From Turnera subulata (lineage: Eukaryota; Streptophyta; Magnoliopsida; Malpighiales; Passifloraceae): a DNA stretch of 64,000 bases. Numbering within the stretch: the first letter of the stretch is position 1; every line of letters starts with the position of its first letter. Shown here in pieces: positions 1-64,000 of this stretch. Below the pieces are notes generated by a model, which was given only the letters and a program-made list of their open reading frames with translations, did not search any database and was not told the origin of the DNA. The stretch is from NCBI GenBank assembly GCA_028386065.3, contig JAKUCV010001467.1, forward strand, positions 1-64,000, written 5' to 3'. The position numbers were made by a program, and so were the translations under genes.

Positions 1-2
1 AA

Positions 3-2345
3 TCATTTGAGACGTGTGAGTCGTGTTTGTTAGGCAAAATGACGAAGGCTCCTTTTACCGGTAAGGGTGAGAGAGCATCGGACTTATTAGGTCTTATACA
101 TAGTGATGTATGCGGACCTATGTCCACACAGGCTAGAGGTGGTTTTTCATACTTCATTACATTTACTGACGATTTCAGTAGATATGGCTATGTGTATCTG
201 ATGAGACACAAGTCAGAATCCTTTGAAAAGTTCAAAGGATTCAAGAATGAAGTACAAAATCAACTCGGCAGGAGTATTAAGATGCTTCGATCAGATCGAG
301 GAGGTGAATACTTAGACCGAGAATTCCTTGATCATCTAAAGGAGTGTGGTATAGTATTACAGCTCACTCTGCCTGGTACGCCTCAATGGAATGGTGTATC
401 CGAAAGGAGGAATAGAACCTTGTTGGACATGGTTCGTTCGATGATGAGTCAAGCTGACCTTCCTCCTTTGTTTTGGGGACATGCATTATTGAGTGTAGCT
501 TTTACACTAAACCGTGTTCCATCTAAATCCGTCGAAAAGACACCATATGAGATATGGACTGGGAAGCGTCCCAATTTGTCTTTTATGAGAATTTGGGGTT
601 GTGAGGCTTACGTAAGACGTGAAGCTTCGGATAAAATCGGCCCTAAATCTGACAAATGCATCTTTGTAGGATACCCTAAGGAAACGAAAGGGTATTATTT
701 CTATATTCCTTTAGAGCACAAAGTGTTTGTGGCTCGGACTGCTATTTTTCTAGAAAGGGAATTTATTTCTAGAAGAATCAGTGGGAGGAAAGTAGAACTC
801 GAAGAAGTTCGAGAGATAGAGGTTGAGATGGAACAAGGGCAGGAACCACAAGAAGTTGTGGATGAGATTCCTATGCCTGTAACACATGGACCGCGTAGGT
901 CGAATAGGACTCGGTATGAGCCTGAGAGATATGGATTTCTCATGACTCATGCTGGAGACGTGATGCTCATAGATGAGGATGAGCCCACTTCCTATCAGCA
1001 GGCCATTACGGGTCCGGACTCTGAGAAGTGGCTAGAGGCCATGAATTTGGAAATGGAATCCATGTACGAAAACAAGGTATGGACCTTGGTTGATCCACCC
1101 GAAGGGGTAAAACCCATTGGGTGCAAATGGGTCTTTAAGAGAAAGACCGACATGGATGGTAATGTGATTGCCTATAAAGGGCGATTGGTTGCGAAAGGTT
1201 TCAAGCAAGTTCATGGTATTGACTATGATGAAACTTTCTCACCAGTTGCCATAGTTAAATCCATCCAGATTCTATTGGCTATAGCGGCATATATGATTAT
1301 GAGATATGGCAACTGGATGTCAAAACCGCCTTCCTTAACGGGAATCTTTTAGAGGATGTGTACATGACATAGCCTGAAGGTTTTGTCAATCCAGAGATTG
1401 CCAGTATGGTATGTAAGTTGCAGAGATCCATTTATGGATTGAAGCAAGCTTCTAGGAGTTGGAATCTTCGTTTTAATGATGTAATCAAAGAGTTTGGTTT
1501 CATCAAGAACGAAGATGAACCATGAGTTTACAAGAAGGTTAGTGGGAGCACCATTGTTTTCTTGTTGTTGTATGTTGACGACATCTTGCTCTTTGGGAAT
1601 GATATTCCGACACTACAGTCTGTAAAGGCTTGGTTAGGAAAGAATTTCTCGTTGAAGGACTTAGAAGAGGCTGCCTACGTGTTAGGTATAAAGATCTATA
1701 GAGATAGATCCAAAAGGCTTCTCGGGTTAAGTCAGAGTACGTATATTGATAAGGTGCTAAAGAGGTTTAGTATGCAAGACTCCAAGAAAGGATTCTTGCC
1801 CTTGTCACATGGCGTAGCTCTCTCAAAGAATCAATGCCCTAGTACGACGAAGGAGAGAGAGCGGATGAGTAAGATTCCTTATGCTTCGGCAATAGGATCT
1901 ATCATGTATGCCATGTTATGTACTAGACCGGATGTCGCTTATGCTTTGAGTGTCACAAGCAGATACCAAGCTGATCCCGGTGAGTGTCACTGGACAGCGG
2001 TAAAGAACATCCTTAAGTACTTGAGAAGGACTAAGGATGCATTCCTGGTTTACGGAAGTGTGGATGAGCTCGTTGTAAAGGGTTACACAGATGCTAGCTT
2101 CCAAACCAATAGGGGTGATTTTAGATCGCAGTTAGGTTAGATATTTTGTCTTGGAGGTGGTAATGTGTGCTGGAAGAGTTCCAAGCAAGGTACTGTATGC
2201 TGGAAGAGTTCCAAGCAAGAGACAGTAGCCGACTCTACAACTGAGGCTGGGTATTGTTCCTTTTCGGAAAAAAGTAGGAGATCTATTGTCTAATCTTCTC
2301 ACGCAGCGGAAGCATGATGGTCATGCTAGATGCACATGTATGAGA
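3..2345 (+). pseudogene. copia pol pseudogene (IN-RT-RNase H remnant)
   Basis: The frame opens at the window edge in the end of the GAG-pre-integrase zinc region (CESCLLGK). It continues through the integrase core with the D-D-E residues in HSDVCGP, RSDRGGEY and SERRNR, and then RT with YVDD near 1572. Breaks: a frameshift near 1292 (the AAYHDY region), a TAG at 1370-1372, a TGA at 1523-1525 and a TAG at 2138-2140. The RNase H domain is truncated. It keeps YTDAS and the TTEA motif, then jumps almost directly to the C-terminal tail, the same deletion as in C1. A 22-bp piece (TGCTGGAAGAGTTCC...) is tandemly repeated at 2167-2220. Polyprotein function is lost. Confidence 0.9.
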
Positions 2346-2380
2346 TATATGGATGATTGGCTTTAGTGCAAGTGGGAGAT

Positions 2381-3909
2381 TGTTAGTGTAATATGCCCAA
2401 AAGCCAATAATGGATGATTGTAGTCATGTATACACATTAAGGTTACTCCAATAAGTATCGTTTATGAGATAAACGCTTGTACATACTTATAACCCTAGAA
2501 TATTTCATATTCTTAAACTGTCCCTAGTCGATTATTATTATGGATGGGTTGTAATAATAAATTAAGACTAGCGCATGTTGAGAATTGCATATGTGATATG
2601 AATTCTACATACGGGTACAAGTTAGAGAACTTGTGGACTAGACCGACCTACATAAGAACGCTACTTGGAACGTTATATGTTTTATTGATAGCGGATCTTA
2701 TAATGTATTGTCCTTAGACCTGTGATCATCAAGGTTCCCAACATGTGAGTCATATGCTTTGATATTATTCCTGGTCATCTGTAATTGGATAGACGTAAGG
2801 GTAATTATTGGGTGTATGATGAGTGTGTAGTGGGTTTTGTATGATCCAGAGGGGATTCGTCCAACCCATATAACGGGTATATTATCGGAGCGTTTCTTGA
2901 TAGAGTTGAACCGTAAATGCATGGCCATGCTCGGATAATGATATATGATATCATTGGTATCCGTTTTACCGGTTAACTCTAGGATCAAGAAACCGAGATT
3001 AAACATATGCGAGATTGACATATTCCATGTCTCGTGTTTAATCTTGATAATGGGACGAAGGGACGATGACATGTTCCGAGGCACGTGGAATCAGTATTGA
3101 TCTTGTCGTTCTGGTGGCAATAATGTGTTGCTAGACGCCGCTCTTTGCTTATAATTGTAAAATGAGATTTTATGATTATTGCCGAACGTACAAGTGCCTA
3201 CAGGGTCACACACATACAGCCGTTGATTCGAGCAGGTGGTTGAACCGTGGTTGGACCATGGTTGAACCAAGGTGTGGTTGGACTGCGGTTGGACCGTGGT
3301 TGGACCAGGGTCGTTTTTGGGCTGGTTTGGTTCACTAAATGTCAGATTTTTTGGAACCAAAACATGCTGAGTTGTGTTGATAATTCTTAGTAGGAAACAT
3401 GATTGTGTGGAGGTATAATCATGTTGCTTAGTGGACCACCATGTTGGCCATTAACTCCACTAACGCATTATGCTTTTGAGGGTTGAGTGATCAGATCACT
3501 ATTACTCATCTTCTTCCTCACGCACACTTGTTCTTGAGAAAATTTTCAGAGCTTGAGAAGAGTTCTTGAGTGGTCTGAAAATTGAGAGAAAAACACCACA
3601 CATAAAAGCTCCCGGAAACCTGTTGCTAGCACACCAGTTCGGGAGAGCTCGGGTTGAAGTCGTGAGATGTTCTTCAACCGGTTATAGCGGTTCGTGTGGA
3701 TACCGTAGAGGGGCGAGGCCTTTGTCTGGCTCTTGCTGATTCGGTTCTACAGTTGGGTGAAAGACCTCAACCGTTACAGGTATGAAAAATTGTTATTCGG
3801 TTTAGTTCCCTTCACATGGATCCTCCATGTGTATCCGGTATTTCCGCTGCGCATACATGTTTGTATTTTTATGCTTTTGATTGTCAATTGTATGAACCGG
3901 ATACTTACA
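2381..3909 (+). repeat. 3' LTR of E0
   Basis: It starts TGTTAGTGTAATATG directly after the purine-rich AAGTGGGAGAT and ends CTTACA, 1529 bp. It matches the LTRs of C1 and C2 in reverse orientation. At 3236-3310 it holds imperfect short tandem repeats of GGTTGGACC-type words, also seen in the other family C LTRs. Confidence 0.9.
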
Positions 3910-4290
3910 CATTGGCCTGGGAGGCTACAGCCTCAATCCATTTGGACACATAATCAACAACTATCAGGATGTAGTTGTTCCCATATGAACTTGTGAATGG
4001 TCCCACGAAGTCAATCCCCCAAACGTCAAACAGTTCCACCTCTAGTATGCCCTGTTGTGGCATTTCTTGCCTCCATGAGATGTTCCCTGTTCGTTGGCTT
4101 TCTTTGAAAGCTATCACCCAATTGCGTGCATCCTTGAACAAAGTAGGCCAATATAGGCAGCTTGTAAGACCTTTGAGGCTGTCCTGGTTACACCATGGTG
4201 TCCTCCGTACTATGCATTGTGGCAACCGTGTAGGACCTGTGCCACTTCTTCTTTGGGAATGCATCTTCTGATCATCCCATCTCCACACCT
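3910..4290 (-). pseudogene. Athila integrase fragment
   Basis: The reading frame has YWPTLFKDA, part of the integrase zinc-binding domain, then the first catalytic aspartate in [11 protein letters not shown] and the conserved SKWIEAVAS. It is in a different frame from the RNase H part, so there is a frameshift near 4200-4230. The frame stops at 3910 where E0 inserted; the other two catalytic residues are outside the window on the far side of E0. Confidence 0.85.
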
Positions 4291-6339
4291 TTTAAATGGT
4301 AAGGGCTCATCCCAAAGGTAGTTCTTCATGTCAGCGAAGAACTTCTTGCTTTGAGAATAACTCAGATCATGTGGGAGTGCTCCACAGGCTAAGAAATTGA
4401 CAATTTCTGCATACCATGGCATGAGCCTGTGAGTGGCACTGTGAATGGTTGCAATGAGGATGTCATCTGAGAGACGGTCATCAATGGGCACGTCCTCACT
4501 TGACATGTGTTCTGGGGGTAGTCTGGATAGGTGGTCAGCTATTACATTCTTTGTACCCTTCTTGTCCCGGATCTCTAAATCAAACTCCTGAAGTTGGAGT
4601 ATCCACCTCAGGAGCCTTGGCTTGGTTTCCTTCTTTGTCAGCAAGTGCTTCAGGGCTGAGTGGTCAGTGTGTATGATGACCTTGGAACCTAGCAGGTATG
4701 CCCGAAACTTCCCAATGGCAAAGACTACTGCCAAGAGTTCTTTTTCAGTTGTGGCATAGTTGATTTTTGCTTCATCCAGATTACGGCTTGCATAATTAAT
4801 TGCATGAAGTTTGTTGTCCTTCCTTTGTCCAAGCACAACCCCTACAGCATGGTCACTGGCATCACACATGATCTCAAAAGGCTGATTCCAATCTGGAGGC
4901 TGAATGATTGAGGCTGTGGTTAATGGTGTTTTGATCCTATGAAAAGCATCTAGACAAGATTTATCAAATATAAATTCGGCATCTTTACTAAGGAGATTCG
5001 TCAAAGGTTTTGCAATCTTTGAGAAGTCCTTAATAAAGCGCCTATAAAAACCTACATGACCAAGAAAAGCCCGAATTGCCTTAACAGAATTTGGAGGTGG
5101 AAGTTTTTCAATTATATTAATTTTGGCTTGGTTTACCTCAATACCATATCCTGAGATTTTGTGCCCAAGGACAATTCCTTCAGTCATCACAAAATGACAT
5201 TTTTCCCAATTGAGAACAAGGTTAACAGCCTCACACCGTGCTAGCACTGTTTCAAGGTTAGCCAAAAAAATATCAAAAGAAGTGCCATAGACAGAAAAAT
5301 CATCCATGAATACCTCCATTATATGCTCAATCAGATCATGGAATATGGCCATCATGCAACGCTGAAAAGTGGCAGGGGCGTTGCATAAACCAAATGGCAT
5401 GTGCATATATGCAAATGTGCCATAAGGGCATGTGAATGTGGTTTTCTCCTGATCACTTGGGTGGATTGGAATCTAGAAGAATCCAGAGTATCCATCTAAG
5501 TAGCAAAAATGCATATGCTTGGAAAGTCTTTCTAACATTTGATCAATGAATGGCAAAGGAAAATGGTCTTTTTTAGTAGCCTTGTTAAGCTTCCTATAGT
5601 CTATGCACATTCTCCAACCCGTGACAGTCCTAGTTGGTATGAGTTCTTCCTTTTCATTTTTCACAACTGTCATTTCCCCTTTCTTAAGAACTACATGCAC
5701 GGCACTAACCCAAGGACTATCTGAAATTGGATAAATTATCCCAGCATCTAAAAGTTTCAAAATTTCCTTTTTAACTACTTCTTTCATGTTTTCATTTAAT
5801 CGTCTTTGTGGTTCTATTATGGGTTCGCTGCCTTCTTCTAAAAGAATACGATGCATACAAAGGTTAGGGCTGATACCTGTGAGATCATCAATGGTGTAGC
5901 CTACTGCCTTAAGGTGTTTGTTGACTACAGTGCATACCTTTTCTTCTTCCTCTTGTGAAAGTTCAGCTCCAATAATAATGGGAAATGAAGAGGTTTCATG
6001 GTCCAAGTAGATATACTTGAGGTTGGGTGGTAGAGGTTTCATTTCTACCCTTGGTGCTTCTTTCGCAAGTTCTGGTTCGGCGGGTACTGTAACGGACTCT
6101 GAGACAGCATCAGCCATAGGCTCAGTGACAGCATCAGTCTGTTGTTCAACAACTTGGACCTGCACGTCAATTTCTGACACTATTCCTTCTGCCGGAAATT
6201 TTTCTACCTCCTTTAGGGCTGTCTCGTCTCCCTCGATGAGTCCATTAACTAAGCAACCCAGCAACTCATCTTCATATGTCTCCATGAGTTGGGATGTCTT
6301 GACAAGCACATTAGTAGGGTCTGGCACAGCATCTACCAT
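4210..6339 (-). pseudogene. Athila RT-RNase H pseudogene
   Basis: Reverse transcriptase and RNase H of a Ty3/gypsy polyprotein. The N-terminal part (6339-5473) ends with the WRMCIDYRKLN and FCYLDGYSGF motifs. A TAG at 5473-5475 replaces the codon after GFF, and the same frame then continues with the [14 protein letters not shown] block and the catalytic box FMDD (near 5305). RNase H follows with [10 protein letters not shown] and the HTDHSAL block, and then the start of the integrase zinc region (HGCHNA). The 100 residues before RT are glutamate-rich, as in Athila. Apart from the TAG, the frame is open for about 700 codons. Confidence 0.9.
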
Positions 6340-6348
6340 GTAGCACTG

Positions 6349-7388
6349 TCATGCTTCGAATTCTTTCCTTTGCGCCTTCTGGACATTGAATTCCACTCTT
6401 TCTTCACCAAGTTGCAAAGTCAGTGTGCCATTGGCACAGTCAATCATGGCCCCTGCTGTGGCTAAGAAAGGGCATCCCAGGAAGATGGGTGTCTTCTCAT
6501 CCTCGGTCATGTTCATTACTACGAAGTCTACGGGGATGAAGAAATTGCCAACCTTGATTGGGACGTCTTCCAAGACCCCACAAGGTATACAAGTGAGCGG
6601 TCAGCAAGCTGAATGGTCATCCTTGTGGGTTTGATGTCTCCAAGATTCATGTTCAGAGTGATGGAGACTGGTAGCAAGCTGACACTAGCCCCTATATCAC
6701 ACTGTGCTCCTTCAATCTTTTTGTCCCCGATGTTGCAAGGTATCGAGAAACTCCCTGGGTCTGAACATTTCCTAGGTGGATGGTGTTGAATGAGGGCGCT
6801 CCCCTGGGCTATCATGGCTGCAGTGTCAATGTCATTAATAGTTCTCTTCTTCGTTAGAATGTCCTTAAGGAATTTAGCATATGAAGGCATCTGTGTAACC
6901 ACATCACTGAAGGGCAAATTGACATATAACTTACTTAGCATTTCCTTAAACTTACGGAATTGCTTCTCTAGCTTGGATTTGTTGTACACTTCTGTGTATG
7001 GGAGCGGAGGTTGATAAGGGAGAACAGTCTGAGGCTGTTTCTCAGCTCTTCTTGTGCTAACAGGCTCAGCAACAGGCTCAGACACTGTCTGAGTCTGTTC
7101 CTGCACTGTCTGTCCAGAACTGGATGTCGATGCTTGTTGTTCTACAGCCTGAGGTGGTTTTGGCACTGTGTCTCTTAGCTCCCTCCCACTTCGAAGTGTC
7201 ACAGCCTTGATATGCTCATTTCTTGGAATTTCTATGGATTTTCCTAGGACAGCTCCTTGTTGGCTAGTGGTCATGGAAGCTTGTTGGGCAATTTGATTTT
7301 CGAGGATTCTATTATGGGATTTGAGTTGGCTGATCTCCTCGCTTATTTTGTTCAGTTTCTCCAGGATGGACTGTAGTTTGGTCATCAA
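6349..7388 (-). pseudogene. Athila gag C-terminus and protease, frameshifted
   Basis: The first part (7388-6528) has a coiled-coil-like N-terminus, the conserved VTLRSGREL block of Athila gag, and the block MPSYAKFLKDIL. The aspartic protease follows; its active-site motif reads CDIGAS where Athila usually has DLGAS. Protease then continues in another frame (6573-6349, VPIKVGNFF to FLGCPFLATAGA), which shows a frameshift near 6560. A stop at 6349 separates it from RT. Confidence 0.87.
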
Positions 7389-7399
7389 GTCGGTGTTAT

Positions 7400-8628
7400 T
7401 GCTTTGTTGTCCTCCTTGACCTTGCCTTTGGTACTGTGGCTGTCCTCCTTGGTTCTGTCTCTGGTACTGGGCCTGTTATGGAATTCTCTCCTCGGTTTTC
7501 CAAGAAAAGTTTGGATGGCTCCTCCAGGATGGATTATAAGTGTTTCCATAAGGGCCCTGCTTCTATTGGATGTAGTGAGCTTGCTCAGAATCGCACTCGG
7601 CAAAGAGTGGGCAGTTGGATGTACCGTGAGGTCCTCCATAGCCTTCACAGTCTGGGGCTGTGGCTGAGGCTATTTTGACTTGAGCAGCCCCTAACTGCTT
7701 CCTGAGGGCTTCTATCTCCGCCTCTAGCTTAGTTACTCTGTCTACACCAATTATTCTAGAGGATTTGGCCCCTCCTGACTTGGGTCTTTCTCTGGGACAG
7801 TGCCTCTAGAATGGCGACTCCATCATTATAGTCCTTGTCCAAGAATGCACCGTTGGCCATTTTGTCCAAGGTGTTCTGATCTTCATCACATAGGCCACAA
7901 TAGAATTGTTCTAGCTGTACGGCCTCATCAATTCGGTGGTTCGGGCATCTTCTCAGTAATCCCTTGAAATGCTCCCAAGCATCCCGAATTGATCCATCAT
8001 AGCGTTGAGAAAAACCAATAAGCTGCTGCCTCAAACTTGCAGCCTTGCTTGATGGATGGTATTCCTTCAAGAAAGCCCTGACCAGACTGTCCCAGTCAGT
8101 GAAATGGCCTACTTCATGGTTGTTAAGCCATTCAAATGCTGCATCTCTGAGTAAGAATGGGAACACTCTCATGTATAGCTACTCTTTGGTCATCCCTGCT
8201 ATGTTCACTGTACTGCACACTCGTAGGAAGTTTTTCAAGTGTGAGTTTGGATCTTCACAGGTTGTCCCTCCAAAGGTGCGCCTTTCCAGCATGCTTAGCA
8301 AGTTAGTTCTGATCTTAAATGGAGCATCTACATCTGGAATGGCTATGCTGTTGTGAATTATGGTGGTTGGTGGTTGTAGGAGCTGCGACATGGGGATGTA
8401 GGGTCAAGCAGGCTGAGCCTGCTCATTGCCCTGTTGCACTCTATCATTGGTTCTGTCCGCCATGTCTTGCTGTTTTTGTTTATTCTCGCGAATCTGGCGG
8501 GCCTTCTTTTCGATCACTTGGTGGATGATTAAAGCTGGCTGCTTACTCCTGGTTTGGGGCATGCACCACTTGAAAACTTCAAACTTGAAAAAGAAAAGAG
8601 GTAAGTAATAAAAAGCATAATAAATCAA
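7400..8628 (-). pseudogene. Athila gag pseudogene (N-terminal and capsid part)
   Basis: The probable start is the methionine of MPQTRSKQPA (within 8628-8404). The capsid-like retrotransposon gag domain lies at 8172-7756 with the usual pattern of tryptophans (FEWLNNHEVG, the WDSLV block, DAWEHFKGLLRRCPNH). In-frame stops interrupt it near 8403 and 8177, and the glutamine-rich stretch at 7648-7385 is in another frame. The leader between PBS and gag is very short, about 30-45 bases. Confidence 0.82.
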
Positions 8629-8656
8629 AAATAAAAAACGATAGAATCAAGCGCCA

Positions 8657-8672
8657 ATCCCCGGCAATGGTG
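8657..8672 (-). other. Athila primer binding site, outer part
   Basis: On the minus strand CACCATTGCCGGGGAT follows the broken TTTGG (the TSD of A). Joining the two sides of A gives a site of the tRNA-Asp type (TGGCRCC...GCCGGGGAT) with a few mismatches. Element A therefore landed inside the PBS. Confidence 0.8.
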
Positions 8673-8962
8673 CCAAATGTTAGAACTCATGGTTCATTAC
8701 AGGTTTTGATAGATGACAAACCAAGATCATAACATAGATGAAGCAAAAAGAAATCAAGCAAACAAGTACTCAACCAAAGTGATCAAGAATTCAAGTGAAG
8801 ATATGATCAAGAGTTGAAGTGCAAAGAAGAGCAAGAGAAGTTAGGACCCATTTGTACAAGGTAAAACACTCAACTTCTCTTAGGCATTGGCTCAAACAAA
8901 ACAAATTTCACTCATACATTTCATAGCATGCTTTCAGTCATAAAATTGTATTTTGAGTCAAT

Positions 8963-9650
8963 AACATCGATGTTGTAACCAAAAACATCGATGTTCTGTG
9001 TTTTCAAGTCTTTCTCAAAATTTGGCAGAAGTGCCAAAACATCGATGTTGTAATTAAAACATCGATGTTGTGATTTCTTCAACGATTTCCAAAATTTGGC
9101 AGTAGGCAAATAACATCGATGTTGGCATCCCAAACATCGATGTTCTAGTGACCGTTGCTTTTAAAACTAGTCAAAACATCGATGTTCCCATTTGTAACAT
9201 CGATGTTCCATAATGGTCAGTTTCAATTTGATTTTGTCGAACCAAAATAACATCGATGTTTCTTTTTAAACATCGATGTTCCTGCCTTCAAAGAATTATC
9301 CAAGAAATGGCAGAAGGCTCAGAACATCGATGTTGGCTTCCTAAACATCGATGTTCTCCTGACCGTTGCATTTGAAAACATCTTTACTTAAGCAAAACAT
9401 CGATGTTGGATTTCATAACATCGATGTTCTTCAATGGTCAGCTCTAATCATTTTTCACAGAAGCAAAATAACATCGATGTTGGATTTAAGACATCGATGT
9501 TCTTCATATGAAGCTTTGAAGGATTTTTACACAGAATCAAAATAACATCGATGTTGGGTTTGAGAACATTGATGTTTTAGTTACCGTTAGTCCAATAATT
9601 CAAATTTACTGGACAAAAACATCGATGTTGAGAACTAAAACATCGATGTT
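8963..9650. repeat. AACATCGATGTT paired dyad array, LTR5 of A
   Basis: Ten pairs of the 12-bp palindrome AACATCGATGTT, 18 of 20 copies perfect by hand count. Within a pair the copies start 20-21 bp apart (8963/8984, 9038/9058, 9112/9133, 9175/9196, 9249/9269, 9323/9344, 9396/9417, 9470/9490, 9544/9565, 9618/9639). Pairs repeat about every 74 bp (one step is 63). Sequence between dyads is much less conserved. All distances are near multiples of the 10.5-bp helical repeat. Confidence 0.95.
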
Positions 9651-9740
9651 ATGGCCGTTATTTCTAATAACTTTTAGCACCCACTATGTTTTGTTTAAGG
9701 CTGTTTTTGGGTGGATTTAAGCTCTATAACTTTTCAGAGC

Positions 9741-9747
9741 TATAAAT
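9741..9747 (+). promoter_or_regulatory. TATA box of LTR5 (element A)
   Basis: TATAAAT, 91 bp after the last dyad of the array. It marks the likely U3/R border of the LTR promoter. The 3' LTR has the same box at 13747-13753. Confidence 0.7.
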
Positions 9748-10324
9748 TGAGCATTTTTAGCTCTGTTTCATAATGAATCAACTCTCTACATTCATGCTAT
9801 TCATTCATACATCCATTACAAATCATTTTTGAGCCAATATCCTTTTGAGGATTTGAGACTTGCCTTTTAGAGCTTTACTTGTATACTCATATCTGCTCTT
9901 TGAGAGAGTTCTTTGTTTGAGTGGTTGAATTGTATATTCAAACACCTTAAGGGAGGTTAGTTTCCTTGTTGAGATTCGTAGGAAGAGGGTATATCTTCTT
10001 ATGTGAGAAGTCTTGAAGTGAGGTATCTTCAAGCAAGAGTGCTGAAGTTCATGTGACTTGAACTCTCAGGTTTAGGATTCTTGTGACTAGAATTCCTAGG
10101 TTGTAACGGTTTGTTAAGCACCCGTAAGCTTAACACTAGATAGTGAAATCTTCAAGTGAGACTTGAAGGGTTGGATTAGCCACACTAGTAGAGTGTGTGT
10201 GAACCAGGATAAATTGGTTGTGTCCTTCAATCTTTCAATTCCGCATTTAATTCCTGCCTATTTCATTTTAATTCGATTATCGCTATTCACCCCCCCTCTA
10301 GCGAAGGGCTATTGTTCTAATAAT

Positions 10325-10337
10325 TGGTAGCGGAGCC
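10325..10337 (+). other. PBS of element A (initiator tRNA-Met type)
   Basis: TGGTAGCGGAGCC, three bases after the LTR end. It resembles the plant copia site for initiator tRNA-Met (TGGTATCAGAGCC) with three mismatches. Confidence 0.8.
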
Positions 10338-10378
10338 TAACTCTCTGAAAAACTTAACCGTTTGAGAGGAAATCTTCC

Positions 10379-12141
10379 ATGGCTTCTTCAATTAATCATG
10401 CAGGAATCTTCGAAGGACATTCAACCGTTCGTCCACCGTACTTTGATGGCACCAATTACAGCTCCTGGAAAGAGAGGATGAGAATTTTCCTCCAATCCAA
10501 CAACTATGCTCTTTGGCGAATCATGAAGATTGGAGAGAAAATTCCGATGAAGAAAATTGGTGAAGTCTAAGTGCCAAAGACGGAGGAGGAGTACAACGCT
10601 GCTGACATCATATTGGTTGAAAACAATGCCAAATCAATCAATATGCTCTATTGTGTAGTCAACCCCGACGATTATCGAAAAATCTCTTGTTGCACAACCG
10701 CAAAAAAATGTGGGATAAGCTGGAGGTTACCTACGAAGGAACCGATCAAGTTCGGGAGGCTAAAATCGACTCCCTCACCTCTGATTATGAACTCTTTCGT
10801 ATGAAGGAGAATGAGGGAATTGAGGAGATGTTCGACCGCTTCTCCAAAATCATAAATGAGCTTCATGCTCTCAAGAAGGTCTACTCCGACAAGGACTTGG
10901 TCATAAAAGTTCTTCGAAGTCTCACTCCCGAATGGCGATCAAAGGCGGATGCCATCTACGAAAACATCGGCATCAACAACACAACGATTGATGGACTAAG
11001 AGGTAATCTTATAACCTATGAAACCACTATTCTTAAACCTTCTTTACCCTCTTTGCAGGAACCTAAGAAGAAGAACATAGCTTTCAAAGCTTCCACCTAC
11101 AAGACGCAAGAGCTCACTGAATCGGACTCTAGCGATGATGATCAAGAATTCGAGTTTGTCATCGGAAAATTCCGCAAATTCATGAAGAAAGAACTTGGGA
11201 AAGGAAAGAAGACATCCGGTTCACCCAAGTGTTATGAATGCGGAGAGGTTGGGCATATCAAGCCGAAGTGCCCAAAGGCAAAGGAAAGGAAGGAGAAGAA
11301 GCCCTACAAGAAGCAAAGGGCATACATCTCTTGGGGAGGAGATTCCGGTGATGAATCAAGTGATAGTGATGAAGAGGAGATCGCAAACCTCTGTCTCATG
11401 GCAAAGGAAGAAGCAGCGGAAGAGGTAAGTGATTCTGAACCTTCTAATCATGATGAATTGCAAGACGCTTTTAATGAATTGTATGCTGAATATATTAAAG
11501 TCTCTAAAATTCACTTAAAGCATAAGAAACAAATTGCTTCATTAGAAAAGAACATAGAAGAGCTTACTTGTGAAAATGAGAAATTAAAGGAAGAAAATAA
11601 GATTCTAGACACACCTAAGGAATGTGTATCATGTGGCTCTTTAAAAGAACAAAATGAAAAATTAGCATGTGAAAATGAGAAGCTGAAGGATGAAAATAAG
11701 GTACTAGGAAAGAAGAATCTTGAGGAATGTTCGTCATGTATGTCTTTAAGGAAACAAGTTGAACAACTTGAAACAACCTTAAAAAGGTTTAACACTCCTC
11801 ATAAAAATCTAAATTCTATGCTAGATAACTTGCAATCCACTAGGCATGGAATAGGTTTTAGGAATGAACCTAAAAGACATAAAGTTGGATCAAAGAAACC
11901 TAAGGTACAACCTAAGGTAAACAAGGTTAACAATGTGCATAAGTATAGGCAACATAACAACAATTATCAACCAAGGAGAATGCATAATCCAAATGTAATT
12001 TGCCATTATTGCAATAGAATAGGACACATTGCTCCTGTTTGCTTTACTAGGCATAGGCATTGGGCTCAAGAAGATGCTCATCATTACTATGTTCCTAACC
12101 ACCAAGGACCCAAAAAGATTTGGGTACCAAAATCCCTTTGA
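10379..12141 (+). pseudogene. SIRE-type gag pseudogene of element A
   Basis: Large nucleocapsid protein gene. Start chosen at MASSINHAG, homologous to the B gag start. The gag domain (SWKERMRIFLQ to about residue 220) is followed by two zinc knuckles, CYECGEVGHIKPKC and, near the end, CHYCNRIGHIAPVC, with a long glutamate- and lysine-rich coiled coil between them. Two knuckles plus coiled coil and the final WVPK are typical of SIRE/Maximus gag. Breaks: a TAA at 10568-10570 and a frameshift in the A-rich run near 10705. After that the frame is open for about 480 codons. Confidence 0.9.
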
Positions 12142-12688
12142 TTTGTTTTGCAGGTATGCTTGAAGGCATCAAGTGTACTTTGGTACCTTGATTGCGGATG
12201 CTCCAAGCAAATGACCAAAGAAGCATCCAAATTCTTGAAAGTGGCCACACTCGTTTGATTTCGATAGAAATGCAAGGATCAGAAGATGTTCGGCACCCCT
12301 CACTAAGACCAAGAGAAAGGGGGAATATGGTTTGCTGTAGAAGTAACATAATGAGGAAGAAGCTACTGATGAAGATGATGATAATGATGGAAACTAGGAA
12401 CCATCTTTCTAAACCCTTATCCTTGTTATCCTTTATGTTTTGTTTTCCATAAAATACTTTGCCATATGCATGAACTTAGGGGGAATTATAAGTCATACCT
12501 TAAGGGGGAAGAATAAATATATGCATCATCATTTCTTTTTGCTAATGCCAAAAGGGGGAAGATAAGAAAAAGTATATGTATATGCATCAAGATAGGAGGA
12601 ATCATTATTTGAAACAAATAGGGGGAATTATTGTTATTAATATTGGCATATACTTCTAGTTGTTTGTCATTATCAAAAAGGGAGAAAT
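12142..12688 (+). pseudogene. Protease stub joined to ORF3 tail (pol deleted)
   Basis: After gag the sequence starts the protease (WYLDCGCSKQMT; the catalytic DSG is changed to DCG) and breaks off near 12235. The next bases resemble the end of element B ORF3, including an acidic DEDDDN-coding run at 12350-12400. Then come the non-coding 3' region with repeated AGGGGGAA words and a polypurine tract just before the 3' LTR at 12689. The whole pol gene is deleted. Confidence 0.8.
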
Positions 12689-14328
12689 TGTTAGAACTCA
12701 TGGTTCATCACAGGTTTTGATAAATGACAAACCAAGATCATAACATAGATGAAGCAAAAAGAAATCAAGCAAACAAGTACTCAACCAAAGTGATCAAGAA
12801 TTCAAGTGAAGATATGATCAAGAGTTGAAGTGCAAAGAAGAGCAAGAGAAGTTAGGACCCATTTGTATAAGGTAAAACACTCAACTTCTCTTAGCATTGG
12901 CTCAAACAAAATAAATTTTACTCATACATTTCATAGCATGCTTTCAGTCATAAAATTGTATTTTGAGTCAATAACATCGATGTTGTAACAAAAAACATCG
13001 ATGTTCTGTGTTTTCAAGTCTTTCTCAAAATTTGGCAGAAGTGCCAAAACATCGATGTTGTAAATCGATGTTGTGATTTCTTCAACGATTTCCAAAATTT
13101 GGCAGTAGGCAAATAAGATCGATGTTGGCATCCCAAACATCGATGTTCTAGTGACCGTTGCTTTTAAAACTAGTCAAAACATCGATGTTCCCATTTGTAA
13201 CATCGATGTTCCATAATGGTCAGTTTCAATATGATTTTGTCGAACCAAAATAACATCGATGTTTCTTTTTAAATATCGATGTTCCTGCCTTCAAAGAATT
13301 TTCCAAGAAATGGCAGAAGGCTCAGAACATTGATGTTGGCTTCCTAAACATCGATGTTCTCCTGACCGTTGCATTTGAAAACATCTTTACTTAAGCAAAA
13401 CATCGATGTTGGATTTCATAACATCGATGTTCTTCAATGGTCAGCACTAATCGTTTTTCACAGAAGCAAAATAACATCGATGTTGGATTTAAGACATCGA
13501 TGTTCTTCATATGAAGCTTTGAAGGATTTTTACACAGAATCAAAATAACATCGATGTTGGGTTTGAGAACATCGATGTTTTAGTTACCGTTAGTCCAATA
13601 ATTCAAATTTACTGGACAAAACATCGATGTTGAGAACTAAAACATCGATGTTATGGCCGTTATTTCTAATAACTTTTAGCACCCACTATGTTTTGTTTAA
13701 GGCTGTTTTTGGGTGGATTTAAAACGGCTCTATAACTTTTCAGAGCTATAAATTGAGCATTTTTAGCTCTGTTTTATAATGAATCAACTCTCTACATTCA
13801 TGCTATTCATTCATACATCCATTACAAATCATTTTTGAGCCAATATCCTTTTGAGGATTTGAGACTTGCCTTTTAGAGCTTTACTTGTATACTCATATCT
13901 TCTCTTTGAGAGAGTTCTTTGTTTGATTGATTGAATTGTATATTCATACACCTTAAGGGAGGTTAGTTCCCTTGTTGAGATTCGTAGGAAGAGGGTATAT
14001 CTTCTTATGTGAGAAGTCTTGAAGTGAGGTATCTTCAAGCAAGAGTGCTGAAGTTCATGTGACTTGAACTCTCAGGTTTAGGATTCTTGTGACTAGAATT
14101 CCTAGGTTGTAACGGTTTGTTAAGCACCCGTAAGCTTAACACTAGATAGTGAAATCTTCAACTGAGACTTGAAGGGCTGGATTAGCCACACTAGTAGAGT
14201 GTGTGTGAACCAGGATAAATTGGTTGTGTCCTTCAATCTTTCAATTCCGCATTTAATTCCTGCCTATTTCATTTTAATTCGATTATCGCTATTCAACCCC
14301 CCTCTAGAGAAGGGCTATTATTCTAACA
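12689..14328 (+). repeat. 3' LTR of element A
   Basis: It starts TGTTAGAACTC and ends TTCTAACA, 1640 bp. It is very similar to the 5' LTR but has scattered substitutions and small indels. A short deletion joins two dyads near 13040-13070, leaving 19 copies. The dyad array spans 12973-13652. Confidence 0.93.
12973..13652. repeat. AACATCGATGTT array, LTR3 of A
   Basis: Same array as in the 5' LTR. A few copies are damaged: AAGATCGATGTT near 13114, AATATCGATGTT near 13272 and AACATTGATGTT near 13327. The last dyad ends 95 bp before TATAAAT at 13747. Confidence 0.93.
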
Positions 14329-14342
14329 CCAAAAACTTGGTA

Positions 14343-16444
14343 GGGTGATCTACTATCACAATTTAAATCCTGCAAGCACACAGGGTAGTTGTAGTACTCT
14401 ATCAGGGTCGTATCCACAGGGACTGGGATGAGTCTGTTACTCCTTATTCAGATAAATTAGGCTCGAAACAAACAAAAACAGATTATGGGGTGAGTGCTAA
14501 TTGAAAACTAAATTAAGCAAGAAAATAAAAAGTAATAGCAGTGTTGAAGTAGGTAAAGGTCAGATTTGGAGAAGTCTTAGGCATCCAGGGAATCGCATGT
14601 CTTGCCTTCGTGCTCTAAATTGCTCAACAGCATCATTACAGGTTGGGCCTGTGTGACATCCTATATTTAATAAGATGTCTTGAAGGGGCTTCCAACCTGA
14701 TGTACTACCAACGGCTTTCGATCTTATTGATAGTTCCTCAAGTTTCCAACTACCCCCTATCACTAGAGTAGACGCCCATTTGAAGGTGAAGTTTAGTGTT
14801 GGTGCTGGTTACCCACAGTCTCTCCCTATCTTCTTTCGAACGGCTAGGGAGTGAAGGCTGACTATTGTTGGTCTAGCACACTTGGCTTCTCCTTTCGGTC
14901 CTTTACCAAGCTGCTACTAGGTTAAGATAGGCTACTCAATAATCAATCAAGAATCGGATTAAAAGTGGTGTCATTCTTCTTGACTGTGTTGCAACAAGCT
15001 GAGTCAGTGCTGAGCCTGTGGCTGAGCCTGTGCTTGGGCCTGTCGAGAACACAAAGTCAATTACACAGATCGGTTCTTGCAGGCGCTCTCAACCTATACT
15101 GAACCCATTTATTTTCACTCACAGGTTCCTTCCAAGATTCTCACTCATCCTAATGCTTTCGCATCGGTCAAATCAAGGGGGTTAAGAAATGATGTTAAGG
15201 TTAATTCCCCAATTAGTTCCTAATCTCTTTCGAAACTAAGAACTAAGGGTTGGTTGTTGTTGTTCCAGCAACTATGGTTTCTTCTTTCGGTCCTTCACCT
15301 AGTTACCTATGATCATGAATGGGTTTGATCAAGACTCAAACATGGAGCAAGTTTGCAACAACCAAACAAGAAAGTCGGGCTAAAAACATAGGAAGAGCAA
15401 TTTATTGCACTAAGAACAGAAACATGCTTTACCCCTTCAACCTAAGAGGGGTTGTTTAGTTCATAATCGAAATTACAAAAACAGAAGAAATTAAGGGTAG
15501 CGTAATGTTTGGAAAAAATTTGGAGGTTAGGGACAACACGATTTCTGCCCAGAAATGGCTGCAGAATCGTGTTTCCCCTTGATCCCTTTGTTCCAAGAAC
15601 TTCTGCAAGTTATGGGTGTTGATCGAGGGTTAAGTTTGATGTCTGTTCTTCCTTTCTTCTTCTCTTTTATAGGCGCATATTCTTCTCTTCTTTCTTCTCC
15701 CACGTGCTGGAAGTCATGGCAGTTGGGCAAGTTGAGTTTCAGTTGCCCATCTTGCTCCTCGAGGTAAGGCAACTTGGGAGGTGTGCCGAATGGGTGAAAT
15801 CTGCAAATGTACAGATTTAAGAAGACTTAGGGGGAAGATAATGATTCTTTAATCATTAAATTCTTCGGGCGTGATGATTATCCCCTCTTTCCCATGCTTA
15901 GAGTCTTCTGAGTCGCTCAGGTCATGATTGTAGAGTTGAAGGTTTTGCAAGTGGTGAAACTCTGCAAGTGGCTGAGTTTTATATTTTTTTCCTCGCGTTT
16001 CTGGTTATCTGCAGAATTCACAGGCTCAGCCTGTGCTGGGCCTGTGCCTGAGGCTGTGTGCGATCTCTTCCCATTTTTCTGTGCAATTGGGTTCAAGTCT
16101 TTTTGAGATTAATGTAGTGGCGTGATGGCTTCGTGGATCAAGGCAAAGGTGGTGAAATCCAGTGGATAACTTGTGATTGGAGGGGAATTTGTGGCCTTTC
16201 ACTGATTCTGTAAAGAACAACAGGCTCGGAACAGGCTCATGCTGTGCCAGAGACTGTTTCTTCGAATTCTCCACTAAAATGTCCAAAATTCTTCAAAATG
16301 CACCTGGAATCACTATTCATACAGTAAGGAATGGGATTTAAGGAATATGATGAAATAATGCAAGGCAAGGCATATATTCATGATAAATCGAGAGAAAATA
16401 TTTCTAAAATCATGCCTAAAACCATGCATATTTCATGTGCATCA
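14343..16444 (-). repeat. 5' LTR of Athila-like element G1 (outer end approximate)
   Basis: About 2.1 kb without coding capacity, next to the broken PBS. The inner end, read on the minus strand, has the Athila-style sequence TCCCTGTGGATACGACC and ends GTAGATCA before the CCCTACCAAG spacer. The outer end is set at a TGATGCACATG start near 16444 but could be anywhere up to 16467. Short repeated words of the type AGGCTCAGCCTGTGC occur near 15000 and 16020. Confidence 0.6.
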
Positions 16445-16467
16445 AGTTTGAACTCGTAGTGTACTAC

Positions 16468-17622
16468 TGATGCAAACCAAGGCAAGCTTAGAGGTTGGAA
16501 GAATGATGCACGCCAAGGCGACCATGGAGGAAGCAGTGGCGATAAGCATGGGGCTTGGATGTATTACAAGAACCTCAAATTTCTTCATCACAAGCTAACT
16601 TTCAGAATCAACATCAAGAATCGATCTTACAAGAAATTCAAGAGGAGATGGAGATCAAAGCCATGGACGAGATGAACAAGCGTAGAAATTCCTGGAGCGC
16701 ACAGTCTCGGAAATAAATTCATATCTCGAGCTCTACAACTCAAATTCTGCAATCTTGGATGCTCTGGAAAGATCAGACAAAGATCTACAACGTTGTTGTT
16801 GAGCCCAGAAGCTGAATCTGACGTCTTCATTCCGTAAAATTCACTAGACGTTGATGGATAGATTCTGTCCAGAAATTCAGTTTGGGTTTATTTGGGCTTA
16901 AGTATTCTTAGTTGGATTATTTGGGGTATTATTATTTGTGGGTTTTAGTTTTATTTAGTTGGATCATTAATAAGGCCAATTGTTGGACCAAGACTTTATT
17001 TATGTTGGGTTTTAATTTAGTTAATTAGGCCTAGTCCATTAGGTGATTGGATTTACAAATCCAACCCACTTAGGAGCTAGGGTTTATTATTCACGTGAAT
17101 AGTAACCGCGAGAATAGTACCTACGAGATTAATTTTAGGTTTAGGGTATTTAAACAATCTTTTCATTATTTTTAGGTGAAGACGTTTGATGAATAAAAAT
17201 TATCCCTTTGAGGTTTTTTTCAGGTTTTGAGTGATTCAACCGATTAAGACTGTTGACTCTCTTGTTCCTTGAGTGCTGATTCTCTAGAATTATTTTAGGG
17301 ATTTGAATTTACTATTCAGGTTTCTAATCTGTATTTGTGATTCTAATTCCTTGCTAATTTCTTTGTTCTCTTGCTGATTGGGGTTCAAGCAATTGGCGCC
17401 AACCACCGTGAGATTGTTGATTTCCTATTTCTTTCATGCTGATTTGGGAGAATTAGGGATTGGTGATTTCACAAGTTTGATTGAGGATTGAAAGGTCGGG
17501 ACCACAAACCTGATTTGGGGATTTCTAGTGCTGACTCTAGGATTGCCGTATCATCTTGAAAGGTCGGGACCACAAACCTGATTTGGGGATTTCTGGTGCT
17601 GACTCTAGGGATTGTCGTGTCA
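16468..17622 (+). repeat. 5' LTR of element T
   Basis: It runs from TGATGCAAACCAAGG to GTCGTGTCA. Near its end an 85-bp unit (AAAGGTCGGGACCAC...TCATCTTG) is tandemly duplicated, also in the 3' LTR. The inner TTGGCGCCAACC at 17392 looks like a PBS but lies inside the LTR. Confidence 0.88.
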
Positions 17623-17627
17623 TCTTT

Positions 17628-17640
17628 TGGTAGCGGAGCT
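17628..17640 (+). other. PBS of element T
   Basis: TGGTAGCGGAGCT, five bases after the LTR. It is of the initiator tRNA-Met type used by chromoviruses. Confidence 0.65.
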
Positions 17641-18625
17641 TGAGGTTTTTCAATCAATCATACCCTTTATTTGTTTCTGTTCTTTGTGTCTTTGTTGTTT
17701 TCGTGGCCTTTTCTTTCTGTTCTTCAGTTTTTGCATTTTATTCCCTTTGTTATCCTAGTTGATTTCTGTCAATTACAAAAGAAATGTCGAGTTACTGCTC
17801 ACTGATACTATTCATCGATTACTGTTCATCAGTGTCACTGTTCACAAAAAAACAAAAAAAAAGTTACTGTGAGTGTGTGAATTGTCGACAGCAATTAAAA
17901 AAAAAAAAGAGGAAGTCGACTTGTTGGGGTTTGTTGGATTGTGATTCTTGAACTGGGGTTTGCAATTTGTGAATTCTTGCAGGATTTGATTTGGGGCAGA
18001 AATTATTTGGGTCAATTGTTGTTTGATTGGCTGCTTGGTTGGTTGGAAATTGTTGGAATTGTTGGAAGTGGAAATTTTTGCTACAGGATCGAAATTTATG
18101 TAGGAAGCTCCTACCCGAATTTTGATTATAAAAGTGTTGTCGCAGATTTGGGTACCAGACATCAACCCAAATTTCTGTCTAGTAGTTTTTTGTTGCAGGA
18201 TTTGTGTAGGAGGCTGTTACACGAATTTTTCTGCCAGTTATTGTTTTCTTTCTAATTGTTTAAGCATTGAACCTATTCATTGTGTTGGGTGATTATTGTT
18301 TCAGAATTGCTCAAATTGATCCAAAATCATTCACATACATATCCTTGTTCTTGTGTGTAATCAATCTTTTCTTTCTTGGAGTCTTAACTTGCTTCTAGTT
18401 TTGTCAACTTGTCTTTCTTTGTTTAAGAATTCTTTGTTTTCTTTAGAGTCATTTTACTGATTTGTTTGCTTGAATTTGTTTATTTAGATCCTCACTAATA
18501 ATCTGAAGTTGAATCAGGAGAGGTAAAAGGCTGAGTGCTTACATCCATTACCAAGAGAGTATATACACAAGTACAAACACTGTGAGGATTTGTTTTACTA
18601 ACAAGTTTTTGCAGGTATAATCATC

Positions 18626-19714
18626 ATGTCAAAGATATCTAGTAGCGTTGGAGGGAAGCCGAATATGTCTTCAATAATGGAGGTGTTGGGTAGAATAATT
18701 GCTCAGAATGAAGAACATAAGCGGGAGATCAAGGAGGAGTTCCGGGCAATCAATGCAACGATTGACCGCCGATCTAGAGATTTGAATACCCGGTTAGAGC
18801 AAGCGGTGCAGGAGCTGTCCAATAGCATTAGAGTAGCACCTAGGCGAGCTAGAGATGTAGAGCAAGCACAAGCTGCTTGTCCTAGAGCACCAGATGCACC
18901 AGCAAGGGAAGAAGAATTTTATGCTGAAGATGATTTTAATGAGTATGGAGAAGAAGCATGGTGTCGTGAAAAGCAAGAGGAAGAGAGGAAAGCTGAGAGC
19001 TTTGCACAAAGAGAGCTAGAGAGGAAGGAAAAAGAGGTTGAACAAGCCAAACTTAGTGAGCAAGAAAGGCAAGCCGAGGGCTTGGCAAAAGGAGAGCCAA
19101 AGTTGAGTGAAGAAAAGAGTGAAGACTTGAGTGGGAAAAGTGAAGATAAAATTGCCATTGTTGAGAGAAAATCAGTGGGGCAAAAGAAACAATTCTTAGT
19201 TGAAAATACAAGAAAAATGAGGGATGTTTTTGAGAAAAATAAAAGCTTGTTTGTACTTTTGTACAAAGAGGCTTGGTTTAAAGCTAACATTCATCCTTGT
19301 ATTTCTAGTTTTGTTGTTTCTTTGCAGGATTTTAGGGACGTTTTTCCTAAAGTGTTTATGTTGCATGGAGGCCAAATCAAGTTTGGTATGCACATTCCTA
19401 GGAAGAAGATGCATGTAGAAGACCCTGGTGGAGTGGCACATCAAGCAAAGGTGTTGTCTAGTCAAACATCCTTTGTAGGAATTAGAGGGAAGGTCTGGTT
19501 GCCCAAAGGATCAAGATGCATGAAGCACCTTCCAAGGGTTGCTCCAGGGTGCCAATTGAGTGTGTTTCATCAAGTAGATTTGGTTTGGGACTTCTCAAGA
19601 GCCACAAATCATGGCATTCTAAGCTTGATAATGGAGGGGGTGGACAATTCCACGTGTTATGGAGCATCAAAGACAAAGACTATAAGATTGCTCTGCAAGG
19701 TGAGTATCTTGTGA
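18626..19714 (+). pseudogene. Chimeric gag-pol remnant ORF of element T
   Basis: An uninterrupted 362-codon ORF. Residues 1-70 look like a coiled-coil N-terminus (IIAQNEEHKREIKEEF); residues 90-190 are rich in Glu, Lys and Arg. From about residue 205, SLFVLLYKEA and DFRDVFPKV resemble the stretch just before RT in Reina/CRM-type gypsy polyproteins. The remaining sequence does not match RT and must come from across a deletion junction. A good splice donor (AAG|GTGAGT near 19699) and acceptor (TTTTTGCAG near 19760) follow, and beyond the acceptor the frame ELDSSVNLF leads to a stop just before the LTR, where gypsy pol proteins often end. Whether it is translated is unknown. Confidence 0.6.
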
Positions 19715-19799
19715 GTATTTCTTTTATTGTTTCTGATTTTTTTCCCTTTGTTTTTGCAGAATTAGATTCGAGCGTAAATCTTTTTTAGGAAGGGGGGAA

Positions 19800-20903
19800 T
19801 GATGCAAACCAAGACAAGCTTAGAGGTTGGAAGAATGATGCACGCCAAGGCGACCGTGGAGGAAGCAGTGGTGATAAGCATGGGGCTTGGATGTATTACA
19901 ACAACCTCAAATCTCTTCATCACAAGCTAACTTTCAGAATCAACATCAAGAATCAATCTCACAAGAAATTCAAGAAGAGATGGAGATCAAAGCCATGGAT
20001 GAGATGAACAAGCGCAGAAATTCCTGGAGCGCACAGTCTCGGAAATAAATTCATATCTTGAGCTCTACAACTTGGATTGCTACGATCTTGGATGCTCTGG
20101 AAAGATAACACAAAGATGTTGAGCCCAGAAGCTGAATCTGACGTCTTCATTCCGTAAAATTCACTAGACGTTGATGGATAGATTCTGTCCAGAAATTCAG
20201 TTTGGGTTTATTTGGGCTTAAGTATTCTTAGTTGGATTATTTGGGGTATTATTATTTGTGGGTTTTAGTTTTATTTAGTTGGATCATTAATAAGGCCAAT
20301 TGTTGGACCAAGACTTTATTTATGTTGGGTTTTAATTTAGTTAATTAGGCCTAGTCCATTAGGTGATTGGATTTACAATTCCAACCCACTTAGGAGCTAG
20401 GGTTATTATTCACGTGAATAGTACCTACGAGATTAATTTTAGGTTTAGGGTATTTAAACAATCTTTTCATTGTTTTTAGGTGAAGACGTTTGATGAATAA
20501 AAATTATCCCTTTGAGGTTTTCTTCAGGTTTTGAGTGATTCAACCTATCAAGAGTGCTGATTCTCTAAGATTATTTTAGGGATTTGAATTTACTATTCAG
20601 GTTTCTATTCTGTATTGGTGATTCTAATTCCTTGCTAATTTTCTGAACTCTTGCTGATTAGGGTTCAGGCAATTGGCGCCAACCACCGTGAGATTGTTGA
20701 TTTCCTATTTCTTTCTTGTTGATTTGGGGGAATTAGGGATTAGTGATTTCACAAGTTTGATTGAGGATTGAAAGGTCGAGACCACAAACCTAATTTGGGG
20801 ATTTCTAGTGCTGACTCTAGGGATTGCCGTATCATCTTGAAAGGTCGGAACCACAAACCTGATTTGGAGATTTTTAGTGCTGACTCTAGGAATTGCCGTA
20901 TCA
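19800..20903 (+). repeat. 3' LTR of element T
   Basis: It starts TGATGCAAACCAAGA after the purine tract and ends GCCGTATCA, followed by the TSD ACTAC. It is similar to the 5' LTR but about 50 bp shorter through small deletions. Confidence 0.88.
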
Positions 20904-21276
20904 ACTACATTTAAAGAATGGTATGAGAAGATCTCAATTTCCATTTAATTGTCTTATTATTCATGAGGTAGAATGTAGGAAGGTAATTTCAAACCGACCT
21001 TAGCCCATGAAAAACACTTATTAACATTTTGATTATAATATTCGCATTCAATAAGAACGAAATCAAGGACTTCTAAACTTAATTTCACTCTGGAATAATG
21101 ACTAATTAAAATTTTTGTTTGTGCATATGGGCAAATGGGTAACGGATCTTATTCCATTAAATTGAAACAATCATGGAGGAGTATTGAAATATGTAAGCAT
21201 AATCCCGTTCAAAACCCCATTTATGTAACGGATATTTAATTTTAGTAGACAAGATTGAGGGGTCCACCTTCTTAGG

Positions 21277-21470
21277 TAAGACTGAGGGGAGAACCTCTCG
21301 TAGATTCTACTTATTATCTGTTTGACTTTACGAGGCGGAGAGACAACTACTTGTTGTTGCTGTACTGCGATATACCTAAGGGGAGAACCTCTCTCAGATT
21401 CTACTTATTATCTGTTTGACTTTAAGAGGCAGAGAAACAACTACTTGTTGTTGTTGTACTGTGATGTGAT
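21277..21470. repeat. 94-bp tandem duplication
   Basis: Two copies of GGGGAGAACCTCTC...GACTTTA.GAGGC.GAGA.ACAACTACTTGTTGTTG, starting near 21286 and 21380, with a few substitutions between them. Confidence 0.85.
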
Positions 21471-22189
21471 AAGTGAGTGTGGCAATTAAATTATACGCTA
21501 CCCGCCTAAGAGATTATTGCTTGCTGGTCACTAGTCTACATTGAAATCTACACATAGGCACAGAGTTAGTTGCATTATTTCCCTTGGAATTCTATATACA
21601 TGTACACTTTTTGACTTGACGCGGGAGAGTAGTCAAGTCCGACTCTTATTTTTACTGTTTAAACAAAGACCGAGACAACAAAGAAACACATACCAGGAAA
21701 TGGTGACTTAAGCGGGGTTAATTAAGTGATCTAGGCGAAAGTGAACTTCCGCAATAGAGCAGACAAAGCCAAACTTGTCATTGTGTGACTTTTATGCAAT
21801 TGGTTGTAATCCAAACGTACCCTAAGGATACTATTACACTCCAACTTTCATAGATTACTTTAATTGCATCGTATGCTATATTGTTAAATTATTTCTTGCT
21901 AAATAGCCTTCAATTACGTAGTTCAAAACAAAATCCAACCCCAAATTGTAGTTGGAACGAGAAACTTGCCGGAGAAGATTGTTTGAGAAAGTGACTGGTT
22001 GATTTTGAGGCGAGACACAATAAGAGAGTAGTCATAAATAAATATTTGTATTTTCAAAATAATTTTAAATTACTAAAACAATAGCTCATAATCAAAAAAT
22101 TGTTATGAAGGAATAAATTATAACATCTATAAGTTACATTCATTTATTAATGCTTAAAAATCTATATATTCTATATTTAACAACTTCTT

Positions 22190-22360
22190 TCAGCACCAAG
22201 GGCAATATTGACATTACCACATTTAGTCCTGAGCTCTGTACAACTAACCAAACATGATTCAATACAACAGTCCAACTCAATGTCCACCAAACCAAATGCT
22301 ATTTTGGACGGTACTATTATCCAGTCCAGTCTAGTGAGCCAAACACATCCTAATTGATCA
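22190..22360. repeat. Possible decayed MITE
   Basis: The words GGGCAATATTGACATTACC, CCAAATGCTATTTTGG and GTGAGCCAAACACATCC resemble plant miniature inverted-repeat elements. I could not define clear terminal inverted repeats or a TSD. Confidence 0.25.
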
Positions 22361-23639
22361 GTAGTGGACACATATGTGAAGTAGAGGAGGAAGGAATCAC
22401 ACATAGACCAGCCTTGTTGCAGTGCAATATACTAATAGTAGAGGGAAACTTGGGCGGGAGGATCTCTCTTTTATATGTGTTGCTCAAATATGGCATTCTC
22501 ATTTCTTTGTCACTAGAATGCTTTCAGTTAGTTAGTTTGTTTTCGCATTGTGTATAACATCTGATGTGATTCACTTTGGTGATAATACGGTGGCTTAGCT
22601 CAAGTGTACGGTAAAATTCAGTTTTACTGAATGATAATAATGATATTCGCCATAATTTATTTACAACAAAATATATAATTTTTAAAAATTTTTTATGCTT
22701 AGCCCAAACCCAAAAAGTAGATCTGGATGTGTGGTTGTGCCATGGCAACCGGATTGTAACCTGAATTTTTCATACTGAAGCTTTACTTCGAGCAGTTGAG
22801 TTGTGGAATGACAATGTGCAGCTTATTGTAGTAATGTGCGTTCGGAGGAGAGAGAAGGATGGTAAAGAAATATGTATGTTGCTTCTTAGAATCATCTTAT
22901 TACTGGATATATTATATACAGGATTTCTCTATATATACAACGAAAAAATGCTAAAGCTACTAAGGATTTTTTTATGTAGAGAGTCTTAAAAACATATGTA
23001 GCATGTCTATATTAAATGATTCTATTAGCTCTTTAACATCATGTTTTTTCATTTAATATTTCTAAAATTAGAATTTTGACAACCACAATCCATTAATTTT
23101 TCACGATCTCTTTCCTTTACATTTTTTTTTGCCTCCTTCCGGAATTCCCCATTCTTCATACAAAAATCTTATCATTAGATTTTGAAGAGTTTTGATCCTA
23201 ACTTCACTTCCTAAAAAGGCCTGATCCTAACTTGATTGAGTAACTTCACACTAATTTAGCCTCAAAATCATGATAATGATGATGGAAGAATCACTCGAAT
23301 GAAGGAGGACTTGATAGTTTCCAATAGAAAACTTGAAGGGGTGATGCAAATGCAAAAAGAGCATGGACATATTGTTGGCTAAGATCAGAGATTCTTCTTA
23401 CTGTCATCCACCACTTGCTGCCACTCCACAAGAAAAAAATCTATTGCCCATTAAACCGGATTTGACTCTTCCTCATCTATTGCTCTTTAGATTCATTCAT
23501 TCCCATATCATATACATAATTTTAATTACTTGTTTGGATTTTACATTATTTTTGAGTGCATACTATGTTGAAGGAAGTTTTGACCATCATCCTTGAAGGA
23601 AGAAAGTAAAAGAAAATGGAGAAAGAGAGGGGGATCAGT

Positions 23640-23735
23640 CCGTTAGATTGAAAACCCGAAAGGGTGATCTAGGCAAAAGTTAGGACATGCCTGCTAGGTT
23701 GAAAACCCGAAAGGGCGGCCTAGGCAAAAATTAAG
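23640..23735. repeat. Direct repeat, about 58 bp unit
   Basis: Two copies of TTGAAAACCCGAAAGGG followed by a TCTAGGCAAAA or CCTAGGCAAAA word, 58 bp apart. It lies 3' of the plant-mobile-domain gene on its strand. Confidence 0.8.
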
Positions 23736-23899
23736 GCCAAATGGTGATTGGGGAGACTCGGGGCATGCTCATTCTCATGGAAAATCTTGCTTGAAATGAT
23801 AACCTCAACAAAGAGAAGTAGGTGTCTTGTGCGACCTTGTGCAAACCTTTTTAAACCTAATACCTGACTTATCCCAGTACCCATGGCACACGTATAATC

Positions 23900-23962
23900 G
23901 CATGCATAATCGCATTTCGAGAGTAGGAGTTGCATGCATAATCGCATTTCGAGAGTAGGAGA
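23900..23962. repeat. 32-bp tandem duplication
   Basis: GCATGCATAATCGCATTTCG-AGAGTAGGAG appears twice with a TT spacer. The copies are identical over about 30 bases, so this is a recent duplication. Confidence 0.85.
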
Positions 23963-24097
23963 AATAAAACATGCATTCATGTAGAGTAGTCCCATCCAAG
24001 TACTTGAGTCTAGAACTTAAGACACACGCATACATACAAAAGAAAGGATAGTCCACCAAAGTACATGCATCTAGATGATAAGGCATGATTGCATCAA

Positions 24098-26641
24098 TCA
24101 AGACCGTCTCTTCTTACTCTGGGTTTGGCGAACCGGCCTAGTGTGCTCCTGTATGGTATCCTCAGAATCACCCGAGGTAAGATCAGTTAGATGAGGAATT
24201 GGCTGAGGGGCAAAAGGTGGTATCAAAGGCCCAAGAGGACAAGGGTCTCTGGACGATGGCACGGGACGAGCACATCCCCCCTCTCTCACACAGGAAGTCA
24301 ACTCCCGTATCCAGATTGCTTGGGCCGTCAGGGTCGCCTTGTCCCGTCCAAGCAATGTCCAAAGTCGGGAGACCTCCGTAGTCAGGACCTCCTATTCATA
24401 CGAAAAAAATCAACCAAGCTACAAAAAGAGGGGAAGAAAGAAGATATACTGAGATGATGATAAAGGTGGTACCGTGGTAATGTCAGCCGGGAAAGAGGGA
24501 AAATCAGGAGGAAGGTCCTCGGAAAAGAGTACCCGACAACGCCTATTTGAGTCATCAAAAGAATCAAAATCAGCATCACAGGCCGGGAGGACAGGACCCG
24601 ATGTAGAAGAAGACGCCCTAGTGCCCTTCCTCCTCCGTGAGGCAAAACTCTACCGAGACGGTTCAGTACTAGCCACCGACCCATTTGCCCCTAGGGTAGT
24701 CAAGGGAGGCATCAGGAACTCGCGGACAAAAGAAGGATAGTCACCCGGGTAGGCCAAGTCATCAGCATGCCAATCCAAGCAGTCTCCTTCAAGGGCCTCA
24801 CCCCGCTCGTTAATATCCCGTATGGAGATCGGTGGGTCAAGTGGTATACATAGCATTTCTATGGTTTGCGCACAGACACGACCTCCGAGGTACCACACCT
24901 TTAGGTCCGGATAGCCTATCAAGCACCGAAAATGATCCATCACTAGGGTCATGGAGTCAATCCTCTCTAATATGTCCTGGTAAGCCGCAAAAGGAGAAAA
25001 CTGGATCTGCAAACAAACATTCGGTAAGATAATATTACCAAAATGATTTTTCGGGAAATGAGTGATGAGGGAGAAGAGATACCTTGCCCGACATGGCAAC
25101 TTGGTCTATGTAGTGACGGGCCCGTACTCGATCATGGGCATTATTCCTAGCCCTGCGGCTCGGGGAACCCCAACGGAGAGAAACTGGCCATGACTTCTCA
25201 CCAGCTGGCAGCTTTGGGGCAGACAATCCAAGATACTCTTGACCCCACACCTACCAAGGTCATTCAAGTAAATAGGCAGATGAAGAAGCAAATAGATATG
25301 GTAAAAAGGGACAAGGGTAAAAAAGCGTACCTCCCAAATCCAAGCCGAACCATAGAAGTACTTTGCGGCAACTCGGGAAAAGTTGCACATCTCCCGGTAG
25401 GCATTCGCGAAACCCGCCGAAGCCTAATCAATCCGCGGTCTGTCTAGGTGGACAAGCGACGCCAATAGATCGCACCGAACCCGATCACTGCCGAAAGCAA
25501 AGAGGGATCTACTCAAACTCACCAAGATCAAGCCTCGAGCTCTCTGCTCAGCGGTCCCAGGATACTGAGGATCCAGTAAGGCATTTTGCAGCCATGTAGG
25601 AGATACCTCACATGTGCGGACCCGGTCAGGGACAAGTCCCACCAACTCCTGAAAATGATCGAGGTCTAGCTGCTGATCAAAAACGAGCGGATCGCCTTGG
25701 AACAATAGCTCGGTAATGTGGGTAAAATCCGAAGAAGCCATAGTCATCTGACCACAAGCAAAGTGGAAGGTATTGGTGGTATCCCACCATCTCTTGCCCA
25801 GAGCCGATACAGCCTACAGGTCGACTCTGTCTCCTCGGAAAGTGCGAAAGAAGTCCCACAGCCCAACCCTCTCAATAATCTCTCGGACGGGCCTGTCCTT
25901 CCTCACATGCTCAAGAATGAGATTGCGTGCATTAGCCCCGGCGTGGTTTCTGTCTATCCTTCGGATCCTGTGTAGATACACCAAAAGAGATCAATACACA
26001 CGCCAACCCAATTTCGCCAAGAGTAAACCAAGACCGCATACATCAAGACATACATCATGGGGATGGGATTACGTACTTGCATCACGCATTCAAACGTTAG
26101 GGCATAGTTTTATTTGTGGGTCAAAACGCAAGAAAATCACAAAAGTCCGCCCAGGCGAAGTTTAAAATTGGCCAAAATTGGGACAAGCCCATTAATACCC
26201 AGATCAATCTTATGTACTTGCAATGTCAAAGCAACACCAAAAACACCCAAAATCCCCAAATTTTCGCCAGGAACCCTAAAACCCCAATTTGGGCAGAAAT
26301 CTCAATTTGTGTTTTCTTGTGTTTAATCCACAAAATAGACATATAGGAAGGCATTATAAACATCTTAGGGGCATCCTTAAACATTCAAACACAACATGCA
26401 TCATACAAATTTAAATTCAAGAGGTATAGGGGGCATAAACTCAAAAGTTCAATGAAGAATGGAATTCAACAGGTTTTTTGGGTGAAAAATCACTTACTTG
26501 ATTCTTGTGGAGTTGGGTGGAGATGTGCCTACTAGGAGATTTCAATAATAAACTCGGATTCTCCTCTGTGTTGGATTTGGGGCGATATTTCCTCATGGTC
26601 TCTTCCAGCGATTTGGAAGGATTTGATGATGATGATGCCAA
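24098..26641 (-). pseudogene. Plant mobile domain (PMD) gene, broken
   Basis: Intron-containing gene related to the plant mobile domain / phosphatase-7 long-form family, often found within or derived from transposons. Exon 1 (26641-26498) codes for a Ser-rich N-terminus and ends at an AAG-TAAGTG-like donor. The PMD exons hold SALGKRWWDTTNTFHF and QMT (25805-25735), the RARGLILVSLSRSLFAFGSDRV block (25510-25450), an AWIWE end (about 25330), and DHFRCLIGYPD to LDWHADD (about 24930-24760). The last intron, 24392-24472, has GT/AG ends and joins in phase 0 to a final exon with a basic end (SKKRRS). In-frame TAG codons at 25814-25816 and 24650-24652 mark it as a pseudogene. It has no homology to phosphatase catalysis. 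Element B inserted about 120 bp upstream of exon 1. Confidence 0.72.
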
Positions 26642-27008
26642 TGATGAGAATTGGGAGGAGTTGAGAGGTGTTTTAGTGTGTTTTGGGAGTAAGGGAGGGA
26701 GAAGAAATTGAGAGGATTCGGGTTTAAGGGTGTATGAGTGAAGAATAAGGAGAGAGAGGTGTTAGAACTCATGCCTCTTTGTCTCATTTTAGGATTTTGA
26801 TATTGACAAACAAACCATGACTCAATTGAAGCAAAAAGAAATCAATCAAGAGGACAAGAATTGAAGTAACAAGCAAGAAGAGTTAGGAACACAAAATGTG
26901 CAAGGGTAAAACACTCAATTCTTCTAAGACACTGGCTCAAAACAAAATCAATTTTACATATGCATCAAATAGCATTCTTTCAAACACAAAAATGATTTTT
27001 GAGTATTG

Positions 27009-27498
27009 AACATCGATGTTCATGTTTTCAACATTGATGTTCCTGCCTAACAATGATTTAGAAAACAGGCAGCAGCTCAGAACATCGATGTTGGCTTCCC
27101 AAACATCGATGTTCTTGAGACCGTTGCACTTAAAATTTTTTGCAGCATCAGAGCATCGATGTTCCATCAATTGGTTTTCTTTAGAACTTTGGCAGAGCCT
27201 CAGAACATCGATGTCCAAATGGTAAACATCGATGTTCCAACATCAAACATCGATGTTCTGCATTAAGACATCGATGTTCCCATGATGCTTGTCTTTAATC
27301 TGTTTTGGCAGTAGTCCAAAACATCGATGTTCCCATGGCAAACATCGATGTTTTAGTGACCATTAGACTTAATAATTCATATTAACTGTCACAACATCGA
27401 TGTTCAACCATGAAACATCGATGTTCTCATGACCGTTAGCCCAAAATTTCAAATTTACTGGGTAAAATATCGATGTTCTATATCTAAACATCGATGTT
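27009..27498. repeat. AACATCGATGTT array, LTR5 of B
   Basis: About 15 dyads. Starts 27204, 27225, 27246 and 27267 form a run of four with exactly 21-bp steps. Other pairs are 27009/27030, 27081/27102, 27320/27341, 27393/27414 and 27466/27487, all 21 bp. Pair-to-pair steps are 71-73 bp. One orphan copy lies at 27152. Several pairs are followed by ACCGTTG or ACCGTTA. Confidence 0.94.
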
Positions 27499-27595
27499 GT
27501 GCCGTTGTGAGCAGACACCTTTTTCAACTCCCCATGTTGTTCTGTCTAAAGGTGTTTTGGATTGATTCCATAACGGTCATACATGTTTTGAGACA

Positions 27596-27604
27596 TATAA
27601 ATAG
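27596..27604 (+). promoter_or_regulatory. TATA box of LTR5 (element B)
   Basis: TATAAATAG, 98 bp after the last dyad. The 3' LTR copy is at 35363-35371, also 98 bp after its last dyad. Confidence 0.75.
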
Positions 27605-28144
27605 AGTTATTGCACCTCTGTTTAAAAACAATCAACTCTCTACAACTTAAGCATTCATTGTTATACATTCATACACATTTTCATGTGCCAATATTCTTGA
27701 GAATTGAGAGTTGCCTTTATAGAGCTTATTTGTTACTCATATCCACTCTTCTGAGAGAGCTTTTGTTTGAGTGATTTCAAGTGTTGTTATACAACTTAAG
27801 GGAGGTTTGTTCCCTTGTAGCAAATTCATAGGAAGAGTGTCTTTCTTTCTGTGAGAGAAGTCTTGAAGTGAGGTACCTTCAAGCAAATAAGGAGAGTTTC
27901 ATGTGACGCGAGCTCTAGGTCTATAAACGGTTTGTTAAGCACCCGGAAGCTTAACTTAGATAGTGAAATCTTCGAGAGAGTCTCTCGGAGGACTGGATTA
28001 GCCACACAAGTTGTGTGTGTGAACCAGTATAAATTTTTGTGTGTCCGTATTCTTTCAATTCTGCATTAATTTCCTGCAAATTTTTATTTTTGTCCCAAAA
28101 ACGCTATTCACCCCCCTCTAGCGTAGGGCACCTGTTCTAACAAT

Positions 28145-28157
28145 TGGTAGCAGAGCC
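28145..28157 (+). other. PBS of element B (initiator tRNA-Met type)
   Basis: TGGTAGCAGAGCC, two bases after the LTR; two mismatches from the common plant copia site TGGTATCAGAGCC. Confidence 0.85.
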
Positions 28158-28197
28158 TAACTCTCTGAAAGACCTAATCGTTTGAGAGAAAGTTTCC

Positions 28198-29873
28198 ATG
28201 GCTTCTTCAAGTAATTATGCATTACTCTTCGAAGGACAATCAACCACCCGTCCACTGCTCTTTGATGGCACCAACTACAGCTACTGGAAAGAGAGGATGA
28301 GAATCTTCCTCCAAGCAAACAACTATGCTCTCTGGCGAATCATGAAGATCGGAGAGCAAATTCCGACGAAGAAAGTTGGTGAAGCCACAGTGACAAAGAC
28401 GGAGGCGGAGTATGATGCTACAGACATTACGATGGTTGAAAACAACGCCAAATCAATCAATATGCTCTTTTGTGCAGTCAACCCCGATGATTATCGAAAA
28501 ATCTCTTGCTGCACAATCGCAAAAGAAATGTGGGATAAGCTGGAGGTCACCTAGAAGGAACCGATCACGTTCGAGAGGCCAAAATCAACTCCCTCACTGC
28601 AGAATACGAACTCTTTCGAATGAAGGAGAACGAGAGAATAGAGGAGATGTTCGAACGATTTTCTAAAATCGTAAATAACCTTCATGCTCTCAAGAAGGTC
28701 TACTCCGACAAGGACTTGGTCAGAAAAGTCCTTAGATGCCTCACTCCCGAATGGCGCTCTAAAGTCGATGCAATCTATGAAAACATCGGGACTTCGAACA
28801 CAACCATTGACAGTCTTAGAGGTAACCTTCTAACCCATGAAACTATTATTCTTAAACCCTCTCTGCAGGAACCGAAAAGGAAGGACATAGCTCTCAAAGC
28901 ATCCACCTCCAAGACGCAAGAGCTCTCTGAATTGGAATCTAGCAATGACGATCAAGAACTCGGACTTGTCATCCGTAAATTCCACAAATTTATGAAGAAG
29001 GAATCTGAAAGGAAAGGAAGGAAGATGTCCGGTCCTCCCAAGTGCTATGGGTGTGGAGAGGTTGGGCACATCAAGCCCAAGTGCCCCAAGGCAAAGGAAG
29101 GAAAAAAAAAGAAGCCCTACAAGAAGCAAAGGGCATACATCTCTTGGGGAGGCGATTCTGGCGATGAATCATCCGATAGTGATGAAGAAGAATCTGCCAA
29201 CCTTTGTCTCATGGCACAAGAGGAAGAACCGGAAGAGGTAAGTGCTTCTCCCTCAAGTGAAGACTTTACTTTTGAAGAATTACAAAATGCATTTAATGAG
29301 CTTTATAGTGAATTTATTTCTGCTTCTAGAGCTAACAAGAGCTTAAACAAACAAGTTACAACTCTAGGTGATGATATGGAAAATTTGTCGAAAGAGAATG
29401 AAAAACTTAAAGAAGAAAATAAGTTTTACGAAAAGAAGAGTGTCAATGAACCGGAAAGTTCAATCAAGGAATGTGCATCATGTAAATCACTAAAGAAACA
29501 AGTTGAAGAACTTGAAACAAAAACTAAGGAGTGTTCATCATGCATATCGTTAAGGGAACAAGTTGAAAAACTTGAAACAACCTTAAAGAAATTTAATACT
29601 CCTCAAAAGAACCTAAATTCTCTCTTAGGTAATTTGCAATCAACTAAGCATGAAGTAGGATTCAAAAATGAACCTAAGAAGAAGAAAATTGAGACTAAGC
29701 CTAGGAAACCTAAGGTTCAAGCGAAGGAAAACAAATTGAGTAAAGTGCACAAACATAGGCAACATAGTAACTATTATCAACCTAGAAGGATGCAGAACCC
29801 AAATGTTATTTGCCACTATTGTAGTAGAGTAGGACACATTGCTCTTGTATGCTTTACTAGGCATAAACATTAG
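28198..29873 (+). pseudogene. SIRE-type gag pseudogene of element B
   Basis: Start at MASSSNYALL, 40 bases after the PBS. Residues 1-119 give the N-terminal gag domain. A one-base deletion near 28552 creates a stop, and the frame resumes at 28620 (MKENERIEEMFERF). Zinc knuckle CYGCGEVGHIKPKC, an acidic region (DESSDSDEEE), a long coiled coil with repeated ECxSCxSL words, and a second knuckle CHYCSRVGHIALVC follow. A TAG at 29871-29873 replaces the tryptophan codon seen at the same place in A. Confidence 0.9.
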
Positions 29874-29939
29874 GCATAAGAAGAAGCTTATTACCAGTAT
29901 ACCCCTAACACTCAAGGACCCAAAAAGATGTGGGTACCA

Positions 29940-31131
29940 AAATCTCATTGATTTGCTTTTGTAGGTTTGCTTGAAGGCATCAAGTGTACTTTGGTACCTT
30001 GATAGCGGATGCTCCAAGCACATGACCGGAGAAGCATCCAAGTTCTTGCAAATTAAGCCATCAAATGGAGGAAACGTTGTCTTTGGAGACAACAACAAAG
30101 GAAAAATCATCGGCATTGGCTCGGTTGGTAAAAATGAATCTTCCTCAGTTGATAATGTTTTACTTGTTAAAGGTCTGAAACACAATCTCTTGAGCATAAG
30201 TCAATTATGTGACAAGGGAAATCGTGTGATTTTTTACTCCAAGTCATGCACCGTAGAACGTCTTAGTGATAATAAGATCATTCTACATGGTGATAGAATT
30301 GACAATATTTATATGGTTAAGTTGGAAGAGTCTTCATCAAATTTTTCAAAATATTTAATGAGCAAAGAAGATGATATGTGGTTGTGGCATCGTAGAATAG
30401 CTCATGTTAATGTGAAGATGTTAAACAAGTTGGTAACTCAAGACTTGGTGGTTGGCATTCCAAAGATTAAATTTGAAAAGGATTCTATATGTGATGCATG
30501 TCAAAAGGGGAAGCAAGTGAGAGCTTCGTTCAATTCCAAAAACGTTGTCTCAACATCTAGACTACTTCAACTTCTGCACATGGATCTCTTTGGTCCCTTA
30601 CAAACTAAAAGTTATGGAGGTAACTATTATGCCTTTGTAATTGTTGATGATTACACTAGATACACTTGGACTTTATTCCTAACTCATAAAAGTGAAGCAT
30701 TTAATGTGTTCAAGAGTTTTCTTAAGAAAGTTCAAAATGAAAAAGATTGTTCAATTACTTGCATTAGTAGTGATCATGGAGGTGAATTCGAAAATAATCA
30801 ATTTTCAACTTTTTGTGATAAACATGGCATTGAGCATGATTTCTCAGCCCCTCGGACACCACAACAAAATGGCGTTGTTGAACGCAAGAATCGGTGTCTT
30901 GAGGAAATGGCAAGAACAATGCTCAATGAGGCTAAAATTCCCAAGTACTTCTGGGCTGATGCAGTGAGTACGGCTTGCTATGTGTTAAACCGAGCAATCA
31001 TTAGGCTAATACTCCTGAAAACGCCCTATGAATTATACAAGGGAAGAAAGCCTAACATCTCTCATTTACGAGTCTTTGGATGCAAATGTTTCGTTCATAA
31101 TAATGGGAAAGACAATTTTCCCAAAATCTGA
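29940..31131 (+). pseudogene. Copia protease and integrase of element B
   Basis: Aspartic protease with the active site WYLDSGCSKHMTG, then the GAG-pre-integrase zinc domain (WLWHRRIAHVN; CDACQKGKQ) and the integrase core with all three catalytic residues: D in HMDLFGP, D in SSDHGGEF, E in VVERKNR. The frame is open for 386 codons, and these two domains look undamaged. It ends by frameshift at NFPKI, inside the conserved region after the core. Confidence 0.9.
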
Positions 31132-31944
31132 TGAAGGCATCTTTCTCGGTTATTCATTGCGCAGCAAAGCGTATAGAGTCTTCAATATACGCACTTTAAA
31201 GTATTGCGAGGAATTGCTTAAGCGCTTTGAAATGGACGGATCAAAGGAAATGGCCACACTAATGAGCACTTCCGAGCATCTAGACAAGGATGAGAAAGGT
31301 AAGGAAGTTGAGGTCAAAAAGTATCGAGGTATGATCGGATCCCTTCTCTACTTAACTGCAAGTAGGCCAGACATTATGTTTAGCGTTTGCTTATGTGCTA
31401 GGTATCAATCATGTCCTAAAGAGTCTCATCTTAAGGAAATTAAAAGAATTATGAAATACCTAATAGGCACAATTAATGTTGGACTGTGGTATCCTAAAGG
31501 TTCTACACTTCAACTCATAGGCTATTCCGACTCAGACTTCGCAGGATGCAAACTAGATCGTAAGAGTACTAGTGGAACTTGTCACTTACTTGGCAGCTCC
31601 TTAGTTTCTTGGTTTAGTAAAAACAAGCTAGTGTAGCCTTGTCCACCACTGAGGCGGAATACATTGCAGCTGCTAGTTGTTGTACTCAAATCATTTGGAT
31701 GAAACAACAACTAGAGGATTATGGTCTTAACATCAATCACATTCCTCTTAGGTGTGACAATACTAGTGCCATAAGTCTAACTAAGAATCCAATCTTACAT
31801 TCAAGGACTAAACATATTGACATTAGACATCACTTTATTAGAGATCATGCTCTCAACAGAGACATAGCTATTGAATTTGTGGACAAAAAATTTCAACTAG
31901 CCGATATTTTCACGAAACCCTTAGAGAAAGAGTCATTCTTCTGA
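31028..31944 (+). pseudogene. RT remnant and RNase H of element B
   Basis: The integrase C-terminal part (EGIFLGYS, KAYRVFN) runs without a stop into the very end of RT (ELLKRFEMDGSKEMATLM). So the whole RT catalytic core, including the YVDD box, is deleted at about 31195-31200. RNase H follows with YSDSDFAGC, then after a frameshift near 31630 STTEAEYIAA, LRCDNTSAI and HSRTKHIDIRHHF, ending in IFTKPLE. The RNase H catalytic residues are all visible but spread over two frames. Confidence 0.9.
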
Positions 31945-32120
31945 ATTTGAAATGAACTAGGAATACTTGACTCAACATTGATCTAATTTGTGCATTTTTT
32001 GTATGGTTTTATCGTATTGATTCTTTACTGACTTGAGCGTCGGAGTGTACTCTAAGTTATTTTGCAGGTACACCTCATTTAGGCAAAAAGACAGGGGGAA
32101 TAAGGATGCCGAGACTGCTC

Positions 32121-32722
32121 AACATCGATGTTGCACACCAAAACATCGATGTTTGGAGTATACAAAACTGGACCCGAGGCTGTACAACATCGATGTTGAG
32201 GAGCGAACATCGATGTTGAGTGGACTACAGATCGTACCATTTTCAACCAGTAGCTTACAACATCGATGTCTACGCCCAACATTGATGTTTGTCTCATGTG
32301 CACAATCAAGTCATTAACCAGCATGCTTAAACATCGATGATCAGTATCGAAACATCAATGTTCCGTAAGTACCTTCTTTTTCCCAGTAGTTTTAAACATC
32401 GATGCTTATAGGTAAGACATCGATGTTCTGTCATTACGTCTTAATATTTTTTTCCAGTAGTCGGAAACATCGATGTTCTCACAATTAAACATCGATGTTG
32501 TCTCGATTGGCGGCATTACAGATTGTGTCCAGAGGCTCCACAACATCGATGTTGAACTTATGAACATCGATGTTTAGACCTTACATTTAAAAAATATAGC
32601 CGTTGGGGAGTCAAACATCGATGTCTGCAACCAGAACATTGATGTTTGACCGTTAAAATTTCAAAAATATAGCCGTTGGAGAGCCTAAACATCAATGTTG
32701 TTTTGGACCAGACATCGATGTT
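32121..32722. repeat. Internal AACATCGATGTT array upstream of ORF3
   Basis: Nine pairs between pol and ORF3. Starts are 32121/32142, 32186/32206, 32259/32278, 32330/32351, 32395/32416, 32466/32488, 32542/32563, 32614/32635 and about 32690/32711. Steps within pairs are 19-22 bp and between pairs 65-76 bp. It is more degenerate than the LTR arrays; about half the copies have one change. Confidence 0.92.
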
Positions 32723-32806
32723 TAGCGTTATGCTACAAAAAAAATAGTCGTTAACTAGCCGTTGGAGCCTGGTGTAAGGACTACAACGACTCTATTTTTG
32801 CTCCCC

Positions 32807-32814
32807 TATATAAG
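32807..32814 (+). promoter_or_regulatory. TATA box of ORF3
   Basis: TATATAAG in CTCCCCTATATAAGTGATG. It lies 85 bp after the last internal dyad and 100 bp before the ORF3 start codon. CCGTT words lie between the array and the box. The arrangement copies that of the LTR promoters. Confidence 0.7.
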
Positions 32815-32906
32815 TGATGCCTCCCTCTCTCATTTTATACACTCCCTACTGTTTCTCATCCAATTTTTTCTCTCAAATCAATTCTCCTACCCATTCTTTT
32901 TCAAGT

Positions 32907-34250
32907 ATGGCAGGTGGGAAGAAAACTTTCAAAGGCAAATCTCCCGCTAAGGAGAGACCATCAAAGTCGAGAGGAGGCTCTTCCAGCTCAGCTCCTCACT
33001 ATGCCGTGGAAGGCACTTCAATTTGGTTCTCTTCCAGAGCTGACCTTCAAAACTTCAATCTCTTCTCCAAGCGGCTCATTGCAACCCCTCGATATCTTCT
33101 GATGATTTATCCGAGCATGAAGAATTACACACAGCTGGAGCCCCTTCTTCGAGCATCGGGCTTATGGGAGTTCGTGACCTTCAGTCTTCTTCAATTCAAT
33201 GCCGACTTTGTACGGGCCTTCTACTCCACCCTTCGCCGAGATGGTGATAACCTGACTGCTCACGTAAATGAAGTATCCATCAACATGACGTTGGAGGATT
33301 TCGGGACGGTTGATGGGTTGCCTTTTCAGGGAGACGATATTGCATCCTATGGCGGTGATTATTGGGCCAAAATCCATGAACCACCCTTTCTGAATGAGCT
33401 TGGCTTCACGGCCCTTGTTCGTCACAGTTCCGGGAGGCCAACCATTCAAACAATCAACCTGGAATACCGACTTCTCTTCTACCTCCTCACCCGGGTCATC
33501 AAGCCAAGAGACGGAAACCACACAATCATATCCGTTGAAGATATGAAAGTGCTTCATGCCATCCTTCACCATGCACCAATTAATTGGGCACGATTTGTGC
33601 TTATGCACATGTCGGACTATCCAACCACATTTCCTGATAATCCCCTACCATATGCCTTCCTGGTAGTGCACATTTTGTTGAATGCAGTTGTCAATGCTCG
33701 CATCGGTGTACAGGTTCCTCACTCAAAACTTTGGACAGTCAGTGATGCCACGTTTCACAGCAGAAAATCTGTGGCAGAACCAAGGACCGGCCAAACTTCC
33801 GAGCAAGCTCCACGGACTGCTCAAGCAGAAAGCTCTCGTACTGCCGCTTCTCGATGTCGAACCTCCAAAGTCACTCTTGAGTCCATTGCTGACTCCATCC
33901 ACGGCCTTCAATTAAGCATGACTAGCATGGGCCGAGCAATAGAGAGGATTGACACGGAAGTGCAACGACAAGGCCACTCTATTCGGTCTTAGTTTGCTAG
34001 TGTAAACTACAATCCTCCACCATATCACACCACACTTCATGGCTACAATTTTGAAGATGAAGGTGATGATGATGATGAGGACTACACTGAAACTGTGGAC
34101 GAAGATCCAATGGATGTTGAGGATGGTCAAGAAGGAGATGATGGTGAAGAAGGAGCAGTTGAAGAAGAAGAGGACAACATCCCTGCACAACAAACTAATG
34201 ATGATGATGATGATGATGATAATGACGATGGGAGCGACAGCCCAACTTTC
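32907..34250 (+). pseudogene. ORF3 of element B: plant-transposon-protein-like, acidic tail
   Basis: A 448-codon frame from MAGGKKTF to SDSPTF with a single in-frame TAG at 33990-33992. Residues 1-35 are basic and Ser-rich. Residues 45-290 (FSSRADLQNFNLFSKRL, the FVRAFYSTL block, INMTLEDFG, RLLFYLLTRVIKPRDGNHT) resemble the 'putative plant transposon protein' family. After a coiled-coil-like stretch (residues 315-360) the tail is strongly acidic and ends in an Asp run encoded by GAT repeats. I see no signal peptide or membrane segment, so it is not a typical env-like protein although it occupies the env position of SIRE elements. The tail of element A ends in a similar acidic run, so the gene was in the common ancestor. 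Confidence 0.7.
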
Positions 34251-34527
34251 TAAACTCTTATCTCTTGTTCTGTTTATGTCCTTTTCAATTAAATAAAATA
34301 TTTCCTATTGCTATTTCTTTTTGCTAATGCCAAAAGGGGGAAGATAAGTAGAAGTATATGCACCAAGAAATATGCACCAAGTTAGGGGGAATCATAGCTT
34401 GAAACACTTAGGGATAATTAACCTCACTTATGAATTCATAAAACTTGGTGCATACTAAATCCTAATTTTCAACTTGTAAATTTGGCATATACTCCTATTT
34501 GTTTGTCATTATCAAAAAAGGGGAAAC

Positions 34528-35909
34528 TGTTAGAACTCATGCCTCCTTGTCTCATTTCAGGGTTTTGAGATTGACAAACCAACCATGACTCAATTGAAGC
34601 AAAAAGAAATCAATCAAGAGCACAAGAATTGAAGTAACAAGGAAGAAGAGTTAGGAACACAAAATGTACAAGGGTAAAACACTCAATTCTTCTAAGACAT
34701 TGGCTCAAAACAAAATCAATTTTACATATGCATCAAATAGCATTCTTTCAAACACAAAAATGATTTTTGAGTATTGAACATCGATTTTCATGTTTTCAAC
34801 ATCGATGTTCCTGCCTAACATGATTCAGAAAACAGGCAGTAGCTCAGAACATCGATGTTGGCTTCCCAAACATCGATGTTCTTGTGACCGTTGCACTTAA
34901 ATTCTTTTGCAGCATCAGAGCATCGAAGTTCCATCAATTGGTTTTCTTTAGAACTTTGGTAGAGCCTCAGAACATCGATGTCCAAATGGTAAACATCGAT
35001 GTTCCAACATCAAACATCGATGTTCTGTATTAAGACATCGATGTTCCCATGATGCTCGTCTTTAATCTGTTTTGACAGTGTTCCAAAACATCGATGTTCC
35101 CATGGCAAACATCGATGTTTTAGTGACTGTTAGACTTCATAATTCATATTAGCTATCACAACATCGATGTTCAATCATGAAACATCGATGTTCTCAAGAT
35201 CGTTAGCCCAAAATTTCAAATTTACTGGGTAAAACATCGATGTTCTATATCTAAACATCGATGTTGTGCCGTTGTGAGCAAACATCTTTTTCAACTCCCC
35301 ATGTTGTTCTGTCTAAAGGTGTTTTGGATTGATTCTACAACGGTCATACATGTTTTGAGACATATAAATAGAGTTATTGCACCTCTGTTTAAAAACAATC
35401 AACTCTCTACAACTTAAGCATTCATTGTTATACATTCATACACACTTTCATGAGCCAATATTCTTGAGAATTGAGAGTTGCCTTTATAGAGATTATTTGT
35501 TACTCATATCCACTCTTCTGAGAGAGCTTCTGTTTGAGTGATTTCAAGTGTTGTTATACACCTTAAGGGAGGTTTGTTTCCTTGTAGCAAATTCATAGGA
35601 AGAGTGTCTTTCTTTTTGTGACAGAAGTCTTGAAGTGAGGTACCTTCAAGCAAATAAGGAGAGTTTCGTCTGACTCGAGTTCTTGGTCTGTAAACGGTTT
35701 GTTAAGCACCCGGAAGCTTAACTTAGACAGTGAAATCTTCGAGAGAGTCTCTCGGAGGACTGGATTAGCCACACAAGTTGTGTGTGTGAACCAGTATAAA
35801 TTTTGGTGTGTCCTTATTCTTTCAATTCCGCATTAGTTTCCTGCAAATTTTTATTTTTCTCCCAAAAAAGCTATTCACCCCCCTGTAGCGTAGGACACCT
35901 GTTCTAACA
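34528..35909 (+). repeat. 3' LTR of element B
   Basis: It starts TGTTAGAACTCATGCC after AAAAAAGGGGAAAC and ends TGTTCTAACA. Dyad array 34778-35265, TATA box 35363-35371. Few differences from the 5' LTR are seen by eye. Confidence 0.94.
34778..35265. repeat. AACATCGATGTT array, LTR3 of B
   Basis: Same array as at 27009-27498, including the run of four dyads. The first copy is AACATCGATTTT; the orphan is AGCATCGAAGTT. Confidence 0.93.
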
Positions 35910-35914
35910 AGAGG

Positions 35915-37629
35915 AGGGAAGGGGTTTTTTAACCCGAAATAGGACCGACAGACATCATGAGAAGACCCCCAAGCCCTGGCGGTCATCCCCACATGACCGT
36001 CGGGCTCTGGCGGGCTTCCTCATATGACCGCCACCTCTGTTTCTGGCCCCACCTCGATTTTTTTACTGGCCCCGTGCCCTGAAATGGGCTTTCCTTTGAG
36101 ATAAGACCCTGTATGCATATTTTTGGGTCCCGAATAATGAGATGCATTGTTTGAATTAATCATTTTTTATACTCGTTGTCTCGATTCTCCAAAAAAAAGG
36201 GAATTAAGAGCACGGTTCCCATTGGCTTTGAAAAGCTTGTACTAAGGGCTTACCAGAACCTCATGCTAGGGGCATCACACCCCACTTCTGATTTGTATGT
36301 CTCGAGGGCATAACATTAGATCCAGTAGGCAGGGACATAGGACCCAGACAACCCCGACCATGAGAAAATGAGATTGCGAGGTAGCCAGAAACACTAGGAT
36401 GATCTCAATAACACATCCAACCCTAACCCGAGAATGAGAGAATACACAGAGAGAAGTGAACCCAAAGCCATGTCCCAGTATCCACAAGCTGCGAGATGAT
36501 GAAGGTGAGATAAACCAAGTAAGAGTAAACCCTGAAGGGAGTGAGTTCAACTATGAGACGAGAGAGGAATCCGATAAGACAACGAGAGAACTTGAGACAC
36601 CCGAAGGTGAGATAATCAAAGCCAAGGGGGCCGACCCTTGCAAACTTTGAGATGAGTCGACCTTAAGACATGCAAGCCAGAAGCCAAGAACCAGGTCCTC
36701 GCGACCTTACGATGATTAAGCCCAGATAGCTAGACGTGAGAGAGTGTCCCGAGGAGAATGAACTATGAGAAAAGGGAAACCAGACATGAGAAACCCAATT
36801 GAGAAAAGACCAAGAGGGAGCCCAGACTTAAGAAAAAAACCTTGAGAAGAAGTAAGACAATCTAAACATCAGACATGAGGGAAACCAGAAAAGGATAGGA
36901 TGATTCCCGGCAACCGAGCCACGAAGTGGGCCCTTTCCCGACTAGAAGTGTAGAAGCATGTGATGCCTAATGTATAGACAACACAGTCACGGAGCGAATT
37001 TTTAGAAGATGATAGGAGCATGAGATGCCTAGGAATTAGATAACCGGGCCGTGAAAATGGCATTTCGACGAAAGACAATGGCGAAGTCATTAGGATAAGA
37101 TGAGTCCCAACAACCGAGCCACAAAATAGCATCTTTTCGATGAGGGACACGGGGGCATATGATGCCCAAGGAGTAGACAGCATAGTCGCGGAGCGACATT
37201 TTAGATGATGATAGGGGCACGAGATGCCTAGGAACTAGATAACCAGGCCGTTAAACGGCATTTCCGACGGAAGTCAATGGCGAAGCCATCAGGATGAGAT
37301 GATTCCTGAAAACCACGGCTCGGGATGAGATGATTCCCAAGTCGAAACCTAGTTGATAAGGATGAGATGATTCCTTATCAACAACCCGATAGATGAGATG
37401 ATTCTATCACCTCGGCACGAGATGATTCTCGAGACGAGGGATGAGATGATTCCCACAAACCGAGGGCCAGCCAATCATAACCTTTGAGATGAGATGATTC
37501 CCGAAGCAGAGCATGAGATGCTCCAACCCTTGGCCTACGCCACCCACATCCATCATTCAAATTTGGTTGTTCATGTTCATGCGTTGTTTCGTCCTTAGTT
37601 CCTAAAGGCTCATCAGCGAGGGGCATCAG
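35915..37629. other. Non-coding, hairpin-rich DNA left of the D LTR
   Basis: No coding region. At 35965-36030 there are GGCGGTCAT / ATGACCG inverted words like those at 38240-38345 in the D LTR, so this stretch is related to the same element family. At 36897-37289 a unit of about 195 bp is tandemly repeated, and from about 36900 the sequence is a chain of small hairpins. It may be the 3' end of another Tat-like element to which the PMD gene belonged, or the beginning of the D LTR itself. Confidence 0.5.
36897..37310. repeat. Tandem repeat of about 195 bp, hairpin-rich
   Basis: Words recur in order: CAACCGAGCCAC (36911, 37110), the TGATGCCYAA block (36961, 37160), CACGGAGCGA or CGCGGAGCGA, and GAGATGCCTAGGAA (37022, 37221). 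That gives two units and the start of a third. The third is the best preserved and has the perfect hairpins. Confidence 0.8.
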
Positions 37630-37910
37630 TGAACACCCAAATTTGACCTACCAATTTTCCACGAAAGATAAACCTCAAATGTTTAAACCTAGGACTAATG
37701 AGAAGATTTACTCCTAGGAAGAAAGCACGAGAAGAACTTATCTTGGTGGAAGTAACACATTTTAGTGACTTGAGCCTTTGTATATTGGTGTACTAAGATT
37801 AATGAGATGATTTGATCTTAGAATAAAATGTATAATAAGGTTTATCTAGACTGAAATGTGTTTTGGACCTTTTGTCTATGTTTAATCCAATTTTAATGAG
37901 ATGAATTGCC
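37153..37910. repeat. Chain of short hairpins with constant loops
   Basis: Perfect inverted repeats follow one another: GGGCAT/ATGCCC (37153-37167), GTCGC-GGA-GCGAC (37185-37197), GCCGTT-A-AACGGC (37247-37259), TTCCG-A-CGGAA (37262-37272), ATGGC-GAA-GCCAT (37277-37289). Then stems on the loop ATGAGATGATT: TCAGG/CCTGA (37289-37309), GGG/CCC (37322-37338), GTTGATAAGG/CCTTATCAAC (37352-37382), GATAG/CTATC (37388-37408), GGG/CCC (37438-37454). Wider ones are CCTAGGA/TCCTAGG (37688-37718) and CTAAGAT/ATCTTAG (37793-37821). Confidence 0.9.
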
Positions 37911-38376
37911 TTTGGGTTAAAGATGGGTTTAAGGGACCAAATTAATTCTCTAGAGTTTGTCCAGCTCATTAACATATTTCTTGCACGCTAATTTTAGCTC
38001 TGATTTTCGTGGAAAATCAGAGTTAAATTTTCATTTAAGTAGATTTTGTATTTTTGGTACGATTTTACTTAAAAATGGGTGTCAATGTGTAATCAATCAA
38101 TTAGGAGATGATTGGGGAGAGTAATAACCAAGTAATTGAGTGATTCTGGGTCAATTAGGGGTTAATTACATGGTAAGATCAAGTTAGAGCCGAATTAGGA
38201 GGATTGAGGGTCAAAAAAAGGAAAGAATGAGTGACACGCGGGGTGACCGGCGGTCATCTCAAGATGACTGCCAGCACCTGACAGTCATCCTTACATAACC
38301 GCCGGCAGTGGTGGTCATCTAAAGGATACCGGCGGTCATAGATTCCCAGAACCCCCAATTTTCTCCGATTTTGTTT

Positions 38377-38823
38377 GAGTTAAACACCTTTTGTATACCT
38401 CAAGTTTTTATTTTGTCCCGATCATATACCCCGGAGTTTCTCTGTCCTTTTTATGTACCCTGAGTTTCAATTTTTGTCCCTTTATATACCTCGGGCAGCC
38501 CAAGCGATGACATGGCCATCTATCGGGGTCCACTTGACACGTGTCGCAATTCTATTGGCACCAAATGGATATTATTATGGGTCCCACCTCATTTCTCAAA
38601 TATTCTCGTTTGTGGGTCCCACGAAAGTTTCCACACGGCACCAATGGCATTATGCCACGTGTCAAGTGAACCCGGGTAGGTGGCCATGTCATCGTCCGGG
38701 CTGCCCGAGGTACGCAAAAGGTACAGAAACTGAAACTCGGGGTACATAAAATGGACACAAAAATTTTGGGATATACGATCGGGACAAAAGGAAAATTCGA
38801 GGTATATGAAAGATGTTTAACCC
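38377..38823. mobile_element. Fold-back MULE-type MITE
   Basis: A 447-bp element flanked by a perfect 9-bp TSD, ATTTTGTTT (38368-38376 and 38824-38832). Its two arms of about 190 bp are imperfect inverted repeats. The left arm starts GAGTTAAACACC and the right arm, reversed, GGGTTAAACATC; both continue with ATACCTC, TTTTGTCCCGATC, ATGTACCC.GAGTTTCA and GATGACATGGCCA. Only about 60 bp lie between them. A 9-bp TSD with long inverted repeats is typical of Mutator-like elements. It has no transposase. Confidence 0.88.
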
Positions 38824-38930
38824 ATTTTGTTTCTAATTCAATCCTACGCGGTTCTGGACCAGAGTCTCGGGCATAATCTTGACCATTAAGTAGGTCCACA
38901 CCTCTAGGCTTCCCAGAACCCTATAAATAG

Positions 38931-38940
38931 GACCCCTCAT
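38931..38940 (+). promoter_or_regulatory. TATA box of the D LTR
   Basis: CTATAAATAG followed about 30 bases later by CATTTTCACAAAG, a plausible transcription start. It lies 640 bp before the PBS. Confidence 0.6.
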
Positions 38941-39570
38941 TCACATTTTCACAAAGTTTTCTCACACACACACCTATAAGCCTTGAGTGCTTGGAGAAAC
39001 TCTACCTCTCCAAGCCTAGAAACACATTCTTAGGCAGAAACTCTGGAGGAATTTCATGGGCAGCATCAGCAGTAGATTGGCAAGGAGAAATCAAGAAGAG
39101 GATCAACCATTGAGTTAAGGAACGACAAGAAGGTGGGTGTAGAATTCGACCCATTGCAAGGAGCTAGAGGAGGGCCACAAGAGGTAACACTAAAACCTTC
39201 TTTTTGATTGATTCTTTGTTGATTATATGCTGATGCTTTTGATGATGTAAGTGGCCGAGTTGTGCCATGTTTAGAACTACGTGGCTTTGACCCCGATCAC
39301 TCGGGTACGTAGGTAGTCTCGGTTTTACAACGGGATGCAAGCCAAATCTTCTTCTTCTCCCCTTCTCTTTATTTCCCACACATGCACACTGGCACCAGGT
39401 ACACTTGTATTCTACAATTGCACATAGTCTCGACCCAACACGGATGGGTGCCTAACACCTTCCCATCTGTGACGAACCCCCGATCCCATGACTTTGGTTC
39501 GCCATAACTATGTAGCCTAAGGGAGTCACACTAAAGTTTTTTCCAAGTTTTGTCCTTAATAAAACTTGGG

Positions 39571-39580
39571 TGGCGACTCC
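39571..39580 (+). other. PBS of element D (tRNA-Arg type)
   Basis: TGGCGACTCC, the primer site known from Ogre/Tat elements. Confidence 0.8.
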
Positions 39581-39664
39581 AATGTCATGAGATTGAGCCG
39601 AAGAAGAAAGTGAAAGGAATAGGTGAATAGGCCCAAGGGATTTTGGGTCGGGTATTCACAGGTG

Positions 39665-40727
39665 GCGCAACAAGGCATCCCGAATGGTGAAGCGTCCATC
39701 CGAAGAAGAACAAGTCCAAATGGTAATCAAGAACTTGCAACCAATCTACTATGATCGCATGGTGAGCAACTATTATGCTAACTTCAAGGCCCCAATTGGC
39801 GCGGGAACTTAATTCGAAGATGCCATTGCATCCGGTAAGATCAAGACTTCTCAAGAGAATTCTTTTCAAAGAAAGAATTATGGGACAAGCAACAACAAGA
39901 AATCGGCGGATGTGAATAACGTGGCGGTGAATGCGCCAATTCAACTCGGTGAGACAAAAAGGCAATTCACTCGATTGTCTATGCCACATAGCACTGTTCT
40001 AAAGATATGCATGGTGCAAGAAGCCATCACACCGTTAGCACCGCCAACCGATCCAAGTCCCAATCTTGATCAAAGCAAGCATTGCGAGTTCCACCAAATC
40101 TATGGGCACAAGACTGGCAATTGCATTCGACTACGCCACGCGGTGCAAGACTTGATTGAACAAGGAAAGCTTATTCCTCCAACAAAACCGAACACTAAGA
40201 CGGATCCTTTGCCTCCACACAATACCACTAGTGCCATCTTTGACGAAGGACTTTTGGATGCTTCTGAACTTATCCATCCCATGGAGGAATTAGAGTGCAT
40301 GATGCTCATCGACTTGAATAACTATGTGAACCTAAAAGAAGATGTTGTGGACGCCATCACTAGGTCAGGGCGAGTTGCCAAGCCAATTGATCTTGAAGCC
40401 GATAATCCCATTATGCCTCCCAAAGTTCCTAGTGAACCCAAGGAGGATCCACTCTTGAAGCAATTAAAGAAGACCCAAGCAAACATCAACATATGGGGAT
40501 TGCTCATGACTTCACGACCACATAGGGAGAAAATGCTACAACTTTTGGGGAACACACACATACTCATTGACACTACACCGGATGATTTGGGAGAAATCAT
40601 GGCTATCACAAGCAACGAAATCGCTATCACTTTATCCGATAAGGATCTACTATTAAGCAAAGGCAAGCACACGGATGCACTCTATATCACTGTGCATTTA
40701 AAAGAAATCAAGTCCCTATGGTCCTAA
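39665..40727 (+). pseudogene. Tat gag, N-terminus missing
   Basis: C-terminal part of gag. It starts abruptly about 85 bp after the PBS with KRPSEEEQVQMVIKNL, so the start and most of the capsid region are deleted. A TAA at 39810-39812 interrupts it. The zinc-knuckle-like CEFHQIYGHKTGNC and LRHAVQDLI motif (near 40084-40160) is characteristic of the Tat group. The end goes out of frame at about 40712, where the protease begins. Confidence 0.85.
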
Positions 40728-41178
40728 TCGATAACGGATCGGCCCTCAATGTGTTTCCCTTAAAAGTTGCAAGCGTCCTTGGTTAGGATTGGATGACTTC
40801 ACTCCCTCAAGACAAACCGTCCGCGCTTATGACAATGCAAAGAGAGAAGTCCTTGGTACCACTACCCTTGAAGTCAATTTCGGCCCGGTAGCCTTCCCTA
40901 TTGAGTTTCAAGTCCTTGACATCGCATCGAGCTTCATTCTACTACTTGGAAAACCTTGGTTGCATCAAGCTAAAGCCGTGCCATCTACCTTGCATCAAAT
41001 GCTCAAATTCCTACACAATGATGGTATTGTGACTATCCGAGGAGGGGCATTGGACCTACCTGCCAAGCAAGTGCATGAACTAGACGAGGATAAAGAGATC
41101 TCCCTTTCCGACTTTGTATTTGAAGAATTCAACACTCTAACATGGGGATTGGAGCATCAAAAGAACTTTCCTCTATAG
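40700..41178 (+). pseudogene. Tat protease
   Basis: The active site VLIDNGSALN lies at about 40722-40752, just after a frameshift; gypsy proteases usually have DxGA or DSGS, here DNGSA. A stop follows near 40785. The frame then continues with AYDNAKREVLGT, FPIEFQVLD and LLLGKPWLHQAKAVPSTLHQ, the conserved second half of Tat proteases. Confidence 0.85.
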
Positions 41179-41205
41179 TATGACCCGTTTAGCAACACAA
41201 GGATC

Positions 41206-41691
41206 ATGGGCATCATGAAGCAAATGGACTTCCTACCTTTCATGGGGCTTGGACGCCACCAACAAGGGATTATTGAGCCTCCACTGATTCCAACCATCAT
41301 TCCACCCTTTGGCTTGGGATACAAACCTACATCTGAAGACATGAAGAGAATGGAAGCTAGAAATAGGGAACGAGCCCGCGCTAAGAAGGAGAATCAAACC
41401 TTAGACTTCGAAATGGATCCCTACTTCAAGACTCTGAATGGAGAATTTGTGAAGGAAGGTGATGATCTCCCCTATTGTGGCTTTTCCGAACCTTGGTACT
41501 TACCCACCATTAGGTCTCTACTACCCAGTTTTGAGATATTCTTTGATTGTAGGATTGATGAGGTCATACATACTCAAGATGGCGAATGCGAAGATTTTGG
41601 TCTCGAAGGTTTATTTGGAGAAATGTGCTTAGAGCATGGAGTCACGCATGAGAGGAGCATGATCACCCCTATCCTAGAACCCTTGAAGTAA
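41206..41691 (+). pseudogene. Tat protease-RT linker
   Basis: 161 codons with MGLGRHQQGI and FGLGYKPT, a block typical of the Tat polyprotein between protease and RT. No catalytic domain. It is separated from protease by a TAG and from RT by a stop at 41689. An imprecise GAGTC-repeat stretch (41725-41760) codes for a Glu/Ser run. Confidence 0.75.
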
Positions 41692-41850
41692 TGGGAATGG
41701 AGCGAACCATCTAGTGGTGTAGACGAGTTCGAGTCTGAGTCTGAGTTCGAGTTTGAGTCCGCATTTTCTTTCGATAATAAAGAGGAGCAACCATGTCGCC
41801 CTCCCGATTTTCAATTTGAGTCATCTAACACTTCCGAGGATAATGATGTT

Positions 41851-43539
41851 TTGCGTTTTTCAAAGAATAATATGAAGCTTACATTCCCTTACATTGGTGT
41901 TTGTGATGATAATGTTGTTTGCATGGATGATGTGCACAATGATGATGAACTAAATAAATTCCATGAAACACCCACTCTATCTAAATCTAATGAGGGTGAA
42001 TCAATTGAGATTAACTTGGGAACTAAAACCAAACCTAAAATCACAAAAATGAGCACTACACTACCCGATAGTATTAAGGAAGAACTCTCAGCCTTGATCC
42101 CAGAATACATGGACGTATTTGCATGGTCCTACAAAGATATGCCCGGTATTGATCCAGAAATCGTCCAACACCGTATCCCGACTTTTCCGAATGCCAAACC
42201 TGTCAAGCAAAAGGCGCGCCGCCTCCAAGCACAATGGGCACTCGAGGTAAAAGAGGAAGTGGAAAAGCAACTCCAAGCCGGATTCCTGGAAGTGATAGAC
42301 TGCACTGATTGGTTAGGCAATATCGTCCCTGTACCAAAGAAGGATGTCAAGGTCTGCATGTGTGTCGATTATCGAGATTTGAACAAGGCATGTCCTGAGG
42401 ATGAGTTTCCATTGCCGCATATCGATCTACTAGTTGACGCCACTGCTGGCCATGCACTCTTATCATTCATGGATGGATTCTCTGGTTACAATCAAGTGCT
42501 AATGGCACCCAAGGATAAGCATAAGACAACTTTCTGCACGGAATGGGGCACTTTCTGCTACAAGGTAATGCCCTTTGGACTCATCATTGCTGGCGCCACT
42601 TACCAACGAATGGCCACTACTCTTACTCACGACATGATGCATGACATAGTGGAAGTATACGTCGATGACATGAACGTTAAGTCACAAACCAATGAGTCAC
42701 ATGTGCCCAATATACGGCGATTCTTTGAGAGATGTAGGAAATTTGGCATGAGGATAAACCCGCAAAAATGTGTCTTCGGTGTAAAGGCCGGCAAGTTTCA
42801 TGGTCAGTGAAAGAGGAATCGAGGTCGATCCCAGCAAGATCAAGGCAATTCAAGAGATGCCAATTCCAAGAAATGAGAAAGAGATTAGAGGTTTCCTTGG
42901 CCGTGTACAATACATTAGTAGGTTCATCTCACAATTATCCAGTATTTGCACGCCTATTCATCGACTCCTGAAGAAAGGGGTATCAACCGAATGGAATGAT
43001 GACTGAAAACATGCCTTCGATTGAATCAAGGAGTACCTATCCACTCCACCAGTCTTACAACCGCCTAGAATGGGTCAACCACTTCTTCTATATCTCACTG
43101 TGACTGACAATGCCATGGGTGCAATGCTCGCACAATATTCGCCTGACTCTCGCATCGAGAATGCTATCTACTACTTGAGCAAGAAGATGACTGATTATGA
43201 AGCCAAGTACAACATGATTGAGAAGACATGCGTCGTATTGACAAGGACTTGCTAAAAATTAAGACAATACTTTGTGACACATGAGGTGCTACTCATCTCC
43301 CAAATGGACCCTATCAAGTATCTCCTAGAGAAACCAGTGCCAAGTAGCAAAAACGGCTCGCTAGGTCGCAATTTTATCTCAATTTGACAGCCGATTTGTG
43401 TCCCAAAAGGCTATTAAAGGAAGTGTCATATCTGATTTCTTGGTCTCTCAACCGGTGACTCATAATGAAAGAATCGAGCCTCAATTCCCCGATGAAAATA
43501 TCTTGACAATCACCATCCCAACATGGGAGATGTACTTCG
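41851..43539 (+). pseudogene. Tat RT and first RNase H
   Basis: RT with VCMCVDYRDLNKA, FMDGFSGYNQ, the MPFGLIIAGATYQR block and the catalytic YVDD (42660-42671). A one-base frameshift near 42800 moves it to another frame (SERGIEVDPSKI, EIRGFLGRVQYISRFI). RNase H has YLTVTDNAMGAMLAQ and further in-frame stops near 43003 and 43252. The fragment ends at WEMYF where C1 inserted; its TSD CTTCG is part of the Phe-Asp codons. Confidence 0.9.
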
Positions 43540-45105
43540 TGTAAGTAATCGGGCATGCAAACTTGACAATCAAAATGCAGCGAAAGAACCCGGAACTCAT
43601 GGAGGATCCGAGTGAAACAAAGTAAACCGAATAACAAAATTCGTACCTGGAAATGGTTGAGATCTTTCACTCAACTGTTTAGTTGAATCAGCAAGAACCG
43701 GACAGAAATCCTGCTCCTCTACGGTATCCACACGAACCGTTGATGTCTAGCTAGAAATCGTCTCAAGATCACCAACCCGAGTACTCCCGAAACGCAGTGC
43801 TAGCCGCAGAAAAACGAGAGCTAGAACTTGTGTTTGATGTGTTTCTTTCTTTCTCAAAGAAAGGGTGTGTATATGAAAACTCAAGTCTCACTTAAGTTTC
43901 TCTTGTGTGAATGAATATGGTGTGAAGTTGAATGAATTGGTCTAAAAATCTAATCACTCTTCACACACTATACTCATTCTCAATCAATGCATAGTTTTAT
44001 TAGACAAAGGGCCAACATAATGGCCAACATAATGGTCCACCAACTATCATGATTATGATTCCCATTATCTTGTCTACCACTAGTGCATTATCATATATCA
44101 ACACAACACAGCACTAATTCTGGTTCAATAATTCAGACAATTAGTGAACCAAAACGACCCAAACGACCATGGTACAACCATGGTCCAACCGGTCCAACCA
44201 TGGTCCAACTATAGTCGAATCACGGTCCAACCATGGTTCAACCACCAGTTCGAATCAACAGTTCTAAGTGTGTGACCCTGTAGGCACTTGTAACGTTTGG
44301 CAATAATTGTAAACTCATTTACAATTATAAACAATGAGCGGCGTCTAGCAACACATCATTGCTACCCAAACGACAAGATCAGTACTGATTCATTATGCCT
44401 CGGAAACATGTCATTGTCCTTTCGTCCCATTATCAAGATCAAACACGAGACATGAAATAAGTCAATCTCGTATATGTTTGATCCAACGTTTCTTGATCCC
44501 CGAGTTAACTGTGTAAAACGGATATTAATGACATCACCATATCATTTTATCCGAGCATAGCCATGCATTTATAGTTCAACTCTATCAAGAGGCCCATCTG
44601 ATAATATACCCGTTATAAGGGATGGACGAATCCCATCTTGATCACACAAAACCCACTACACATTTATCATATACCCAATGATTACACTAAGGTCTACTCA
44701 GTTACGAATAGCCAAGAGTAATATCAAAGTATATGACTCACATGTTGGGAACCTTGACGATCTCAGGTCTAAGGACAATACATACAAGAACCACTAATGA
44801 CAATCATATAACGTTCCATGTAGTGTTCTTATGTTGGGTCGGTCCAGTCCACAAGTTCACTAACTTGTACCTGTCTGTAGAATTCATATCTCATATAATT
44901 CTCAACATAGGCCAGTCTTAATTTATTATTACCACCCATCCATAATAATAATCGACTAGGGACATTTAAGAATATAAAATATTCTAGGGTTATAAATATG
45001 TACAAGCGTTTATCACATAAATATATTTATTGGAATAACCTTAATGTATATTCATGACTACATACAATCATCCATTGATTGGCTTTTGGGCATATTACAC
45101 TAACA
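43540..45105 (-). repeat. 3' LTR of C1
   Basis: TGTAAGTAATCGGG to CACTAACA in plus orientation. It holds GGTCCAACCAT-type short repeats at 44165-44245. It is 215 bp longer than its partner, which lost the stretch around these repeats. Confidence 0.92.
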
Positions 45106-45119
45106 ATATCCCACTTGCA

Positions 45120-45431
45120 CTAAAGCCAATCATCCACGTATCTAATACCAATGGATGTAGCATGACCATCATGCTTCCGCTGTGTGAGAGGCTTAGTCAA
45201 TGGATCTGCTACATTGTTCCCAGAAGGAACTATGCACGGCCTCAGTTGTAGAGTCGACAACTGTTTCTTGCTTGGAACTCTTCCAGGATACAGCACCACC
45301 TCCAAGACAAAACACTTAACCTGACTGCGATCCAAAGTCATCCCTATCAGTTTGGAAGCTAGCATTTGTGTAACCCTTTACAACAAGCTCATCAACACTT
45401 CCATATATAAGGAATGCATCCTTAGTCTTTC
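45120..45431 (-). pseudogene. C1 RNase H with internal deletion
   Basis: On the minus strand the frame has the end of the TDASFQ region, then TTEA directly followed by the VPSGNNVADPLTKPL tail. About 225 bp that encode the core (AEYIAASDAGKE to the CDNNGT motif and beyond) are missing relative to C2. The junction lies near 45237. E0 has the same deletion. Confidence 0.85.
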
Positions 45432-48344
45432 TCAAATACTTACTGTCCAGTGACTTTCACTGGGATGAAATTGATATCTGCTTATGACACTCAAAGCATA
45501 TGCGACGTCCGGTCGTGTACATAGCATGGTATACATGATAGATCCTATTGCAGATGCATAAGGAATCTTACTCATCCGCTCTCTCTCCTTAGATGTACTA
45601 GGACATTGATTCTTTGAGAGAGATATGCCGTGTGACATGGGCAAGAAACCTTTCTTAGAATCTTGCATGCTAAACCTCTTTAGCACCTTGTCAATATATG
45701 TACTTTGACTTAGCCCAAGAAGTCTTTTGGATCTATCTCTATAGATCTTTATACCTAACACATAGGCAGCTTCCCCTAAGTCCTTCATTGAGAAATTCTT
45801 TTCTAACCAAGTATTTACAGACTGTAGTGTTGGAATATCATTCCCAATGAGTAGAATGTCGTCAACATACAATAACAAGAAAACGATAGTGCTCCCACTA
45901 ACCTTCTTGTAAACACATGGCTCATCTTCATTTTTAATGAAACCAAACTCTTTGATCACTTCATTAAAACGAAGATTCCAACTCCTAGAAGCTTGCTTTA
46001 TTCCATAAATGGATCTTTGCAACTTGGATACCTTATTAGCATTCTCTAGAGTGACAAAACCTTCAAGTTGTGTCATATACACATCCTCTAAAAGATTTCC
46101 ATTAAGCAAAGCAGTTTTGACATCCATTTACCATATCACATAACCATGGTATGCTGCTCTGTAGTGTCGGAATATCATTCCCAATGAGTAGAATGTCATC
46201 AACATACAATAACAGGAAAACGATAGTACTCCCACTAACCTTCTTGTAAACACATGGCTCATCTTCATTTTTAATGAAACTAAACTCTTTGATCACTTCA
46301 TTAAAACGAAGATTCCAACTCCTAGAAGCTTGCTTTAATCCATAAATAGATCTTTGCAACTTGCATACCTTATTAGCATTCTCTGGAGTGACAAAACCTT
46401 CAGGTTGTGTCATATACACATCCTCTAAAAGATTTCCATTAAGGAAAGCGGTTTTGACATCCATTTGCCATATCACATAATCATGGTATGATGCTATAGC
46501 CAATAGAATCCGGATGGATTTAACCATGGCAACTGGCGAGAAGGTTTTATCATAGTCAATACCATGAACTTGCTTGAAACCTTTTGCAACCAATCGCCCT
46601 TTAAAGGTAATCACATTACCATCCATGTCGGTCTTTTTCTTAAAGACCCACTTGTACCCAATAGGTTTTACCCCTTCAGGTGGATCAACCAAGGTCCATA
46701 CCTTGTTTTCATACATGGATTCGATCTCCGAATTCATGGCTTCTAGCCACTTCTTAGAGTCTGGACCCGTAATAGCTTGCTGATAGGAAGTGGGCTCATC
46801 CTCATCTATGAGCATCATGTCTCCAGTATAAGTCACAAGAAATCCATATCTCTCATGCTCATGCCGAGTCCTCTCAGACCTATATAGTCCATGTGTTACA
46901 GGCACAGGTCTTTCACCCACAACTTCTTGTGGTTCCTGTCCTTGCTCCATCTCAGCCTCTATACCTCGAACTTCCTCGAGTTCTATTTTTCTCCCACTGA
47001 TCCCTCTAGAAATAAATTCTCTTTCTAGAAAAATAGCAGTACGAGCAACAAACACTTTGTGCTCTGTGGAATTATAGAAATAATACCCTTTAGTTTCCCT
47101 AGGATATTTAACAAAAAGGCATTCCGATTTAGGGGTGAGTTTATCTGATGCTTCTCGTCTCACGAAAGCCTCACAACCCCAATCCTCATAAAAGACAAAT
47201 TGGGACGCTTCCCAGTCCATATCTCATATGGTGTCTTTTCAACCGATTTAGATGGAACACGGTTAAGTGTAAAGGCAGCACTTAATAATGCATGTCCCCA
47301 AAATGAAGAAGGAAGGTCAGCTTGACTCATCATAGAACGAACCATGTCTAACAAAGTTCTATTCCTCCTTTCAAATACACCATTCCACTAAGGCGTACCT
47401 GGTGGAATAAGTTGTGATACTATACCACATTCCTTTAGATGATCAAGAAAATCTCGGTCTAGGTATTCACCTCCTCGATCAGATCGAAGCATTTTAATAC
47501 TCCTGCCGAGTTGATTCTGTACTTCATTCTTGAATTCTTTGAACTTTTCAAAGGATTCTGACTTGTGTTTCATTAGATACACATAGCCATATATACTGTA
47601 ATCATCAGTAAATGTAATGAAGTATTGAAATCCACCTCTAGCCTGTGTTGACATAGGTCCACATACATCAGAATGTATAAGACCTAAAAAGTCCGAAGCT
47701 CTTTCACCTTTACCAGCAAAAGGAGCCTTCGTCATTTTGCCTAATAAACATGACTCACATGTCTCATATGATTCAAAATCAAATGAGTCTAAAAGTACAT
47801 CTTTATGGAGTTTAGAAATACGAGTCTCATTTATATGGCCCAATCGACAATGCCAGAGATAGGTTTCATTAGACTCGTTTAATCTAACCTTCTTCGTATT
47901 AATATTATAGATTGGTGTTTCTAGGTTTAGAATGTACAAACCATTGCTCAAATATGCACCACCATAATAAATATCATTGAAATAAATAGAACAACAGTTG
48001 TTCTTTATTACAAATGAAAATCCTTTCTTGTCCAGACAAGAAACAGAAATCAAATTCCTGCTTATGGTAGGTACATAATAACAATCGTCAAGTTGTAAAA
48101 CCAAACCACTCGGTAAGGATAGATAGTAAGTTCCCACGGCTAATGCAGCAACTCTTGCTCCATTTCCAACGCACAGGTCTATCTCACCCTTTGCTAATCT
48201 TCTACTCTTTCTCAGATCCTGCACATTTACACAAATGTGAGAACCACATCCGGTATCTAATACCCACGATGCTGAGATAGAGATATTAGCTTCTATAACA
48301 AAAATACCTAAAGCGGAAGTCTCACTTCCCTTCTGTTTCTTCAC
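45432..48344 (-). pseudogene. C1 protease, integrase and RT
   Basis: Reading leftwards: the CCHC end of gag, protease active site WVLDTGCGSH, GAG-pre-integrase (YLWHCRLGHIN; CESCLLGK), and integrase with D (HSDVCGP) and D (RSDRGGEY). A stop at about 47388 comes just before WNGV, and a frameshift near 47180 follows. RT then has IGYKWVFKKK and YVDDILLIGND. The RT segment from MDVKTA to DIPTLQS occurs twice because of a 337-bp tandem duplication, which is not a multiple of three and breaks the frame near 46130. Confidence 0.9.
45822..46495. repeat. 337-bp tandem duplication in C1 RT
   Basis: Unit 1 is 45822-46158 and unit 2 is 46159-46495. Each begins CTGTAGTGT.GGAATATCA and ends around CATGGTATG.TGCT. 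They differ at several positions, so the duplication is not brand new or came from template switching between two relatives. Confidence 0.9.
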
Positions 48345-49148
48345 CTCTTCAAGGTAAATAGGGCAGTTACGCTTCCAATGGCCAGGTTTCTTGCAATGGA
48401 AATATTATCCTTCCTTTGCAACACCACCTTTGGATTTCAGCACTTGTGAAGAAGATGAACCAAACTTTTTGGCAGATTTCTTCTTCTTGCCTTTTCACTT
48501 TCATTTGCTATTTCCAACCATCAATATGTTATTGGATTTATTTGCCTTCATCTGTTGCTCAACTGTTCCCAACATGTTAAGCAACTCAGACAAGGATTTG
48601 TCAAGATGATTCATATTGAAATTCATGACAAATTGGCTGTAACTATCCGGCAACGATTGCAGGACTAGATCAACAGCCAACTCCTTCTGCAAAGGAAAAC
48701 CCAAACCCTCAAGGCTCTCAATGTATCCAATCATCTTGAGCACATGAGGCCTGACTGGTGATGACTTAACCATCTTACATTGGAACAATGCCTTAGAGGT
48801 CTCATACCTCTCATGCCTTGCTTGCTCTTCAAAGAGCATTTTCAGGTGTTCGACCATATCGAACGCACCCAAGTTCTCATGTTGCTTTTGAAGCTCAGAG
48901 TCCATGTTAACAAGCATAAGGCAAGCGACATCCAATGCCTCATCGACATGCTTCTTGTAAGCATCCCTTTCTGCCCTAGGAGCATTAGGTGCCGGTTCAT
49001 TAGGAATAGGCCCTTCGAGGACATACAATTTCTTTTCTTGTTTGAAGACTATCCTCAAATTGCGATACCACTTAAGGAAGTTATTCCCATTAAGTTTTTC
49101 CTTCTCAAGGACAGATCGCAGTGATAGTGTACTTGTGTTTTGTGCCAT
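48345..49148 (-). pseudogene. C1 gag
   Basis: Start at MAQNTSTLSL. The copia gag domain (LNGNNFLKWYRNLRI to LLNMLGTVEQQM) is open to 48501. The zinc knuckle region has an in-frame TAA at 48405-48407 and its first cysteine is replaced by tyrosine (YFHCKKPGHWKRNC). The spacing between gag and knuckle differs from C2 by small indels. Confidence 0.9.
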
Positions 49149-50606
49149 GATTACTCTACAACAATGATCAACTCACATAAATCAGAGTCATGCATACATA
49201 AAATCATTTAACAAGGAATTCTATTAAATGATGCTCCTACTATGAATCATGATAATGATAAGTAGGCCAAGATCCATATTTCACTACAAGATAAGTCAGC
49301 TTTGGCTGATCGCTTACATCATAGTTATTTAGGTAGACAACTCTTGTCAATTACATCTCATGTAACTCTTGAATAGTTGAGTGAACAACACTTTGTTCTT
49401 GTTTATCTCATAGACTTAGCTCAACTCTTTGCCTCTAAGTCCTCAATCCTATTGAGATGACCTAGTTAAGTTTAACCCATGATAAGCAGTTTGGATATTA
49501 CAATTATCCCATCGTACCTTGCTAGGATAAACATTGGCAACTTGCTTTGGCAAAACCTACCAAGTGTTGATCTAAGCAATGATGAGTGCTTATCAATGGA
49601 AGGCAACACAAGTGGAACTTAATATTTAGCATCTTGCTAGGAAAAACATTGGCACTTTGCTTTGCAAACCTACCAAGTGTTGATCTAAGCATAGATGAGT
49701 GTTTGTCAACAAATTGTTTCCAAAACATACATGTGATCATATATCGCATATACAATCATTTATAATCAATACCAAGCTATATGACATCATTATAAAAGGA
49801 TAAACATGCTAACAAGCAATCAACATGTTGTTCATATATCATTAAGATCATAAGAACATGTTATATAGGATGCAAAACATCAAACTGATTTGCTGAATTT
49901 CAGAAAATTGATGTTTAACCATAGAACATCTTGTTTGTGGTTTTTGGACTCCATGGAACCAGAACATCGATGTTTAACACTTAAACATCGATGTTTAAAG
50001 TTTCTGGAACTCCAAATCATTGGCCGAATGTTCAGAACATCGATGTTTACATCTTAAACATCTATGTTTGAACAGAGAACATCGATGTTTGAACAGTGAA
50101 CATCGATGTTGGAACAGCGTTTCTGCAAAAACACCTTGAAATGCAATCGGTCAAGAGAACATCGATGTTTAAACATAAACATCGATGTTTGAACCCCTCG
50201 GTGGACTATCGACCAAAGAGAACATCGATGTTTAACAATTAAACATCGATGTTTTGACCTTTCGACTGATAATCAGCAAAGGAGAACATCGATGTTTACC
50301 ATTAAACATCGATGTTTTGTCCACTCGGCCGAAGAGAACATCGATGTTTACCCACAAACATCGATGTTATGCCCCTTTATCGAACTCATTCGACTTTCTG
50401 CCAGAAGTACAAATTGATTGCTATCATATACCAATCAAGTACTTGTTGTCAAACACTTTTGACAAAACCAACCACAATATATATCACATATACAAAACGA
50501 ATTCAATATATCATGATCATGCTACATCATATACAACATATCATATATATTTACAAGAGCATATCATACATATGCACAACAAATTCGGTTTAGCATTTCA
50601 CAAGGT
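49149..50606 (-). other. C1 leader between PBS and gag
   Basis: 1.46 kb of non-coding leader. From right to left: a non-repetitive AT-rich part (50370-50606), the dyad array (49963-50368), a TATATAA on the minus strand at 49861-49867, and a direct repeat of about 112 bp (49515-49705, CTTGCTAGGA.AAACATTGGC). C2 has a single copy of the last unit. Confidence 0.8.
49963..50368. repeat. AACATCGATGTT array in the C1 leader
   Basis: 14 dyads, 13 perfect. Starts are 49963/49984; 50036/50057/50078/50099 (three exact 21-bp steps); 50158/50178; 50221/50242; 50285/50305; 50337/50357. Steps within groups are 20-21 bp; groups are 50-73 bp apart. Confidence 0.95.
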
Positions 50607-50619
50607 GGCTCCGCTACCA
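50607..50619 (-). other. PBS of C1
   Basis: On the minus strand TGGTAGCGGAGCC, one base after the 5' LTR; initiator tRNA-Met type. Confidence 0.8.
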
Positions 50620-50620
50620 C

Positions 50621-51971
50621 TGTAAGTAACCGGGCATGCAAACTTGACAATCAAAATGCAGCGGAAGAACCCGGAACTCATGGAGAATCCGAGTGAAACA
50701 AAGTAAACCGAATAACAAAATTTGTACCTGGAAATGGTTGAGATCTTTCACTCAACTGTTTAGTTGAATCAGCAAGAACCGGACATAAATTCTGCTCCTC
50801 TACGGTATCCACACGAACTGTTGATGTCTAGCTAGCAATCGTCTCACGATCACCAGCCCAAGCACTCCCGAACCGCAGTGCTAGCTACAGAAAAACGAGA
50901 GCTAGAACCTATGTTTGATGTGTTTCTTTCTTTCTCAAAGAAAGGGTGTGTATATGAAAACTCAAGTCTCACTTAAGTTTCTCTTGTGTGAATGAATATG
51001 GTGTGAAGTTGAATGACTTGGTCTGAAAATCTGATCACTCTTCACACACTATACTCATTCTCAATCAATGCATAGTTTTATTAGACAAAGGCCCAACCAT
51101 AGTTCAACCACCAGCTCGAACCAACAGTTCTAAGTGTGTGACCCTGTAGGCACTTGTAACGTTTGGCAATAATTGTAAACTCATTTAGAATTATAAACAA
51201 TGAGCGACGTCTAGCAACACATCATTGCTACCCAAACGACAAGATCAGTACTGATTCATTATGCCTCAGAAATATGTCATTGTCCTTTCGTCCCATTATC
51301 AAGATCAAACACGAGACATGGAATATGTCAATCTTGCATATGTCTGATCCAACGTTTCTTGATCGCCGAGTTAACTGTGTAAAACGGATATTAATGATAT
51401 CATCATATCATTTTATCCGAGCATGGCCATGCATTTACAGTTTAACTCTATCAAGAGGCCCATCTAATATTATACCCGTTATAAGGGTTGGATGAATCCC
51501 ATCTTGATCACATAAAACCCACTACACATTTATCATATACCCAATGATTACACTAAGGTCTACTCAATTACGAATAGCCAAGAGTAATATCAAAGTATAT
51601 AACTCACATGTTGGGAACCTTGATGATCTCAGGTCTAAGGACAATACACATAAGAACCACTAATGACAATCATATAATGTTCGATGTAGTGTTCTTATGT
51701 TGGGTCGGTCCAGTCCACAAGTTCTCTAACTTGTACCCGTATGTAGAATTCATATCTCATATAATTCTCAACATACGCTAGTCTTAATTTATTATTACAA
51801 CCCATCCATAATAATAATCGACTAGAGACATTTAAAAATATAAAATAATCTAGGGTTATAAATATGTGCAAGCGTTTATCACATAAACATATTTATTGGA
51901 ATAACCTTAATGTATATTCATGACTACATACAATCATCCATTGATTGGCTTTTGGGCATATTACACTAACA
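50621..51971 (-). repeat. 5' LTR of C1
   Basis: TGTAAGTAACCGGG to CACTAACA in plus orientation, 1351 bp. It lacks about 215 bp present in the 3' LTR near 44000-44245. Confidence 0.92.
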
Positions 51972-53298
51972 CTTCGACGGTTCAGCGAACGGAAGCGGTT
52001 TTGGTGACGACATTATCCTCATTTCACCCGACAAAGTCACTTATCCTCTATCTTGCAAACTAGAGTTTGAAGCCACAAACAATATAGCCGAATATGAAGC
52101 ATGTACTGTTGGGCTCGAAACTGTGCTTAACCTTGGTATACGACAAATCCGGGTATATGGTGACTCTGATCTAGTTATTTCACAAGTCATGGGTGAATGG
52201 AAGATCAAAGAAGACAAGCTTATGCCTTATCACGAATATCTAAAAGGCTAGTCGCTATGTTCGATGAAATAGCTTTCTATTATGTTCCCAGGAGGACTAA
52301 CCAATTCGCTAATGCACTTGCCATCTTAGTCTCCATGATCGGCAAGCCTAAGAATGCCATCATCCTGCCTATTGGAATTCAATTGAACGTCGAGCCATCT
52401 TTCCTCCGAGAATCTACAATGCCGAAGCCATGGTTCAAGAATCTCATTCATGCCATGTACACCGATCAAGAGGCAATTGTGGCTATCACTGTGGCCGAAA
52501 CGAATCAACCCTCCTACACCTTTAGCAATCTAAATGCCGAGGGGCAACATTGGTACACCGACATATACAATCTCTTATATGATGGATCTTATCTTGAGCA
52601 TGCAACTAGTAAAGAAAGAAAAACTCTGAAACAACTCGCCACTGGATACATTCTATGCGCTGGGAAGTTGTACAAAAGACATGCCAGTGGGGCTCATTTA
52701 CTCTATGTCGATACCAATGAAGCTCAAAAAATCATAGAAAAGGTGCATGGAGAAGACGAAGGCCCACACATGGGTGGAAACATGCTAGCTCAAAAAATCC
52801 TACGATTGGGAAACTATGGATCTACTATGGATGCCGATTGTGCCAAACATGTTAGATCTTGCCACACGTCAAGTGCATGCCAAATTGCAACATCTTCCAC
52901 CGTCTCTTATTACGCCTCTGTCGTTACCTTGGCCATTCTCTACATGGGGTATTGACATCATCGAAAAAATCTCTCCTAAGTCATCGAACGGGCATGAGTA
53001 CATCCTAATGGCTATTGCTTATTTCACCAAATGGGTTGAAGCCAAGTCCTTCGCCGTCTTTAATGCCAAGAAAGTCTCCAAGTTCATCCACAACAACCTC
53101 ATCTGCCGATATGGTGTTCCTTCGGAGATAATTTCTAACAACGGTGTCCACTTCAAAGCCATTGTGGAAAGGATATCTGCTCGTTATGCCATCAAACATC
53201 ACAAGTCGTCACCCTATCGACCTCAAACTAATGGAGCTGTGGAAGCTGCTAACAAGAACCTCAAGACAATCATAAAAAAGATGCTTACTACACACTGA
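51972..53298 (+). pseudogene. Tat second RNase H and integrase N-part (D continued)
   Basis: It continues the D frame after C1 with DGSANGSGFG, FEATNNIAEYEA and YGDSDLVI, the archaeal-type second RNase H that marks Tat elements. The linker with FYYVPRRTNQFANALA follows. The integrase zinc domain has VHGEDEGPHMGG and CAKHVRSC. A frameshift near 52870 moves to the core: first D in TWGIDII, second catalytic position is asparagine (IISNNGVHF), E in GAVEAANKNL. The active site is therefore lost. A TGA ends the frame at 53298. Confidence 0.9.
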
Positions 53299-53771
53299 GA
53301 GTGGTCGAAAAAGCAACCATTAGCACTATGGGGATATCGCACCACTATTCGTTCATCCACTGGCGCTACACTGTACTCACTTGTATATGGCATGGAGGCT
53401 GATCTCCCCGTTGAACTTGAGGTCCAATCTTTGAGGGTGGCCCTCAAAAGTATGATTCCTGAGACACAATGGGTTCAAGAATGCCTAGATCAACTCGCAC
53501 TGCTCGATGAAAAGCATTTGCAAGCTTTTACACCTTGTCCAAGGCTATCAAAGGCGTATGGCGCGTGCATTCAACAAAAAGGTTAGGTTTCGAAGGCTGA
53601 AAGAAGGCGACTTAGTGCTCAAAGAGACACGGCAACCAGTGCATGATCCTAGGGGCAAATTCAAGACTAATTGGTGCGGACCATACATTATCAAGGAAAT
53701 CCTTCCTGGAGGGGCAACAACGATTCGAGATCTAGACGGAAACGAGTTCAAGGACCCAGTCAACATGGATC
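53299..53771 (+). pseudogene. Tat integrase C-terminal part
   Basis: After the TGA the same frame has ALWGYRTTIRSSTGATLYSLVYGMEA. A frameshift near 53570 leads to the C-terminal domain GDLVLKETRQPVHDPRGKF and the WCGPYIIKEI block. C2 inserted at VNMD; on its other side 62303-62332 supplies the last codons (QLKKYYV and TAG). Confidence 0.88.
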
Positions 53772-55291
53772 TGTAAGTTTCCGGTCATGCAAAATAGACA
53801 ATCTAAATGCAACAAATGCACAGCAGAAACCCGGAAACACATGAAGGATCCATGTGAAGCAACTAAACCGAACAACAAAAACAAACATACCTAAAACGGT
53901 TAGGATCTTTCACCTAACTAAAGAACCGAATCAGCTAGAGCCAGAAGGATATCCTGCTCCTCTACAGTATCCACATGAACCGTGATGTCAAGCCGGAAAT
54001 CGTCACACGATGACCAACTCGAGCTCTCCCGAAACGCGGTGCTAGCTGCGGAAATCCGGGAGCTTTGTGGTGTGTTTTTGTTCTTCTTTCTTTCTCAAAT
54101 AAAGGAAGTGTTTGTGTGTGTTCTCGCTGGTCTGAAAAACACTCTCAAGACTCACAAAAACCAGAATGCAATAGTGGAGAAGAGTAATCAGATTACCCAC
54201 TTCAATTAGTGCTAAAAGACAATGGGTAATGGCAAACATAATGGCCCATTCCCAACATGATTATGTCTCCACATAATCTTGTCTCCACTAATGTACAAAC
54301 ACACATCACAGCAATAATTTGGTCTAATAATTCTGACAATTACTGAACCAAACCAGCCCAAAACGACCCTGGTCCAACCACAGTCCAACCACACCCAGTC
54401 GAACCATGGTCAAACCACGGTTCAACCACCTGCTCGAATCAACGGTTCTATGTGCGTGACCCTGTAGGCACTTGTAATGTCCGGCAATAATTGTAAAATC
54501 TCATTTTACAATTATAAGCAAAGAGCGACGTCTAGCAACACATCATTGCTACCCGAACGACAAGATCAGTACTGATTCTATATGCCTCGGAATATGTCAT
54601 CGTCCTTTCGTCCCATTATCAAGATTAAACCGAGACATGGAAAACGTCAATCTCGTATATGTTTAATCTTAGGTTCTTGATCCCCGAGTTAACTGTGTAA
54701 AACGGATCCTAATGATATCACCATATCATATAATCAGAGCATGGCCATGCATTTACAGTTCAACTCTATCAAGAGGCCCATCTGATAATATACCCGTTAT
54801 ATGGGTCGGACGAATCCCATCTTGATCAATCAAAACCCACTACACATTTATCATATACCCAATGATTACCCTTAAGACCACCCAGTTACGAATGACTAGG
54901 AATAATATCAAAGTATACGACTCATATGCTGGGAACCTTGATGATCTCAGGTCTAAGGACAATACATATAAAAAAACCACTAATGACTATCATATAACGT
55001 TCCATGTAGGGTTCTTATGTGGGTCAGTCCAGTCCACAAGTTCTCTAACTTGTACCCGTATGTAGAATTCATATCTCATATAATTCTCAACATACGCTAG
55101 TCTTAATTTGTTATTACAACCCATCCATAATAATAATCGACTAGGGACATTTTAAGAATACAAAGTATTCTAGGGTTATAAATATGTGCAAACGATTATC
55201 TCATAATCATATTTATTGGAATAACCTTAATGTATATACATGACTACAAATAATCATCCATTGATTGGCTTTTGGGCATATTACACCAGCA
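53772..55291 (-). repeat. 3' LTR of C2
   Basis: TGTAAGTTTCCGG to TTACACCAGCA in plus orientation; the usual CACTAACA end is mutated. It contains about 80 bp (near 54725-54785) that the 5' LTR lacks. Confidence 0.9.
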
Positions 55292-55302
55292 ATCTCCCAC
55301 TT

Positions 55303-55845
55303 GCACTAAAGCCAATCAGGCATGTATCTAATACCAATGGATGCGCAATGACCATCATGCTTCTGCTGTGTGAGCGGCTTAGTCAAAGGATCTGCTACAT
55401 TGTTCTCAGAAGGAACTCTGCACAGTCTGACGTCGCCTCTATCTATGATCTCTCTAATAAGATGATAGCGTCGGAGTATATGTTTGGATCTCTGGTGGTA
55501 TCTAGGTTCTTGAGCCTGTGCGATTGTCCCATTGTTGTCACAATAGAGCTCAATCGGACTCTCAATACTAGGAACCACACCAAGTTCAGTTACGAACTTC
55601 TTAATCCAAACAGCCTCTTTCCCCGCATCTGAGGCAGCAATGTACTCAGCCTCAGTTGTAGAATCTGCAACTGTCTCTTGCTTAGAACTCTTCCAGCATA
55701 CAGCACCACCTCCAGGACAAAACACATAACCTGATTGTGAACTAAAGTCATCCCTGTCTGTTTGGAAGCTAGCATCTGTGTAACCCTTTACTACAAGCTC
55801 ATCAACGCTTCCACACACAAGGAATGCATCCTTAGTCCTTCTCAA
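55303..55845 (-). CDS. C2 RNase H domain, intact
   Basis: 180 codons of the pol C-terminus. All copia RNase H motifs are present: GYTDASFQ, STTEAEYIAASDAG, LYCDNNGTI, the H of HQRSKHI and the end VADPLTKPLT. It lies one frameshift away from RT (near 55845), so it is not expressed as a fusion now. It serves as the reference for the deletion in C1 and E0. Confidence 0.88.
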
Positions 55846-57640
55846 GTACTTAAGGATTTAACCGTTGTCCAGTGACTCTCACCGGGATCGAATTGATATC
55901 TGCTTGTGACACTCAAAGCATATGCGACATCCAATCGAGTACATAACATGGCATACATGATAGATCCTATTGCCGAAGCATAAGGGATCTTACTCATCCG
56001 CTCTCTCTCCTTCGATGTACTAGGACATTGATTCTTAGAGAGAGATACACCATGTGATATGGGCAAGAATCCTTTCTTGGAATCTTGCATGCTAAACCTC
56101 TTTAGCACCTTGTCAATATACGTACTCTGACTTAGCCCGAGATGCCTTGTGGATCTATCTCTATAGATCTTTATGCCTAACACGTAGGCAGCTTCTTCTA
56201 AGTCCTTCATTGAGAAATTCTTTCCTAACCAAGTCTTTACTGACTGTAGTGTCGGAATATCATTCCCAATGAGTAGAATGTCGTCAACATACAACAACAA
56301 GAAAACAACAGTGCTCCCACTAACCTTCTTGTAAACACATGGCTCACCTTCATTTTTAATGAAACCAAACTCTTTGATTACTTGATTAAAACGAAGATTC
56401 CAACTCTTAGAAGCTTGCTTTAATCCATAAAAGGACCTTTGCAACTTGCATACCATATTAGCATTTTTTGAATGAACAAAACCTTCAGGTTGTGTCATGT
56501 ACACATCCTCTAAAAGATTTCCATTAAGGAAAGCGGTTTTGACATCCATTTGCCATATCTCATAATCATGGTATGCTGCTATAGCCAATAGAATCCGAAT
56601 GGATTTAACCATGGGAACTGGTGAGAAAGTTTCATCATAGTCCATACCATGAACTTGTTTGAAACCTTTCGCGACCAATCGTCCTTTAAAGGTAATCACA
56701 TTACCATCCATGTCGGTCTTTTTCTTAAAGACCCATTTGCATCCTATGGGTTTTACCCCTTCAGGTGGATCAACCAAGGTCCATACCTTGTTTTTATACA
56801 TGGATTCCATTTCCGAATTCATGGCTTCTAGCCACTTCTTAGAGTCCGGACCCGTAACGGCCTGCTGATAGGAAGTGGGCTCATCCTCTTCTATGAGCAT
56901 CACATCTCCAGTATGAGTCATAAGAAATCCATATCTCTCAGGCTCATACCGAATCCTATCCGGCCTACGCGGCCCATGTGTTACAGGTATAGGATTTTCA
57001 CCCACAACTTCTTGCGGTTCCTGTCCTTGTTCCATCTCAGCCTGTATATCTCGAACTTCTTCGAGTTCTATTTTCCTCCCACTAATTCCTCTAGAAATAA
57101 ATTTTCTTTCTAGAAAAATAGTAATCCGAGCAACAAACACTTTGTGGTCGGTGGGTTTATAGAAGTAATACCCTTTTGTTTCCTTAGGGTATCCTACAAA
57201 AAGGCACTTCTCGGATTTAGGGCCGAGTTTATCTGATGCTTCACGTCTCACGTAATCCTCACAACCCCAAATTCTCATAAAAGACAAATTGGGACGCTTC
57301 CTGGTCCATATCTCATATGGTGTCTTTTCAACCGATTTAGATGGAACACGGTTAAGTGTAAATGCAGCACTCAATAATGCATGTCCCCAAAATGAAGAAG
57401 GAAGGTCAGCTTGACTCATAATAGAACGAACCATGTCTAACAAAGTTCTATTCCTCCTTTCAGATACACCATTCCATTGAGGCGTACCTGGTGGAGTAAG
57501 TTGTGATACTATACCACATTGCTTCAGATGATCAAGAAATTCTCGGCTTAAGTATTCACCTCCTCGATCAGATCGAAGCATTTTAATACTTTTACCGAGT
57601 TGATTTTGTACTTCATTCTTGAACTCTTTGAACTTTTAAA
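55842..57640 (-). pseudogene. C2 integrase core and RT
   Basis: A 579-codon open frame with integrase (RSDRGGEY, GVSERRNRTLL), the linker with EVRDIQAEMEQGQEPQEV, and complete RT (GCKWVFKKKTDMDGN, QMDVKTAFLNG, LKQASKSWNLRF, YVDDILLIGND). A TAA near 57636 separates it from the upstream part, and a frameshift at the downstream end separates RNase H. RT itself looks undamaged. Confidence 0.9.
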
Positions 57641-58460
57641 AGGATTCTGACTTGTGTCTCATAAGATACACATAGCCATATCTACTATAATCATCAGTAA
57701 ATGTAATGAAGTATTGAAAACCACCTCTAGCCTGTGTAGATATAGGTCCGCATACATCAGAATGTGTTAGACCTAATAAGTCCGAAGCTCTCTCACATTT
57801 ACCGGCAAAAGGAGCCTTTGTCATTTTTCCTAATAAACATGACTCACATATCTCATATGATTCAAAATCAAATGAGTCTAGAATTCCATCTTTATGGAGT
57901 TTAGCAATACGAGTCTCATTTATATGGCCCAAACGACAATGCCAAAGGTAGGTTTCACTAGAATCGTTCACTCTAACCTTCTTCGTATTAACGTTATAGA
58001 TTGGTGTTTCTAGGTTTAGAACATACAAACCATTGCTCAAATATGCACCACTATAATAAATATCATTGAAATAAATAGAACAACATTTGTTCTTTATTAC
58101 AAATGAAAAGCCTTTCTTGTCTAGACAAGTAACAGAAATCAAATTCCTGCTTATAGTAGGTACATAATAGCAAACATCAAGTTCCAAAACCAAACCACTC
58201 GGTAAAGATAGATAATAAGTCCCTACGGCTAATGCAGCAACCCTTGCTCCATTTCCGACGCGTAGGTCTATCTCACCCTTTGCCAATCTCCTACTCTTTC
58301 TTAGTTCCTGCACATTTACACAAATGTGAGAACCACATCCTTGTATCTAATACCCATGATGCAGAGATAGAGATATAAGCTTCTATAACGAAAATACCTG
58401 AAGTGGAAGTCTCACTTCCCTTCCTTTTCTTCACCTCTTCAAGGTAAATAGGGCAGTTGC
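57636..58460 (-). pseudogene. C2 protease and GAG-pre-integrase
   Basis: The protease site WVLDT is followed by a frameshift near 58340 in the GCGSH motif. The next frame gives protease to pre-integrase (YLWHCRLGHIN; CESCLLGK) and the first integrase aspartate (HSDVCGP). It ends at SESF followed by a stop. Confidence 0.88.
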
Positions 58461-59253
58461 GCTTCCAATGGCTCGGTTTATTGCAATGGAAACAATGTCC
58501 TTCCTTTGCAATACCACCCTTGGGTTTCAGCACATGATCACAAGAAGAAGCACATGCACCAAACTTTTTGGCACATTTCTTCTTCTTGTTAAACTTTGCT
58601 TTACCCTTTCCTTTGCCTTTTCTAATCATCATAATGTTGGATTTGTTTGCCCTCATTTGTTGCTCAACTATTCCCAACATGTTAAGCAACTCAGACAATG
58701 ATTTGTCAAGATGATTCATATTGAAGTTCATGACAAATTGGCTGTAACTATCTGGCAACGATTGTAGGACTAGATCAACAGCCAACTCCTTCTACAAAGG
58801 AAAACCAAGACCCTCAAGGCTCTCAATGTATCCAATCATTTTGAGCACATGAGGTCTCACGGGTGATGACTCAGCCATCTTGCATTGGAATAATGCCTTA
58901 GAGGTCTCGTACCTCTCATGCCTTGCTTGCTCTTCAAAGAGCATTTTCAGGTGTTCGATCATATCGAACACCCCCATGTTTTCATGTTGCTTTTGAAGCT
59001 CAGATTCCATATTAACAAGCATAAGGCATGCAACATCCAATGCATCATCAACATGCTTCTTGTAAGCATCTCTTTCCGCCCTAGGAGCATTAGGCGCCGG
59101 TTCATCTGGAGCGGGCCCTTCAAGAACATACAACTTCTTTTCATATTTGAGGACAATCCTCAAATTGCGATGCCACTTTAGGAAGTTATTCCCATTCAGC
59201 TTTTCCGTCTCAAGGACTGATCGCAATGATAATGTGCCTGTGTTTTGTGCCAT
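58395..59253 (-). pseudogene. C2 gag
   Basis: Start at MAQNTGTLSL. The gag domain is interrupted by a TAG at 58792-58794 (after GLGFPL) and continues in frame to a lysine-rich stretch (RKGKGKGKAKFNKKKK) and the intact zinc knuckle CFHCNKPSHWKRNC. Apart from the single stop the gene is open. Confidence 0.9.
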
Positions 59254-60815
59254 GGTATATCTACAACAATGATCAACTCACACAAATAAGAGTCATGTAT
59301 ACATAAATCATTTAACAAAGAATTTTATTAAATGATGCTCCTACTATGAATCAAAAAAATGGTAAATAGGCCAAGATCCATATTTCACTACAAGATAAGT
59401 CAGCTTTGGCTGATCACTTACATCATAGATATTTAGGTAGACAACACTTGTCAATCACATCTCATGTAACTCTTGGATAGTTGAGTGAACAACACTTGTT
59501 CTTGTCTATCTTATAGACATTGCTCAACTCCTTGCCTCTAAGTCCTTAATCCTATTAAGATGACCTAGTTAAGTCCAAACCCACAATAAGCAGTTCAGAT
59601 ATTACAATTATCCAGTTGAATAGAACAGATGCATAGGCATCTTCAATTTATCGCCGACTATTATCAATAAAAAAAAAGTATGATCAAATGGGCACCTTTC
59701 GCGCCTTGCTAGGATAAACATTGGCACCTTGCTTTGGCAAAACCTACCAAGTGTTGTTCTAAGTAATGATGAGTGCTTATCAAGGAAGGCAACTAAGAAC
59801 TTAATATTTACATCAACATATGTTCATACATCACATGCACATAATCAACAAATCATATATTGATGTTATGTAAATTTGGAAACCAAAGATACATGTAAAC
59901 ATCGATGCCCATAAGTGAACATCGATGTCTTTGAGAATCTGATTCTCCCCAACACCTTGGTAATGCATAAGGACATCGATGTCCATTGCTGAACATCGAT
60001 GTCCATTGGCCTCGGGTACTCTAGGACATCGATGTCCTGTCATGAACATCTATGTCATTTGGCCTCTGGAACACAAGGACATCGATGTCCTATCATCAAC
60101 ATCGATGTCCTTGAGTCTCTGGAAGTCCAAACAATTTGGCAGAGCTCAAGAACATCGATGTTCAGCTCTTGGACATCGATGTTGGAAAGTTCCAAAGGTT
60201 CATTGGCCTTTGGAACTCAAGAACATCAATGTTCAACTCTTGGACATCGATGTTGGAAAGTTCCAAAGGTCCAAAAACTTGGCAGTAGTTTTAAACATCG
60301 ATGTCTAACCTTTAAACATTGATGTTTGAGACTCTGGAACACAAGGACATCGATGTTATAAAGTGAACATCGATGTTATTTGGTCTCTGGAATCTCAAAT
60401 CAATCTCACAAGGCTCTTGGACATCGATGTGTGAATCTGCCAAGGCCAACCTTTCATAGAACAGGCTCGGCCAAGGCAAATCCTCATGTGGACATCGATG
60501 ACCATCTTATGAACATCGATGTCCTGGCCCTGCAGCACTAGAACGACCATCGTTCCTTCCGAAAACCGACGATCGATTTTCGTTTTGTCGAACCCCTTCG
60601 ACTTACTGCCAATTACTCCTTGATTGATATCACATACCAATCAAGTTCTTGTTGTCAAAACACTTTTGACACAAACCAACATCAACATATATATATCACA
60701 TATACATAATGAACTCAACATATAATGATCATGCTACATCACATATAACACATCATATATATTTGCATGAACATATCAACATATGCACATAAATTCGGTT
60801 TAGAGCTTCACAAGA
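59254..60815 (-). other. C2 leader between PBS and gag
   Basis: 1.56 kb of non-coding leader with the palindrome array at 59898-60523. Chance reading frames cross the array because its 21-bp steps are multiples of three. Confidence 0.8.
59898..60523. repeat. GACATCGATGTC / AACATCGATGTT array in the C2 leader
   Basis: About 19 dyads, again mostly in pairs about 21 bp apart. Many have the outer bases changed on both sides: GGACATCGATGTCC at 59971-59984, AGGACATCGATGTCCT at 60023-60038 and again near 60076-60091. Others are AACATCGATGTT, or mixed. The centre CATCGATG is almost invariant. Confidence 0.93.
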
Positions 60816-60828
60816 GGCTCCGCTACCA
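60816..60828 (-). other. PBS of C2
   Basis: On the minus strand TGGTAGCGGAGCC, one base after the 5' LTR; identical to C1. Confidence 0.8.
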
Positions 60829-60829
60829 C

Positions 60830-62302
60830 TGTAAGTTTCCGATCATGCAAAATAGACAATCTAAATGCAACAAATGCACAGCGGAAACCCGGAAACATAT
60901 GAAGGATCCATGTGAAGCAACTAAACCGAACAACGAAAACAAACATACCTGAAACGGTTAGGATCTTTCACCTAACTAAAGAACCGAATCAGCTAGAGCC
61001 GGAAGGATATCCTGCTCCTCTACAGTATCAACACGAACCGTGATGTCAAGCCGAAAATCGTCACACGATGACCAACTCGAGCTCTCCCGAAACGCGGTGC
61101 TAGCTGCGGAAATCCGGGAGCTTTGTGGTGTGTTTTTGTTCTTCTTTCTTTCTCAAATAAAGGAAGTGTTTGTGTGTGTTCTCGCTGGTCTGAAAAACAC
61201 TCTCAAGACTCACAAAAACCAGAATGCAATAGTGGAGAAGAATAATCAGATTACCCACTTCAATTAGTGCTAAAAGACAATGGGTAATGGCAAACATAAT
61301 GGCCCATTCCCAACATGATTATGTCTCCACATAATCTTATCTCCACTAATGTACAAACACACATCACAGAAATAATTTGGTCTAATAATTCTGACAATTA
61401 CTGAACCAAACCAGCCCAAAACGACCCTGGTCCAACCACGGTCCAACCGCAGTCCAACCACACCTGGTCGAACCATGGTCCAACCATAGTTCAACCACCT
61501 GCTCGAATCAACGGTTCTATGTGTGTGACCCTGTAGGCACTTGTAACGTCCGGCAATAATTGTAAATTCTCATTTTACAATTATAAGCAAAAAACGGCGT
61601 CTAGCAACACATCATTGCTACCCGAACGACAAGATCAGTACTGATTCTATATGCCTCGGAACATGTCATCGTCCTTTCGTCCCATTATCAAGATTAAACC
61701 GAGACATGGAAAACGTCAATCTCGTATATGTTTAATCTTAGTTTCTTGATCCCCGAGTTAACTGTGTAAAACGGATCCTAATGATATCACCATATGATAA
61801 TATACCCGTTATATGGGTCGGACGAATCCCATCTTGATCAATCAAAACCCACTACACATTTATCATTACCCAATGATTACCATTAAGACCACCCAGTTAC
61901 GGATGACTAGGAATAATATCAAAGTATACGACTCATATGCTGGGAACCTTGATGATCTCAGGTCTAAGGACAATACATATAAAAGAACCACTAATGACTA
62001 TCATATAATGTTCCATGTAGGGTTCTTATGTGGGTCAGTCCAGTCCACAAGTTCTCTAACTTTTACCCGTATGTAGAATTCATATCTCATATAATTCTCA
62101 ACATACGCTAGTCTTAATTTATTATAACAACCCATCCATAATAATAATCGACTAGGGACATTTTAAGAATACAAAGTATCCTAGGGTTATAAATATGTGC
62201 AAGCGATTAGCTCATAATCCTATTTATTGGAATAACCTTAATGTATATACATGACTACAAACAATCATCCATTGATTGGCTTTTGGGCATATTACACTAA
62301 CA
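60830..62302 (-). repeat. 5' LTR of C2
   Basis: TGTAAGTTTCCGATC to CACTAACA in plus orientation, 1473 bp. Very similar to the left LTR apart from a deletion of about 80 bp near 61797. Confidence 0.92.
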
Positions 62303-62555
62303 GGATCAACTCAAGAAATACTATGTGTAGCGCTTAAAACACTGTTCAAAGAACTACGTAGACCTGAGTGCAAACACAATCATAACAACACGATAAATAG
62401 TCACAAAGCACAGATACGTAGGAAGCTTGCAAAGGTCTGGTCTCTTATTATTACATCAATAAATGTTCCCAAGTTGACTAAAAACTGGAATTTATTTAGT
62501 CTCATTGTTATTATGCATACTAAAAAATAAAAATAACATTCTTTGTCATAAGTCT
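62303..62555 (+). other. End of D pol and following spacer
   Basis: The last pol codons (to TAG at 62330-62332) are followed by a non-coding spacer with AAAGAACTACGTAGACCTGAG, a word typical of the region after pol in plant gypsy elements. The antisense ORF ends at 62556. Confidence 0.7.
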
Positions 62556-63821
62556 CTAATGCCTAGGGCGTTTATGCCTCCAATTCTTGTCATTATCTTC
62601 TTCCTCTGACTCAGTATATCCCACGGACTCAGCTCTAGATGGCTCAGAATTGTCCATGATATTCCTTCGTCTCACATGTAGCAACTTCTCCAATGGCTTA
62701 GTTGTGTCCCTTAGCCATTACCTATACCGCAGAATAGGAGGCTCCAACGCACGTGTTCCTATGCCATTCCAAGTCAAGAGAGTTCAATTGCTACAAATAA
62801 TCCCCACGAGTTTACCATCTATAGTTCCTTGGATAGGAGGGGTGATCATACAAGGAACTGGTTGAGCTTGACCAATTTGTCTCATAAACCGCATCGTGTT
62901 GTAATAGGTAGACTGCTTGATACCGGGTAGTAGCACTACTTCATTGCCGAATTCTCTCGCCATGCGTATAACCTTCAGCCAATCACAATGCCACATTATA
63001 TCATTGGAAGTCAAATGATGCATATAGGTGACCCACTCTCTCACAGCCGCAAAGTTCTGGAGTCAACGCCTTGTTGAATAACCCGCCGACGTGTACTTCA
63101 ATGATATCGGTCGTTCAATGATCTTGAGATGTTCGCACAGCCACATTTTTAATAACAATGGAGAACCACCAATTGGTCCATTCAAGTCACCTGCAAGGGC
63201 GTCTAGCGCATTAAGGGTTTCGCCAACTACTAGTGGAACAATGCTATTTCCTTTGTACAGCTGTTCGACGTATTCTCCAAGAATAACGTGACCCATGCCA
63301 TGACGCATTTTCAGCAAGAACTCATTCATCATGAAAAAAGATAGGACTCGCTTCCTCTTCTCTCTCCAGCTGCTTCCGAGTGTCTCGTCTCCATCTACAT
63401 GATACAGAGAGATCAATGGTCCCAAGTCGATGTAATCTTTGTCTATCAAGAGAGCGTCCCACCAATCTTTGGATATTGATAAATAGGCACATACACTCTT
63501 TGCATAAGGAGCATTGTACGATGCAACAACAATCTTTCTGTTCTTTATTTCCCCGGTGAGCTGATCATCGGTGTCGCTTGTTGTCACTCCAAGGAGAGCG
63601 TTGAACTCTTCCACCGTCGGGCAAAGCCCCATTATATCACTTCCGAAGCGGAACACATGGTTCTCTCTATCCCAAAACGTCACTACGGCCCTTATCAACT
63701 CTGGTTGGACTTGCACAAACCTCAGGTTGAATAGCCTCTTCAGATCCAAGAAATTATATTGAATGGCTTTGGAAATACTCTTCATCCAAGCTTACACTCT
63801 AGCATGAAAATTGTCACCCAT
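62556..63821 (-). pseudogene. Antisense DUF7745-like ORF of element D
   Basis: A 421-codon frame antisense to D. I chose the ATG at 63819-63821 (MGDNFHARV); the end is TAG at 62556. It has no frameshift but four in-frame stops: TAA 63792-63794, TGA 63063-63065, TGA 62784-62786, TAA 62718-62720, all explainable by C-to-T change. VTFWDRENHVFRFGSD and CPTVEEFNALLG followed by WWDALLIDKDYIDLGPL match the plant DUF7745 / mobile-domain fold; the C-terminus is charged (ESEEEDND, then KRPRH). Role unknown. Antisense ORFs between pol and the 3' LTR are known in Tat elements. Confidence 0.78.
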
Positions 63822-63887
63822 GGTGTCTTAAGTACTCAATCCTCTGCTCTTAGATGTTTATGCACATCCCTAGGGGTCTCTGGTTCC

Positions 63888-63894
63888 TTTTATA
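63888..63894 (-). promoter_or_regulatory. TATA box of the antisense ORF
   Basis: On the minus strand CTATAAAAGG, about 70 bases before the start codon. It suggests the antisense gene has its own promoter. Confidence 0.6.
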
Positions 63895-64000
63895 GAGGTT
63901 AGAAGTTGGCTAGACCCTTCTCCCATCAAGAATTGGACTCCAAAACCGAGTAGGAATCGGAACTGAGACGCATGACCACCACCAGCCAGCGGACAAGTCG

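Follow-up and report, generated by a model that had tools for sequence, protein, structure and literature searches.

Why does a single long terminal repeat (LTR) of a plant retrotransposon carry one 12-bp palindrome twenty times over, in pairs that recur at nearly constant distances? Array A5 (8963..9650), located in U3 of the 5' LTR of a Turnera subulata Copia element, element A, consists of 20 dyads that form 10 pairs. Eighteen of these dyads are exact copies of AACATCGATGTT, and the other two, GACATCGATGTT at 9490 and AACATTGATGTT at 9565, differ by one change each. The dyads of a pair are 20-21 bp apart, the gap from one pair to the next is 42-54 bp, and the first-to-first distances of successive pairs are 75, 74, 63, 74, 74, 73, 74, 74 and 74 bp. 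The original prediction described ten pairs in one LTR, with 20-21 bp within and about 74 bp between pairs, which agrees with the array except for one step of 63 bp.

The window, that is, the whole 64-kb stretch of DNA analysed here, contains 112 dyad sites with at most one mismatch, compared with a mean of 0.20 in 100 shuffles, which rules out a chance origin of the sites. All 112 sites reside in seven arrays, to which no strand is assigned: one in each LTR of elements A and B, one in the linker of B and one in each leader of elements C and D. Under a looser rule, which allows up to two mismatches in the 10-bp core and which more decayed sites still escape, the arrays contain 20 (A5), 20 (A3), 15 (B5), 18 (Bint), 15 (B3), 14 (C) and 19 (D) dyads. 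The phenomenon extends past 8963-9650: A5 has six counterparts, and the seven arrays are spread over four complete Copia elements. Five arrays with 86 dyads (A5, B5, Bint, C and D) are treated below as independent, within the limits that A5 and B5 are homologous and that C and D belong to one family; A3 and B3 were dropped as the second LTRs of the same elements.

Four Copia elements and the location of their arrays

All four elements encode Copia-type gag or pol domains, as detected by profile search. Element A (8678..14328, forward strand) is complete by self-comparison, element ends and target site duplication (TSD), with LTRs at 8678-10322 and 12689-14328 and the TSD CCAAA. It encodes gag_2 and zinc knuckle domains, and no pol was found in it with domain profiles and reading frames. 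Array A3 (12973..13652) is the counterpart of A5 in the 3' LTR, with one of its 20 positions damaged by a 7-bp deletion. Element B (26760..35909, forward strand) is also complete, with LTRs at 26760-28142 and 34528-35909 and the TSD AGAGG. Profiles and reading frames did not reveal most of the reverse transcriptase (RT) of B between the SH3-like domain and the RT end (31019-31633), and A and B would both rely on other copies. Arrays B5 (27009..27498) and B3 (34777..35265) occupy U3 of the two LTRs of B, and array Bint (32121..32722) lies in the linker between RNase H and an ENV-like ORF. The LTR arrays start 285 bp (A) and 249 bp (B) inside the LTR. The ENV-like ORF (32907..33992, forward strand), which follows RNase H, resembles PF20167 'Transposase_32' below the cut-off (36.6 bits against 45) and has nine database relatives at E 0.001, of which eight belong to Cuscuta and the remaining one to Turnera.

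Elements A and B carry several marks of the Sirevirus lineage, which Bousios et al. (2010, PMC2829016) describe as linker copies of the polypurine tract (PPT) octamer AGGGGGAG, an AT/TG site, a CA/ATTGG junction followed by TATCAGAGC and a polyC signal. The octamer copies, of the form AGGGGGAA, number five in A and three in B, and the terminal PPTs are the variants AGGGAGAA (A) and AAGGGGAA (B). The attachment site at the 3' LTR is AT/TG, the Sirevirus mark, in A and AC/TG in B. The junction reads CA/ATTGG-TAGCAGAGC in B, with one mismatch to the published TATCAGAGC, and TA/ATTGG-TAGCGGAGC in A, where the 5' LTR end differs and the primer-binding site (PBS) has two mismatches to TATCAGAGC. The polyC-rich integrase signal is present near the LTR end as CCCCCCC at 10290 (A) and CCCCCC at 28111 (B). 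By repeated PPT octamers, polyC run, long LTRs and an ATTGG junction with the departures given above, and in B also by the long linker and the ENV-like ORF, A and B are Sirevirus-type elements, an assignment based on these marks.

Elements C and D differ in these respects. Element C (43540..51971, reverse strand) is complete, with LTRs at 50621-51971 (5') and 43540-45105 (3') and the TSD CGAAG in element sense. Element D (53772..62302, reverse strand) is a second complete copy of the same family, with LTRs at 60830-62302 (5') and 53772-55291 (3') and the TSD GATCC in element sense; its DNA matches that of C over 3377 columns with 90.6% identity. The internal parts and 5' LTRs of C and D contain no PPT octamer and no run of five C, their junction is ACA/GTGG-TAGCGGAGCC instead of ATTGG, and their linker measures 14 nt in both. 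As PPT copies, polyC, ATTGG junction and long linker are all absent, C and D class as classic Copia elements by these Sirevirus marks. The pol frame of D has 7930 relatives at E up to 0.001, with Hibiscus, Gossypium and Malus proteins among the 120 matches listed, which marks the DNA as that of a plant.

The arrays of C (49963..50368) and D (59898..60523, with outer bases often G...C) are located in the 5' leader, in C between the PBS (50607-50619) and gag. They lie 238 nt (C) and 292 nt (D) past the PBS, and 815 nt and 645 nt, respectively, separate them from the initial ATG of the gag frames listed. A nested Sirevirus solo LTR as the source of these arrays was rejected, given that neither C nor D lacks any part of a full element, that each is flanked by a matching 5-bp duplication and that the position of the array is similar in the two; the array therefore belongs to the family.

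Other repeats occur in the window. The LTRs of the C/D family contain a second, shorter array of GGTTGRACCA-like palindromes (within 43540-45105, 53772-55291, 60830-62302 and 2380-3900), many of which are 11 bp apart, about one helical turn, and which are nearly lost from the 5' LTR of C. The pol region of C harbors a 337-bp tandem duplication whose copies are 95% alike (45822-46495). Two long direct repeats (16468-17622 and 19800-20903, 91% alike) flank an ORF (18626-19714) that has no Pfam match, and their region contains no dyad site.

Helical spacing and conservation of the dyads

The original prediction placed nearly all dyads on one side of the DNA helix. Spacings between neighbouring dyads in the five arrays fall at 19-23, 31-33, 42-44 and 50-54 bp, plus two off-lattice values of 59 bp in C and 71 bp in D. 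In a scan of 5-30 bp, the best period is 10.6 bp for the 81 neighbour spacings and 10.5 bp for the 216 distances of at most 120 bp. Taken by themselves, the 37 long spacings reach their best mean cosine (0.67) at 10.55 bp, compared with at most 0.44 in 5000 jittered sets; a free scan of them peaks at 10.0 bp with a resultant of 0.69, against 0.68 at 10.5 bp. Because duplicated units make the spacings non-independent, they were collapsed to 12 distinct values, for which p=0.001 for whole turns and p=0.004 for any phase that they share. Spacings that do not belong to the 50-54 class number 11 and depart from a uniform spread at 10.6 bp (p=0.003).

In a per-array test, which shifted only the long spacings, by no more than 5 bp, and left the period free over 10-11 bp, phasing is significant for A5 (0/2000), B5 (p=0.025), Bint (p=0.001) and D (p=0.018) and not significant for C alone (p=0.096). 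The best periods of A5, B5, Bint, C and D are 10.56, 10.40, 10.50, 10.36 and 10.40 bp, and the whole-array resultants at a fixed 10.5 bp are 0.79, 0.61, 0.82, 0.33 and 0.36, respectively; A5 reaches 0.95 at 10.56 bp. Neighbouring dyads are in phase near two to five helical turns, but arrays C and D do not present a single face at one period. Helical phasing is thus upheld in A5 and between neighbours throughout the five arrays, whereas the claim that nearly all dyads face one side holds for A5 and fails for C and D at a fixed period.

A 10.5-bp rhythm could also set the rotational position of a nucleosome instead of aligning proteins with one another. The period of 10.5-10.6 bp fits such a role, and the unit of element A is about half a nucleosome core, two 74-bp units giving 148 bp. 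However, C and D also use shorter units of 63 and 53 bp, so that phase alone is common to the arrays. Short AT steps suffice as a rotational signal, and an exact sequence of 10-12 bp exceeds what such a signal needs. We consider nucleosome rotation a very improbable basis of the rhythm.

Is the regularity simply the imprint of recent duplication? Tandem duplication or homogenisation of a palindrome-bearing repeat could yield conservation and phasing as neutral by-products, and a tandem-repeat search does detect periods of 21, 53, 63 and 73-74 bp. Duplication does occur, given that spacers are 5-8 points above shuffled identity and that the short spacers of C are 62% identical against 43% after shuffling. 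However, spacings of 32 and 53 bp are approximate multiples of 10.5 and not of 21, and the rhythm is therefore not merely that of a decayed 21-bp repeat. Furthermore, homogenisation would preserve the spacers too, but within arrays, in a comparison that does not use the A-B alignment, dyads are 87-99% identical and long spacers only 47-54%, against 41-48% when shuffled (in A5 alone, 98% and 54%, the latter against 48%).

Comparisons between copies differ with the time scale. Between the two LTRs of one insertion, substitutions affect 4/228 dyad and 5/452 spacer sites in A (p=0.49) and 4/168 and 19/321 in B (p=0.11); pooled, 8/396 and 24/773 show no significant difference (p=0.35), and this similar decay after insertion is what neutral duplication would give. 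Between A and B, dyads differ at 10/177 sites, compared with 130/310 spacer sites (p=5e-20) and 252/870 sites in the rest of the LTR, a contrast that is inflated because the alignment anchors on the dyads, and from which columns with gaps, 52 in dyads and 152 in spacers, were excluded. Conservation between families together with similar decay after insertion is predicted if selection acts on the copies that replicate and dead copies then decay neutrally. The original prediction that the dyad rather than the repeat unit is conserved is therefore sustained between families. Divergence of dyads and spacers at one rate, which it had named as contrary evidence, is seen between the LTRs of one insertion, as expected of dead copies, and not between families. 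We regard neutral duplication, already disfavoured by these comparisons, as a highly unlikely explanation. Symmetry does not extend past the core: 26/86 and 68/86 dyads are symmetric at two flanking positions, which is the shuffled level (26.9 and 69.2).

The central CpG, to which the original prediction drew attention, is kept in 76/86 dyads, and its distribution agrees with the selection just described. Outside the dyads, CpG is scarcer in the arrays (34 seen, 79 expected); the deficit is clearest in A5, B5 and D and slight in Bint (15 against 18.9) and C (8 against 11.7). Eight of the ten dyads that lost the CpG show a C-to-T or G-to-A change, as would be expected for methylated cytosine. 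Retained CpG in depleted surroundings could suggest that a demethylating protein encoded by the element lands on the arrays, by analogy with VANC of the VANDAL elements, the candidate being the ENV-like protein, whose extra ORF directly follows the linker array. We consider this improbable. Arrays are carried by A, C and D, whose listed frames of at least 60 aa, partly profile-scanned, show nothing ENV-sized besides gag and pol, and four published Sireviruses that lack ENV have the motif, as described in PMC2829016. The structure model of the ENV-like ORF has low confidence (mean pLDDT 43) and speaks neither for nor against a DNA-binding fold; the ENV-like protein was set aside as the binding factor because the model is too poor.

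The dyads could also act in RNA. Neighbouring self-complementary dyads would pair as 12-bp hairpins with 8-9-nt loops, and selection or host recognition would then operate on the RNA and feed small-RNA silencing. Folding is far stronger than in shuffled sequences (z -15.5 for A5 with 20 shuffles, z -12.5 for C with 100), but the low folding energy results from the palindromes themselves. Small RNAs occur in excess on the palindromes of maize Sireviruses, according to PMC10760457 and PMC5311732. Cross-arm complementarity is slightly raised at the outer flanks (42/44 against 39.6, p=0.17; 14/44 against 11.6, p=0.20), whereas the inner flanks show no compensation (29/44 against 32.8; 15/44 against 15.3), and selection for hairpins was set aside because cross-arm compensation is not significant. 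Moreover, hairpins leave unexplained the spacings near three, four and five turns between pairs, and although folding would be just as good with any other complementary pair, all five arrays use the same core letters. Since the lineages have in common the letters themselves and not just the pairing, a protein that reads the sequence is favoured over RNA structure. Given the strong folding and the maize small-RNA mapping, both a protein and RNA pairing may be at work, and we judge the RNA alternative unlikely.

TATA boxes and a putative promoter module

Four of the five arrays are followed by a TATA box at a similar distance beyond the last dyad: 91 bp for A5 (TATAAAT, 9741..9747, forward strand), 98 bp for B5 (TATAAAT at 27596), 85 bp for Bint (TATATAA, 32807..32813, forward strand) and 96 bp for C (TATATAA, 49861..49867, reverse strand, in element sense). 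The box also lies 98 bp beyond B3, and that of Bint is about 94 nt 5' of the ENV-like ATG. In the LTRs of A and B, the box is the sole TATAWA word within 400 bp of the array; C has a further such word at 199 bp, and D has no TATAWA in the next 400 bp. Given the mean TATAWAW density of the window, the probability of four of five at such a distance is 8e-8, a value that treats the homologous A5 and B5 as separate. Because A5 and B5 share common descent and the C leader contains several TATA-like words, which makes its box weak, we regard as secure only the boxes in the LTRs and in the linker. The arrays of A and B combine the features of the Sirevirus repeated motif, namely, a palindrome, at least eight copies (here 20, 15 and 18 dyads), a U3 position upstream of the TATA box and, in B, a position upstream of the ENV-like ORF.

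What, then, is the function of the arrays? With somewhat better than even confidence, we propose that they are activating arrays for TATA boxes, bound by a sequence-specific dimer that is probably a host factor, and that the C/D array is most likely derived from a Sirevirus. The arrays represent a form of the repeated Sirevirus palindrome that has ACATCGATGT as its core. Each array would serve as an upstream activating module for the TATA box 85-98 bp downstream, on behalf of the LTR promoter and, in the linker, of a private promoter of the ENV-like gene. Each dyad would be occupied by a dimeric sequence-specific protein, probably a host transcription factor, and whole-turn spacing would place neighbouring dimers on one face, where they could contact each other or a common co-activator. 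We favour a host factor over one that the elements encode, since arrays are found whether or not an ENV-like ORF is present. From the observed anatomy, phasing of neighbours, dyad conservation between families, CpG retention, common dyad and weak spacer kinship, we infer protein binding, cooperativity, activation and capture.

How did the same dyad come to lie in the leaders of C and D? By mean identity, the long spacers of C or D are no closer to those of the Sirevirus arrays than shuffled ones are. In a local search, for which the p values of eight tests are uncorrected, the C spacers in element sense resemble those of the Sireviruses more than shuffled ones do (p=0.009 for the mean, p=0.005 for the best match); the D spacers do so by the mean (0/1500 shuffles) and not significantly by the best match (p=0.085). 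With the opposite strand, C gives no significant result (mean 0.25, best 0.51), and D gives 0.18 for the mean and 0.015 for the best. Control 40-mers from the window score lower (means 14.0-16.6 against 18.2 and 18.8), and the best match between spacers of C and A covers 22 columns, of which 19 are identical, adjoining a dyad. These resemblances lend modest support to the view that the C/D family captured its array from a Sirevirus, which appears more likely than independent origin. The array in the 5' leader of the classic Copia family would most likely have been taken from a Sirevirus.

We tentatively extend this proposal to a broader one, plausible but short of an even chance, that the ACATCGATGT arrays with their helical phase form a portable promoter module. 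An array of the Sirevirus type, in C perhaps with its TATA box, would have moved into the leader of an unrelated Copia family, and several lineages of one plant would rely on a single host dimer that selects the letters of the sites as well as their phase. Regulatory sites downstream of the 5' LTR, as in the C and D arrays, presumably have a precedent in a Copia 5' UTR activator of another host and lineage. An activator in the 5' UTR of the Copia element is mentioned in PMC2829016.

Further motifs accompany the dyads. GGCAG followed by A or T occurs 14-15 bp before the dyad core in seven of the eight listed places, in A, B and D. The long spacers of the Sirevirus arrays (8963-9650, 27009-27498 and 32121-32722) repeat TGACCGTT, which contains a MYB-type AACGG core; this core is seen 8 times against 1.1 expected over the 37 long spacers, for a motif picked post hoc. 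The linker of B contains two full matches to the M-phase element consensus.

Comparison with known systems

Bousios is said to have described maize Sirevirus palindromes as small-RNA hotspots in 2016. The arrays described here resemble these hotspots in clustering in the LTR cis-region and in strong predicted RNA structure, but the maize palindrome CACCGGACNNNGTCCGGTG differs from the core ACATCGATGT (PMC10760457, PMC5311732). Maize Helitrons are reported in PMC10760457 to carry the same palindrome as Copia elements. The VANC target motif of VANDAL, YAGTATTAY, is unlike the arrays in that it is not palindromic, is bound by an element-encoded protein and belongs to a DNA transposon, as described in PMC5735166. 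Among viral contigs scanned for the paired dyad, a single contig, IMGVR_UViG_3300011188_000015, carries GGGAACATCGATGTTCCC twice, 22 bp apart (6504-6537); this pair is perhaps a phage operator and shows no sign of kinship to the plant elements.

In a non-exhaustive literature search on the dyad (CATCGATG, ACATCGATGT and ACAATCGATTGT), judged by title and abstract start, the paper of Bousios et al. (2010) is the only relevant one among those listed. No work closer to phased arrays or to leader arrays of classic Copia elements was apparent on the same basis, and we claim no priority. The helical spacing of the Sirevirus repeated motif finds no mention in the Results and one Discussion section of PMC2829016. 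In that paper, a regulatory role of the palindromic repeated motif is proposed, no common binding factor is reported to be found, and promoter tests are called for. A spacing rule and one dyad common to two Copia lineages provide a concrete lever for such work, with one 21-bp bait and one factor to seek. If the module moves between lineages, retrotransposons would trade regulatory parts much like genes.

The arrays share with the repeated motif of PMC2829016 its dyad symmetry, high copy number, U3 position, TATA box soon after, copies before ENV and divergence between copies. They differ in the core, which is ATCGAT here and CGG-CCG in the Sirevirus motif, Tnd-1 of tobacco being the same published exception. 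The Tnd-1 motif ACAATCGATTGT (PMC2829016, Table 3) is the nearest published sequence, with an ATCGAT centre and dyad symmetry as found here; the flanks are ACA/TGT in Tnd-1 and AAC/GTT here. Unlike B, Tnd-1 as described there has neither ENV nor linker copies of the motif, and the linker PPT octamers of A and B show the change of the final G to A published for Tnd-1 and ToRTL1. PMC2829016 calls the motif absent from classic Copia elements, whereas here it is present in the leaders of C and D, which look classic. The array is therefore not novel as a class, which is already published as the Sirevirus repeated motif, but the same dyad also occupies a linker and the leaders of another Copia lineage; its helical spacing rule and its presence in that second lineage may be new.
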